Source: Branchiostoma floridae (Eukaryota > Chordata > Leptocardii > Amphioxiformes > Branchiostomatidae). From it: a stretch of DNA of 64,000 bases. Position 1 is the first letter of the stretch, and every line of letters starts with the position of its first letter. This document shows, one piece after another, positions 1-64,000 of this stretch. The stretch is taken from NCBI RefSeq assembly GCF_000003815.2, contig NC_049995.1, positions 13,230,062 to 13,294,061 of the forward strand. The letters are read 5' to 3'. The notes under the pieces are model-generated. The model ran no database searches. It was not told the DNA's origin and was given only the letters and a program-made list of their open reading frames with translations. The position numbers were made by a program, and so were the translations under genes.

Positions 1-199
1 AAACTAAACATTAAACATGTACCTGTGCAATGGTGAGTATCAATTGTTAGCCTCAAACCTTATCCAACGTTGAAAAAAAACTATGCCGTTGTACTGCGGA
101 TTCAATAGACAGCTTTTTATGCAATTAAAGGGAGAAAACCCTTCTTGCATCTTAGTACAACTTTTTAAAGGATTGAGTTTGTGCTGCCGTACCCCTCAC

Positions 200-616
200 A
201 GCATGGCCGTCGAAGTAAAGACCAGTGTCGTTGTCGAATTCTTCGAACATTTCGATCAGGTGGTGGTGTTCCATGTGATTGGGGAACGTTACTGTGTGCA
301 CCACGTACAAGCTGCCATCGAAGAAGCGTGTGATAGCCAGGCTGAGTACTGCTACCAGATGATCCCTGTAGAATTTCCGAATCTGGAAACATTTTAAACA
401 GAAACGTGAGTAACATGATAACACGTATTTCCTGTGGCGGTAGTGCTTACTCTTATCGTAAAATGTGAAGAAATATTATATCTGAGAGAAAATATTGACT
501 CACCTCTTTATCGAATCTGTTTGCTAATGTCTGGAAATCCACAGAGGCGCAGTCATCCAGCCCTGGACGCCAGTTTTCGCCGATCACCAACAGCTCGACC
601 TCAAGGGTGTCAGACA
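200..616 (-). CDS. Gene 1: SEA domain exons
   Basis: Exons 616-504 and 382-200 join in phase 0. The first reads VELLVIGENWRPGLDD, then SVDFQTLANRFDKE; the second reads IRKFYRDHLVAVLSL, then FFDGSLYVVHTVTFP. This is a SEA pattern with the G-S step followed by hydrophobic residues. A donor GCT|GTGAGG closes the second exon. Confidence 0.72.
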
Positions 617-3600
617 CTGCAAACCAAACCAGAATAAATTACGTCAATTTTAGAAAAATCTTAGACAATGTGATTTAAACTATTGACTACCTTGTATAAC
701 TATTCACAGGGCAATAAAGCACGATTTTAGGCCGCATTCGTATACTCCTGATCGGTTTAAATGTGTTTATTCTTATAACAGTTTACTGGTTCTCTTGAAG
801 CTGAAATACAGTGCTGCCACCGAGGCTGGTCTACGACAGTCCGCTACCAAACAAATGTCCCTCAGTGCTTTTGATATTTTCCAAAGGAGGATAGGTATAT
901 CATATGTTATATCATATGTATCCTATTGCATCCCCAATTGCGTGCCCAATATCTATTGGTATGTGGTAAACACCTTGTGAATAATACGTGGTGACCAGAA
1001 CAGAAAATGTCTAGTTATCAGTCTCAACAATTACTTTCAGAACTTCCAACAAAAGACATTGAGGAAGACCGAAACTACAAACTACAAAATGGTTCTCGAC
1101 CAGCTGGGGAAATTAGCCTTAAGTAAGCAAAATAAAAAAAACTGGGCCAGAATCACCCTCAGTGAGTTGTGAAGGCTTGCCACTTGGCACGGGAGGATCT
1201 AAGTCTAAGTAACTAGGAATCGAAATCTTAATCACTGACATGGTTCACAGAATGTGCCGTTCCCCCTCCAGCCTCTCCGGCATATGCACTGTCCTTGTCC
1301 TTGACCTTGGCCTTGGATGGAGTCTGCGTGACGACTGCACTGACAAGACACAGCTGTGAACGGTAAACCTGGTCAGTACATCCGTGTGCTGCAATTGTCT
1401 GTCATGACATGTATCATTCGGTATATCTAACACTATATCATCAACCAATAGGAATACAATACTTCGTGCCACTTTAACGAAAACTCATTAGTCCATATTG
1501 TAAAACATACCTTTGCCAAATAAACTAGGTTTGTTATGTAGAATGGTGTCTGTAGACAAATGCGTTACTCATTTCATTTTGTTTTATAATTATATGCTTG
1601 GAGTTGGTTTGTAAAATTTCGGCATTAATTGTGCAAATTTGGTCCCAATTTACAATTAATCAATATCAAATTGTATCAAGCATTGCTTAAGCTATCAGCA
1701 TACCAAGCTATCAGCATACCAAGAATCAATTTCTTGACTTATTCTCTTTCAAAGTCTTTAAATACACCCCTTATACTCTCTTTCCTCTTTCTCAGTTACA
1801 TATATACATGTGACAACGTTGAAACTACTATATAATAATGGAATGCCTCACAGGTCAGGCTGACAGACTGGGTCTCGTCCACGGGGTTGGGAGTAGCGGT
1901 CACTGTCAGCTCGGGGGGATCTGGGGAGAGAACTATACTTTAGGACCTTTGTTTATAGTATATCAAAATCTGGCCCAATATTTTAAAGTACGGTGACTGA
2001 CGTGAAAGCATTCATCCAAGAAAACGCCAAAAGACATTTGTGGACAAGGACATACATTTGTAAAGTACTCCAAACATTGTGTATTCAACTAATACAGTGA
2101 AATAAAATCAGTGTATATACTGATGAAACAAGATTGTTAGCAAGAATTTTACATAGTATGCAGTTTAACCTAGACTTGCATAACTATCATTTCATCTCCA
2201 ATATACAAGAATAGGTCAGAAACCTTTCAAGGTCATTAAAATAACTACCCATCAACTTCGAATAAAGTCAATAGAGAGAGAGGCTGAGGTGACAGCTGAT
2301 GATAATTGTATATCTCTCTACAACTGTAATTGTCAAACCTAATTTCATTGTCATGACATTCATCGCAAGAAACAAAATGGCTCTAAGAGGCAACTGTTGT
2401 GAACAATTTGTAAGGAGCAAGTTGATGACTCAGTTATTACACTACCAAAAATGATTTTGTCTTATTTTGCTTATCCCATGGACAATTCTTGTAGAAGGAA
2501 AAATATTCTTGCAGGAAGAAAATGTAGAAAAAAATTCAAGCAAAACGAGAAACTACAAAAATTATTTTAGACATTTAAGCAAAATCTTCTTATTTTTTCT
2601 TACAATGCAAGAAAAAAATTCTAGAAATTCTTGTTTTTTTCTAACCAGATTCAACTCTTAAGAAATACAAGAATTTTTTTTCTTCCAGGAAGATAAATTT
2701 TCTGTGAGGAAGCAAAACAAGATAAACAAGAAAAGGCATTTTGAGAAATACAAGAAAACAAATCTCAAATTTTCTCAAAAACTTAACAAGAAAAAATTTG
2801 CTTGCCCCATGGACAAGCACATTTTTCTAACATTTCTTAGGGACAGAATAATTTTCTTCCTGGAAGATAAATTTTCTGTGAGGAAGCCAAACAAGATAAA
2901 CAAGAAAAAGCATTTTTGGTAGTGTATACAAAGCAGGACAGCCAGTGATCAGCGTTTTAGTAGACTGCAAGAAGTAATTTAAAAGTTTCAGGAATATTGA
3001 TATTTGTGCAGCGCGAAGACACATGCGGCAGGCTTGTCTGTGTGTGGTAAACTGTCAAAGCTTACAATTCACGATGATCTCCAGTGTTACAGTTTTAGTC
3101 TCAGTTGTGCCCTTTTGATCGCTGAAAGCTTCACAGATGTAGGTGCCAGCACCGCTGCGGTTTACTTGTGGGAAAGTCAGGACATCGCTGTTCCATTCAT
3201 CAGAACTGTTCGTGTTCTGTTTGGTCCACTTGTAACCAGCAGTAGGGTTGGCAACAGCTGAACACATGATGCTGACAGAATCTCCGTCTAACACGGTCAC
3301 TGGTGAGGTTTGGTTCAGTGTTGGTGTGTCCAGATCTGAGCAGGTTTGTAGATTCCATTAAAGTTATAAATAAGGTTGAACTATAATGATATTTACCTTT
3401 GAATTTCATTTTTTATCTCAAACCTAGAGTCAAATCAAGATATGAATGTCAGTCAAAACCAAGTCCACAACTCACAGAGCACATCCACAGTGCTTGTAGC
3501 TGAGACAGATTGTCCAATGCCGTTGTCAGTTATACAGCTATATGTCCCTGAATGGCTCCTGTCCAGACTTGAGATCTGTAGAAGGTTTCCACTGATAGAA

Positions 3601-6600
3601 CCAGCCGGGACAGGACCTGGATGTTTGCTCCATGTGAAGGTGGGAGAGGGGATTGCATCAGCAGTGCAGGTCAGGGTGAGAGGGTCCCCTTCTTTCTCTT
3701 CAGCAGAGATTGGTGTCACAAGTGTGTCTGTTGGTCCATCTAATTGCAGGCAGCCAGAATGCTTATTGTTCATGTCATTGCCATTTCTTTGAAACATTAG
3801 TCTTTTTACATTAGATAGCCAAAAAGGTCATTGTAATAAACTGATCAGACTTCTGGAGATCCTTGCTCACGGACAAGTGTACAAATAATTATATTAGGCC
3901 ACAGCAAGTCAATTTTATGGATGACATCCTCTGCAGACTGCAAAAATAGTGCGATAGGGCAAAAAAAAAGATGGGGGAAAAACAAGGTGGCTACATTTTC
4001 AAAATAGGCACCATAAAGCTGTGATGACTGTTGTTAAAAGAATTAAAGGGACAAAACATGGTATCAGGACCAACAAGGATTTCATTCCTGTATTTAAGAC
4101 ATATACTGGTGTGGCAAAAGTGACACTAGTGTGGTAGACAGGCATCGCAAACAAAGTTGGTAACCACACTCATGGCTTCCATATTGGTGTCACTTTAACA
4201 ACTATCCAATAAGTTTCATTTCTACATCTATAGTCCTGGGTACCTCGCAAGTGTCAATTCTACGAGTACAATTATTAGGCTACAGCACAATATATTTGCT
4301 CATCTTGGTACTTTATCGTCATGTTGACCATCCCTGCAGAAGAAAAAAATTTTTTTTCTTCTGAAATCAGGCGAAAATTGATGCGCGCGCTGATGTTATC
4401 CATAAAGTTTAAAGTGTATTGCCAATCCTTTTCCAAAGCTTGCTTAAAGGCTAACTGTGTGTAAAGCAACCTTAGCTGAGTTTATGAAGCCAATTGGGAA
4501 GATAAGCTACTTATGGATGTGCATCCTACTAAAACCCATTTAATTATCTTTACTTGCATTAGGTATGAATTCAAACGCACAGGTACTAGGTGGCATCATG
4601 TGTATGGGACCGTGCTTCATATCTATCCCAATATGCAGTATTACCAAGAAAGTAAACATAAAACGAGTCTACTCACACTGTACCACCAGACTGAGAGAGT
4701 CCGATCCATCCCCGACCAGGTTTGTAGCCGTACAGGTGTAGTCTCCTGCATCAGTCTTCTCCACACCTGAGATGGTCAGGCTGGGCGTGGTCAGGGTCCC
4801 ACCTGTTGTCCTACCTGCCGTCACAGCTGGGCCGGTCCAGGTGAGCGCAGAGGCTGCTGGGACACCAGGTGAGTCCACAGTACAGGTGAGACTGTGGCTG
4901 GCTGTACCCAACAGTACTGTGGAGGTCGGCTGGGGGGACACGGTTACTGATGGGGCGGCTGGAATAAAGAATGAATCTACATTTGATTTAGCTTTTCTGT
5001 CTACTATAGGGATACTGTCAGCTACACTATTGTTAAACTTATGTTTGTATAACTGCCAAGTTCCGAATAGGAAAACGTTCCGTTTCATCTATAATAATTG
5101 TACAGACATTCTTCATACATTTGGCTGGTCAAAGATGCAAATTCAAACTTACCAAGAGTAGCTGAGCATGTTCTGCCCGGGTTCAGTGCCACACTTGTAG
5201 CTGTACAGGTGTAGGTTGTTCCCTCTGCTGTTACAGGTGCATTCACCTGGTTTACTGACTCCTGTGAAGTCCCAGCCGACTGACCATTCCCGTAAGTCCA
5301 GACCAGGTCCACAGCTGGGTTTCCCCCCTGCAGCTCACATCTCAAGACAACGTTGTTTCCTGACGTGGTCACTGTGCAAACGGGGTTTCCGTCTGGGGGG
5401 TCTGCAGAGGAGAGTTAATATAGCATGGAATTCATAAAATAAACTTTACCGTGGAGCTCTTGACCTTTACTTCTTAAGTATGTGAATTTAACTTAATTGA
5501 TAATTTGATAACTATCGTATTCTTCAGAACAGTTATTATTGTTATTGGTTATTGGGTGGGCCGACAACATACTCTTTGCAGCCAGGGGCTGAATTGCGAG
5601 GAGCTTACAATAGGCGGGGCTAAATCGCAAGGGTCTGGAGCAGCTGCCATTCCGCGCCACTCAGGTGACCTCAATACGACTGTCGTAAGTGTCTGGAGCG
5701 AGCTGCCATTCGGCGCCACTCATGTGACCTCTATACGACAGTAATTGCCCCAGGTGCGGCCAAGGTAACGTAGGTTCTGAACCACTCACAATGCACCATC
5801 GCACGTGTGGCGGGTTCTTTAACGTGCCCGGGGTATGGCTCTCCACAGACACGGGATCTCCATTTAACGTCTTAGCCGAGGGACGGCCTAGCTTCGGCTA
5901 GGTACTCATTTTTTATCTGAGTAAAGTGAGGAAAGTCGTGTAAAGTGCCTTTCCCAAGGGCACAAGATCGGTAGCACGGCAGCCGGATTTGAACCAACCA
6001 CCTCTCGGTCACGGGCCGAACACACTGTCGCTGCGCTACGTGGTCCCACTAACAGTGCCCACAAAAGGTTCAGACGGCCATTTACACCGTTACTATTAAC
6101 TGTAATGCTAATAAGTCTCTACCAGACCCTTTACAGAACTTACATTGAACATCCACCACCAGTTGTGCTGAAGTTGAACATGCATTTGTTGCCGTGCAAG
6201 TGTACGTCCCTGCATCGCTCTGTGTGACAGGGTTCTTCCTCAGTGTTGCTCCTGCTGGTTCCCTAGTTCCATCTTTACTCCACTGTAAGGTGGGGGAGGC
6301 TGGGTCAGAGGTCACACTACACACAACACTCAGGTCATCGCCCTCTACTATAGTCACTGGGCTGCTGGGGGTCAGCTGGGGGGTACCTAGGTCTGTGGGT
6401 AAGAGACAAAGTTGCTGATTAAACATCATTCAGAAATGATGTACCGGTATTATACTTAGTCTATTTGCAGCAGTTGGGGCATGTCAAGGTCTGTGGGCAG
6501 GAGGAAATTGAGCAGATTAAACATGATTTTAAGAACGGGGTGTTACAGTAGTATAGTATTTGGATAATTAGCCCCCAATTTCTTTGAAAGAATCTATTAA

Positions 6601-8570
6601 CTTGAAAATATTGAAATAAGGTCTTGAGTTGCGTTGCACCATCTATGTTATTGAGATAGCCTACAGTCTATGTTGCACTCACAGTTCACGCCCAGAGTCT
6701 CCCCACTGCTTGTCTGTGCATAGTCCGCACCCAGCACATTGGAGACAGTACAGGTGTAAGTCCCCGCTGGGTCCTGTCTACATCAGACAGAGTCAGCTGC
6801 GTACTGCCTGTTGCCAGCTGGGTGAACCACGTGGAAGGTGTAGGTGAAGGGTGTGGTTCCTGACGCCACACTACAGGTCAGCTGGACATCCTGGTTCTCG
6901 TTTTCACAGGTGGGGTTAGGGCTCATGGACAGGGTCGGGGTGCCGGGGGAATCTAGGGGGTGGGGTGTGTGTGGTCATATATAAGCGTCAAATTCACATT
7001 GTAATGACAACAGAAACTAACGGTAATATATTGATGTGCCTTCAACCTTTAAGCCACTAGATAGATACTGATTTGTTAAAAACACATGCAAGGAATGCAA
7101 AGCAAGCAGAAATTTTCCAAAGAAAACATGGTGAAGACTTAGAAAATGATTACCAACTACTTGCAGCTCAGGCTCCACCATTTCTGTAATACTGAAGTCA
7201 CTCAAAGTAGCCTGACAGCTGTACATCCCATCGTCAGCCTGTGTTACTCGCTCAAGCAGGAGGAACCCGGTATCGTTGACTGAAGCCCGTCCTGTGTAGG
7301 CTGGACCTGCCGTTGATGTTCCTATGAGGTATTCAGCAACAACGACAACAGGTGATCCCTGTTTCCTCCATGTTGCTGTCCTTAGAGTCAAACTTCCAGT
7401 CAGGGTGACTCCACAGGACAGAGCAGACGTGCTTCCTGTCTGGATGTACACCACGGAGGCTACAGTATTGCATAAAAATGTGGTTCATGGTTATGATGCA
7501 CTTTGATATTGTCTAACATCTGCCTAGATATAATTGTATTAGGATTTTGCGCATTGAAGAAAAAAAACAACCTTCCACCTAATCAACCTAAAGCTGAGGG
7601 TAAATGTTTTAGTTTAATCTATTTGCGATCATTCTTTACAGCCTATTCAACTTTCAATAGCATTTTTCAAATTGTAGAAAGATTTATCGCGCTGAAATAC
7701 ATTCCAAACTACTTATCTCAATAAGTAAAGATGAAATGATGATCATTTAGCTTTAAGGACACTAAAATAACAAAGATTGGGGACTTACAGTATCTACTTC
7801 TGAAGTTTTGCGTACATGACAGCAGTCAAAACTCTTAAATCTTACATCTTGAATTTCAAATTGTATGCTTAAATGAAACAATGCATGTTTTGCATTTCCC
7901 TTTATGTTTAACGATCTAACGAGCTACATTTGAAAAATACTATTTGAGTCAGACGTTTACGTGAAAATTTTAACATACAGCTTTATGTTGATTGCTAAAA
8001 TAATGACTATATCTAATACTGGTTTGAATATTTTTTGGGAATATGAAGGAAATGAGAACGACGTTTTTTTTGTAGAACTTAAGCAACTATTTGATATCAT
8101 GTTTCATCAACTATCTAACAAGCAGCAATGAGGATTGTGGGTAACTGATCTTGTTCAGGTCAACGTGACAAGTATCAAAGAAACGCAATATAACGTTACG
8201 TATAAACACACGAGTAGAAATGTATGCACAGAAATAACAACAACGTCGAAACCTTTGCCTTACCTGTTACCCAAATGCCAGGGGCACTTTTAACAACCCC
8301 TAAATTACATTTTTCTGCGTAGTTTCCAATCAATATTCAAAATATGATATATGCTAAGAATTTACTCATGCATGGTGTCGGTATGTCTTATTACATGTAC
8401 TTCCTGTATAGGTTTAGGTGGGTCTATTAATGCAGTAACCAATGTCTGTAAAAAGTTAACCTATGTTTTTGTTAAATCAATAGATGTGGCATACCTTGAA
8501 CAAGTCCTGTAGACAAAAGGAATCCACAAACAAGTCCAAAAAGTAACACGTCACCGTTTTGAGGTATCAT
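200..8570 (-). CDS. Gene 1: Ig/EGF/SEA surface protein, partial
   Basis: This is the N-terminal part of a third array member that continues below position 200. Exons: 8570-8495, 7459-7154, 6952-6683 (frameshifted), 6392-6144, 5401-5153, 4958-4677, 3739-3476, 3335-3066, 1920-1852 (remnant), 1353-1240 (EGF-like), 616-504 and 382-200 (SEA). Ectodomain junctions are phase 1; SEA-internal ones are phase 0. It shares signal peptide, promoter and four Ig exons with gene 2, but where gene 2 has FN3 it has an EGF-like module. Neither membrane helix nor kinase is visible, so it may be an RTK, another receptor or a decaying copy. Confidence 0.72.
1240..1353 (-). CDS. Gene 1: EGF-like exon
   Basis: The 114-nt phase 1-1 exon has CQCSRHADS, a GQ-repeat loop (GQGQGQGQ), then CICRRGWRGNGTFC, the typical C-terminal half of an EGF-like domain. 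One expected cysteine is serine (HADS), while an extra cysteine precedes the domain. The phase joins the next SEA exon in frame as LSDTLEVEL. Confidence 0.6.
1852..1920 (-). pseudogene. Gene 1: truncated Ig exon remnant
   Basis: The segment reads [15 protein letters not shown] and continues to SLTC, matching the first quarter of gene 2 exon 9; homology then stops abruptly. The B-strand cysteine codon is followed by G, giving T|GTGAGG, a usable donor that would make a 69-nt phase 1-1 exon. It may be skipped or may add 23 residues. Confidence 0.6.
2440..2924. mobile_element. MITE with CACTACCAAAAATG ends, TA-flanked
   Basis: The 485-bp A/T-rich element starts CACTACCAAAAATG, ends in the exact inverse, and is flanked by TA on both sides, as in Tc1/mariner-type MITEs. 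Inside, a block of about 68 bp is directly repeated (near 2685-2750 and 2855-2920). It lies in an intron of gene 1. Confidence 0.75.
3066..3335 (-). CDS. Gene 1 exon 8: Ig domain
   Basis: The Ig exon has IMCSAVANPTAGYKWTK and GAGTYICEAFSD and ends VTLEIIVN. It is closest to gene 3 exon 8. Phase 1-1, 270 nt. Confidence 0.85.
3476..3739 (-). CDS. Gene 1 exon 7: Ig domain
   Basis: The Ig exon has LTCTADAIPSPTFTWSK and HSGTYSCITDNGIG. I saw no close counterpart in gene 2. Phase 1-1, 264 nt. Confidence 0.85.
4677..4958 (-). CDS. Gene 1 exon 6: Ig domain
   Basis: The Ig exon has LTCTV, LTWTGP and [11 protein letters not shown], with only a few residues changed from gene 2 exon 8. It has no MITE at its acceptor, unlike gene 2. 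Confidence 0.87.
5153..5401 (-). CDS. Gene 1 exon 5: Ig domain
   Basis: The Ig exon has [19 protein letters not shown] and [10 protein letters not shown]. It is nearly identical to gene 2 exon 7. Confidence 0.86.
5590..6047 (-). mobile_element. tRNA-derived SINE with internal duplication
   Basis: On the minus strand it starts at 6047 with GTAGCGCAG (A box-like) and GGTTCAAATCC (B box) and shares the body of the 27017 copy. Near its 3' end a block of about 57 bp with GAGTGGCGC is present twice (about 5635-5750). Confidence 0.72.
6144..6392 (-). CDS. Gene 1 exon 4: Ig domain
   Basis: The Ig exon has SVVCSV, LQWSKDG and [11 protein letters not shown]. It is paralogous to gene 2 exon 6. Phase 1-1, 249 nt. 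Confidence 0.84.
6683..6952 (-). pseudogene. Gene 1 exon 3: frameshifted Ig domain
   Basis: The exon starts SPGTPTLSMSP with LTCSV and ends with YTCTVSN. Relative to gene 2 exon 5 it lacks 5 nt in the middle (near 6797-6820) and 1 nt further on (near 6762). The total loss of 6 keeps the end phase, but the stretch between is out of frame and meets a TGA. Splice sites are good. It could be real decay or base-calling errors. Confidence 0.75.
7154..7459 (-). CDS. Gene 1 exon 2: V-like Ig domain
   Basis: The 306-nt phase 1-1 exon has LSCGV, ATWRKQG and DDGMYSCQATLSDF. It is the intact counterpart of gene 2 exon 2: at the codon where gene 2 has TAA this copy has CAA (ELQVV). Confidence 0.83.
8495..8570 (-). 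CDS. Gene 1 exon 1: signal peptide
   Basis: The ATG at 8570 is followed by the hydrophobic run [15 protein letters not shown]. It has the same length, phase and donor as gene 2 exon 1, differing by a few residues. Confidence 0.84.
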
Positions 8571-8690
8571 GTTGGGTTGTTGACGGCGGAGTCAGCGATA
8601 ATCTTTATGTGATTACTTCCGGGTAGAGTATTTGTGGACGCCGATTACGTACAATCCTACGAGTAACATTCGTCCACGCCAAAAGTGGAT
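8571..8690 (-). promoter_or_regulatory. Gene 1 upstream conserved block
   Basis: This stretch is conserved with 28651-28770 upstream of gene 2, including GGGTAGA, TATTTGTGGACGCC and AGTAACATTCGTCCAC. It contains ACTTCCGGGT (8615-8624), an ETS-type core 45 bp from the ATG. No TATA box was recognised. Confidence 0.55.
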
Positions 8691-8736
8691 GACAGGCGCT
8701 AACACAGGAAGGCACGTCTATCAGACCGTTTGGTTA

Positions 8737-9072
8737 ATGCCTAGGTTACACATAGCCGACTTTGGCTCCCGAACACTAGCCGACTCTTAGCCGACCCAAG
8801 TCGGCAGTAGTTCGGGAGTAGTCTGACCAGTTTAGGCCACGCCTATTATTTAGTGCCGAACATGTCCGAATGTTTTGAACATTTCAAAACATTCGGATGG
8901 AGCAGCCGAACACCAGCCGACTCAGCCGAACGCCAGCCGAACGCCAGCCGAACGCCAGCCGACTCAGCCGAACGCCAGCCGATTTAATACAGCCGACTAG
9001 CTCCCGAATCACTCCTAAACCATAGTCGGGAGAGAGTCGGGAGCCAAATTCGGCTATGTGTAACCTAGGCAT
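8737..9072. mobile_element. MITE with 36-bp terminal inverted repeats
   Basis: The ends ATGCCTAGGTTACACATAGC and following bases are inverted copies with one mismatch in about 36. The interior has a short tandem array of AGCCGAACGCC. It lies between the promoter of gene 1 and the assembly gap. Confidence 0.78.
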
Positions 9073-9162
9073 GAGGAAGTCAGCGCACAGAAGGGCACAG
9101 CGTAAGTTTTGCCTCTGCGCAAAGCAGAGTTATTATTTGCGTATAAAATGACGGTATGCCTT

Positions 9163-9262
9163 NNNNNNNNNNNNNNNNNNNNNNNNNNNNNNNNNNNNNN
9201 NNNNNNNNNNNNNNNNNNNNNNNNNNNNNNNNNNNNNNNNNNNNNNNNNNNNNNNNNNNNNN
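9163..9262. other. Assembly gap, 100 N
   Basis: A run of exactly 100 N, a conventional gap of unknown size, beside a MITE in the spacer between genes 1 and 2. Confidence 1.
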
Positions 9263-12200
9263 AAATGATCAGAAAGGCTAATAAAAAACAGAACGAATTA
9301 ACCTATCGTTACATATCAGATTATAGCAGACAAAATTTCAGTACTGCCTCTTAGCGACAACTTGACATACTGCGGTACACCACGCACCACAGAAATTGAA
9401 AAGAATGCCTCCCATGCATAACATGTCACGGTGCACTGAGCGGAGTGTTTGCATGGCCTTGAGAACTTACTCCCCTCTCAATATCCCCCTCAAGGTTTAC
9501 ACTGATGGTCCCCTATAGTAAACAGAAGGGTCGATTGGGGTCAAGGCCTAACGTGGTCTTTGCAGAAGAGCCCCCTACATTATGGACTGTAGCTGCACCT
9601 ACTATATGGTGGGATACACCTGCTAACGTGGCCTGAACTGTGGATATTACCAATTAGTGAAACATTGAACTATATTTGACCAGTATACGGATTAATCAAT
9701 GATGCATGGCTATTAAAACTATCTTATTTTGTTATCTGTGCACTAAGTGAAGAAAGAGATCCATAAAACGTTGCATGCACTAAACATTCGTTCTACAGCT
9801 TTTTCCGTGTGTAATTGGTCATGAAACAGATAGGATTGGATTTGTACCTTGACGTTACACTTGATTGACACTTGGCATTACACCATAGTTCCCTTTAGAC
9901 TGGAAAGAAATCTGTGACCATTACTTAAATTGCATAGCGATTTTAGAACCGTAAGTAACTTTTCCGTCACATCCTAGTCTTTTGTTGCGTGTATAACATC
10001 TGTGTCACCATTTGTATCCCCCATCCCTGCAGGGTATATATACCCGTCATAGCTTTGCACCTGACTTGACCTGCACCAAACACAAGCTGTGTGTAGGGAC
10101 AACATGATACTCTGACAGATATCTTGCTTGTCTCAAATATACTTTACATAATGCGAAATTTGCTACATAATCTAATAGATATCTTCAGTGTGTATGTATT
10201 TTTTCAGTGTGTTATTTTGGGATCAAAAATTAATATTTTGCAACATTTAAGCACATTACTTAATATGAACCTAAACACTTTCCTAACAGAATCGAGTTTG
10301 GAATGACGAACGGTCGTCTTCTGTTCCAAAGTCAATAGTCTGATGAGATCTCATCTCTTCTCAGAAGAATCAAGTACTACTTGAAAACTTACGTTTTGCC
10401 CAGTTGAAGACCTGTAAGATACATTAGATCTTGTGAGAGCACGTAAAAAAGAAGTTTGTTTAGAAAACTAAGTAAGTTCCTGAGTCAAATGCAAAAACAT
10501 CTACTCAAACTTTTTTTAACGAAAGTAAAGAAAATGTGGATTTTTTATGTTGATTTTATCATACATATACTTAAACACATTACTGTTTTTCAGTGTCAAT
10601 TTTATCATTGTTCCATACACTGAGGACCGTTTGCCAGTGTCAACGTTATCATAGTATTTTCGTCAAATGTTCATTCAATAAGATATTACACGGTTTATTA
10701 CACCGTACACATGGATGTTTCATGGGCTTCAAATATTCAAGGATTGACTCAAACGGGACTATAATGTAATCCAAAATATGTGCTTTACACATGTATACAA
10801 CAGACTGTTATTGCCCCCAACATTATACCCGTGACCTGCCCGACCTAAACGTCACCCTTTGAGGAAATGTCACGTAGCTCATTGAAGTGCTACGTGGCGT
10901 GTGCGTCAAAGATATGCAATCACTAACAAAATACGAGAAAGCTTTGCTTGGAAGATTACGAATAGATAAATTTTCTATGCTCCGGTAGAAATAGGATGCT
11001 ACCCTGCCCATTGCACATCTGTCTTATCAATGTTCAGCTTTAATGTATAAGACAGGTGAAAACGTGTTTACAGATATGAAACTTGAATATAGTCGTAAGT
11101 GCTGTATTGGTACTATCTATGGTTTAAATCAAACTGTTTTTGAAGAATATGATGAACGATAGTACATCAATATGCCATAATGCTTTTGCAGTTATACAAA
11201 TATATTCAAAAGTCAATCAATATGGCACCGATTTTGCTAGTACATCCAATTTTAGTTTTACATTAAAGAATTTGACATGATATTGGAGAAATTGTGACTT
11301 CAAATAGCCTATAAGCTATTAATTTATACTTGATTAGTAATGCATATTGCAATAATCTTATCAACTCTGACACTGCTAATCCTCTTGAATATTTGGATTG
11401 CAAACATAAGGGTATACGTGTGTTGTCGACGTGCAGTTTTTAGGAATATTATGTGAAGACATGTTTGTTTGCATATATATATATCAAGATTACATATAGT
11501 CTTAAAGACGGCTTCAGTTACATCTGAATTCGAAATTCTTTTGATAAGTTACGCCCATTCAACATCTTCATACTGTCTGTTGATACGTATCATTAATGAT
11601 ATTTATCATCATCCTGCATTTAACATCATCACGTACATCAGCAAAGTGCTATGTAAAAATGTTGACAGCTCTCAAAAGGCTATGTTTGTTGCTATAGCTA
11701 ATGATATTTCTCAACAAATTAGACAATTGAACGTCGGATTTACTGTGATAGTTATCAATGAAATGCTGTTGTGTCTGACATGTAATGAATTATTATATAT
11801 ATATATAATATTGTAGCAAATGTGTTTCTACTATTGTATTAAACATAATTGGCGTCTCATTATTGTGTGAAACATATATAACGTTATAGGAATGAAAACA
11901 GACAACTTCAAAACATTCTGAATCATCAAAACGCTCAGGTACTTGAAACTCTTTCACACGGTGTAAAGTGAAACTGTGCTCTAAATATTTCAACCACTAA
12001 GATATCTTTGGTATAGGGAAAACATCATGACAGCACAATGCATTGAATAACTTGTTGTCGCCCTCTTATAAGATGACCATGGATACAAACTTTCTCAACT
12101 TTCTCAACATAAACACATGTTTGTATACTTTTAGAGCTCTCCTACCCACAACGAACAAAAAACCGAACAGGCAAACGAACAACTGAACACAAAAATCAAG

Positions 12201-12281
12201 CAACTAAACAAAGAACTAGACAAATGTTGGAAAAACCAAAAGCTCCACGACAGAAGTGATGAACTCATCCCAGGTGCCTAG
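9263..12281. other. Spacer downstream of gene 2
   Basis: I see no gene here. The part at 11600-12281 is nearly identical to 29910-30607 (gene 3 flank), and 9340-9560 resembles 29330-29530. The rest is A/T-rich unique-looking sequence. Confidence 0.7.
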
Positions 12282-15085
12282 TTAGTACTTCTCGTCCGAG
12301 GCGGTTTGCAGACTTGTGTAGGTGTTCTCATCCAGACTAGCCAGGTTGATATAGTCCTGGGCAAGGGGAAAAGGGGAAACCTAAGAAAGATATCTGAGTG
12401 AAATCAAACATGAAATATTCTAGGAAAGTTAGATTATTATGGCAGTGCACTCAATACATGATTTTGTATTATGACAAAAAATTGATTTTAATATATGACA
12501 ATTTTCAAAATGATTACCATTGGCTAAATTTCAATCTGTGTGGACTATCAGGTTACATACTGTCAATAGAGATTACTATTTCTAAAATTCTGTAGTAAAC
12601 CACTTTCTACAAAACTATTTCATTCACAGCCTTTGATATGGCCAATCTTTTACTGTCAAGGCAGTGGACACGAATGAGCGATTACACTCACATGTTCAGT
12701 CTCCATGAGTGAGTCCAGGGTCCGCTGGATCTTCCGGAACTCTGGTCTCCGGGAGGGATCAGCATCCCAGCAGTTCATCATCAGGGTGTAGCTAGAACAG
12801 TGTGATTCGTGTAACAAGTTTAAATCTTATGTTCATACACAGCATTTGACTAAGGAAAGCAGTACTAGTTTTGTCGCTATTTTGCCATGCACCTCATTCT
12901 ACATTAAGTATGAGATAAGTCCGCAAAGAATGAAGTGGTAATATTGTGTGTGTGGCTATATTTTCTCGCTAAAGAATATTATGAGAAAGAAGAAACCAAT
13001 CTCACTTTAACAAGTATTTCGACTTACAGTTTCTCATCACAGTGCTTTGGCTTGTCCATCCTGTATCCCTGCTGAACTCCGTCCATCACGCCTCGTTTGG
13101 ACATACCGGGGTACGGGGTGGCACCTAGGGGGAAACAAACATCATGAGTTGTATGTCCCTCCTGAATCGCACTTTTGCAAAGTGTAATGGCCAAAGTCTT
13201 TCAACAGAGACCAGGTTATTCTTTTTTAATTAATGTAAATATTAAGTAGGTAACCTACTTTGTTATTATGGTTGGCTTTGTATGAACAATAACTTTCAAT
13301 GGAATCATATGAACCCACCCAGTGTGACGATCTCCCAGAGCAGCACTCCAAAGGCCCAGACGTCCGTCTTGGTGGTGTACTTCCGGTGGAACAGCGACTC
13401 GGGGGCCATCCAGCGGATAGGCAGGCGGGTCTGGTGTAATATATACAATGGATAAATGCCAATATCGGCGAAGCTATACTTAACACTGGGTTTTCAAACA
13501 ATAAACAGAAACAAAAACTATCAAACCAAATCCTCATTAAAAATAAAGTACAGGTTTCCCGATCAATTGACTAAATTTGATTTTACACCTGCTCCTTGTA
13601 GACATAAATCATATCAACTGATGTCCACAGCATACTGTTGGATAGCTCTAAGACAAATGTTAAATTCTTGAAAAGTGAAGTCTGCAATAAAAACCTTAGT
13701 GGTCCTTTCGTACTCATCCCCCTCCCGTGAGAAGCCGAAGTCTGACACCTTACAGGTCCGGTCTGCAGACACAAGAACGTTCCGGGTCGCTAGGTCACGG
13801 TGGAGGATCTGTATAATAGTATGTATTAAAATGATAACAACTATTATACCGGGGATTGAAAAGTTAATTTTGTCTTACACGTCTTTCGCTTACATTAAAA
13901 ACATCAAAAAGAACTGAACAACAGTGAGTCATCATCGGGTATCTGGCCTATTTGCGACCAGAACGCGACATCTGTGTCAAAGGAGCTAAGAAGTCGGTAC
14001 CTTCCGCTGCCCTTATTCATATAGGGTTGGTTATATGTTATGTAGTCAGTGTGATCAAAGTAAGTATTTGTTGCAATCCACGTTTACCACTCACCTTCTT
14101 CGCTGACAGAAAGCTCATCCCCTTGGCCACGTCCCAGGCGAACTTGGTGAGGTCACGTGAGGAGAGGGACTTGCTGCCGCCGTGTAAGTTCCCGTATGTT
14201 TGCTGGGTGCGGCTGGTGCGGAGGTTGGACTGGAGACTCCCTCCGGAAACGTACTCAAGCAGCAGGTAGAACGGATCTGAGGATACAAGCAAACTGATTT
14301 AAATAATGTGTCAAGTACTTATTATGTAAAAGCAACGGTTTGTTTTAGGAAGGGTGGATCAAAAATTTCGTTTTTTTTCATTATTCCAGTATCAGGTTAC
14401 TTTACTGAAGGAGAATTTTTGGAACTAACCTGCATCTGTGCAGCAGCCCAGAAACAACACAACATTTGGATGCTCTCCAAGGAGCTTCAATACTGAGAGT
14501 TCCTTGAAGAAAGCAGGACTTGTCACAGCTGAAAATTAACAATCAACGCTGTAAGTAGGCGTCTCAGTTTTCTGCAAATGTAATCTTACTGTAGCCTGTG
14601 TTTACACAATCTCTCGCTGGCTGGGGTTAATGACCAATTGTAGGGCCGGCCGCTAGGGGCGCTATTTTAGTCAGACTAGATCTTACTGCATCAGTTAGAC
14701 AACGTGTCTATTCTCGCTACATCGCTTTGTATAAACAGAATGCACATCCCACACACTAGATATCAATAAGAAAGTAATAAAACGTAGGGGTATGTTTGTA
14801 AGTGAAATGTGCCGTAAATTAAAGCGACGATGACCGCATTTGTCGTAGGTGAATAATCGTGTGCACCATCAATGAAACCACGTGTCCGCAATTTGAAAAA
14901 AAAAAAAGTTCACCTTTCATTGACTTGACGGCGACCACTGTTACGCCTTCATGCCCGGACAAGTTCCAGGCTTCAGCTCTATGGACGCTTCCAAACTCTC
15001 CGTGTCCGAGTTCCTCTTTGATGGCTAGCTGGCTTCGAGGGAATTCCGATGTCTTCAAATCTTCGTAAGCAGATTCATCTGGAAT
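12282..15085 (-). CDS. Gene 2 exons 19-26: tyrosine kinase domain and tail
   Basis: Eight exons encode a complete kinase. The glycine loop is GHGEFGSV and the ATP lysine is in VAVK (exon 15085-14914); the C-helix glutamate is in FFKELSVL (14528-14430). The hinge [10 protein letters not shown] and an insert lie in 14276-14095. The catalytic loop HRDLATRN and DFGFSRE are in 13808-13695, with a single activation-loop tyrosine in [14 protein letters not shown] and [11 protein letters not shown] follow (13430-13319), then GATPYPGM (13124-13028) and [10 protein letters not shown] (12791-12692). The last exon is a 24-residue tail starting DYINL, with a TAA at 12282. All catalytic residues are present, so activity is expected. 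The family is RTK with FGFR-like wording in the activation segment. Confidence 0.93.
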
Positions 15086-18000
15086 CTGCATTTCATTCAA
15101 ATATATCAAATATAGTACATCCGGTTAGATCTGATATACTCAATCCAATACTGTTAACCTATATCGTGTCTTTTCAGCGAATGGAATTCACACTCACATA
15201 CAAACACGGGAACCCACACAAATATATGCTTGTGTGACTGCGTGTTGTGTGTGTGTGTTTGTGTGAGTGTGCGCACGTAAGTGCATAAAGTTATCAAAGG
15301 AAAATTGATCAGGAGAAATGAAGTGGTTACCTTATTTTCACCACGTGGCATTAAACCCTGATACGTGTGGTCAGACTGTAAAGGAAAACAAAACGTTATG
15401 CTGGAATGTATAGGTATAACTTGCAGAAAGGTTGAATTTGCCAATTACAGATGTATAAAAGTTACTGTTTACAGTAATAGATGTGAAAAGTGTCAAATAT
15501 CCTTTACACAAATAATTGCAACTTGAGTTGTTTATGCACTAGGTTATAACAGTTGCAAAATGACATCTGTTAAGATCTTGTAATAAACGGAATATAAGAA
15601 CAAAAAGCAGATTACAAAGCATGTTTATATGGAAATGCTGTAAATTTACCTTTCGCCTATGGGAAATCCTCAAACTTTGATACGCATCGCCAGAATCAGT
15701 CGTCTAGGAAAACAGAGCAGTACGTTTACGGTTGATTCTCATTGATTGCATATTTACTCTATTTGTTTAGCTGCTGTGCATGCAAATCCGATGGGATAGT
15801 CATGCTGATAAAATAAAGAAAACGTCAAAACAATGAAGATTTACACAAGGATGATTCAAACTGATCTATAAATCTCTAACTCGTACTATAACTTAGATAC
15901 ATGCATGGGTAATCACTTACAACATCTTCCAATTCCAGGCTTTTGGGAGTGTTGGTAGCAGCTTTATCTGAAACACAGGGTTAGATTATCATTATCATTA
16001 TCAGAATGTGATCACAAAATGAAAGTGGTACACAATTTTCATATAGAGTGCAAGGTTTCCACCAGACAAGGTCAGCACAGGGTTTCAGTAGATCTATAGC
16101 TATAGAAGCGTTGAATGATGTTACGGAGAGCTTTCATGCTTGCTTTTGTTATCCTTATCTCATTAAACAGCTATATACTCACCGCGGCTTGTTCGTCTTC
16201 TCACGAGAAATATGACGGCGACAATTACAGCTATCAGCACAACACTGACCACCACAGCTATGATGATGACAGTGGTTGAATCTCTCATGCCGACTAAGAA
16301 AAAAAGGCATTTGATAACAATCATTAAGCAACCCAAATGACAATTTGACCTGCCCTCACGGAGTAATTAAGGAGTAAATTGAAGTTCACTTCATGACTTC
16401 TTTTACGATAATTTTCATTTGTTTTTAGAGTGGGAAACAAATTACAACTAAAGGCTCGCCACTGACAGAAGTTAGAGAATTATATACAAGACCGATACAT
16501 ACGGGATATATACACATACTATTTCTAGGTCTTTTCAATCATGATAAGAAGTAACAAATCTCGCCTGTACTTTGGGTGTCACTGATCCTACTGCTCAAAA
16601 GATCCACAGTGAACTCCCCCAGCTGTCCATCTGCCAGTTCCTGAGTGTACGAAGTCTGGGCTGCAGCCGACTCAGACTGGGCCACAATGGCCTGAAAATC
16701 TGCAAGGACGCTGCCGGATCTGACAAAAGAAATGGGATATTACGACTTTGACCAAACATTTAACGAGATTCTTGTGACCCTCGATATATATTACTCTAAT
16801 GGCTGCAAGAAATGAAACAATTACAATGGGTATGACACCCAAATTAATCCAAAAGTACCCAGAGCTACAATCAATCTATCAATAGGCGATATTCTAAAGA
16901 AGGTTGAAGCATCCACCTGCATCCGGTGACTTCTGCCCCTTCATAGCCTTTGTAGCTGTCAAATATAGAGTCCAGCTAGAGAGAAAAAGAGAAATAAGAG
17001 ACATTAACAAATATGTACATGCGACTTTTTAGCACAACATTCATTGAGTCAGCTTAAAGATGTCCTTATATGCATGGTTTCGACATGTGTTTCAATAAGT
17101 TTTATGGGAATACTCAGACAAACCTGAGTCACTACACGGTTAGAAAGCTCTCCGTCACAAATCCCCTCGGTGTAATCAACACTGGCGATGGCTAAGGTTC
17201 CATACAGGATCTGGTTTTCTAAGGGAAAAATGAATGATAGTATAACCAAGAAAGTCCAACCCTATGAAAGCTCAGAGCAAAAGTGCCAAAAGAAAACGGA
17301 TGCCCAAAGCAAATGTTAAATGCTACAAAAATGCTTTTAGTTGAGTTCACAAGCGTCTTGAAGCCTATCGATACAAACAAGTCAAACAAGGATAAGCAAT
17401 GATTCCGGTGCGATAAAGATTTTCGACATCACAAAAGACATGACTTATTTGTTACACACCTTCCACGAGAACCTGGATGACATTTGACCCCACAGCTCCC
17501 TGGCTGTTCTGTGCCCGGATGCGGATTTCGTACTGTCCCTTCTCAGACAACTCCAGAGTCTGGGTAAACTCAGGTCTGTTCTGTGAAACCGCCTCCACTA
17601 CTGATGGCCCGCTGACCCAGTCTGTAGTGGCTTCCAGCCTGTACTGTACAGTGTGGGTCGTCTCCAGTCCACCGTTAAACCCCGCTGTCCATGTCAAGGT
17701 GACCACGCCTGCCGCTGTCTTTTTGGTGTAATCCAGATTATTGGGCGCCTCTGGTTGGGCTGAGTTTGTATCAACAGGTAAGCAGGTAACAATTAAAAGC
17801 TACATCGCTTAGATACTGCTTGTCAAGCTGGATTCTATGCAATTATAATGTAAATATCAAGCAATCAATTACAAATCAAGAAAGAATTTATACTGCACTT
17901 CGTGTGAACATAATCCACTTACATTCCTCCGCCAATTGAATAACAGTAGATCGTTGTCCATGTCCATTCCTGGCTTTACATGTGTAGTCCCCATAGTTTT

Positions 18001-21000
18001 CCCTCTCTACACTTGCTATGTACAGTGTGCTGACTCCATCCTGGCTGGTGGCATTACCAGTGATGTCATATCCACCCTTCATCCACGTGTAGACTATCTG
18101 TGGCGGGTAGGCGAAGGCAGAACACTCCAGTGTGACAGGCTGGGATGTTTGAATGACGTAAACTTCTCTTGTGTGGTTGAAGATTGGAACAACTGAAGGA
18201 ATAATGTGAAAAAGAAAAATGACTGAATTAAGAAGCTTAGCTGAAACTTATAACGGAATTGTACATGGAAGTAACGTAAATCAAGTTACTTGCGATTGTA
18301 TACTCCTACCATTACACGAGAAAGACTTTATCTAGCGCAACCTAGTTTATGTCGTCACAGGAAACCAGGCTAAGTAGAGAAGATGGCCCAATACTGGCTG
18401 AATATTATGCAAATGATGACATAATTTGGATGAATAATAATGGTCGTCAATAACACGGTAAATGTATTTCGGCGAAGGTAGTAGAACTGTAGTTATTGTT
18501 GAAAAACTATTTTTCAGCAAAAATGAATAGATAGATAACATTATTATGTATAAAGGTATTTTTCATGCTTAAATGCTCTGTGCATGGACTAGATTTATTG
18601 ACCTATCTAACCAGCATAGTGCCTTTTTAGTGGGTGACAAATGAAATTATTTGAAACTTAGTTGAAGATATATATACTTACAGTTGACATTAAGGGCCTG
18701 GTCTTTGTCCACGGGTGATCCCACCACACCATTGTCAACTGTACATCTGTAGACTCCTGCATTTTCATGGCTCACAGAACTGCTGGTGTAGGTGAGAGAG
18801 TTTCCTGTAGTCTGCTGTATCAGAGTTTCTCCTGTCTCCACAAACACCCACGTCATGGAGGTGACGCCAGGGTTACTGTCTGCTGTACAGGTCAGGCTGA
18901 CGGACTGGGTCTCGTTCACGGGGTTAGGGGTAGCGGTTACGGTCAGCTCTGGAGGGTCTAGGGGAATACATTCATTTTGAGGCTTCATTGCATAAGGATA
19001 AAAGGGCACAAAACTGAATGAAAATCAATAATAAGTATGGGTGAACGATTAGCTGTGGAATGGGATTAAATACCACTTGTTAATTGTTCACCTTTCATGA
19101 CAACACTTGACTGTATACTTGTTTGTCGCTTAAGGTATCAAGTCTTCTACTAAGTATTGATCGTCGCCAAAACAGTAACGGAAAACAAGCATACTCACAG
19201 TGCACCACCAGACTGAGAGAGTCCGATCCATCCCCGACCAGGTTCGTAGCAGTGCAGGTGTAGTCTCCTGCGTCAGTCTTCAGCACACCTGAGATGGTCA
19301 GACTGGGCGTGGTCAGGGTCCCACCTGTTGTCCTACCTGCCGTCACAGCTGGGCCGGTCCAGGTGAGCGCAGAGGCTGCTGGGACACCAGGTGAGTCCAC
19401 AGTACAAGTGAGACTGTGACTGGCCGTACCCAGCAGGACTGTGGAGGTCGGCTGGGGAGACACTGTCACTGATGGGGCGGCTGGGGTAGACAACAATACT
19501 GTAAATGTATTTAAGTTCGCGGGGATTTAATTTCGCGGTAGCGGGAAAAGGGACTTTTCGCGGTAACACCATAGACTGCAATCTAATACTATAATAGAAA
19601 AATGTTCGCGGTGGTTTTAAGTTCGCGGTGAAGTGGTTACCGCGAAAACCGCGAACATTAATCCACCGCGAACATTTCTGCATTTACAGTATACTTTTTT
19701 TCACCATAACATAATTATGTACAACATGTTCTAACTACGTTGTATGTATATTTTACATAAAGTATATATCTTGCAGCAGTAAAATTGAAAGACAGTAACA
19801 TGTATGAGAAAGTGATATCAAATATTACACACTTCCTGATAAAATGTAATGACAGAAGTGCAACAAACATCATTTCTTTCTACAACCGAGTAGTAGCCAT
19901 CAAACTAAAAAAAAAAACTTACTGAGGGTAACGGAGCAGGTCCCTCCCGGATTCAGTGCCACACTTGTAGCTGTACAGGTGTAAGTTGTTCCATCAGCTG
20001 TTACAGGTGCGTTCACCTGGTTCACAGACATTTGTGAGGTCCCAGCCTGCTGACCACTCCCGTATGTCCAGACCAGGTCCACAGCTGGGTTTCCCCCCTG
20101 TAGCTCACATCTCAGGACAATGTTGTTTCCTGATTCAGTCACTGTGCAGGTGGGGGTTTCGTCTGGGGGGTCTGAGAGTAGGTATAGGGAGGTAAAGTTG
20201 ATCTAATTTGATTTTCATAACCTGTACTTGTGTATCGCTTGACCTTCCTTTTCAAACTGAAGTACGAGAATTATTTTCCTATTATAAAACTCAGTATTAC
20301 ATGGTTGCACAGATTATCTTGAAATATACATAATGACTATCAAAATCTTAGATGAACTACTAAAATGTCTCTATAGGCAGCAGATTCAGCTACAAATATC
20401 CCTACTTACATTGTACCTCCACCACCACTTGTGCTGAAGATGACCTTGACCCTGTTCCACACGTGTTTGTTGCTGTACAAGTGTACGTCCCTGCATCACT
20501 CCGACTGACAGGGGTTTTCCTCAGTGTTGCTCCTGTTGGTTCATCATTTCCACCTCTACCCCACTGTAAGGTGGGCGAGGCTGGGTCAGAGGTCACACTA
20601 CACACAACACTCAGGTCATCGCCCTCTACTACAGTCACTGGGCTACTGGGGGTCAGATGGGGGGTGTCAAGATCTGAAGGCAAGACAAAAAGCGTTGGGA
20701 ACAAAATTAAAAGCATTATTTTGCAATTAGTCTGGATTTGTGACTTAGTAATGGTTTTTACTTAATTGTTTCCAATATGTGGCTGATACGTTGAATGTAG
20801 GATGCAGTGTAAGCTCTCCAAACTTCTATGCTTGCAGTTCTTTGCATATTTAAATAGTGCTTTACGAAAGTTTACAAGTCTATCAACAGCCATGCTTCTA
20901 TTCACAAAAGTAAATGAAAGCATGCATAAAAATCTTCTTGTGTTGTATTTTCGAGTCTGTGTTGTACTTACAATGTACCACCACTGACTGTTCACTGCTT

Positions 21001-24000
21001 GTCTGTGAATAGTCTGGACCCAGCACATTGGAGACAGTACAGGTGTACGTTCCTGCATGAACTCTGTCAACATTACGCAGAGTCAGGCTGGCGGAACCAT
21101 CTGATGCCAGTTGTGTGTCTTCGCGGTGGAAGGTGTAGGTGAAGGGTGTAGTTCCTGACGTCACAGTACAGGTCAGCTGGACATCCTGGTTTTGTGTCTC
21201 ACACACTTGGGTTGGGCTCAGAGACAGGGTTGGGGTACCGGGGGGATCTGTAAGATTGCGCAGAATAACAAGAGTCATACTTCCTTGAAATGGATTTAAT
21301 GAGAAATATATTTACATAATCTATGTTGTGATGGTGATGTTCTCTTTAAATAAACTTACACATGTCATGAGTATGAACTTTCATTTATTTGATAATTTGT
21401 AAATAAGAATCTTCACGGTGGCCCCTTCAGTTAAATCACCTAGTGCCTGATTTCCAAGGGGGCCCTTACAAAAACATAACTAATCAAAGTACGAGTAAAA
21501 ACGTTAATTGTTAACTTAAGTGGTTTTGCCATTTAGTATCAAATATTAAGATCAGTTCCTGATTAGCATGTTTGGTATCTATTTATGTTTTAACAACCAT
21601 GTATTACATAAGATACATTTATTGAAGCCCAGTGATGGAAAACAATATAGTAAACAAATTTCCTAATTGCTTATGAAAAAGTTCAGCTTTGCATAATATG
21701 TATCTAACTGAGTGCATCTTTGCCAAATCTAGTAGCAAACCCGAATGATGAAAATTGGACGTCCTTCATTTATTCTCTTTGGAACTTTTTACAAAATACC
21801 ACTGCAGTTCAAAAGGTAAATGAACGGAACCAAACCTTCCCCGTGTAATTGCATGGGAAAACATTTATGATAAATTCTTGTCGGGGAAAACTTAACGGCA
21901 AACATAATATATTATGACTTTGGGGAAAAACCTATCAGCGACGAAATTAAATGTCATGGTCTGTTCTGTGTAAATAGCCGGGCGTGAGGTAGAAATAAAG
22001 TGCACTGACGACTGCTCACCGAGCAAACAGACTGGTCAGAAAATAACACCCACTGACGGATTTAGAATGAATATATCTGTCTAATCTTAATCGCACGTAG
22101 CGATAAAAAGTAAACTTGTCAACGTTTTGTCCCGACAAAACTTATCAAGAGAAGATTGACCCAACGTTTCCTGAGCAGAAACCTGTACTGTAAGCAGTAA
22201 ACTTCAAGGCATATTCCATGTGAAGAGCCTGGCCGACTTCTCAACGAACATACGGACTCATTGGAGAATAGCTGATAAAGGTACATATCCCCGTGACAAC
22301 TAAAGGTCCCAATCATCTACTCAGACTTTTCTGAGCATTGATAGTCCATCAGAAAATCATTCTTCTAGATCTGACCCACTTTCATGTACAAATACTATAG
22401 GAATTTGAAATATTAATAAATATTAATGACAAAGCTTAAGGATCAATGTTAATACCTAACAGGGAGCTTGGATGGCGCGGGGTACAAAGTACAATGTGCG
22501 AAGCTGGAAATGACGTCACTCAGGTTATTGCCATATGACGTATATCCTTTTTTCGACCCAAGTACGAAGTCAATCCGTACGTAATTCTATGCGCACACAA
22601 AACATCCATAAACGCCCAAAAAGGCGGAGAATTATTCGCCGTATACAAGTCATGGCTTAGTGGAACATTACATGTTCTATCTTGATGATTTTGACAATAC
22701 TTCCTGGTCACTCATGATCATTTAAACATTAGCTTACAAGTATGAAGGGCAAACATTGACCTTTACGCATAATGTGATAGATTTTGTGTTACCTGTCAAT
22801 TTCTAAGACCTCTCAGCCTGCTTAATTTTGTAAAGTATATAATGCATTGACTTAGTCACCCATCCGTAATTAATGTGTTGGAAAAAGAAAGTTATTACAC
22901 TCTGTGCTACAAAAATTCAACGCAGATCAATGCTTAATAGGTAATTTTTGGAAACCATATTCAGGCAAAGATTAGAAAAATTAACTGAATAAATAACGAA
23001 TAGCTGTCCCGAACAAAAATCTGCAAATGCATTCATTAATTTCAAACATAGTCCTAGCCTTACCCAATTCTATCTAGATATCTAGTTCCATCCTCATTTT
23101 ATGATTATGCTTACCTAAAACAGAGATATCTGCATCACTGCTGGTAGCCCCATCCCCAAAGACGTTCACAAAGCAACTGTAAGTCCCAGTGTCAGCCATT
23201 GTCATGTTTGTCAGCTTCAGACTTGCATCTTGGTTACTGAAATCTCCTGCAAATGTAGCCCGTGTTTCATACCCGACACCAGGGTAGACTTGTGTATTAT
23301 CGGATCCATCGACCTGCATCTGGTAAACGGTCTGAACGTTCCCTCCTATTGGAGTGAATGACCAACCCGCCATAACAAATCCATCCGGCAGGCTTGTTTC
23401 ATAAGTACAGCTGAAGGTGTAATCACTGCCTGAGGCTACTGAGTCACTCGAGGGGCTGGTTGTAACTGTGACACGTTGGGCATCTGGGGTGCAGTAAAGC
23501 CATTAGCTATTGCTTGAAAATTATCCTTGTAATCACGTCTATATATTTCAAAAATTTGCTGCTACTAACACCTATCTTTACAACCAAACGAGGATTTACA
23601 TGTTAGAGGATACAGTATAGTGATAGGCAAAATAGATTACTTTGTATGGATATGAGCGAGGTAGTGTACGTTTTAACGTAGGTAACGACGACCCGATAGT
23701 AACAGTCATTTTCTAGGTGTCTTACAGATTACAGAAAACAAGCAAAAAGTAGAGTTCGAGGAACACATCCCTTTGCCAAATAATTATGCCTTTACTTAAG
23801 ACTTTAATGTCTTATTACTAAATAGTGCCTACCCCAATAGCAAATGACTGCGTGAAATTGTGTTCCCCACAAACCCACGAACGCTACCAAAAACATAAAC
23901 TTCTTGGCAAAGGTGACACTTGTGATACCTTCCAGTGCAACTTTCATAGTGCTATGATAAAATCATGTACAGTCAAACCTGTCTATAGTGGCCACTCAAG

Positions 24001-27000
24001 GGACCGGACAAACGTGGCCACCATAGACAGGTGGCCTCTGTATAGAGGTGGTAACTTGTAGATAAAATACCCAAGGGACCGACAAAAAGTGGCCACTATG
24101 GGCAGGTGGCCCCTCTGTAGGGGTGGCCCCTACTACAGGTTTGACTGTAGTCTCTACCAGATTCCGGCCTAGCCGAATAGTAAATGATGATAGGGAGCTT
24201 GGCCACCGCGTACTCAAAACCACCGCGAACATTTTTCCATGACAATAAGAGACTACAGTGCATGGAACTTAAAACCACCGTGAAAGTCCTTTTTCCCACG
24301 AAATTAAATCCCCGCGAACTTAAATGCATTTACATTAGTGCATTCTAATGTATCCTAAGTGGCAAAAAAATTAGTCACAGTAGAAGACTGTTACCACAGA
24401 TGACCTGGTAGCATCCCTGGTATGGTCAATCAGAATTTCATGCTTTTTAGCGGATTTTTTCCCCAGTATAAGGGCGTCCAGGTCACAAGGCTCGTGGAGC
24501 TAAATATATAAGAAGCAGCTGTGCCCTTAGATATAGGTCAAAATGAGATATATAGAAAACACACTGTTTCTGTTGATTGGCCACTGATTACAATTAAATG
24601 CATCTTTCCATGTAGATCATCATCTAAAGTACCTTTCAGCCAAAAACGTTCATTATTTATTATACAAATTAGCTGTCAATTTGCATAATTACTTTCAAAT
24701 AATGTTAGTCTACACTAAGGCTATCTACCACTCAAACATCACGACCACAGCATGTTCAGAACATAAGATGTCAAAAATTGAAGTTTTGCTGCAGTATCTT
24801 AGGCAGCCACTAGGGGACCCGTTATCGAATTCAACCTTTGTTTTTCTGACCGCTACATGCCTACCAAATTTTATCATGATCCATTCAAGGCTTCTCGAGT
24901 TATGGTGTACACAAGAAAGCGGACGCACACATTCGGCCCGCTTCCGCCCTGACGGAAAAAGGCTACTCCAACCATTTTCGAACACGACCTTCCTTTCTGC
25001 AACCGCTACTGAAATACCAAATATCATTAAAACCCATACACAGTTTCTATGCTGTTGACCTACATACAGGGACACAACATGAGGCCTTAATAGAGAATAT
25101 AACCTTCTTGGCGACCTCAACATCACAACAACCGAAAACTAATGACCAAATTCCGAAAACAAACAACAAATTAGAAATAAAAACTGAACCTAAAAAAGAC
25201 TAACTTAATACTGAAAACATCTCGAAAACAACGGAAAAATACCATAAACAGGAAATACCATAAACAGGCGAAAACAACCAAAAGCGACCGAAAACGGAGT
25301 GATAACAAAACAATGATCCCCTGGTTTGGCCCAACAACATTGCAAGTTTTAGTGTATGATATGTTACTGAAGACATTCACATACGCCATATGTCATTTCA
25401 CCTTTTGCTTGGAGACTACATCTTTCTACCAGTAGCAAGGGTGGTCAATAACAAGACCTTGTGATCACAGGATCTACTTCCTAAGTATGTCCTTGTTTAA
25501 TCTTATGTAGTGTTTTTGTGGCGCTGCCACTATGTCTATATCTCTGTCCATTGTATTTTCAATATAAAATCCACTTACCTAAAACTGAGATATCTGTTGT
25601 TTTCTGATCATCCCCATCACCAAATACAGACACATAGCAGTTGTAAGTCCCACTGTCATTCTCAGTCAAACCTGTCAGCTGCAGGCTGACATCCTGGTTA
25701 CTGATGCCTCCCATAAACGTGGTTCTTGTTTCATAGCCAGGGCCAAAGATTTCTCTGTTGTTAAAACCATATAACTGGTACATAGTTTTATAAGCAGAAC
25801 CATCTCCTGGGATAAATGTCCAGGTCACATCCGGAGGTTCATCAGGCAGACTTGTCACATAAGTACAGTTCAAGGTACAAGAACTTCTGGTGGCTGCTGT
25901 GGCACTGGATGGACTGACTGTCACTGTTACCCCATGAACGCCTGGGATACCATCAAAATGTACAGCAATAAATCATTTTGGGGACTCTCATTTGTGAAAT
26001 CTCATTTTATAATGTTCATATCAAGATGTACGCCAGACTACGTACGTTACTTGACAATTTTTCTTTCATGAAGAAACAAATTTCATAGGAATACTGTGAC
26101 AAGGAATCAGTTGAAGTTGGCATTGTCACCATCGAGTTATGATTACAAAATGATAAAATATGATTATAGATTCTTAAGATATGGTCGCTTAAGTTTCAAG
26201 TAAAGACCGGGAAGAAAAATTCTATAATGCTGATCCTTCGATCCCGCGCTGTGCATCACATAAATGTGATCTTGGCTCAACTATAAATAAACATTGCAGA
26301 CCATAGATGTCTCTGTGAGAAAAACACTCATGACATGTCACAGAAATTATTGACCTACGTTACCAAAGTCAAGACGTGTCAACATGTTGCTAACTTCCCC
26401 AATGGTTCACTAATATTAAACTCTACGAACGAAAACAAAGGCAACGCAAGATCATCAATAACAAGGGAATGGTAGTATACAAACAACAGCTCATTATGAT
26501 AATATATATCAGATGGAACCCCTCTCCCCCGTTACGCCATACTATCAATCTGACAAAAAGTGCTTACACACATTGCAATCGCTTGCACCCGAGGAATAAG
26601 GAAAAAAGAACAGAGGAAAACAACATGATTCGTCGAAAGAGCACGTTTTTTTTTGCGGAATGAAAGCCTGTTCCTAGTAGGTTTCAGCTTACTTCCTGGT
26701 CGACTACTTGCAGCCTCTGATTACAAGAGAGTATTACGCAATTGCGCAAACATAGTCCGAATGATTCGGAAAAAACCATGCCCACCATGGGGTGCCTGTA
26801 TACCGCCGTGCAAAGGTCAGACATGACGTTTGCATAATGTATGTGCATAGTCAACAACACTAACTCAAAAATGGATGATGTAGAAAATGACTAATCAACT
26901 GCTGGAATTATTGATCTCTAAGAACTTAGACAGCACCTGATTCCACATTTTATTCTTGTCGTCAAGTTTTGTCCCATTCATGTTACTTAGCAACTATCGT

Positions 27001-28650
27001 ATATACCTGTACATAAAGTGGGATCGTGTAGCACAGTCGGTAGGATTTTCTTATTACAACCCAGAAGTTCTATGTTCGAATCCGTTACTGTGCCACCAAT
27101 ATTGTGCCCTTGGGAAAGGCACCTTACACGCGTTTTCTCACTTCACTCAGGTAAAAATTAGTACTGTAGCTTCATTTAGAGCCGTTCCTCGGATAGGACG
27201 TTAAATGGAGGTTCCGTGTCTGAGGAGAGCCACACTACGAGCACGTTAAAGATCCCACCGCACTTATCGAAAAGAGTAGGGGTCCTTTTCGGTGTGAGTG
27301 GTTCAAAAGCTACTGTCCTTTGGCCGCACCTGGGGTAATTGCTGTCTTATTAAGGTCTCCAGACCCTTGAGATTTAGCCCCGCCTTTTGTAATGCAGAAT
27401 TCATATTCCAAGGTCTTATTGTTTTTCTTGCATGATTTTATCATAACTATCATCATTATATCATAAGGATAAAAAGGTAAGGAAGGGGGAAACGTGCAGG
27501 GACAAAGCTGTTGAGTGAGTCATGGGGTACTACTTATTTCTTACTTTTAGACTATGTGTACCTTTGGGAGTGACTTTGCAAATGTAACAACGATTTGATA
27601 TTACAGAAGTCTCTTTCATCTTACTCTACTCCCTCAAAACATGTTAGGCAGATCATTGTGTCATGCAAAGATTATCTAAAATCGTAGATAGAATTATATA
27701 CAACTGTAGACTTACTGGCAAGTTACAGCTCAGATTCCACGGATGATATTGACGAAAAGTCACTCAGACTTCCTACACATCTGTAGGTTCCCTCATCAGC
27801 TTGCTGCACATTGTCCAACAGCAGGAACCCTGTGGCATTGATTGATGTCCGTCCTGCATAGGCTGGAGCTGGTCCCAACAGGTCAGCAACAATTACATTA
27901 GGTGAACCAAGTTTTGACCATTCTGTGGTTCTTAGGGTCAGTCCTCCTGTCAGGGTCACTTCACAGGACAGGGCGGCTGTTTCTCCAATCGCGATGTATA
28001 ATACAGAAGCTGTGATAGAATAAGCATAATGAAAAGTGATTTTCGACAAGTACTTTACAATTTTCTTTATGTAAAGTGTACTGTAAAGCAAATGTTAGGA
28101 AGAAAACTTTCATTTTCATTTTCACACATTAATTTTTCACACATTCATTTTCACACCAGGGTAAAGCTAGATGCACAGTTATTTTATTCCTCGTTTCGAC
28201 AGGTATTCAACAAGCAACAGTGCGATACAATAATATCACTGCGAAAGTTGTGGACCACCGATTCTGTTTAGGTCAACGTGAACGCAATTTTATAATCACA
28301 CGTATACACAGGAAAAACGTTGTCTATCCCTTATAATACCTGTTACTAAAATGTCAGTGTACTTTTAGCAACCCAAAAATTGCATGTGGTCTTACCATAA
28401 ATTTTCAAAATATGATCTGTATTAAGAATTTACTCATGGTGACGGTATTCCTTATTACCTCCTGTATAGGTTTAGGTGGGTATATCATTGCAGTGACCAA
28501 ACGAAGCTTAAGGTTAAGAACGCATCTATCAAAAAGATAACCAATGATTTGTTAAATTATTAGATGTGACATACCTTGAGCAAGTCCTTTAGACAACAGG
28601 AATCCGCAGACAAGCCACACCAGTAGCACGTGACCGTTTCGAGGTATCAT
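12282..28650 (-). CDS. Gene 2: Ig/FN3/SEA receptor tyrosine kinase, 26 exons
   Basis: This is a predicted single-pass receptor tyrosine kinase that would bind an unknown ligand outside the cell and phosphorylate tyrosines inside. Exons (high to low): 28650-28575, 28009-27716, 25941-25579, 23483-23115, 21247-20972, 20673-20410, 20171-19923, 19480-19199, 18957-18682, 18192-17923, 17759-17460, 17218-17124, 16975-16917, 16719-16571, 16293-16183, 15967-15921, 15703-15650, 15375-15331, 15085-14914, 14528-14430, 14276-14095, 13808-13695, 13430-13319, 13124-13028, 12791-12692, 12356-12282. All junctions have AG/GT sites and the summed length is 1510 codons including the stop. Order: signal peptide, nine Ig domains, FN3, SEA, membrane helix, three tyrosine-motif exons, kinase. 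One defect: an in-frame TAA in exon 2, although exon 2 can be skipped without changing frame. The ligand is unknown, and I do not assign it to a named vertebrate RTK; the kinase is closest in style to the FGFR/VEGFR group. Confidence 0.88.
15230..15275. repeat. (TG)n-rich microsatellite
   Basis: An imperfect TG run lies in the intron between exons 18 and 19 of gene 2. Confidence 0.85.
15331..15967 (-). CDS. Gene 2 exons 16-18: juxtamembrane tyrosine motifs
   Basis: Three tiny exons (15967-15921, 15703-15650, 15375-15331) link membrane and kinase. Exon 17 carries DAYQSLRI, exon 18 carries DHTYQGLM, and exon 19 opens with ESAYEDL. The first two YxxL motifs are 11 residues apart and the next is 13 residues on. 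Exons 17 and 18 are phase 0-0 (54 and 45 nt), so either can be skipped in frame. The same layout is found in gene 3. Confidence 0.82.
16183..16293 (-). CDS. Gene 2 exon 15: transmembrane helix
   Basis: The 111-nt exon encodes a strongly hydrophobic run ([18 protein letters not shown] and following residues) ended by the basic stop-transfer sequence RRRTSR, so the downstream part is cytoplasmic. Confidence 0.92.
16571..17218 (-). CDS. Gene 2 exons 12-14: SEA domain
   Basis: Three exons (17218-17124, 16975-16917, 16719-16571; phases 0 and 2 at the internal junctions) encode a membrane-proximal SEA-like module. Its second half reads [10 protein letters not shown], then [12 protein letters not shown]. 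The G-S-V step is the site at which many SEA domains self-cleave while the halves stay associated. Exon boundaries and the G-S-V position are shared with gene 3. SEA identity rests on this pattern and on the position between FN3 and the membrane. Confidence 0.72.
17460..17759 (-). CDS. Gene 2 exon 11: fibronectin type III domain
   Basis: The 300-nt exon has the FN3 hallmarks: EAPNNL at the start, [10 protein letters not shown], the THTVQYR strand and [15 protein letters not shown] near the end. The acceptor was chosen as CTCAG|CC at 17760/17759 because the alternative AG creates a TAG. Gene 3 has the equivalent exon at 36216-36521. Confidence 0.88.
17923..18192 (-). CDS. Gene 2 exon 10: Ig domain
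   Basis: The last Ig domain before FN3 has LECSA, YTWMKGG and [13 protein letters not shown]. Its position matches gene 3 exon 10 (36663-36944). Phase 1-1, 270 nt. Confidence 0.87.
18682..18957 (-). CDS. Gene 2 exon 9: Ig domain
   Basis: The Ig exon starts [15 protein letters not shown], with SLTCTA, MTWVF and [11 protein letters not shown]. Gene 1 keeps only the first 69 nt of the paralogous exon, at 1852-1920. Confidence 0.87.
19199..19480 (-). CDS. Gene 2 exon 8: Ig domain
   Basis: The Ig exon starts [12 protein letters not shown] and has LTCTV, LTWTGP and [11 protein letters not shown]. It differs from gene 1 exon 6 by only a few residues. A 195-bp MITE (19497-19691) ends 16 nt upstream of its acceptor and offers a second, in-frame acceptor (see findings). 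Confidence 0.88.
19497..19691. mobile_element. MITE of the TACTGTAAATG/CGCGAA family
   Basis: The 195-bp element has ends TACTGTAAATG and CATTTACAGTA and interior blocks rich in TTCGCGG/CCGCGAA. A fragment of the same family lies at 24206-24334. It ends 16 nt from the acceptor of gene 2 exon 8. Confidence 0.78.
19923..20171 (-). CDS. Gene 2 exon 7: Ig domain
   Basis: The Ig exon has LRCEL, LVWTYG and [15 protein letters not shown]. It is nearly identical to gene 1 exon 5 (5153-5401). An A-rich tract lies directly behind the donor. Confidence 0.87.
20410..20673 (-). CDS. Gene 2 exon 6: Ig domain
   Basis: The Ig exon carries SVVCSV and [11 protein letters not shown] with the core tryptophan in LQWG. 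It is nearly identical to gene 1 exon 4 (6144-6392) apart from a small length change near the end (five extra residues here). Confidence 0.87.
20972..21247 (-). CDS. Gene 2 exon 5: Ig domain
   Basis: The phase 1-1 Ig exon starts [12 protein letters not shown], with LTCTV (B strand) and [10 protein letters not shown] (F strand). Gene 1 exon 3 (6683-6952) is its frameshifted paralogue, so this copy shows what the intact domain looks like. Confidence 0.87.
21248..23114. other. Gene 2 intron 4
   Basis: A 1.9-kb intron between the V-set exons and the first I-type Ig exon. I see no exon or clear repeat in it. Confidence 0.65.
23115..23483 (-). CDS. Gene 2 exon 4: V-set Ig domain
   Basis: The 369-nt phase 1-1 exon is paralogous to exon 3. 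Shared blocks are TSLPD, GYETR.TF, SNQD.SL.LT and [14 protein letters not shown]. The canonical cysteines are FSCTY and YSC. The stretch between the C' and D strands differs most between the two copies. Confidence 0.85.
23968..24149. mobile_element. MITE with TACAGTCAAACCTGT ends
   Basis: The 182-bp element has perfect 15-bp terminal inverted repeats and internal copies of GTGGCCAC-like sequence. It lies in gene 2 intron 3. Confidence 0.75.
24206..24334. mobile_element. MITE fragment, CGCGAA family
   Basis: The sequence ACCGCGAACATTTTTCC to GCGAACTTAAATGCATTTACA matches the element at 19497-19691 but lacks one end. Confidence 0.6.
24335..25578. other. Gene 2 intron 3, remainder
   Basis: The stretch at 24770-25130 looks like an old dispersed repeat, and 25130-25300 is a degenerate CGAAAACAA-rich tract with a 14-bp duplicate (ATACCATAAACAGG). 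No exon was seen. Confidence 0.55.
25579..25941 (-). CDS. Gene 2 exon 3: V-set Ig domain
   Basis: The 363-nt phase 1-1 exon encodes a V-set domain with B-strand cysteine (TLNCTY), core tryptophan (VTWTF) and F-strand motif [15 protein letters not shown]. It is most similar to the next exon (23115-23483), so the two look like a tandem exon duplication. No counterpart was found in the gene 1 part of the window. Confidence 0.85.
27017..27400 (+). mobile_element. tRNA-derived SINE
   Basis: The 5' part has polymerase III boxes (TAGCACAGTCGGTAGG as A box, GTTCGAATCC as B box). The body reads GGACGTTAAATGGAGGTTCC and GCACGTTAAAGATCCC, and the 3' end TTTAGCCCCGCC. It lies in gene 2 intron 2. Confidence 0.75.
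27716..28009 (-). pseudogene. Gene 2 exon 2: V-like Ig domain with in-frame stop
   Basis: This V-type Ig domain has B-strand LSC and F-strand DEGTYRC motifs and is paralogous to gene 1 exon 2 (7154-7459). Near its end, where gene 1 reads GAG CTG CAA, this copy reads GAG CTG TAA, an in-frame stop two codons plus one base before a near-perfect donor A|GTAAGT (27716/27715). A weaker GT at 27726 lies before the stop, but using it would leave phase 2 and break the frame downstream. Because the exon is phase 1-1, skipping it restores a full reading frame. It could be a null allele, a skipped exon or a sequencing error. Confidence 0.75.
28575..28650 (-). CDS. Gene 2 exon 1: signal peptide
   Basis: The ATG at 28650 opens a short basic N-terminus followed by a hydrophobic run ([13 protein letters not shown]), a typical secretory signal peptide. 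The exon is 76 nt and ends in phase 1 at a CAAG|GTATG donor. The start is supported by close similarity, in protein and in upstream DNA, to the first exon of gene 1 at 8570. Confidence 0.85.
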
Positions 28651-28770
28651 GTCGGGGAGTCGACGTTGGAATCAGACATAGTTTGCATGTGATTACTCAG
28701 TCCGGGTAGAATATTTGTGGACGCCAATTACGTACAGTCCTAATAGTAACATTCGTCCACTCCAAACATG
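28651..28770 (-). promoter_or_regulatory. Gene 2 upstream conserved block
   Basis: It is paralogous to the block upstream of gene 1. Here the ETS-type core is split (ACTCAGTCCGGGT), so this promoter lacks the intact motif while keeping its surroundings. Confidence 0.55.
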
Positions 28771-30607
28771 TTAATGATTAAAGGAAGTGGATGACCTTTG
28801 TACTCATTTCGTAGTTCATTTATTGCACATGGGACTAATTTGCCTTATACTTTCTTCGCACATGCTTGTAATTTACTGCACATAACTTGTTGTATACTAG
28901 TTTAACTTTAATGTATGGTTATAGGTGCTGTGTTCAAATGTACTACTTTGCTGCCTGCGCAACATCTTACTAGAGAGAGATTTTAGTTTGCAAAAAGTCA
29001 TTACAAATAACGGTGATACTGATACGTTGCTTTTGATTTACTGCTTTAGACGCTCTTGAAAGAAATTTTCAAAAGACATAAAGTTCTAGCAGTTATAACA
29101 TTGATGATAAATCTCGTCATTATGGAGATAAGGTGATGTAGATTTAACAGTCTCACAGATTTATGATTATGAGCCCGCGTTGTTCGCTGAGCATCGAAGG
29201 TGAAAGTAGCATTGACAAAAACATCTCGTAAAAACCAAGATGATGTGAAATTTTCTTTTAAAGGGTCAGTAATACGAAACAGAGGTACATATGGTTACAT
29301 AATAGGTGATAATAACAGGCATGATACAATGGCATTTTCAGTACTGCCTCCTAGCGACAACTGGACAAAGTGCGGTACATTACGCACAACAGAAAAGGCA
29401 TGCCTCCCATGCACAACGGTGTCACGCTGCACTGAGCGGAGTGTTTGCATGGCCTTGAAAACTTACTCCCCTCTCGGTACCCCCCTCAACCTTCACACTG
29501 ATAGGCCCCTATAGTGAACAGAAGGGAGGCATGCCTTTTCTGATATCTACTTACGATCTGTAGTTATAAAGAATTAAATTTTTTTGATTAGATGAAAACA
29601 AACATTTTCTAATTAATACAGATCATTAGTAGATATCAGTTTGCGCAACACTACGTTTGTAGCTTTCATCATTATGCAACAAAAAACAAACTTTTTTTTA
29701 CAGTGGTATGTACCAATGTGCTGTATTTTGTCATAGAAAAAAATAATATCAGAGCCAATAAAAATGATGACGTCATCAATTTGGCCCCCAAAAAATCAGA
29801 TTTAGAATTCTTTAATGCCCATCTATCAACATTCGTTACGGCTCCATTCTTTCTTAATTCATTAATAAGAAAACAGTGGAAGGTCAAAATGCCAATTTAG
29901 CCAACCGAGATACCTTAACATCATCATGTACATCAGCAAAGTGCTATGTAAAGATGTTGACAGCTCTCAAAAGGCTATGTTTGTTGCTGTAGGTAATGAT
30001 ATTTCTCAAGAAATTAGACAATTGAACGTCGGATTTACTGTGATAGTTATCTATGAGATGCTGTTGTCTCTGACATGTACTGAATGACTAAATGTATATA
30101 TAATATTGTAGCAAACGTGTTTGTACTATTGTATTAAACAGAATTGGCGTCTCATTATTGTGTGAAATATATATATAACGTTATAGAATTGAAATAGACA
30201 ACTTCAAAACATTCTGAATCATCAAAACGCACAGGTACTTGAAACTCTTTCACACGGTGTAAAGTGAAACTGTGCTGTAAATATTTCAACCACTAAGATA
30301 TCTTTGGTATAGGGAAAACATCATGACAGCACGATGCATTGAATAACTTGTTGTCGCCCTCTAATAAGCTGACCATGGATACAAACTTTCTCTGCGTTCA
30401 ATCACCTCTTTGTCAATGAGGCACGATGGACAACATTAACACATGTTTGTATACTTTTAGAGCTCTCCTACCCACAACGAACAAAAAACCGAACAGGCAA
30501 ACGAACAACTGAACACAAAAATCAAGCAACCAAACAAAGAACTAGACAAATGTTGGAAAAAACAAAAGCTCCACGGCAGAAGTGATGAACTCATCCCAGG
30601 TGCCTGG
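28771..30607. other. Spacer between genes 3 and 2
   Basis: There is no gene. It holds the small MITE at 29390-29542, a short hairpin of GATATCTAC and its inverse (29541-29642), and the 3' flank shared with gene 2. Confidence 0.7.
29390..29542. mobile_element. Small MITE with 19-bp inverted ends
   Basis: CAGAAAAGGCATGCCTCCC at 29390 is repeated inverted at 29524-29542. A diverged relative without a clean right end lies at about 9340-9530, so part of this region is shared between the two intergenic spacers. Confidence 0.6.
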
Positions 30608-33226
30608 TTAGTACTTCTCGTCCGAGGCGGTTTGCAGACTTGAGTAGGTGTTCTCATCCAGACTAGCCAAGTTGATGTAGTCCTGGGCAAGGGGAAAAGG
30701 GGAAACCTAAGAAAGATATCTGAGTGAAATCAAACATGAAATATTCTAGGAAAGTTAGATTATTATGGTAGTGCACTCAATACATGATTTTGTATTATGA
30801 CAAAAAATTGATTTTCATATATGACAATTTTCAAAATGATTGCCATTGGCTAAATTTCAATCTGTGTGGACTATCAAGTTACATACTGTCAATAGAGATC
30901 ACTATTTCTAAAATTCTGCAGTAAACCACTTTCTACAAAACTATTTCATTCACAGCCTTTGATATGGCCAATCGATTACTGTCAAGGCAGTGGACACGAA
31001 TGATCGATTACACTCACATCTTCAGTCTCCATCAGTGAATCCAGAGTCCGGTGGATCTTCTGGAACTCTGGTCTCCGGGCGGGGTCAGCATCCCAGCAGT
31101 TCATCATCAGGGTGTAGCTATATGTAGAACAGTGTGATTCGTGCAACAAGCCTGAATCTTATGTTTGTATGTAGCATTTGGTTATCACAAAGCAGTGTAG
31201 TTATTATTTTGCAACTCATTCTATGAAAGAAGTCCGGCACCAATTGCCTAATTTTCTCGCTAGCTATTCTTCCTGTTTTTGCATGACTCATAAAACATTT
31301 CTTTCGTTTTATTATGCAAAAGAACCATGCATTAGAAAGCAACTAGACTCACAGTTTGCTATCGCAGTGTTTGGGTTTGTCCATCCTGTATCCCTGCTGA
31401 ACTCCGTCCATCACTTCTCGTTTGGACATGCCGGGGTACGGAGTCGCACCTGGTGGAAAAACATAAATATAAAAATAATTATTGTTCTTTATCATTCCTT
31501 GGTATACATTAGTCATCAAATTGATAAAGTCGCCAATGCTACCTTTGCTGATTTTCTCTTTATTTTCTATTGTCAACGGGTCGCACAACAATGAAACAAA
31601 CTGTCCCTCTCAATTAAATAATGGCTTAACTGGCGGTTATTTTTGTAAGGGGCTTCATTACAAGAATCAAACTCATGAACGCACCAAGTGTGACGATCTC
31701 CCAGAGCAGCACTCCGAAGGCCCAGACGTCCGTCTTTGTGGTGTACTTCCGGTGGAACAGCGACTCGGGGGCCATCCAGCGGATAGGTAGGCGGGTCTGT
31801 AGCAGGTTTATACAATGAAATAGTAATGACGAAGAAACTATATTGAAAACGGGATGAACGAACTTGTCATTTGAAAAATCATTTGACTAAACCTGATCTA
31901 AAGTTAAAGTCATTCTTTGTTAACAAGTATTAACTGAATTATCTATAACAGAAAAGCTTGATTTGGGGCAACTGAGAACTACCTTTGTGGTCCTCTCGTA
32001 CTCATCCCCCTCCCGTGAGAAGCCGAAGTCTGACACCTTACAGGTCCGGTTTGCAGAGACAAGCACGTTTCGGGTCGCCAGGTCACGGTGGATAATCTGA
32101 AATCACAATGAATAAAAAGATATCAATGTCAGTTAACCTGTATAGTACAGATTCATAGCTGAATAATTACAAGTAAAACTTATGGTTGTTGGTTAATCTT
32201 CATAAAATGACCTAACCCACTCACGTCTAGACCGTGACGTATAGAGTGGTTTGTAGAAGCCGAAACGCCGAAACAACCCGTCGTCGACGTCGTGGTTCAT
32301 GTGAGGCTAATTCATTCTAATGTAGTCAATACGACTGTGATTATTGTACGCCACTTCGCAATACGTAGTCCCTACTCACCTTCTTCGCTGACAGAAAGCT
32401 CATCCCCTTGGCCACGTCCCAGGCGAACTTGGTGAGGTCCCGTGATGAGAGGGACTTGCTGCCGCCGTGTAAGTTCCCGTATGTTTGCTGGGTGCGGCTG
32501 GTGCGGAGGTTGGACTGGAGACTTCCTCCGGACACGTACTCAAGCAGCAGGTAAAACGGGTCTAGAGACATTACTTACAAAAGTATGACACTATGAAGCA
32601 ATCCCAGGAATAGATTATCCAAAATACAGTGGAAGTTATAGCGGAACAAGTGTTCCTCATTAGAAGACGTCTTTTCAAGGACTATGAATGGATGAACAAT
32701 TTCTTCAACATAAACATGTTTATATGTCTGAGTTTACAAAGCTGTAAGACTTTCCCACCCACCTGCACCCGTACAGCATCCGAGAAACGACACAACGTTG
32801 GGGTGTGTCCCGAGGAGCTTCAGGACTGACAACTCCTTGAAGAAAGCAGTTGAAGAAGCAGGGCCTGTCATACCTGAGGAGTTAGTAATCGTTGATAGAA
32901 TGTAAATTAGACTATCTATAAGCAAAGGAATGTAAGAAAATACAAATTTAGATATTGAATGTAAATATTTAACATATTGCATGTGCTGTAATCAACATAA
33001 ATCACACAGTCTTTTAGAAAAAAATTCTTTTCAATAAAGTGCTAGGATTACCTTTCAACTCCTTCACAGCCACAGTTGTTACACCTGTGTTTCCTGATAT
33101 TTTCCAGGCTTCAGCCTTATAGACACTTCCGAACTCCCCTTGCCCAAGTTCCTCTTTGATGTCTAGTTGATTCCGCGGGAATTCCGACTGTGTCTTCACA
33201 TCTTCATATGTTGCATCTGGTGATGT
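30608..33226 (-). CDS. Gene 3 exons 19-26: tyrosine kinase domain and tail
   Basis: The kinase is complete. The glycine loop is GQGEFGSV with lysine in VAVK (33226-33052); the C-helix is FFKELSVL (32873-32763) and the hinge [10 protein letters not shown] (32561-32380). [10 protein letters not shown] and DFGFSRE are in 32096-31983, WMAPES and [11 protein letters not shown] in 31796-31685, GATPYPGM in 31449-31353, and [10 protein letters not shown] in 31117-31018. The tail is DYINL...NTYSSL with a TAA at 30608. Catalytic residues are intact. The last intron and 3' flank are nearly identical to gene 2. Confidence 0.93.
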
Positions 33227-33836
33227 CTGTATCAACAGCAAGATCTGTTAGTAAAATATATTCTTGTATACGTCATGCAATTCATGAAAATATAGATGAT
33301 ACATCGTACGCGTGTAATAGATAAGAATAGTATATGAAATACACTCCTTGTTAAACACTGACGAATATATAATACCTCATTCCCACTTCGTGCCATCAGC
33401 CCTTGGTACGTGTGATCAGACTAAATTGATACAGAAACAGAAAATATTAGAAATACAAACAAGGCTTGCTTCCAAAAGCCAAGAACAATCAACACTTCGA
33501 AAGCCTGACATAAGTAAATTTTACATTCAAAAACATTTGAAGCTATTATATATACACACATATATATATACCTTGTTAGAGTAAATAACAAAGCATATAT
33601 CTAGTACTGTGTATTGCTCTACCTACCGTCCGTCTATTAGGTATCTTTAAACTTTGGTATCCGCCATCCGTATCGTCGCGCTGGAAGACGAACACAATCA
33701 TCAAATAAATGCTGATTGATTTTTCATTCATTAGTAAAATACATGGCCATTCTCCAGTCCTATATGTATAGATGTGCCCTTGGATAAAGAAGTATGCAAT
33801 TTTTACTTCCTTGAAAGAAGTATGTATGTATGTATG

Positions 33837-33867
<31 letters not shown>

Positions 33868-36800
33868 GGAAGTAGATATGATAAAACATAAAATGATATT
33901 CGCTTACCACACGGTCCAGCTCTATGTTATTTTGATGATTTTGGCCAGGTTTTTCTGAAATAGCATTCATATGTAGTTGATTAGATTCTAGAAACAAATC
34001 TTGTGACATATATAAGAAACATTTGAACAAGAAAATCAAAGAAAAAATAGATTGTACACTCACTATTGGCTGATTTCCATCTCCTAAAAACAAACACTCC
34101 AACACCAATGATAGCTAGGAAGACAACCCCACACACTACTGCTGCGATGATGATGATGGTTGCGGTGCTGTCTCCATCTACTGTAAGGGAACAGGAAATC
34201 TTCGGATTAAAACAGCAATTGTGACAACTCTGTGATGACGATTACAGTGGTGTAATAAGGGCTGAAATACATTTTTCAGTTTCAATAAATATATACATTA
34301 AATGTTACAGTATCTTGTTATCAAATACTATTTTCTTAAAACTAATGAAATACTTAAGGGTTAATGACCCGCCCCGAGGTGTATATGGTGTCATAACGCC
34401 TGGTCCTTTACTATAACCACAGAAATTCGAATAAAACCACCGATGTGAGCGAAGCGAACGAGGTGGTTTTATGAGGTGGTTATAGCAAAGGACCAGGCGT
34501 TATGACACCATGTACACCGAGGAACAGGCGGGTCATTAACGTTATTATCATATAGCCTACCCAAACTTGCAATATCCTGTATGACGCATAGATCCCTTCT
34601 ATACGTGTGAATTCCTTTGTACTATACGTGTGAATTTCTGAAAATTCACATTTGTTCTTTGATACATGCATATGTAAGGAGATTACAGATTGCATTTTGA
34701 AAACAAAATTTCCACAGAAAATATTCGAAACATTGCAGGCTTTTTAGAACAACAAAACTCATTATCAGGAGCCATTCCCCCTTGCAGTCAGTACTTATTC
34801 CCTCGGCTCTGGCATGTTTCGCTCCTGTTTATTGGTCAATGCCTGCATATACCTCACTTTCTTGTGTGTATCACTACTTTTGATTGGTCAGAATGAATCG
34901 ACGGTGTCGATTTGCATAGACACTGGTGCCGGTGTCGATGCAAGTCGATTCATTCTGACCAATCAGAGGAGCGATACACACCTGCCTGGCCTGAATCTTT
35001 GTGTTACGGCGTCATAACTAACGTGGAACGGGGACATCTGATTGGTCCGCGGGGCCTTGCTATATGATAATATGTTTTAAAGCAAAGATTGTTAGTGGCA
35101 TTCATCAAATCGTAAACACTGAAAATGCATATTCTTATCACAAATGTCATATCATATTGAACTATGCAAGGGGTTGAAAACTCATATATTTTTCCTTTAT
35201 ATTTCATATGTTCCTTGGGGATGATACGATCCGTTCAAAACGATTTATAAAAGAAGAAAACATAATGTCTATTACCAGACGGCTGTTAATCACTAATACC
35301 GCTTACCAGGAGGCCTCGTGACAGAAATTTGTGAGCTCTCCTTGACCACAGTAAGATCTCCCACACTGCCTGTGTTGACCTGTGTCTCGAAAGCTTCTAT
35401 AGCTGCCTGCGTTTCTGACTCGGCCACCACTGCCTCAAAGTCTCCTACTACACTGCCCTGGCTGTGGATTGGAATCGGGACCCAGCTCATCATAGATTCA
35501 ATGGCATTTTACAAAATGATAATATATAATCAGGAAACAAGTGAATGCAAATTGCTACCTTACCTAAACTGTGTTATGGTCGCACCCTCATATCCAATTA
35601 GAGAGCTGAAAACTTTGTCCAACTGTTAAAAGAAAGAAAGAGTATCACCATTATTGCGTTCTTCCCCCGGATATGATACATGATATATCAGTTAATTATC
35701 ATATTTTCTTCATATATATGACAAAAGGCTTAATATATAGGGCATACATTATGTAAATATCCATTATATACAATAGGGAAAACAAAACAAAACCAAAGAA
35801 ATGTGTAACGGTATTTCAATATTAAGACAAGTCTTAAAAGCCTTTTTAAAATGAGACAAAAAAGGAAATAAAATAATAAAGCAGGAATAAAAAGTTTAAG
35901 CCTTCCGACTCACATTTCTCTCCCACAAGGCTTTCTTTTGTCGAAATTCAGTTGACTCGCTGTCTTTCAATGCCTCCACCCAGTTTTCATTCGTTGTCAT
36001 CCTTCCAGACAGGTGTTGGCTTGCTGTAAGAAACATCTAACTTGACTTTATATTGCAGTTTTGTCGCGTCGAATGTTACAATGCTTTGGCATCTTTTATA
36101 TTCAATAATAAAATGCAGAAACAATATAGAGCCAACGTGCTTGATAAGATCATTGTATATTTTCCTCTTGTGAACAAAAAGGTGACAAGAAATGTTTTCC
36201 ATGTATTCCATGTACCTTCCAGTTTCAGATCCACAGACTCAGACCATGCCTCCCCCTGTGTGTTCCTGGCATTTATTCTGATCTGATAGTCCCCAGCCTG
36301 CTGTGCCTTCAGGTCGAGTGTAATGTTGAACGTACGACGCTGCTCAGATGCAGTTTGTTGACGACTCCCCACATCTTCCCATTGATCTGCCCCTACCTCT
36401 CTCAGCTGCACTATGTGAGCTGTGTCCAGACCACCGTTAAAATCTGCTGTCCAGGCGATGCGAACTACAAACTGTGTATTCTTGGACAGGACTATAAGTC
36501 CACTGGGGGTTCCAGGGGGTCCTGGGGAAATACACGAGGTTTGAAATAAGTTGTGACAACAGGATGATGATGGAATTCATTTTTCATCAATACTGTTAAA
36601 GATAAAGTGTAATAACATAGAAGACGTTCCATAACTATGACCATTATTCAATGAAATCTTACCGAGTGGTTGAAGGGTCCTGGTAGTTGATGACGACCCT
36701 TTGATATTGGCTGCCGTACAGTTGTACGTCCCATAGTCTACTTGTTCCACACCAATGATGGTGAGGACCGAGGTTTCTCTTGAAGACTGGATGTTGAGCC

Positions 36801-39800
36801 TACTGGAGTTTGTCAGAGTTGTTCCATTCGTGGACCAGGTGAAAGCGATGCTATTGGGCACAGCGAAGGCTGAACACTGCATGGAGACGTCTGCACCAAT
36901 GGCTGCTGGGTAGGGGTCGGGGGGAGGGTAGAACTTGGGAGCATCTGGAGTAAAAGCAGGAGATCAATAGTAAGAACATCCTGTATAAGCCAGCTGAGAT
37001 GACGAAACGAAAAAGAAAAGAAAGTAATTAATGGCTCTCGGTTATCTATTTGGACTACTTAACATTTGAATTAAAAGTAGAGTGACAAGCCAACTGAGAC
37101 ATTTGACTTCATGTTCCAACTCACATTCGACTGTAACATTAGTCCCTTCAGAGTCGGCAGTACCGATCCCATTGCCAGCTGTACACGTGTACGTTCCCGC
37201 CTGTTGGTAGGTGATGGCTGTAATGGACGTGGTTAAGCTGAACCTATTCACACTTGTAGTGCCTGTTAAGGTTGTACCGTCCATGTAGGCCCAGCTAAAG
37301 TTATCTGGTGCAGGGTTGCTGTCAGCTGTACAGGTCATGTTGACATCATCATACTCATCAACCGCCACAGGGGGAGTGATGCATGTGATGCTGGCGGGGT
37401 CTGAAAAAAACTCAATGTCAGGTAAAAGCAACCATCTTGTCTGAAATAAAACAGTCGCTCGGGTTAAATAAAACAATACAGCATATTTTTACCCACACCA
37501 AAGTAGCCAGTTAGCTTCTCTATAATTGACTAATTCTGAGGTTAACCGGCAGGGAGAAGATTAAATTCCTTAACTTTCATAGTATAACCAAGTCTTTTAA
37601 AGTTTGGAGCTGCTTGCGACATTCTATGTAGAAACTAAATATTCACATTTTGACATTCTGTAATAAAATGAGAAGAAAGATACATTTTGGCACACAGCCG
37701 AGCAGAATTTAGGAGACTGTAACATTGCAGATAAAGGGCCATGCGCACGTCTTTCTTACAGTTGACAGTGATTTCCAGAGTAACTTCCTTTGACCGTGGT
37801 TCGCCCTTGATGCTGTTGCTTGCTTTACAAGTATGATTCCCGGCATGTGTCCGCTCGACATGGTTAAACTGAAGTTGTCCTTCATTGGTCACTTCTTCCT
37901 GAGGACCGGTCCACTTTATCTCGGCTGTAGGGTTGGCATCTGCCGTACAGGTGATTGATACATTTGTGTTCTCACCGACTGCAGCTTGTTGTAAGGTACC
38001 ATCAACAATGGAAACTTCATTGGACCTAACTATCGGTTGGTGCAGGTCTGGAAGAGTGAATGAAGTCTTTTATATGTTATTTTAAAGGTACAGAAATTGC
38101 ACAAAATGTCCAAAATATAAAGGGCATCAGATACAAAAACTATTTATAATCACACTTTCTTGCCGACTCACATAAGACAGTGAGGTTATAATCCTCAGCG
38201 GTTCCACCAGGCAGTACAACATTGCTGGCTGTACAGATGTATGTCCCGGAGTCGTCCTTAGTCAGACCGGGGATCACGAGAACTGATGTCTGTCCTATAG
38301 TTTCCTCTTTTGCATCACCAGGCAGGTCCCCTGACTGTTTGGTCCAGTTGTACAATGCTGGTGGGTTGCTGGTTGTTTGACAGGTCAGCTGAACGCTGTC
38401 TCCTTCCTCAACAGTTGTTGCATTTGATACTATTGTTGGTTCTATGGGTGCGTCTGTATAGCATGGCCATGTTATCATCGTACTCTAACATTGTACGCTC
38501 TAGGTCTATACAAAGATTATGATTATAATAATGCATCAATAAGCTTTCCAATATTTATAGTTTTGCTCACATAAGACTTACCAACAATTTATTTACACTG
38601 TGAATAAAAGAAAACATATGCATATGATGGTTATATTATGACAGTTAACAATAACAAGACAGATGTACGAAGAAATAAATGCATTTAAAGAAAAGACAAA
38701 AAATAAGCAGACATGTCACATGAGCTTTGTACAGCAAAGCATGCAAGTAAAACAGTAGGGCTGAGAGGGCAACCTTTGGTGAGGACAAGGACGACTAAGC
38801 CGCTAGCGTCTTTCCTCTAAAATACTGTGCATTTGACATCAATACACAATTATGCACCTGGAACAAAATCATCATCACAAGTCATATTCAACACCATCTC
38901 CAACTCCATAGCAATTGTCTCTTTGTGAACTAGAGAACTGCCAAGATTGTTTAAAGAAAACTTGTACTCACATTTGATATCTAAAGTGACGCCGCCGCTT
39001 GTTGCCTCAGGACTGATGCCACTGTTAGCTGTACAGCTGTACACCCCGCTGTGTGTCCTGTCTAGGGTACTGAAGGTAAGAGTTCCCACTGTGGTGTCCA
39101 ATACCACTCCTGTAGGAAGGGGACCTGCTGTGCTGTCCTTTATCCAGCTGTACTGGGCAGCTGGGTTACTGTCAGCTGTACATGTGCATTCAAGTCTGCG
39201 CCCCTCCCTCAAGTCACTAAGGTCACTGGGGTTACAGGACACCTGGACATTAGTCGGTGCATCTAGAATAAAGCACAACAGATATAAAAGCCAATTCATC
39301 AGTTTTCAAGCGCTTCACGTCTTGGCATTGGCAAGTCTGTATAATTTGCAACATAACAATTCAGCCATTGGAATACTCATAGAAGACAGGTATAAAGATT
39401 TTTCTATCAAAAGAGTTTTCTTAACGTATTTTATTTTACTTTGTGCAGTGTGTTCACAGCTTTTTATTAAGTATAAAATGTCTTACATTGTACATCAATA
39501 GTAACAGTCTTCTCTTCCCTCTGGCTGACAGCAGAGTTGGTGACTGTACACTTGAACTGTGCTCCGTTGTCCTGAGCCTGCAGGTTGGTGAGACTGATCT
39601 GTTGTGACGTGATTTTCCCGCCATGTTGTCCGTCTGTCTGTGGTTGGTCCGTTCCAGTTGGTGCCGCCCCTCCCACCCGGGTCCATGAGATGTTGGCAGG
39701 AGGGTTGCTGCTGCCTGAGGTGCAGGTCAGGGTCAGGGAACTGCCGCTTGTCACAGAGTTGGTGTGCCCGGTAATGCCAATTCCCCCAAGATAAACTGAA

Positions 39801-42800
39801 ATACAAAAACAGTGTTTGAAGGGACCATCATTTAGTAATTAAAAGGTCTAAACCTAATCAGGAAGGAAAGGTGGAAGTCAGTCAGTGAGATAGTCAATGC
39901 ATCAAGTGCACAGAAAGGTAAAATGAGTAGCAGAAAATGTCTTCTCTTGATATTTCTCTGTGTCTGATCTAACTGTTGCACGTACACCGTCTTAGTCTAA
40001 CGGTAACACATTTTGGTTACTGAATTTGGCGACAGGCATAAACCACCATACATGAACTACAAGAAGAGTGACAGTAGCTGTCCAACTTGATCTGTACTTT
40101 GTAGCCTGGCAAACTGGCTACACCAGCCAACTTACCTTCCTTGGAACTTAATTGTTATGTTTAGGCTAGCTTTTGAATTTTATGTTCTCTGAAATCACCC
40201 TACTTTTGGCTATATTTCTTCTGAGCCATTAACCGGTACTAAAATGTTGTGGTCCAATTTTTTCGTACAAAATAGTAAGTTTTTGTATGAATAAAAAGAA
40301 ACGCGGAAAAGTTGTCAAGACTGTCGGCAGCATTTTGCACCTTTTGATAAAAATGAGCCACAAATGAACATCAGATTCTACGATCGTACTTACATCTGAC
40401 ATTGATTGTGACAGTCGAACTGTCCATACTCTGTCCCAGCTCACTCTTTGTAGCTGTACACTTAATCTGTGACCCGTTATCCTGGGGCCGCTGGTTGGGA
40501 AGAATGGTTTGTTCTGAAGTGATTGTCCCGCCATATTGTCCTTCTGTGTCTGATGGGAAAGTTGCAGATGACGCTGACCCTCCCACCAATGTCCATGAGA
40601 TGGAGGCAGGAGGGTTGCTGCTGCCAGTGGTGCAGGTCAGGGTCAGGGAGCTGCCGGTGTTTATGGGACCCGAGTAGCCGGTCAGGGTTGGGGGTCCGGT
40701 CATAACTGTAACACAGTGAATGTTGAGTTGCTCCGGTGAAAAATGCCAGTTGTATGTTAGCCAAGTTTGGTCTGTGGACACTCAGAAATTATTCATTCAT
40801 TTGCAAAAGATGAAAACATCTTCCATTGTATGGTTCTAAGAAAACACGAAATAATGTAGAACTTACACATCTAATGGTGCTGTTTCAGTACATGTTCAAT
40901 ACATAGCGGCACCTTTTATGATCAATATCAAACCAATGTTAAAAGATATGGGCATTTTACTCTATACTTACATCTGACATTGAGCTGCACATTCTGCCGT
41001 TCCAGCTCTGTTTCCAGCTGACTGACCCTACACTGGTACGTCTCCTGGTTGTTGGCAGGTTGTACAGCTAATGTCAGCACACTCGTGGCGTCTCCCTGGT
41101 AAGTACTAGAATCAGGAGTACTGCTGTAGACGGCTTGCTGCTGCTCCACATCACCATTCCACCACGTGACGTGGGCGGGAGGTTTCCCCTGGGTGGATGT
41201 GCAGGTCAGTGGGAGGGACTGTCCTGCCGACACACCGGTGGTGTAGCCACTGATGGTGAGGACGGGGTCGGGGGGAACTGTGGAGAAATTATCGAACCTA
41301 AAATGATTCATTTTCATTTCACTGTTTCTATAAATCTTAAGGTGCGATTAGCATCGTGTTCTATAACCATTGATGATGAGGTTAGGGGTCAATTTTATGG
41401 AATGTTTATAACAAGGAAAGTCTATGCATCTACTAATATCCTGTATCTGTCCTACTTTACTAAATCATTTTCTAAGACATCCCTGGCCAAAAACTCATAC
41501 AATGCCACCTGATATTCCCAATTTACAGAACAAACAAAAAAATACAGAAACTATTCAATACCCATCAGCAGACCCAAAGGCCATAATTCAAACTCGGCAC
41601 CTGAACTAAATGAAATGAAAAGTACACATAAGCAAAATAGAAACTAACAAAATATTCCCTAACAGCAGCGACAGAGGTGATACTTTGAAATATTCCAGAA
41701 TTGCAATACAATTTACGTTAATTAAAAGGCCAAAGAGATTAATCAATTCTTTACCATATGTTGAAAATTGAAAGTTATATTATGATTTGTCTAACATTTA
41801 CAGTTATACAACAATCTTTATTGAGACCACAAAAGAACTTGCATAGAATCTAGATACAAGTGAGGTAGCTAACACACAGGTATATAATTTTATCACCGTG
41901 ATGAGCTTTTCAAAACATATTGTCTATGCTACTGGTTCTAAGGTTTGATCTTACGTTGACATGTTCATCTATACATGTACTTAAAAGAGATAAACTATAG
42001 ATAAACATTTTTCATGAATGGCTGGTATCCTTCATGTTTTCTTATTTAACATGAATCAGGAATATTCCAATACCAATATGTTGAAGGAAAGACAGTAGAT
42101 GCATACTGAATTATGCAGCATTATATTATTTATATATATTTCATTCTGAAAGAGAAAGAACAGTCTTGTATCATGTATTCCTTATCATCAAAGTTGCAAT
42201 TCTTAGTCTTAGATGCATATGCGTACATTTTCTAACTGACTACTCACCGGTTACAGCAATAAATGTGAAGCTTATTTCATTGATTGCCTCATCCACACCA
42301 CTGTAAGTAAATTCGGCTCATCATTAACAGCAAAGTTCTTCAGTGTAAAGTCTACCTGTGAGTCGGTTATAACAACCTCAACCCGACCACCATAATCTTG
42401 TCCTGTTAACAAATTAGGTGGTACCGTAGACGGAATATACTGAAACACTATTTGTGATCCCTTCAGCACTGTGATGAGTAACAATGTTGGGTTCCCCTCA
42501 GGAGGAGAGTAGGTCCATGTAGCTGTCACGTCCTGGCCAATCTGGGCTGCTGTGAACTCAGGTGAACTGACGGAACAGTGTACTGCAAATTCAGGAATGA
42601 TACAAAATATTAACATTTACGGCATGAATGACAAAGTATTAACTTTCTTTCCAAAAGGCATCACAGATACCTGTCTTTTTTTACCTTAATTCGTTGGAAG
42701 GTTTCCACAGCATTGGTGCTATTGTTGTTGCTGTTGTGTGGTGTTTGTGTGCGCATGTGTGCATGTTAGTACATGTATGCGTGTGTGCATTCATTCATTG

Positions 42801-45800
42801 AAGTTTTGGTAACTATGTGTGTAGTTATTGAAAAGACATCAAAACTGTAGTCTACTATCTCACACTTTTGCAAGGTAATTCTAACTCATTACGGTGTTCT
42901 TAACAATGCAAATGCCCCATTTGTATGGAATATTATTTACATGCTCGTTACCAGTGCATTTGTGCAGCCTTTGTTCATTACGCCAATTTACAGATAGGGA
43001 ATTAAGCCAAGGGCACAACCTGCCGTACGTACAAATACGTGCTGTCTACGTGCCAAGACGTGGGCAATGTTTTGGGATCCGTAAGTGGTAAGTACTGCCT
43101 CCGTACGAACTCGTAGGGAATCCGAATGATTTTGGAGCACGCAGACACGCCGTAGAACTTTACGTGCAGGCAAAACTTTGTGTGCCGTGTGTTGACGTAC
43201 TTCATCCCCTGCTATTGCCACGATTTCAGATATACGTGGCAAACGTAGCCTTCCCAAAAAACGTACGGACAAATTACAGCACGGGTTGTGCCCTTAGCTT
43301 TAAGCGTGCTCCTGTTTTGCTTTGAGTGCATCTCCTTGGTGCATCTCCTGGTTATACCGTGGGGAAATACAATTGGTAAAACAGAGAATTAGTTCGGTTA
43401 CTTCGTTATTTATAACAGTTGTCAACATTAGGGAATTTCTGCAACGTGGCGACGACTGTCACATAAAAGGGCAAAGGTTAATGGTCTTTCCATTTCAAAT
43501 AGAAGGCGGACAAATTATAACAGGGTACAAATCCATACGATCGAATATATATGCAACATTGTCAAACTTAACAATACATTGAAGTTGTGAAATAAGCATT
43601 CACCGGTCACCATTGCCCCAAATTGACATTTGTTAAAGGAAAATTGACGGCTGAAAAAGTTCTATCGTTAGTAAGTTACACATTATGTTTTCAGGCTGTA
43701 AATATCATTGTTATACGAACTTTGATGATGTTTGAAGATAACCTGCTTTACAGCATGAGCTACATTTACCAAAAAATACATAAGTGCATGAATGTCTTCA
43801 GTACTTACACGTACACGCACGATCATACCTGTTAGTATTGAGAGCTGTAAACATCCAAACAGCGCCACCAACCATCGGAGCCGTGCACCGGCGTTACTGT
43901 TTCCTGTCACTGACAGAAAACAAGCACCTCGAGCTGATCCCTGGCCGTTTGACATGCTAGCACATGTAGGGCCTGCGTTCGACTAGTGCTGGTTAATACC
44001 AAAAGACATCAGTTCCTGCTATAGATAATAGAATGTAAGAAATTGAGACATCCATGTCCAGTAAAAGTAAAGAAACGAACTTCCGGGTGGATGACTTACG
44101 AAACACTTTCCATAATATGGCCCCCTAGCGGAGGTCACAATATCACATTCTAATGTTGACAGCAAACTTTTCCTGATGTAAGGATTTTTCGCTGTCCATT
44201 TTTTTTAAGGATGCTTAACGGCTTTCTGTTGGTGAGGTGTCGGCTACGTAATGTGCTAAATTTCATTACCCTGTGCGCTGAATTACGAAGTGCCATTTTG
44301 CAAGTCTTTTAAGATTTGACGGAATTGTTACGTCAATGCTGGTGATTCTATGATTCCAGAAGATGACAATCGTCTTGTACTCCACGAGTAGGGATGATGA
44401 TAACTATCTCCACACTAGGGGAGGGGAGGTATACTCCCACCCATGCCTCAAGAAGAACTAGAAAGGCCGACATTTGCTTGAGAGCAAATACAGCATATTT
44501 CAGCCATCTACCTCCCCATGCAACAATAGACTGTTTCAGACTCACCCGAAATGAAACACTTCTACTTAAAAATCACCTCTACTTATCACACTTACGAGCC
44601 CCAAAATGAATTTTACAAAATTCCCTTATGCAAGAATGGCCTCTCGGTGCATCTCATGTGAATTCGCACAATAGACTAGTCCAGAAATAATCCAACTGAA
44701 ACATGACCTTTTGAATATTAAGAAACCCAGTCCAAAATATTTTTAAAAATTTTAAAAACGCCCGACGTCCGGTATTTGGCCACTCTACCCTTGTGCCAAA
44801 ATTCAGGTCATTTGGTCTAGGAACGTCAGGGATGAATCAATTTGAAGATATGACAGACGAAAAAAGAAGAAACATTTCGAATAGAATATATATTTTACCA
44901 TACCTGAAATATAAAAACAATATATTGCAATCCATACTGTAGTATGGATTGAAATATGACTAGAAAGGCCTTCATCCCTGTGTGAATATTTACTGTTCCA
45001 TATCTACCTTTTGAATGAGTTGACCTGTCCCACAACATCGTCCCACTCCCAGAACTTCCCAGAACATTAATAACTTGCATTTCCATTTACGTTACAGTTA
45101 GAAAGCCAAAGAGATTAATTGGATGTATACCCTATGTTGAAACTTTGAAGTCTTATCATGATTTGCCTATCATTTATAGTCATGCAACAATATTTCCTGG
45201 CACAAGAAAGAGTACCTGCATAAAAATTAGATATAAATGGTGTAAAAAACAGATATGAGAATATATCGACGTGTTGAGCTTTTTCGAAAAATATTACTTG
45301 TACTCCTGGATCTAGGGTTGAACCTTTCTTAGACATATTTACCTGCACATTTGCTTCAAAGAGAGAAGTAAGATGAATATTTCACAGTCATGCATGGCTG
45401 ATTTTTTTTTATTAATTCGCATGAATCCGGAAAATGCCAAGTTCAATATTCTAAGGAAAACACAGTAGATGCATGCAAACTTATATAGCATGACATATTT
45501 ATCAAACTCACTCTTAAAGAGCTAGAGCGGCCTTGTATCCTTTACATTTTAAACGTTGTAATTCTTAGTCTTTTGGAGATTCATGTACGTTCATTTCCCA
45601 ATTGACTACTCACCGGTCACAGCAATAAATGTAAAGCTTTGTTCATCGATTGCCTCATCCACACCACTGTAAGTAAATTCGGCACGGTAAGATCCCTCAT
45701 CACTAGCTGCAAAGTTCTTCAGTGTACAGTCCACTTGTGATTCGGTTATAACAGCCTCAACCCGCTCAGCGTATCCTTGTCCTGGTAATAAATTAGGTGG

Positions 45801-46600
45801 GACCGAAGACGGAATATACTGGAACACTTGTTGTGATCCCTTCAGCACTATGATGAGTAACAATGTTGCATTCCCCCCAGGAGGAGAGTAGGTCCATGTA
45901 GCTGTCACGTCCTGGCCAATCTGGGCTGCTGTGAACTCAGGTGAACTGACGAAACAGTGAACTGCAAAATAAGGATCGGCGTCATTCGGTTCGAATTAAG
46001 GGATAATACAGAATATGAACATTTACGGTATGAACGACATATTGTAGGTTATTTAACTTTTATCACAGCTACCTGTATCTTTTTGCCTGCATTGGGTCTG
46101 CTCTTTCGTTATTTATAGCAATTGTCAACATTAGGGAACTTTTGCAACATTATAACAATAACAAAAGTATATTAAGTTAGACTACATCACGGTAAAAAAT
46201 CATACGATTGATGATACATGCAAATTTATCAAATTTACAATATAGTAAAGTCGTTAAAAAGCATTCCTCCGTCACCATTGCCCCAAGTCGACATTTGTTA
46301 AAGAAATGATAGACGGTTCAAAAGATCTATCGTTGGTACACATTATGTTTTCAGGCCGTAAATGTAGACTTTATCTGGGTTATACTTGGATCATACTATG
46401 AACAGCTTTACAGCATAAGCTGAGTCGCCTACATTTGCAAAAAAATATAAGTGAATGAATGTCTTCATTACTAAAACGTACAAGGTCATACCTGATGGTA
46501 TGGAGAGTTGGATACATCCGTACAGTACCATCAGACATCGGAGCCGTGCTGTCACTGACTGAAAAAAATCTACTCGAGCTGATCCGTGGCCGTTCGACAT
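30608..46600 (-). CDS. Gene 3: Ig/FN3/SEA receptor tyrosine kinase, 26 exons
   Basis: This paralogue of gene 2 has the same exon plan and the same inferred role as a cell-surface tyrosine kinase. Exons with the intact distal start: 46600-46492, 45961-45614, 41277-40972, 40705-40394, 39795-39487, 39262-38972, 38453-38172, 38047-37760, 37400-37125, 36944-36663, 36521-36216, 36023-35914, 35622-35564, 35461-35307, 34180-34064, 33954-33908, 33680-33627, 33420-33376, 33226-33052, 32873-32763, 32561-32380, 32096-31983, 31796-31685, 31449-31353, 31117-31018, 30682-30608. All phases agree and the total is 1554 codons with the stop. A second first-exon pair (43955-43829, 42582-42248) has a 13-bp deletion. 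Whether transcripts start at 46.6 kb is not shown by sequence alone; two genes sharing a tail is the alternative. Confidence 0.87.
33376..33954 (-). CDS. Gene 3 exons 16-18: juxtamembrane tyrosine motifs
   Basis: Exons 33954-33908, 33680-33627 and 33420-33376 carry GYQSLKI and DHTYQGLM; exon 19 then starts with ATYEDV. Spacing between motifs is 11 and 13 residues, exactly as in gene 2, although many surrounding residues differ. Exons 17 and 18 are phase 0-0. Confidence 0.82.
33818..33866. repeat. (GTAT)n microsatellite
   Basis: About twelve uninterrupted tetranucleotide units lie in a gene 3 intron between juxtamembrane exons 16 and 17. Confidence 0.95.
34064..34180 (-). CDS. Gene 3 exon 15: transmembrane helix
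   Basis: The 117-nt exon encodes the hydrophobic run [20 protein letters not shown] and a short continuation ended by FRRWKS, giving type I orientation. Confidence 0.92.
34360..35074. mobile_element. Composite inverted-repeat element, copy 1
   Basis: A 181-bp hairpin (34360-34540, arms starting GTTAATGACCCGCC) is followed by a stretch bounded by GTTATTATCATATAGC and its inverse at 35074. An inner inverted repeat built on GATTGGTCAGAATGAATCGAC lies at about 34865-34985. It is in the intron between the SEA and membrane exons of gene 3. Confidence 0.65.
35307..36023 (-). CDS. Gene 3 exons 12-14: SEA domain
   Basis: Exons 36023-35914, 35622-35564 and 35461-35307 encode a SEA-like module with the same phases as gene 2. 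It contains [16 protein letters not shown], then [15 protein letters not shown], then [16 protein letters not shown]. The G-S-V step is the candidate self-cleavage site. A short linker ends at the membrane exon. Confidence 0.75.
36216..36521 (-). CDS. Gene 3 exon 11: fibronectin type III domain
   Basis: The FN3 exon has PPGTPSGL at the start, [16 protein letters not shown] in the middle and [16 protein letters not shown] near the end. It matches gene 2 exon 11 in length, phase and wording. Confidence 0.88.
36663..36944 (-). CDS. Gene 3 exon 10: Ig domain
   Basis: The Ig exon has [17 protein letters not shown] and [13 protein letters not shown]. It is the last Ig before FN3 and the counterpart of gene 2 exon 10. 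Confidence 0.87.
37125..37400 (-). CDS. Gene 3 exon 9: Ig domain
   Basis: The Ig exon has [17 protein letters not shown] and [13 protein letters not shown]. Phase 1-1, 276 nt. Confidence 0.87.
37760..38047 (-). CDS. Gene 3 exon 8: Ig domain
   Basis: The Ig exon has [17 protein letters not shown] and [11 protein letters not shown], where the usual F-strand tyrosine is histidine. Its last strand (VTLEITVN) matches gene 1 exon 8 (VTLEIIVN), placing the two as paralogues. Confidence 0.86.
38172..38453 (-). CDS. Gene 3 exon 7: Ig domain
   Basis: The Ig exon has [17 protein letters not shown] and [11 protein letters not shown]. Several N-glycosylation-type sequons are visible, such as NAT and NLT. 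Phase 1-1, 282 nt. Confidence 0.87.
38972..39262 (-). CDS. Gene 3 exon 6: Ig domain
   Basis: The Ig exon has [18 protein letters not shown] and [12 protein letters not shown]. Phase 1-1, 291 nt. Confidence 0.87.
39487..39795 (-). CDS. Gene 3 exon 5: Ig domain
   Basis: The Ig exon is paralogous to exon 4, with [10 protein letters not shown] at the F strand. The acceptor at 39796 is chosen by frame: codons continue as YLGGIGITG. Phase 1-1, 309 nt. Confidence 0.86.
40394..40705 (-). CDS. Gene 3 exon 4: Ig domain
   Basis: The Ig exon has [19 protein letters not shown] and [10 protein letters not shown]. It is paralogous to exon 5 ([19 protein letters not shown]), evidence of an internal exon duplication. 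Confidence 0.86.
40972..41277 (-). CDS. Gene 3 exon 3: Ig domain
   Basis: The Ig exon starts [14 protein letters not shown], with LTCTS, VTWWNGD and ETYQCRVSQ. Phase 1-1, 306 nt. It is the first domain after the alternative N-terminal cassettes and follows either in frame. Confidence 0.86.
42248..42582 (-). pseudogene. Gene 3 proximal exon 2: V-like domain with 13-bp deletion
   Basis: The exon is 335 nt against 348 nt in the intact copy at 45614-45961. The missing 13 bases fall at 42317/42318 (after ttcggc on the plus strand), in the sequence for the EGSYR part of the F strand. The frame shifts and runs to a stop in the following intron. Splice sites remain good. Both copies lack the canonical Ig cysteines. 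Confidence 0.82.
43002..43303. mobile_element. TTAA-associated MITE
   Basis: Inverted ends GC(C/T)AAGGGCACAACC lie next to TTAA at both sides (43002 and 43300). The interior is rich in ACGT and CGTACG. It is inserted between exons 1 and 2 of the proximal cassette of gene 3 and is absent from the distal cassette. Confidence 0.65.
43829..43955 (-). CDS. Gene 3 proximal exon 1: signal peptide, second copy
   Basis: The ATG at 43955 is followed by a polar stretch and the hydrophobic run [15 protein letters not shown]. The exon is 127 nt, phase 1 at its end, with a good donor. It could be an alternative promoter and first exon for gene 3, but the exon it would join next (42582-42248) is frameshifted. 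Direct splicing to 41277 would keep the frame. Confidence 0.65.
43956..44140 (-). promoter_or_regulatory. Gene 3 proximal promoter region
   Basis: This is the second copy of the duplicated promoter, with ACTTCCGGGT at 44079-44088, the same distance from the start codon (about 124 bp) as in the distal copy. Confidence 0.5.
44141..45613. other. Between the two N-terminal cassettes of gene 3
   Basis: The stretch at 45090-45613 is homologous to 41715-42247 behind the proximal cassette, marking the duplicated unit. The stretch at 44350-44660 shows no counterpart and no clear exon. Confidence 0.6.
45614..45961 (-). CDS. Gene 3 distal exon 2: V-like domain, intact copy
   Basis: The 348-nt phase 1-1 exon encodes a V-like Ig fold ([19 protein letters not shown] at the start, [10 protein letters not shown] at the F strand). 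The usual B-strand cysteine is threonine or tryptophan (VTATWTY) and the F-strand cysteine is alanine (YRA), so the standard disulfide is missing. Two cysteines lie elsewhere (VHC near the start, VDC before the F strand). This copy reads through to its donor. Confidence 0.77.
46492..46600 (-). CDS. Gene 3 distal exon 1: signal peptide
   Basis: The ATG at 46600 starts a polar N-terminus followed by the hydrophobic run [15 protein letters not shown]. The exon is 109 nt and ends in phase 1 at CAG|GTATG. It is a duplicate of 43955-43829 with 18 nt fewer. Upstream DNA is also duplicated, including an ACTTCCGGGT block. Confidence 0.78.
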
Positions 46601-46790
46601 ACTAGCACACGTAGGGCTTGCGTTTGACTAGTGCTGGTTAATACCAAAAGACAACAGTTCCTGTTATATAAGCTATATGCAGCTAAGTAAGATGCCCATG
46701 CCCAGTAAACATACGAAGGGGACTTCCGGGTGGACGATTTACGAAACACTTTCCTTAATATTGCCGCCTAGCGGAGGTCACAATAAACAC
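46601..46790 (-). promoter_or_regulatory. Gene 3 distal promoter region
   Basis: The block is shared with 43956-44140. It contains ACTTCCGGGT (46722-46731) and TACGAAACACTTTCC. The duplication shows that the promoter was copied together with the first two exons. Confidence 0.5.
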
Positions 46791-48548
46791 ATTTAAATGT
46801 TGACAACAAATGAACTTTTCCTGTTGTCAAGATTTTTTCCTATTCATTAAGAATGCTTAGCAGTTTTATGTTTTTTGAGTAGAAAGAAGACGAGAAACGA
46901 ACTACATTCAGACTTATGTGTACTCTGAGGATTGCTACCCATGTTTATTAGGCCATGGAGTGACGTGGATGGGGTATTTTTTAGATAACGCTCTCAATAA
47001 GTGAGCCCATTGGCATATATATACGAAATTTTGTTCACAGTCTATAGAAATGTGTATTTCATTGAATTTCAATCTAGAAAATGTGTCACGCGCACTCCCT
47101 GGGGTTGTCGCCCTAGACAACCGAGAAAGGGGTAGGCCACACAGTTACAAAGGTGTCAACCAGATATAACGGGGCCGCCCTAAAATGCCCGCTTTTTTAC
47201 GTGCTCGAACTCACGGCGCTCCATCACTAGTTGCCAAAGAGTGGTCAAGTTTTGATCAAAGAATCTTTAACACATTTATCTAGAGACCATACTTGAATAA
47301 GGAAAGCATCCATACTGTTCATGAACCATTCACCCTCTGAGTTACAACTGGCAAACACCGGGGACATTATCGTGAATATAAATTCCGATTTTGAGCTGCG
47401 TTAAACAGTACGCCCTAACTTGCCCCCTTTTTGGAATTTGCTCTCTTCGGAAGCTGGTGACCAATTTAGACAAACATAAATAGAAATTCTAATTTTATTA
47501 TATATTAGCTTTCTTTTGACAGTAGAAAATTGTGATTGTGTGTGCTTCTTGTCTTCCGCGAGGAGGGCTAAATCTTTGATAATCCAGGTCGTGTTTTCAT
47601 GGGAAATGGGCGAAATGCAATAAATGTGGCGTCCCGACTAATAAAAGCATTACGAAAAACGACAGCGCCAAAATCACACAAAAAACTCTGTGTACGTATT
47701 GGGAAACGTATTTGACATCACTCTGTGAAGATTCATTTTTATAGACGGAACGAATCATTTGTTAGAGTAACAAATCTTTTGGGCGTTCGCTCGTCTGCCA
47801 CCTGCGGGGCCACACTCCCTGGGGAAAACAACAGCGGTGCACGTGATGGTTAGGTTTTTTTTTCTATGACCGGTCTTCTACTCATTAAACATTTGAAGAC
47901 CAATGTTTGTAGTGTTTTGTGAAGCTATATTTCTTATGTGTATGACAGTTGTGTGGCTGTTTTTTACTGGTTGTTTATTTATGGACACGAGCCACCAATA
48001 CCTAGTAACAGGTGACCACAGTGATTTGGCGCTACCAACATTATTCTGAAAATTCTGTCTTAAAAAAAGGGGAGTGAATATGTGTAAAAAGATTTTTAAT
48101 AGAAAATATTTACCTTTCTAATCATCATAGTCAGTGGAAACAAACACGGCATACGTATGCATAATAAGATCAGCAAAGAATTCGGGCATCTTAGGGCAGG
48201 GCAACCCGTTAGGTTAACCTGATCAGGGAAAACTAGACTGGTATCAAGCTGGGTCATGACTACTGCGGTACTTGTTCGTACAGGCAATAATTACATGACA
48301 CCAACCAGACCCTGGTTCCTATATTTAGCAGTATACCTGCCCAATGTAGATGTAGAAAAGAGCTTGTCATATGTGCAGCTACTACACTATTGAACACATG
48401 CTCAAAATCCCTTGAAGATACAGCTCAATTTACATTAAAAAACAAGTCAACTCAAGTTTCTTGCGCAACGATTCCATATCTGTCCACCTAGGCCAATATA
48501 TATATATAATGCTACGCAAAAGAGAAGTAGTGTTCTAACAATGTGAAA
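46791..48548. other. Upstream of gene 3
   Basis: No gene was recognised. The motif ACTCCCTGGGG occurs at about 47093 and 47813, suggesting the borders of a dispersed repeat whose type I cannot determine. Confidence 0.5.
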
Positions 48549-49736
48549 TACGAGGGGTGATCAACTAGTTCTCGGCCTCACCAAGAAATAACAAGCACAA
48601 CTCAGATTTTCAGGCACAACTTCATAGTATGAAGTCGCGTCGATGTAGGTTAGACATCCAGGTAATAAGATACGCCAAAAATAGTTACTCAAGCAACTGG
48701 ATATGGTTTTGAAACGGTCAGACGTTTCGGATAGAATCCACTATCCTTCGTCAGTGACACTGAAGAGATCTGGAAGAAACAAGTCTTTTATACTCTAACT
48801 ATGAATGAAGACAATTTCAGATGTCCAATAGGAAAGTTTGTAAGACAATTCAGACTGAAGACAATTTGGATTCCAAAGAAAACAAAGCTAAGCCAAAGTC
48901 AAGCTGAAGACAATTTGGATTTCAAAGGATAGTATGAAGTCTTTTATCAATATCCTCCACATTTCAAATCATTGGAGTCATTACTTTCCAGGCATTCGTT
49001 TTTGCTAAATTAGAAGGTAAGTGGCGAGAAAAAAGTGGTGTGAATTGTGATCAGACATGTGTGGGTCTAGTTCCCCGTGCCATAAATTTACAAAAGACAT
49101 TGTCAAAATGTTTGATAATGATTCTCTTCCTATTTCAAGCAAAAAGAATTGGGTTTCTAACTTCCAGCAGCGCAAATTGACCCACACACTCAGGTCAGGT
49201 CAATTGTCCACGTTTTTTCCTTCTCCCTCACCTAACGTTACTGGGTGTCGCCTGCAAAGTAATGATCACACTAATTTGAATTTTGGTACATATTTATACA
49301 AGAATTTATACTTGACATCTATGCTTCGAAATCTGAGCTGTGCTTATTATTTCTCGGTAAAGTCAAGGACTTATTGATAACCCCACGTACATGTATAAAG
49401 TCTTATATAAATGTGTACCAAAATTCAAATTATTGTGATCATTACGTTGCAGGCGACACCCAGTAACATTAGGTAAGGGATAACGAAAAAAAAGGTGGAC
49501 AATTGATCTGCAACCTGAGGTGTGAGGTCAAATTGTCTGATAACACTTCACCCTTGTTTTTCTCGCCACTTACCTTCTAATTTAGGTAAAACGAATGCCT
49601 GGAAAGTAATGACTCCAATGATTTGTAATTTGGAGGATATTGATAAAAGACTTCATACTATGAAGTTGTGCCTGAAAATCTGAGTTGTGCTTGTTATTTC
49701 TTCGTGAGGCCGAGAACTAATTGATCACCCCTCGTA
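48549..49736. mobile_element. Long foldback (inverted-repeat) element
   Basis: The ends are inverted copies beginning TACGAGGGGTGATCAA. The arms continue for hundreds of bases: 48549-48640 plus about 48910-49310 pair with 49390-49736 around a short loop. The left arm carries an unmatched insert (about 48641-48905) with three partial repeats of CTGAAGACAATTTGGAT and its own inverted piece. It has no coding capacity. Confidence 0.75.
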
Positions 49737-50284
49737 CACTATGCCGCCATATTTTCTGTTATGTCAGATTAGTATACTGTTGCATACTGTTGTAGATGGT
49801 TTGTATTTGTTAATAATACATGTTACTTGCCATACATTTACTTAAGAGAACAAATGCAGAAAGGAGCATAAGGTATCGGGAGAAAGGGACTGTGTGGAAT
49901 TCACCAGAGAGACGGGCTCGTTCACTGGAGAGGAAGGCCATTGAAATGTTTTTTGTTGTTGTTGTTGTTGTTTTTGGCCTGGGGGGAAGCCATTGAAAAT
50001 GTTTTGAGCCGGGGGGAGGAGATAGAAAAAACATACTGCCCAAAGTTCTGACAATTTTGTCTTTTTTCATAGAAATGCCATTAAATTTAGCTTGATCTAC
50101 CAACCAAATTTTCCTCTCAAAATGCAGGAAATAGCATTTCATAACATAACATTTTAGAAGTTGATTGGTATAAATCACAAAATGTAGTTTCAAAATTATA
50201 TAAATACACGAGTCTAATACATAACTCTCACTATAGTGTTTATATCAACTTGATTAAATGATATGGTATTATCAATATAGTAGA

Positions 50285-50385
50285 AGTAGTAGTAGAAGTA
50301 GTAGACTGGTTTATTAAACAAGTATGACAAATTAAAAGCGGTCTTGCAGCCCGAGGGGCTGAATTGCACTGCTTGACAGTCTTTT
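50285..50385 (-). mobile_element. CR1-like LINE 3' end fragment
   Basis: On the minus strand the sequence reads GTGCAATTCAGCCCCTCGGGCTGCAAG in pieces, followed by TTTAATAAACCAG and a short TAC/TAG-rich tail. This is the same terminal pattern as the LINE ending at 59172. No coding part was recognised next to it. Confidence 0.55.
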
Positions 50386-52922
50386 TGTACATTATTTTAC
50401 ACAAACATGATTATTGGATAAACAAATTCGAAGTGTACAACTTATTACAATTTAAATGCAAATCATTAATACGTAACACCGTCATTAAAAGTAAATTAGA
50501 ACTATTTACAACAACTGTACACTGTTTGATACTAGATATAGAGAGTCTTTGGGACACAGTTCAGATATCAATTATAGTGCGTTCAGAATTAACCTTTATC
50601 TCCCAATACGAGGTCTTTTTTCTTCGCCCTGCAATTGTCCTTTAAAATGGGTCAAGTTTCATGATTTTGATAATTTGTCATTTATGCTATTTTGCATCTA
50701 TTATAAGGCCCAAAGTAAAATCATTCTGACGTTGAAATTTATATTAAATATAAACCACTATCTTACCTTTGAAGTACATACTTGCAAAGTTTGGGTTCTT
50801 GTGATACAGGTTGCCCAACTGGTATCAACATTTTATGACGTCATTTCGAAGTCAATGATACTGCTGTTGGCAACACAAGCCGTAACGAATATTATTATTC
50901 TGTTATCTGCACTTGCTGTTGTATTTTTGTCGCATACTTTGAAGTTAACTGGGAATACCCTTTGTTCACGGTTCCAGCCAATCAAGGAGGTTAAAAAAAG
51001 TTTTTAAAGACTTTTTTAAATAACATACATCTATTTGAAATGTATGATTTCTGTTACTATATATCTATAAACAGTACAGTCCTGCCCAGGACAATATATG
51101 TCTGAAAAGTATAAATCAACAGCTAGCCTGACCTTTTCGGATTATTGATACAAATAGTCACCCAAGTAGTTTAAAAATAAATCATATACTATTCACATTT
51201 ACTACACACGGATTTATCATACGTGACATCTTTATTCTACATTTAAATACATACGAAATGTATGTAACAGTGCCTAGTACAAATCAGAGTGAGAGTGGAA
51301 AAATTACAGAGCATTTTCTTTATGATACCTTTCTCAATTTCTAATCCTGTTCGGATTTTTTTTTGCGAAACCCAACACAACCAAAAGATTCGACAGAAAA
51401 GAAAACATCAGATTGTCTTTAACACTTAGGACTAAACGTTGTAAATTACATAGCTGTCATTTTTTAAACACAAATCATATCCATAAGTAAAATAAAAACA
51501 AACAAAAATGCATGCGTACATTTAAAACAAAGAGTAATCATTAAAGAGTATTATGCTTGCCGTGTTTGACACGACATTATATGTATAATTAATTTCGCTT
51601 TAACTTTTACTGTACATTAACATTGACAAACTCTTAGACTACTACAAAAGTCACGATCTGAAACACAATCAAACAGCATTTCTACATGCGATTCTAAGAC
51701 TGACAAACTAAGAAGGAACACTTTCTGACATTCACATCGCTGGACTATCAATACATTCGATATAATTTGTATAATTCAAAGATAAGCAAACGGGCGATAG
51801 ATTCTGTTACATATAGCAACGCATGTGTTTAAAAGTAATCGAATTCATTGATAACATATATCTGTACATTTTCTATTCAAGTACAATTTCAATTTATTTG
51901 AAGATGATGATGATACAATTACATTTTCGCCACATTGTTTTGTTGTACATGCATTAGTTGAATTTCTTGTGTAGTATGACTATATGTATGTTTACAGTTC
52001 ACACGTAAGTTAAAACAAGATTCTTCTTCTAATATTCAAACTCAGGAAACTAAAGAGAAGGCAGGAGGTCTTTTTCCGCTGATGAACCTCGTGCTTAGGG
52101 ACGCCGATCATACAAAACAGCCTTTCCCCTAATATTTTAAATAGTATGACAAGCTGGTGTATCTCTAAGACCTACTGAAGCCACCAGTACTGTTCATCCA
52201 AATTCACATATGGTCGTAACTGATGTCAGTATGCATAAGGCAGGCTAAGACGGGTTGCCAGTTGGGTCAAAATTCTTCTTTTTAAGCTTCATTCTTTCTG
52301 TGGAAAACAATATAGATCATGGTCAAACTCAGATACAAAATGATACCAGCAGAACCATTATGAAAATAAAGGCATCTTCAACAAGCATCGAAAAATATCT
52401 GAAGAACAGGAAGAGATACCATGCATGCCTATTGCCACCATTGCATTGTTGAAAATTCCCTTATATCACACATTTCTGGCACAGCAACAAGTAAGTCTTG
52501 CATTTATGACACATGTCAGTTTAGACTAAATGTTTTTTTTCCCTTTTCATTTATACGCACATATATAATGCCGTATGTCAAGTCGTCGACATTGGCAGAG
52601 GACTTGATCTGCATACTAGGTTGTCTAGGATTCTACGTGTAGTAGAAGGCAAACCTTTTAAGAGTGCCAGGAAGACATTATTAGCAAAGACAATGTCAGA
52701 TAGATGCCAAATATTTTGAGATAGGAATCGTTTTAGTTCTTGTTCTTGTTGATCATGTTGTATAGTTGTACATGCGCACTTGTACTTTTGAAGCACCTGT
52801 TTTATGTGACTGTACAGATAAAAACATGACAGTGTTAGGAAGGGAAATCACACAACTAAAAAAGGAAGACATTTTAAAGGGTCAAATCTATTTTGTTTCA
52901 TTTTTAATTTCGTTTAAAAGAG
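50386..52922. other. Downstream flank of the four-helix gene
   Basis: A/T-rich sequence. Open frames on the plus strand here (for example 50549-51007) have no recognisable domain or exon context. Some of it may be 3' untranslated sequence of the four-helix gene. Confidence 0.5.
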
Positions 52923-55900
52923 TCAAGCAATAGGACCATTTCCGTTCAGTGGCTTTGAGAGACTATCCGGAATCGTCACCTCATTATTAGCCGCGGAATG
53001 TGCAGGTCGGTACGCATCTTCCAACGACTGCTGTTGAAGCTCAACCTGGTGTTGTGACCTACATAACAGTACACAACGTAGTTGCATCTTTTTCTGTATC
53101 ACCTATTCAACATCCACTTAGACCTTTTAGGATTATTTAGGATTGTAGATATTTCCTTTTAACACGGCCAAACCTATAGGTTTATTATTTCTGAATATGC
53201 GTGGTATATATTGAGGGATTTTTATGTTACCACATATAAAAGAAGACATTAATACAACACAGGGTCACACAATGCATTTCTAAACAGCATAATTGACTGG
53301 TCAGTTTGCATGTAGGTACACATATTATGACAAAAACACTATCGTATTCATAAACATTTCACATACATATCAAATAATTTCGAAATATTATTATTTCCGT
53401 TGCTGCAAATTTTAATGTATTCTGATTCGAAATTGTTTGGTGACTTACCTGATTTCACTCAAATCTTGGGAAACTGAAAAAAGAAAAGGGCAAATGAAGG
53501 CCTAATACGCAAAGTACAATATTGTTTTAAAAAATGCAATAAGATGTGCCACTGTACACTTTCATTTTACGACAGTTCTAAAATTTTACTTTTTTCTAGT
53601 TTCTACCTTATAGCCGCTGTTTTTAAAGCCACTCGTGCTGTATACAATGTCCCTGCCCAGTGAACATTTGGATTTTGTGCTGGAAGAGAGTTACTTAGAA
53701 AAACATTGATACTTGTCTTTCGCAAATAATTGTAGAATTTTAGATATAAACAATTCCTTGTACGTGTAACAGAAATACATAAATGTACATAGTTTTGTAA
53801 TATGGAACAACTATTGCAATATGTCTAGTCACAGTAATGACACATAGGCAATAAACGTACAAATTGAGTAGAGTTAACCTAAAAGGTATATACATACAAT
53901 ATAGTGTTTACAAATACTTTAATTTCTTTATTTTGCTCTCTGCCACCAATGGGCCACAGCAATTGACATAGATATACACTCAACAAAACAATGAAATCAT
54001 AAATAACTAGACACAAGTTACAAATGAAATCAATAAAACAAAGGCCAATTGTACATCAGTTAAAATGAAATGAAAATATGATAAGGGCAGAACCAAAACC
54101 ATAATTATATTAAACTTCATGAACAAAAGAGAAATCATAAAACTTAACAAGGACATGAGCTTATGTGGAACAAATCACAATTTTTCAAATGAATAAATAA
54201 ATCAGAAGAAACAAAACCATGTAAGGGTTAGTCCTCAGACTCCTCACAATTAGTTATATCAAATTAAAATAATTGCACATCAACACAAAATAAATCATCA
54301 ATCAAACATATGGAGGACAAAGGTTAAGCGGACAAGGACGACAGACAGAGTGGATGAACATGTTTGTTTCTTAAATTGAAGGCATTGTAAATAAACTTTC
54401 CTAACTGTCTTATTAATGTTGTAGTAGGGCCTGACATTAATTCCTTGAACTTGTGTGGGTCTGGTCGCGTGGCATAGTATTTTGGCAGGTGTTGTGTTCT
54501 TAAACTATGTAAATATGGGCATTCCATTACAAAGTGATACTCGCTTTCAATGACACCTTCTAAACAGAGAGGACATAATCTATCTTGTCTGTCCACATTT
54601 GTATGTCTACCTGTTTCTATACTTAGCTCGTGTGATGCACATCTCAGCTGTGCTAGTGCTTTTCTGTGGTTAAAAACATTGATTACACTCAGATACTTTT
54701 CTGTCACAAATCTGTCCTTGATTATGCAATATGTTTCTAGCCTATTAGTGTTTTCTATTTCATGGTTCCATATTTGAGTTGCCTGTAGTTTAGACCTTTT
54801 TTTAAAGACCTCAAAAAATACTTCTTTATTACTTACCCCCTGGCCATACCATGCTTCTTGCAGACCATGTGAAAACAGCAACTGCTTTACCTGGCTTAAC
54901 CAGGACTTCCTGTCCACCTGGTCAAGCTCGTATAGTAATTTGTAGCATTTCCTTGAATACCTGTTCTCATTCATCTCTAACACTTTTACCTAAAATTTAA
55001 TTATTCTAATTTGTCTCTGTACATAAAGAGGATGTCTCCCTAATTCTCCTCTAACTGCTGTATTTGATGCATTATGTCTGACTCCTAGGTAATACTTACA
55101 AAATTTATTGTGTACTATTTCTAGTTGTTTACACGGATGGAACCCCCAAATTTCGCACCCGTACATCATAATAGGCAAAATCATAGTATCAAACAATTTA
55201 AAGACTAACTCTGGGGATAATACACCAAACTTTTGAATCCTCTTCTTGATTATGAAAATTGCTTTGGATGCCTGTGATGCAAGAGTGTCCTAAGCCCTAT
55301 ACCAGTTTCCCCTGGAAGAGATGGTTTTACCTAGGTACTTGTAAGTGCTTACAACTTCAACTTTCTTTCCACCATAAAACCATCTCTCTGACCGCCTTAA
55401 CTTACCTCCATTCCGAAAAACTATCACTTTCGTCTTCACTAAATTTACTGTCATCTGCCATTTTTCACAATATTTGTTAAGTGCATTAAGGACCCTTTGC
55501 AGACCTACTATTGAGTCGGCACACAAGGCTAGGTCATCCGCGAACATTAAGCTTAAAATTTCAACATCATCCACTTGTATACCTCTACAACCACTTTGTG
55601 TCAAATAATCATCTAAGTCACTTAAAAAGAAGGCAAATAAGAAGGGGGATAATATACACCCCTGTCTTACCCTCTATTACATGTAAACACCTCACTCATA
55701 TCACTCTTCAGTCTGACACAGGATTTTACATCGGAATATAGTGATTGAACTAGTTTAACCATTTTACTACTTACTCCCCCATTTATTAATTTTTAAGGCC
55801 TTGGAAAAATCTACAAATGCGCAATAGAATCGTCCACCTGGTCTTGATAAATATTTATGCACCATAGCATTTAGACAGAACAAATTATCTAAAACACCAT

Positions 55901-58900
55901 AACCCTTCCTAAACCCCATTTGTGATTCCACTAGTTTTTCTTCAGCCTGACCCCAATTATTCAATCTTTTCCCCAGGATTGCAAGAAACAATTTGCCAAA
56001 TACTGATAATAGGGTAATACTTCTATAATTCCCCACATCATCTTTGTTTCCAGATTTGAATAATGGTTGAATAACACCTACTGTCCATTGTTTTGGTATT
56101 ACAACGAGCGTGAAACATTTATTGAACAACATTTTTAGGTATGGTAACAGAATTGAAATACTCTCATGAAAAAACTCTGGTAATAATTTGTCCATGCCAG
56201 GTGCTTTGCCTGCTTGAGATTCTTGACACTGTCTAAAATTTCCTCCTCAGAAATTTCTTTATCTAGGCTGTCAACCTCAGTATTACCATCGTTTTTACTT
56301 TGCAATGCACGTTCCCTTGTAAACAAACTCGATGATTTGTCTGATACTATGACCGGTCATAATATCGATGTAGGTGTTGTAACAGAAACATGGTTTACAC
56401 CTAGTCACCCTGTAGAATGCACTAATATAGAAGGGTACACACTCTTTTCCCGTTGTCGCACTACTGGCAGCCGCGGCGGGGGCATTGCCATTTATGTACG
56501 AGAGAGTATACCCGCTGAAATTATTGATTTTATCGTAACACCAACAGAGCTTGAGTGTCTATGGGTACTAGCTAAACCATATTGGACACCAAGGCACATT
56601 ACAAACTTAGCTATCTGTGTTGTTTATAACCCCCCAAGTAGTCCGTACCAGGATATGTTAGGTGATTATCTTCTCCACAGTATTGACAAGATTACCACCA
56701 AATATCCGCACGGGGGAATATGTATTATGGGAGATTTTAACAGGTTCGAAATCAAACCCGTTCTTCATGGAAGCAAGCTCGACCAAGTCGTGAAACACCC
56801 CACTAGGGGAGGGGCAGTACTCGACCTGATAATTACTAACTTGAAGTCATCCTACCAAAACCCTTGTATTGAAGAGCCATTGGGCCAGAGCGACCACAAC
56901 ACTGTGCTTTGGTACCCAGTAGACCACAAACCCACCAACACTACAACTAAAGTAACTTTTCGGCAAATGAAAGATTCTAATATACGCTCATTTGGACAAT
57001 GGATTTCACAACACCCATGGACCTGAGTCATGGACGCCGCAGATACCCCAACTAAAGGTGACAATTTTTACGACACTCTAAATGCTNNNNNNNNNNNNNN
57101 NNNNNNNNNNNNNNNNNNNNNNNNNNNNNNNNNNNNNNNNNNNNNNNNNNNNNNNNNNNNNNNNNNNNNNNNNNNNNNNNNNNNNNNNNNNNNNNNNNNN
57201 NNNNNNNNNNNNNNNNNNNNNNNNNNNNNAAACCAGGTAATTCGTTTATGTGCAAAAGCTAAAAAACGCCATTATGTTTCCAGGGTAAAATCCCTTAAGA
57301 AAGATAACCCAGCTAAATGGCACCAATGTTTGCGCAAGATTTTAAACTCTTCTAGATCCCCTGTCTCGGTTTGTCTCCCTGACAATGCGCACTTACATGA
57401 CAAAGACATTGCCAAACTAATCAATGATCACTTCTCATCAATAGTGAATGAATTGCCCCGTTTAGATCTTGACTTGTTACCCACTTACCTACCATCACCG
57501 TCCAGGCCACCACGTATTTTCCCATGGGAGGTCTACGAAACGTTAAGACGCCTTAACTCTAATAAGAGTAACGGTCCGGATAACGTGCCCCCTAAAATAG
57601 TCAAACAGTATGCGGTTGAATTCAGCGAAGTCCTCGCTCATATCTTCAACTCCTCTTTAGAGGAAGGCTATGTTCCAAAACCAAGGAAGCAGGCCATTAT
57701 CTCACCAATTCCCAAAAAGTCGCCAGCCTCACTTAACAACCTACGGCCAATCTCTTTAACTTCAGTCCTTATCAAAGCTTTTGAATCATTTGTAACGAAA
57801 TGGGTCCTTCAGGACGTGGCAAATGTACTTGACCCCAACCAGTTTGGCTGTAGAAGAGGAATGTCCACTGTTCACTACTTAACTGCAATGGTCAACTCGA
57901 TCCTCCTTGGTGCAGAAAGCCCAAAAAGTATCCAAACGATTCTTTTAACAAATTTTAATTAACAAAATGTTACAGTATAATGTACGTCCCTCAATTTTGC
58001 CATGGCTCTGCAATTTTCTTAGTAACCGATTACAATGTGTCCGCTACCACGGTAACCGATTACAATGTGTCCGCTACCACGGTGTAACTTCAAGTTGGAG
58101 AGAAATTTCGTCTGGCGTCCCCCAAGGCACAAAATTAGGTCCTATACTCTTCTTAATTTATATTAATGACGCCCTTAGAGAAGACGTTTTAGACCGTTAT
58201 AAATTTGTCGACGACTTAACAATATGTGAAAGTAGAATGTTCTATGAACCCAGCCAAGTACAAATTAAATGGCTGGGCGTCAAAAAACGACATGATCCTA
58301 AACGGTGAAAAATTTAAACTACTAATGATTTCGTTTATGAAAGACTGCCCCCCTCCTCCGACAATCTCACTTAACGATACGCCCCTTGAATACACGGAAG
58401 ACGCATGTATACTTGGCCTATGGTTCTCCAAAGATCTTAGTTGGAGCAAACATGTTGACATCATTACACAAAAGGCAAGTTCACGCCTTTTTTGGCTGAA
58501 AAAATTAAAACGATTTGGACTCCCCACACAAGATCTCATCGAATTCTATCAGGGTTACATACGGCCTACTTTAGAGTACGCTGCTCCAGTTTGGAGCCCG
58601 AGTATCACGGCGCTGCAATCCATGAAGATCGAGCGAGTACAAAAACGTGCCCTAAGAATTATCCTTGGCCTCCATTATACATGTTATGATGAAGCCCTAG
58701 CCCATTTTTGTCTCCCCTCCTTAGAAAACAGGAGGAAAAACCTTAGCCTTAAGTTTGCCAAATCTCTGTTTAGTTCCCCTATGTTTAGAAGCTGGCTACC
58801 CCCAACACGTTCGGAAGTTCATGGTAGAGACCTAAAAAGTGCGAACAAACTTTGCATTCCATCGACCAAAACAAATCGTTACAAAAACAGCCCCATCCCA

Positions 58901-61900
58901 TACTTCACCCACCTTTTAAATACATGTACCTGAAAAGATCTCCCATGTCTCTCAATCCACCGCCACAGTCTTCATTTATACTTTGTATAACAATTTGTTT
59001 TGTTTCCCTTTGTTTTATTCCTATAATACGACTTCTTGTAATTGTATATTTTCATAGATTTTACACATGTATGAAGTACAATGTCTAAAATGCGCAATTC
59101 AGCCTCTTCTACTGTGTAGAAGTAGCTGCGATGTATTTTATTGTTCACTGACTGAACTAATAATAAACCAATCTTATTACAGTGATCAGAATTTTCCCAC
59201 ATACTATTGGCATTGCTCTCGGCTGTATGTTCCTCTTCTGACTTATTGAAAAGTTCTTCAAAATAATTAGCAAAACCCTGTACACTAATATTTCCAATGT
59301 TAATCACTTTCTTTCCTTTTACTAAATTCCAAAAATAATTGACCCCGTAAGCTAAATTAAGATTATTTATTGGTACATGAAAATAAAAAAGGGGCTGCCT
59401 GTCAGAGTCTAGTATACACTTTAAGTTAGAATATAAAAGATTCAAGAATATTTGCCAACAAGATCAAAGACTAAATTGAAAATCAATTTAAGAGTAATTG
59501 CAGCAATGTAACAAAATGTAAGTTAAAGGCTGTCAGCTACATCCTGTTTTCCTCTCCTAGCCTTACTGTTGAACAATGTCAATATAAAATTCAAAGAAAG
59601 GAAATTGAAAATGAGGACATTGTGGAGAAATAAGTTTTGAAATTCAATTAATTGATAAAAGGATGCTTCGTCCTGCTTCTAAATGAGATGTTAAACTAGA
59701 TGCTATTTACAATGATACTAACCTCTGCGTGTGGCGATGTTTCTTTTGATTGTGTATTGTCACTTTACACCCACCGTAGATTTTGATTGTTATTATGTAT
59801 GATAATGCAAGTTGCAACAATGGTACATCTTATTGAATCTTCACTGAGAAACGAAGTTACAGTTTGTATTGAATGTGTCACCTACACCGAAGTATAAACG
59901 AAAAGCCAGTGACTTGTCTTAATTTACCTTTGCTTGACTGTTTCCTGACACAACACATGAACCAAATGAAGGCTGCAGCCAAGATAACAATACAGACACT
60001 TCCGATGGCAATGACGGCTACTCCTGAAAAAGCACGGTCTGTCAATGGTACATCTACGGTTATAACTTGCATATGGCAATTGAACACTGGTCCTATTGAA
60101 GAAGCATATGTTACCGAAGCGCCATTTCCTTTTAGGTATGTGTTGCATGTTTTGACACTTTAAAGGCATACTACGGAGTTTTTTTGCGCTCAAATTTGAT
60201 ATATTCTAGAATTAAGAAATATCAGATTTACTACCACTTTTTGTCACTTTTTGACACTTTTGTGTCGTTATTTCACGTTTGCAACATAAGGATTAGCCTA
60301 CAAAACATTCTGCTCTAGGCACGCTGTAACCTGTTGACCTCCCTAGTTAGACCCTCCTGTTTCTAAATAACAGCATTCTTGCCACCGGTAGGTCCCCCGG
60401 GGTGGGGTAATCAGTTAGCACATGAATGGCAGACTGCAGATAAAGAACACAATGGAGATCTTCTTTGCAAACACCCATATCTAATCATTCTAAAATAGCA
60501 TATAATAATGAACTTTTAGTCTATTTCGTAGGATATCATCAAGCTGAGGTCATATTCCCTTCAAAACTGCAGGAAACCTTGAACAGAAAGCTAGTCTACT
60601 GTACTCAGAGGAACTGTCAACTGGCCCCCCACTGGGAAGCCAGGCTGATTAGCAAGAAACAACAACACACAGCGGCAGTAACCAGCCTGTGCCCATCTGT
60701 TTCTTGGAAGATCACAATTTTTATACATCATGATTATGTGGTGCATTGATGTCGCAGCATCTCTCCCTGAACATTGGTATGCAATGCTATAGGGTTGATT
60801 GAACTAACAATGTAAAGAAAAAATAGGAAAAGCTACTTTTTGTTTTGTTCAAAAACAACGTAGTATGCCTTTAAAACTCTTTCAATTCAGTTACTACAAG
60901 ATTTTGCACAATCCTTACCACAATGTCAAACTACGGTGTTAAATGACTTTATCACCTTCATCGCCTTGTAAATAGACTGCAGACACCACAATCCCAGCAA
61001 TAGCAATCGTCAAACCCAGAGAGAACTCAAGTAACATGGTTGAAACAGGTAAGTTCATACCGTTGTCTAAAAAAAACAGAACAGTAAATGGTAACAGAAT
61101 GAAACAAATCTTTGGTCAAACAATTACTGTAACTATGTTTTAATCATTATTCATGAAATAGCTAAATTACAATTTGCTAATTTAATTCGTACTTCTTTAT
61201 ACACCCTGACACAGGCAAAAGCTTCAGTAATGTAAACATGCAACATCAACTCTCATGATTTCCAAAACCGCTAACAATCATATATAAAATGGCTGAGACT
61301 TGTTGATAAATACTCCACATAGTATGCACACTTATGTTCAAAACATTCTGGAGAAGGCCTTGATGACACTGTTCTATGAATAGATGGTTAATGACCTGCC
61401 TTGTTGTGTATATTTTGTCATAAGACCTGGTCATTTTCTATAACCACCAAATACATTATGATGTGGTTATAGCAAAGGAGCAGGCGTTATGACACCATGT
61501 ACACCGTGGAATTGGCGGGTCATTAACGTTATTATTATGTAGCACATCCAAAACAATCCGTTTGATTCCTTTGATACTTTACATATTGATAGATGTTTTG
61601 AATTTCTGAGAAATACATTTTGAAAAAATACATTTGTCCTTTTTGATGTAAAAGTGATTGCAGATTTCATTTTGAAACCAAAAATTTCGTAGACAAATAT
61701 TCGTAACTTTGCGATCTTGACATCTCAAATCTTTTAAAATCATATCTACTGTACTGCATTGATGAAAATTTCTCCCTGTTGGATTTGATTCTGATTCATC
61801 ACTGTTCTATGAACTTCTTCTGATTTGATCCAGTGTTGAAACAAAAATAATACCAGTGTTAAATCCTTTTCTATATGTTACGACGTCATAACCAATATGA

Positions 61901-62739
61901 AACGGGGCCTTCTGATTGGTCAAAGTCGCCTGGCTATATGGTAATATCTTGTAATCAGCTGAATTAATGTTACCTGCTGCTAAGTTAAATTGACCGACAA
62001 TATGCAATACTGATTTCAAGTACTTGAATTTGGTGGCTTAAGTTATGAAATGCGCGCTATACCTGTCATTGTATGTCTAAGAAACTTACCAAACGATTTG
62101 AACAGAAATCCACCAATTGCTGCTGCGATGCTCATTACGGCTGCACCAGCAGATAATAAGACGATTGCGAGAAATCCCTGTTGACGTTCTGTAAATAGAT
62201 CAAGTAAACATTTTGAAGCAAATAATTGTATACTGATAAAGGTCATTCATCGTTAGCCCTGAGTTTCCAAAGAAAAGCTGAATGCATGACTGGACAAAAG
62301 GAATTACATTGTATACATACAAGAAAATTATATTTCTCTTAGCAAGTAACGTCTTTTTGAACACAACAAGTGTGTGAGGAAAGAAAACAACAAAAAAAGT
62401 TAACATTTGTAAGCAAGGCCAATCGTTGCAACTTCATTACTAATATTTTGCTCCTTTGGTGTAATGCATTTTGCCATCTTATGTCAACGTTGTCACAAAT
62501 AGAGAAAAAAGTCCACCTTTCGCGTAACACCATTATAAATCAAAATGTAGTATGCTAGCAGACATGAAAACTTTTCTTACCATTTCCACCGTCAACAACA
62601 GCCATTATGATCACAGCAATTGCCAACAAGACTCCAACCAGAGGTCCCATACATGCCAAGAGATTCATCGCCCCACATGTACATGTACATGTACAACAAC
62701 AACAACATGTCTCTGTGCAAATACAACAAGTCCATGTAC
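52923..62739 (-). CDS. Four-helix membrane protein, six exons
   Basis: Exons 62739-62581, 62188-62090, 61066-60956, 60023-59928, 53473-53449 and 53058-52923 join in frame at every AG/GT junction and end in TGA. Each of the first four encodes one hydrophobic helix: GPLVGVLLAIAVIIMAVV; FLAIVLLSAGAAVMSIAAA; FSLGLTIAIAGIVVSAVYL; VAVIAIGSVCIVILAAAFIW. Then come a 25-nt microexon (SQDLSEI) and a hydrophilic tail (ELQQQSLEDAYRPAH near its start). From the first in-frame ATG (62668) it has 184 residues. The true start may lie upstream, because the first exon also has an acceptor and an open Cys-rich lead. The layout resembles small tetraspan families, but I do not recognise it. Confidence 0.62.
54324..56315 (-). 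mobile_element. Older LINE, 3' part, decayed
   Basis: Reading on the minus strand: SKNDGNTEVDSLDKEISEEE, a frameshift near 56205, the reverse transcriptase N-part with KQWTVGVIQPLFKSGNK and GFRKGYGV (56195-55767), the catalytic box FADDLAL (55290-55604), the YGCEIWGF and LGVRHNASN region (54990-55196), a TAG, then a C-terminal CPLCLEG...HFVMECPYLH zinc-binding motif (54324-54983). Several stops and shifts show that it is dead. Its 5' part lies at 59173-59450. Confidence 0.85.
56311..59172 (+). mobile_element. CR1-type LINE, 5'-truncated, interrupted by a gap
   Basis: This is a non-LTR retrotransposon on the plus strand. The endonuclease region starts CNARSLVNKLDDL and contains TETWF, RGGGIAIYV, MGDFN and QSDHN (to 57026). 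After a gap of 143 N the reverse transcriptase shows NGPDNVPP, LRPISLTSV and GVPQGTKLGP. The catalytic box reads KFVDDLT, where YADD-type is usual. The frame is broken around 57020, 57960 and 58300. The 3' end (about 59090-59172) has the CR1-like tail AATTCAGCC...AATAAACCAA. It is inserted into an older LINE of opposite orientation. Confidence 0.85.
57087..57229. other. Assembly gap, 143 N
   Basis: The gap interrupts the plus-strand LINE between its endonuclease and reverse transcriptase parts. Confidence 1.
59173..59450 (-). mobile_element. Older LINE, 5' part
   Basis: The open frame on the minus strand (YFWNLVKGKKVINIGN, FANYFEELFNKSEEE) is the usual spacer just before the reverse transcriptase in this type of element. 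It continues at 56315 once the plus-strand LINE is removed. Confidence 0.75.
60164..60870. mobile_element. TTAA-flanked MITE, about 0.7 kb
   Basis: The ends AGGCATACTACG and CGTAGTATGCCT are exact inverses and both are flanked by TTAA, the target of piggyBac-type elements. It sits in an intron of the four-helix gene. Confidence 0.72.
61386..61947. mobile_element. Composite inverted-repeat element, copy 2
   Basis: This is a relative of 34360-35074. It has the hairpin GGTTAATGACCTGCC...GGCGGGTCATTAAC, then CGTTATTATTATGTAGC and the inverse-like CTATATGGTAATAT at the end. It is more diverged and lacks the GATTGGTCAG inner hairpin. Confidence 0.6.
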
Positions 62740-64000
62740 CTGTGGAAAAATGTCAGGAAGAAGATTATATACAGTCATATGCATAGCGACCACCTGGCCA
62801 TTGCGGTCACTTTTTGTCTGTCCCTTGCATTTTTCCATCGACCTAAGCATTAAGAAATAGTCTATAGCAGGCACCTTTCCAACGTGACCACGGCCACACA
62901 ACTTCCGGTCCCGCAGATACAGATACAGACCCAATGCCTATTGCGGCCACACAGCGGCCGTATGTCACCCTGCGTCGGGGTTATAATCGTAGATTGCGAG
63001 AATTTGGAGTTACCAATAGGGTCATTCTGACGGTAGCGGAAGGTACGAGACAGTGCATTAAACGTTAGAGCACACGTCTTTGTCGGCGAATTTACCAACA
63101 TTAGGCGTGCCAATATCACTCATTTCCGGTAGATTTAACTTTGGCAGGGTCAGTTGAATTTTTTGACGATCGAGACAATGCTACTTGGCGAGAAATATCA
63201 CTGGGTACAGATCATGTTTAAATTATTGCTTGTTGTCAATGGACCGATCCTGAAGCCCGTCCCCTGTTCGATCATATTCTGTTTCGAACACCTCCGGACA
63301 AAACTGGTCGCCGCCGCTATTTACCTGATACAAAACGACAGACTTCTGTTCAGCTTTTTGGGCCCTGAAATCATCTCAGACCGGGCCGAAAAAAATGCTG
63401 CCTTTTTTTATGAAGGCTACATCCACTGGGCCGGGTACATTCGTTTGGGGAGGGGGGCGGATAAATAGCTGCGGTAAGCTTAAGGGCGTTATAATTTCAG
63501 TCAAAGCGGAAGCAAGAGACACTCAATAGCATTGCAATGTTGGTGGGCAGGAGTGCCCGGTTTCTGACGCACGGTCGATGCACGTAAAAACCGGGGTACT
63601 TATTTCTGTGACGGGGCTTCTACTGCGTTTGTTCTATGCATAAAAGCTGCATGCGTGCTCATGACAAAAACAAAACTAAGAAAAAAGCAGTTCGGGCACT
63701 AGTGGAGAGGGGGCTTGTATTGCACGCCAACTAATAAGACCCTGCTACAAAGTATGCTATTGCAGAGTCCCGTGTCTTATACATGCCCTGCTCTACACGT
63801 GCACCCTGCCCACCAACAAAGTAATGCTATGTCTCTCCCTCCCAAAAAGCTATACTCAGTGGGTGTATTATTCAACAAAGAATAGCATAGCATGTCTCCT
63901 TTAGCTATTTCTGTCTCACTGGGGCTGTTTTTGACGGAGGTGTTCGAAATAGAATAAGGGGTTCTACCTGATTCTATTTGTTCGATATGGCGTTCGATCA
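62740..64000. other. Upstream of the four-helix gene
   Basis: It contains G/C-richer dispersed sequence with repeated GCGGCC and GGCCAC words (62780-63000). A plus-strand open frame at 63154-63468 has no recognisable domain. I found no convincing upstream exon. Confidence 0.5.

Follow-up and report, generated by a model that had tools for sequence, protein, structure and literature searches.

Candidate ITAM-like tyrosine pairs in a family of Ig-domain receptor tyrosine kinases of Branchiostoma floridae

Introduction

An ITAM consists of two YxxL/I motifs 6–12 residues apart (6–8 in the strict range), and the proteins that bear it as a rule lack a kinase and depend on one of the Src family for their phosphorylation. 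ITAM-Syk signaling and receptor tyrosine kinase (RTK) signaling are usually taught as separate modules linked by Src-family kinases. The 64,000-nucleotide stretch of the Branchiostoma floridae genome analyzed here (the window) raises the question of whether the two can occur in one protein, as an ITAM-like tyrosine pair was read between the membrane and the kinase of an RTK, gene 2, in the initial annotation. No report of a natural ITAM-bearing RTK was found in the titles and abstracts of the open-access literature searched. ITAM-spaced pairs under selection inside RTKs, with an exon that was once multiplied, would show that the two modules were fused in nature, as in the engineered pYtags. 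With such a family one could also test in a defined way, in an invertebrate chordate, whether the readers of ITAMs worked for receptors beyond the immune adaptors.

Results

Exon structure of the membrane-to-kinase segment

Exon models for genes 2 and 3, built by splice score without RNA, place YQSL-x11-YQGL-x13-YEDL between membrane and kinase in gene 2 and YQSL-x11-YQGL-x13-YEDV in gene 3 (Table 1). Translation of the three gene 2 exons and of their gene 3 counterparts bore out the motifs and spacings first described, which are the same in both genes although the linkers differ. The first pair, at x11, falls in the 6–12 range and so fits the broad ITAM pattern as claimed, on a carrier that is an RTK. 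Each tyrosine had also been assigned its own tiny phase-0 exon. This held for YQSL and YQGL, whose phase-0 exons could be skipped in frame, but the third tyrosine lies on the P-loop exon. The acceptor of that exon in gene 3, 33226, was picked by homology, as the splice score slightly favored 33244. Above one splice-score threshold the whole minus strand of the window holds four phase-0 mini-exons of 36–63 nt. Three carry YxxL/I, namely the two of gene 2 and the gene 3 YQSL exon; the gene 3 YQGL exon lies below that threshold.

Table 1. Positions in the window of the modeled exons of genes 2 and 3 and of their tyrosine motifs.
Feature	Position	Strand	Length, phase, basis
Gene 2 transmembrane exon	16183..16293	-	exon model
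Gene 2 juxtamembrane linker exon, tyrosine-free	15921..15967	-	exon model
Gene 2 YQSL exon; Y to L 15682-15671	15650..15703	-	54 nt, phase 0/0, paralogues
Gene 2 YQGL exon; motif 15363-15352	15331..15375	-	45 nt, phase 0/0, paralogues
Gene 2 exon with YEDL (15067-15056), EFPR and kinase P-loop (GHGEFGSV)	14914..15085	-	172 nt; FGFR2 alignment
Gene 2 other kinase exons: 14528-14430, 13808-13695, 13430-13319, 13124-13028, 12791-12692	12692..14528	-	
Gene 2 kinase exon; YGNL (14196-14185) in kinase insert	14095..14276	-	
Gene 2 C-terminal exon: YINL (12353-12342) x7 YTSL (12320-12309), stop after	12282..12356	-	
Gene 3 YQSL exon; motif 33659-33648	33627..33680	-	
Gene 3 YQGL exon; motif 33408-33397	33376..33420	-	
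Gene 3 exon with YEDV (33208-33197), EFPR and P-loop	33052..33226	-	
Gene 3 C-terminal exon: YINL (30679-30668) x7 YSSL (30646-30635)	30608..30682	-	

Receptor class

The receptor that bears the pair includes a tyrosine kinase domain of its own (E 4.8e-88). Among the best 60 of 2621 PDB sequences compared with this kinase, all but the top row were FGFR1–4 or RET, and the top row was a chain in which the EGFR kinase domain occurs twice, the two scores being summed. Judged by similarity within these 60, the kinase is FGFR/RET-like and closest to FGFR1 and RET. The FGFR ectodomain consists of three Ig domains and that of RET is cadherin-like, and the family matches neither layout. Ig matches, V-set included, were obtained in 18 of the 20 exon frames scanned in genes 1–3, and an FN3-like exon of gene 2 scored 24.9 bits, just short of the cut-off of 25. 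Pfam gave no match for a SEA-like domain that had been suspected ahead of the membrane.

The third tyrosine looks ordinary because YEDL-EFPR aligns with YELP...EFPR of FGFR2, at the juxtamembrane tyrosine of that receptor; only this half of the alignment counts, the first half being a match to an expression tag. The second match of this comparison, DDR1, has no tyrosine at the corresponding place. In the tail, DYINL of the first tyrosine aligns with FGFR1 EYLDL and KIT HIYSNLA. Since both tyrosines have FGFR counterparts they may be ordinary RTK sites, and single-site docking or YxxPhi trafficking therefore stay serious rivals to an ITAM. PDB sequence searches with the motif pairs alone returned nothing useful: two gave no match, and the sole match of a third (E 1.1) was again an expression tag (GLVPRG against GLMPRG) and was rejected.

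The juxtamembrane pair across the family

At least 14 genes of this receptor family are present in the B. floridae genome. The tyrosines, leucines and spacing singled out in the initial annotation are kept in 13 of the 14. The initial reading is partly supported: the pattern, its family-wide conservation and the RTK carrier stand, and the third tyrosine falls out of the ITAM-like reading. This conservation is known here from paralogues of one genome only. The spacing is 11 in ten genes and 7 in three (C10, C17d and C16b), with no other value. All 13 pairs thus pass the broad ITAM range, while the strict range is passed by three of the 14 genes and the gene 2 pair fails it; that the commonest spacing lies outside 6–8 counts against an ITAM cassette. 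As in the ITAMs of CD3, FcR-gamma and CD79, D or E precedes the first juxtamembrane tyrosine by at most three residues, in all 13 pair-bearing genes.

In the distant paralogue C10, five tandem putative coding exons of the YxxL/I type were found. Three carry both tyrosines, as Y-Q-[GS]-[LI]-x7-YQSL, and two have lost one; the donor positions read GC at exons 1 and 4, and exon 2 has no clear donor. Two intronless copies on C16 carry both motifs joined in one frame, so that splicing must once have united the YQSL and YQGL exons. There are exceptions in single genes: the YQSL exon of C17c was not found in 8 kb of sequence read, the YQGL exon of C15b is without a GT donor, the P-loop exon of C7b has CTG at the position of the C7a CAG acceptor, and C12 has lost the third tyrosine. 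These four cases and the losses in C10 weigh against an ITAM cassette. At two other RTK loci (L041 on C6 and L042 on C3) a YxxPhi mini-exon was absent from the 2.5 kb upstream of the P-loop. The codon pattern of HTYQGL was matched at 24 places, nine of them in family genes; the reversed control gave nine.

A second pair in the tail

A further pair, YI[NDS]L-x7-YxxL, which was not in the initial annotation, occurs in all 13 tails located, and its spacing lies within the strict ITAM range in each. In 12 aligned tails the first motif is invariant at Y, I+1 and L+3 and the second at Y and L+3, and position +2 of the first motif is N in seven, D in four and S in one. Because +2 varies in this way, Grb2 (YxN) docking was ruled out as a general tail rule; the variation fits ITAM or PLC-gamma grammar better. 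Among the 13 tails, that of C16a has no acidic residue within three positions before the first tyrosine. The match between the gene 2 and gene 3 tails was discarded as evidence of conservation and the family-wide tails were used instead, since these two genes are nearly identical in their last intron and 3' flank (97% and 94%).

Chance versus selection

When the segments of gene 2 were shuffled 200,000 times, YxxL/I-x6-12-YxxL/I arose in the 66-residue juxtamembrane segment in 0.5% of cases and in any of three gene 2 segments in 2%, so that gene 2 alone would be weak evidence. Between genes 2 and 3 the motif residues are identical at 11 of 12 positions and the remaining juxtamembrane residues at 19 of 54 (Fisher p = 4e-4). 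Of the 12 motif codons 8 differ, with a single residue change (L to V). The juxtamembrane introns of the two genes align no better than control (0.45–0.55 against 0.47–0.52 in one shuffled control each). Across eight aligned copies of the YQSL exon and nine of the YQGL exon, the 8 motif columns hold 14 extra codons and zero residue changes; in the 25 linker columns the extra codons number 86 and the extra residues 53 (p = 8e-6, without correction for shared ancestry). Selection appears to have kept the YxxL/I pairs throughout the receptor family.

Discussion

The most likely reading, to which we give about an even chance of being correct, is that the segment is a phosphotyrosine docking cassette that follows ITAM grammar and is conserved in Ig-domain FGFR/RET-like RTKs, its autophosphorylated pairs being read by a tandem-SH2 protein. 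Receptors clustered by ligand would phosphorylate one another, each by its own kinase, on the juxtamembrane pair (YQSL/YQGL, spacing 11 or 7) and on the tail pair. Once both of its tyrosines are phosphorylated, a pair would bind a tandem-SH2 protein, most likely a Syk-family kinase, or PLC-gamma. The first step would need no Src-family kinase. We infer the phosphorylation, the recruitment of Syk, the partner, the outcome and the present-day use of the exons in mRNA. A bolder proposal, tentative and on the doubtful side, is a natural ITAM-RTK, an immune-type receptor family whose single chain unites a V-set/Ig ectodomain, a tyrosine kinase and ITAMs. On activation it would phosphorylate its own juxtamembrane and tail ITAMs and bring in Syk with no Src-family kinase involved, its ITAM dose being set by exon duplication (up to five in C10) and possibly by splicing.

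The tyrosines could instead be independent ordinary SH2 sites, the first tail tyrosine being of the FGFR1 Y766/KIT tail type, YEDL/V equivalent to FGFR1 Y463, YQSL and YQGL extra single sites, and the spacing irrelevant. The closeness of the kinase to FGFR1 and RET (best 60 of 2621 PDB sequences) and the alignments with FGFR2, FGFR1 and KIT sites speak for this somewhat unlikely but credible account. It does not account for the second tyrosine of each pair being as well conserved as the first, for a spacing limited to two values between membrane and kinase and to one in the tail, or for the multiplication of the pair as a unit in C10. FGFR1 Y463 and Y766 peptides are tabulated in an excerpt of PMC3514216, where Y766 gave no score with PLC-gamma and Y463 a KD >50 uM with CrkL, so that single-site docking is not straightforward even in these textbook cases. 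A rather unlikely reading is that unphosphorylated YQSL and YQGL bind mu subunits of adaptor complexes and direct endocytosis or lysosomal sorting. Both are perfect YxxPhi motifs (Y-x-x-bulky hydrophobic, cytoplasmic; adaptor binding putative), and DGYQSL resembles the LAMP-type GYxxPhi signal. Against this, YQGL is preceded by T, P or A and never G in the 13 genes other than C10, and sorting needs neither a fixed spacing, nor a paired tail motif, nor paired C10 exons. As ITAMs can combine signaling and sorting functions, trafficking is not exclusive of docking.

In KIT and Eph receptors juxtamembrane autoinhibition is released by phosphorylation, and YEDL/V, a few residues before EFPR, is in the usual place of such a switch. 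That the tyrosines pack on the kinase in this manner is nevertheless very improbable, as the linkers between the motifs vary in sequence and length, unlike a packed segment. Hardly any weight is given to chance or relic motifs retained only through the recency of the copies: the near identity of the 3' ends of genes 2 and 3 and the damaged look of some copies would suit them, but the juxtamembrane introns show no such likeness, the motif codons differ silently, the motif-linker codon comparison disfavors them, and the motifs are retained in distant copies on C10, C12 and C16.

Compared with known systems, the docking cassette resembles CD3, FcR-gamma and CD79 ITAMs in its two YxxL/I motifs at 7 (tails and the three genes named above) or 11, and differs from classical ITAMs in the kinase on the carrier, in the spacing of 11 in ten genes and in binding that is here only predicted. 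With FGFR1/2 and RET the family shares the kinase domain, the EFPR context, a juxtamembrane tyrosine and a Y766-type tail site, but it has in addition the YQSL/YQGL mini-exons, a second tail YxxL and a long Ig array with an FN3-like exon. The tetrapeptide pattern, e.g. GYQSL, is that of LAMP/TGN38-type YxxPhi signals, unlike which the family's motifs are paired, fixed in spacing and accompanied by another pair in the tail. YQGL is likewise found in HDGLpYQGLSTA, a peptide that we take to be from CD3-zeta. In the excerpt of the peptide-array report it is labeled CD150 (Y142) and gave no score with Shc1, the sole partner listed for it there (PMC3514216), which counts against the docking cassette. 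Closest in design are the synthetic pYtags, described in the portion of PMC10202457 consulted as ITAMs on an RTK that are phosphorylated on ligand and recruit tandem SH2; they are man-made, with three CD3 ITAM repeats at the C-terminus. In favor of the docking cassette, the same portion reports that the ITAM response of an EGFR pYtag persists in Src/Yes/Fyn-null cells, ITAMs are required for recruitment by ErbB2, and ITAM-less FGFR1, PDGFR-beta and VEGFR3 give no tandem-SH2 recruitment (PMC10202457).

A candidate reader is at hand, as in the ITAM-Syk/ZAP-70 system. Excerpts of two papers describe Zap70 and Lck homologues as unreported in amphioxus as of 2017 (PMC5431462) and Syk-family kinases as typically one in invertebrates and jawless vertebrates (PMC9601881). 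The B. floridae genome very likely encodes a Syk-family kinase, to judge by Syk-like exons on one strand at C15:6243576-6251730, whose identity to a human SYK query is 42% in N-SH2, 36% in C-SH2 and 61, 56 and 69% in the kinase.

Layout of the receptor genes

Exons of the immunoglobulin (Ig)-ectodomain receptor tyrosine kinase (RTK) genes were modelled by splice scoring around blocks conserved between paralogues in the Branchiostoma floridae assembly (G000; 513 Mb, 431 contigs; window at C17:13230062-13294061); several scores were modest and the models derive solely from sequence. The genes are encoded on the minus strand. Genes 2 and 3 each carry a tyrosine kinase at the 3' end, and that of gene 1 lies approximately 2 kb left of the window. 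Of 20 exon frames scanned further upstream, Pfam recognised Ig domains, V-set included, in 18, and an FN3-like exon scored just below the cut-off. The intracellular part of gene 2 matched PK_Tyr_Ser-Thr in Pfam (E 4.8e-88); in the PDB the top row was a chain bearing two EGFR kinase domains and the best single-domain matches were FGFR1 (2.6e-77) and RET (2.3e-76). The extracellular segment preceding the membrane (RSGSVLADF / SQGSVVGDF) resembles the SEA autoproteolysis motif; no SEA-like domain was recognised in it by Pfam.

Between membrane and kinase, gene 2 is divided into exons of 47, 54, 45 and 172 nt. Gene 3 has the same layout, the acceptor of its third motif exon being placed by homology where the splice score is slightly lower than at 33244. 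The initial annotation assigned each tyrosine to its own tiny phase-0 exon. This holds for YQSL and YQGL, whose exons (54 and 45 nt) are phase 0 at both ends, but not for YEDL, which shares the 172-nt exon with the P-loop. In-frame skipping of the motif exons would be possible by phase. Leucine is at +3 of all six gene 2 tyrosines outside the kinase core (C-terminal residue excepted), and a hydrophobic residue is at +3 in three of the seven within it. The tail, YINL-x7-YTSL, was absent from the initial annotation and has strict ITAM spacing.

Positions of features in the window and elsewhere in the genome (C, contig; L, locus piece)
Feature	Location	Strand	Match
Gene 1 Ig exons	window 3456-7484	minus	
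Gene 1 kinase (L030)	C17:13227911		
Gene 3 third motif-exon acceptor	window 33226	minus	
Pre-membrane segments	window 16542-16739 and 35296-35508	minus	
Near-identical last intron and 3' flank, genes 2 and 3	window 12282-12691 and 30608-31017		
Kinase-insert YGNL	window 14185-14196		
Open frames, both strands	window 54324-58933		
SYK N-SH2 match	C15:6243576-6243917		42%, E 1e-20
SYK C-SH2 match	C15:6245073-6245231		36%, E 6e-4
SYK kinase exon matches	C15:6250126, 6251076, 6251578		61%, 56%, 69%
Best intronless kinase by E-value	C15:21375980		45%
C10 tandem exons (L039)	C10:3121669-3123485; at 3121669, 3122107, 3122709, 3123036, 3123402		
C16 intronless copies	L002 682-2556; L040		

Conservation of the motifs

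Querying the genome with a kinase exon gave at least 14 places with E-values no higher than 2.4e-23, followed by four whose identity was at most 53%, and the juxtamembrane region was read in all 14. Conservation of tyrosine, leucine and spacing, initially noted between genes 2 and 3, was borne out across the family within this one genome: the pair is present in 13 of 14 paralogues. Ten genes (genes 1 to 3, C17b, C15a, C15b, C12, C7a, C7b and the intronless C16a; paralogues are named by contig) have a pair spacing of 11, and three (C10, C17d and the intronless C16b) have 7; C17c, read over 8 kb, has YQGL alone and no YQSL exon. The third motif follows YQGL after 13 residues, or after 15 in C17d, C16a and C16b. 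It reads Y..L/V in 13 of 14 genes; in C12 the tyrosine is lost and the sequence is HENV. All 13 tails located read YI[NDS]L-x7-YxxL; that of C10 was looked for and not found. The C15b YQGL exon has no GT at the usual donor site, and C7b, whose motif exons are identical to those of C7a, has CTG in place of the CAG acceptor of the C7a P-loop exon. Some family copies may be decaying.

Between genes 2 and 3, identical residues number 11 of 12 in the motifs and 19 of 54 elsewhere in the juxtamembrane region; nucleotide differences in 8 of the 12 motif codons change one residue. Model exons 2 to 5 are 53-73% identical, and alignment of the juxtamembrane introns is about equal to that of shuffled controls. 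Identity is 97% in the last intron, and in the 3' flank 632 of 673 aligned bases (94%) agree; alongside non-aligning juxtamembrane introns, this points to recent gene conversion or unequal exchange. Judged from these alignments the two tails are recently homogenized, and their match therefore proves nothing.

A codon test was performed on eight rows for the YQSL exon and nine for the YQGL exon. It omitted the intronless C16a and C16b, C7b as identical to C7a, C17d as differing in length and C10 as differing in exon structure; C17c, in which the exon is absent, contributes no YQSL row. The 8 motif columns held 14 extra codons and 0 residue changes and the 25 linker columns 86 extra codons and 53 extra residues (motif vs linker p = 8e-6, a statistic that ignores shared ancestry).

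C16a is a single 624-aa frame in which Ig-like sequence is followed by the membrane segment, both motifs, the kinase and the tail. C16b is a similar intronless copy with an extra FQSL repeat that runs into an assembly gap. The two lie head to head, their P-loop matches ~3.8 kb apart, and look like processed copies; an ancestral transcript therefore contained both motifs. Five tandem juxtamembrane exons of the YQ[GS][LI]-x7-YQSL type were found in C10, a distant paralogue. Three have both tyrosines (YQGL-x7-YQSL, YQGI-x7-YQSL, YQSL-x7-YQSL), the fourth is without the first tyrosine and the fifth without the second. A GT stands at the shared donor place in exons 3 and 5; there, exons 1 and 4 carry GC and exon 2 lacks a clear donor. 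The five may therefore not all be used, and some may be relics.

Candidate binding partners

In the pYtag report, an EGFR-ITAM fusion recruits tandem SH2 domains, also without Src, Yes and Fyn, whereas ITAM-less FGFR1, PDGFR-beta and VEGFR3 show no such recruitment (PMC10202457). Thus the ordinary tyrosines of those receptors are insufficient, and a natural ITAM in an RTK, as the initial annotation proposed, could work. The SH2 profile PF00017 matched 66 places in the genome. Fragments of human SYK matched a C15 locus in which both SH2 domains fall within one 1.9-kb piece and three kinase exons on the same strand have the highest identities among 144 scored rows of 521 candidates; ranked by E-value, longer intronless kinases come first among the 144 scored. 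From strand and distance we infer that these SH2 and kinase exons form one Syk-like gene. Syk would be a predicted partner of the lancelet motifs. PLC-gamma, a tandem-SH2 protein, would be an equally good candidate for the tail pair, because EYLDL of FGFR1 stands at the matching place of the PDB alignment, and the YxxPhi motifs could possibly act as trafficking signals. As the carrier differs from ITAM receptors in having its own kinase domain, and tandem-SH2 binding is only predicted, the family is not classed among them. Among the papers listed by searches of the open-access literature, none describes a natural ITAM-bearing RTK. Each half is already known; new is an RTK family with ITAM-like cassettes.

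Other observations

The kinase insert contains YGNL, which we take to be a possible Grb2 site; its tyrosine is kept in 9 of 11 copies read and lost in both intronless copies. Dozens of long intronless open frames with tyrosine kinase matches, many of ~900-970 aa and partly clustered, occur on C12, C8, C1, C7 and C18 and make up an expanded intronless kinase set. The open frames at window 54324-58933, on both strands, resemble, by eye, retrotransposon reverse transcriptases.
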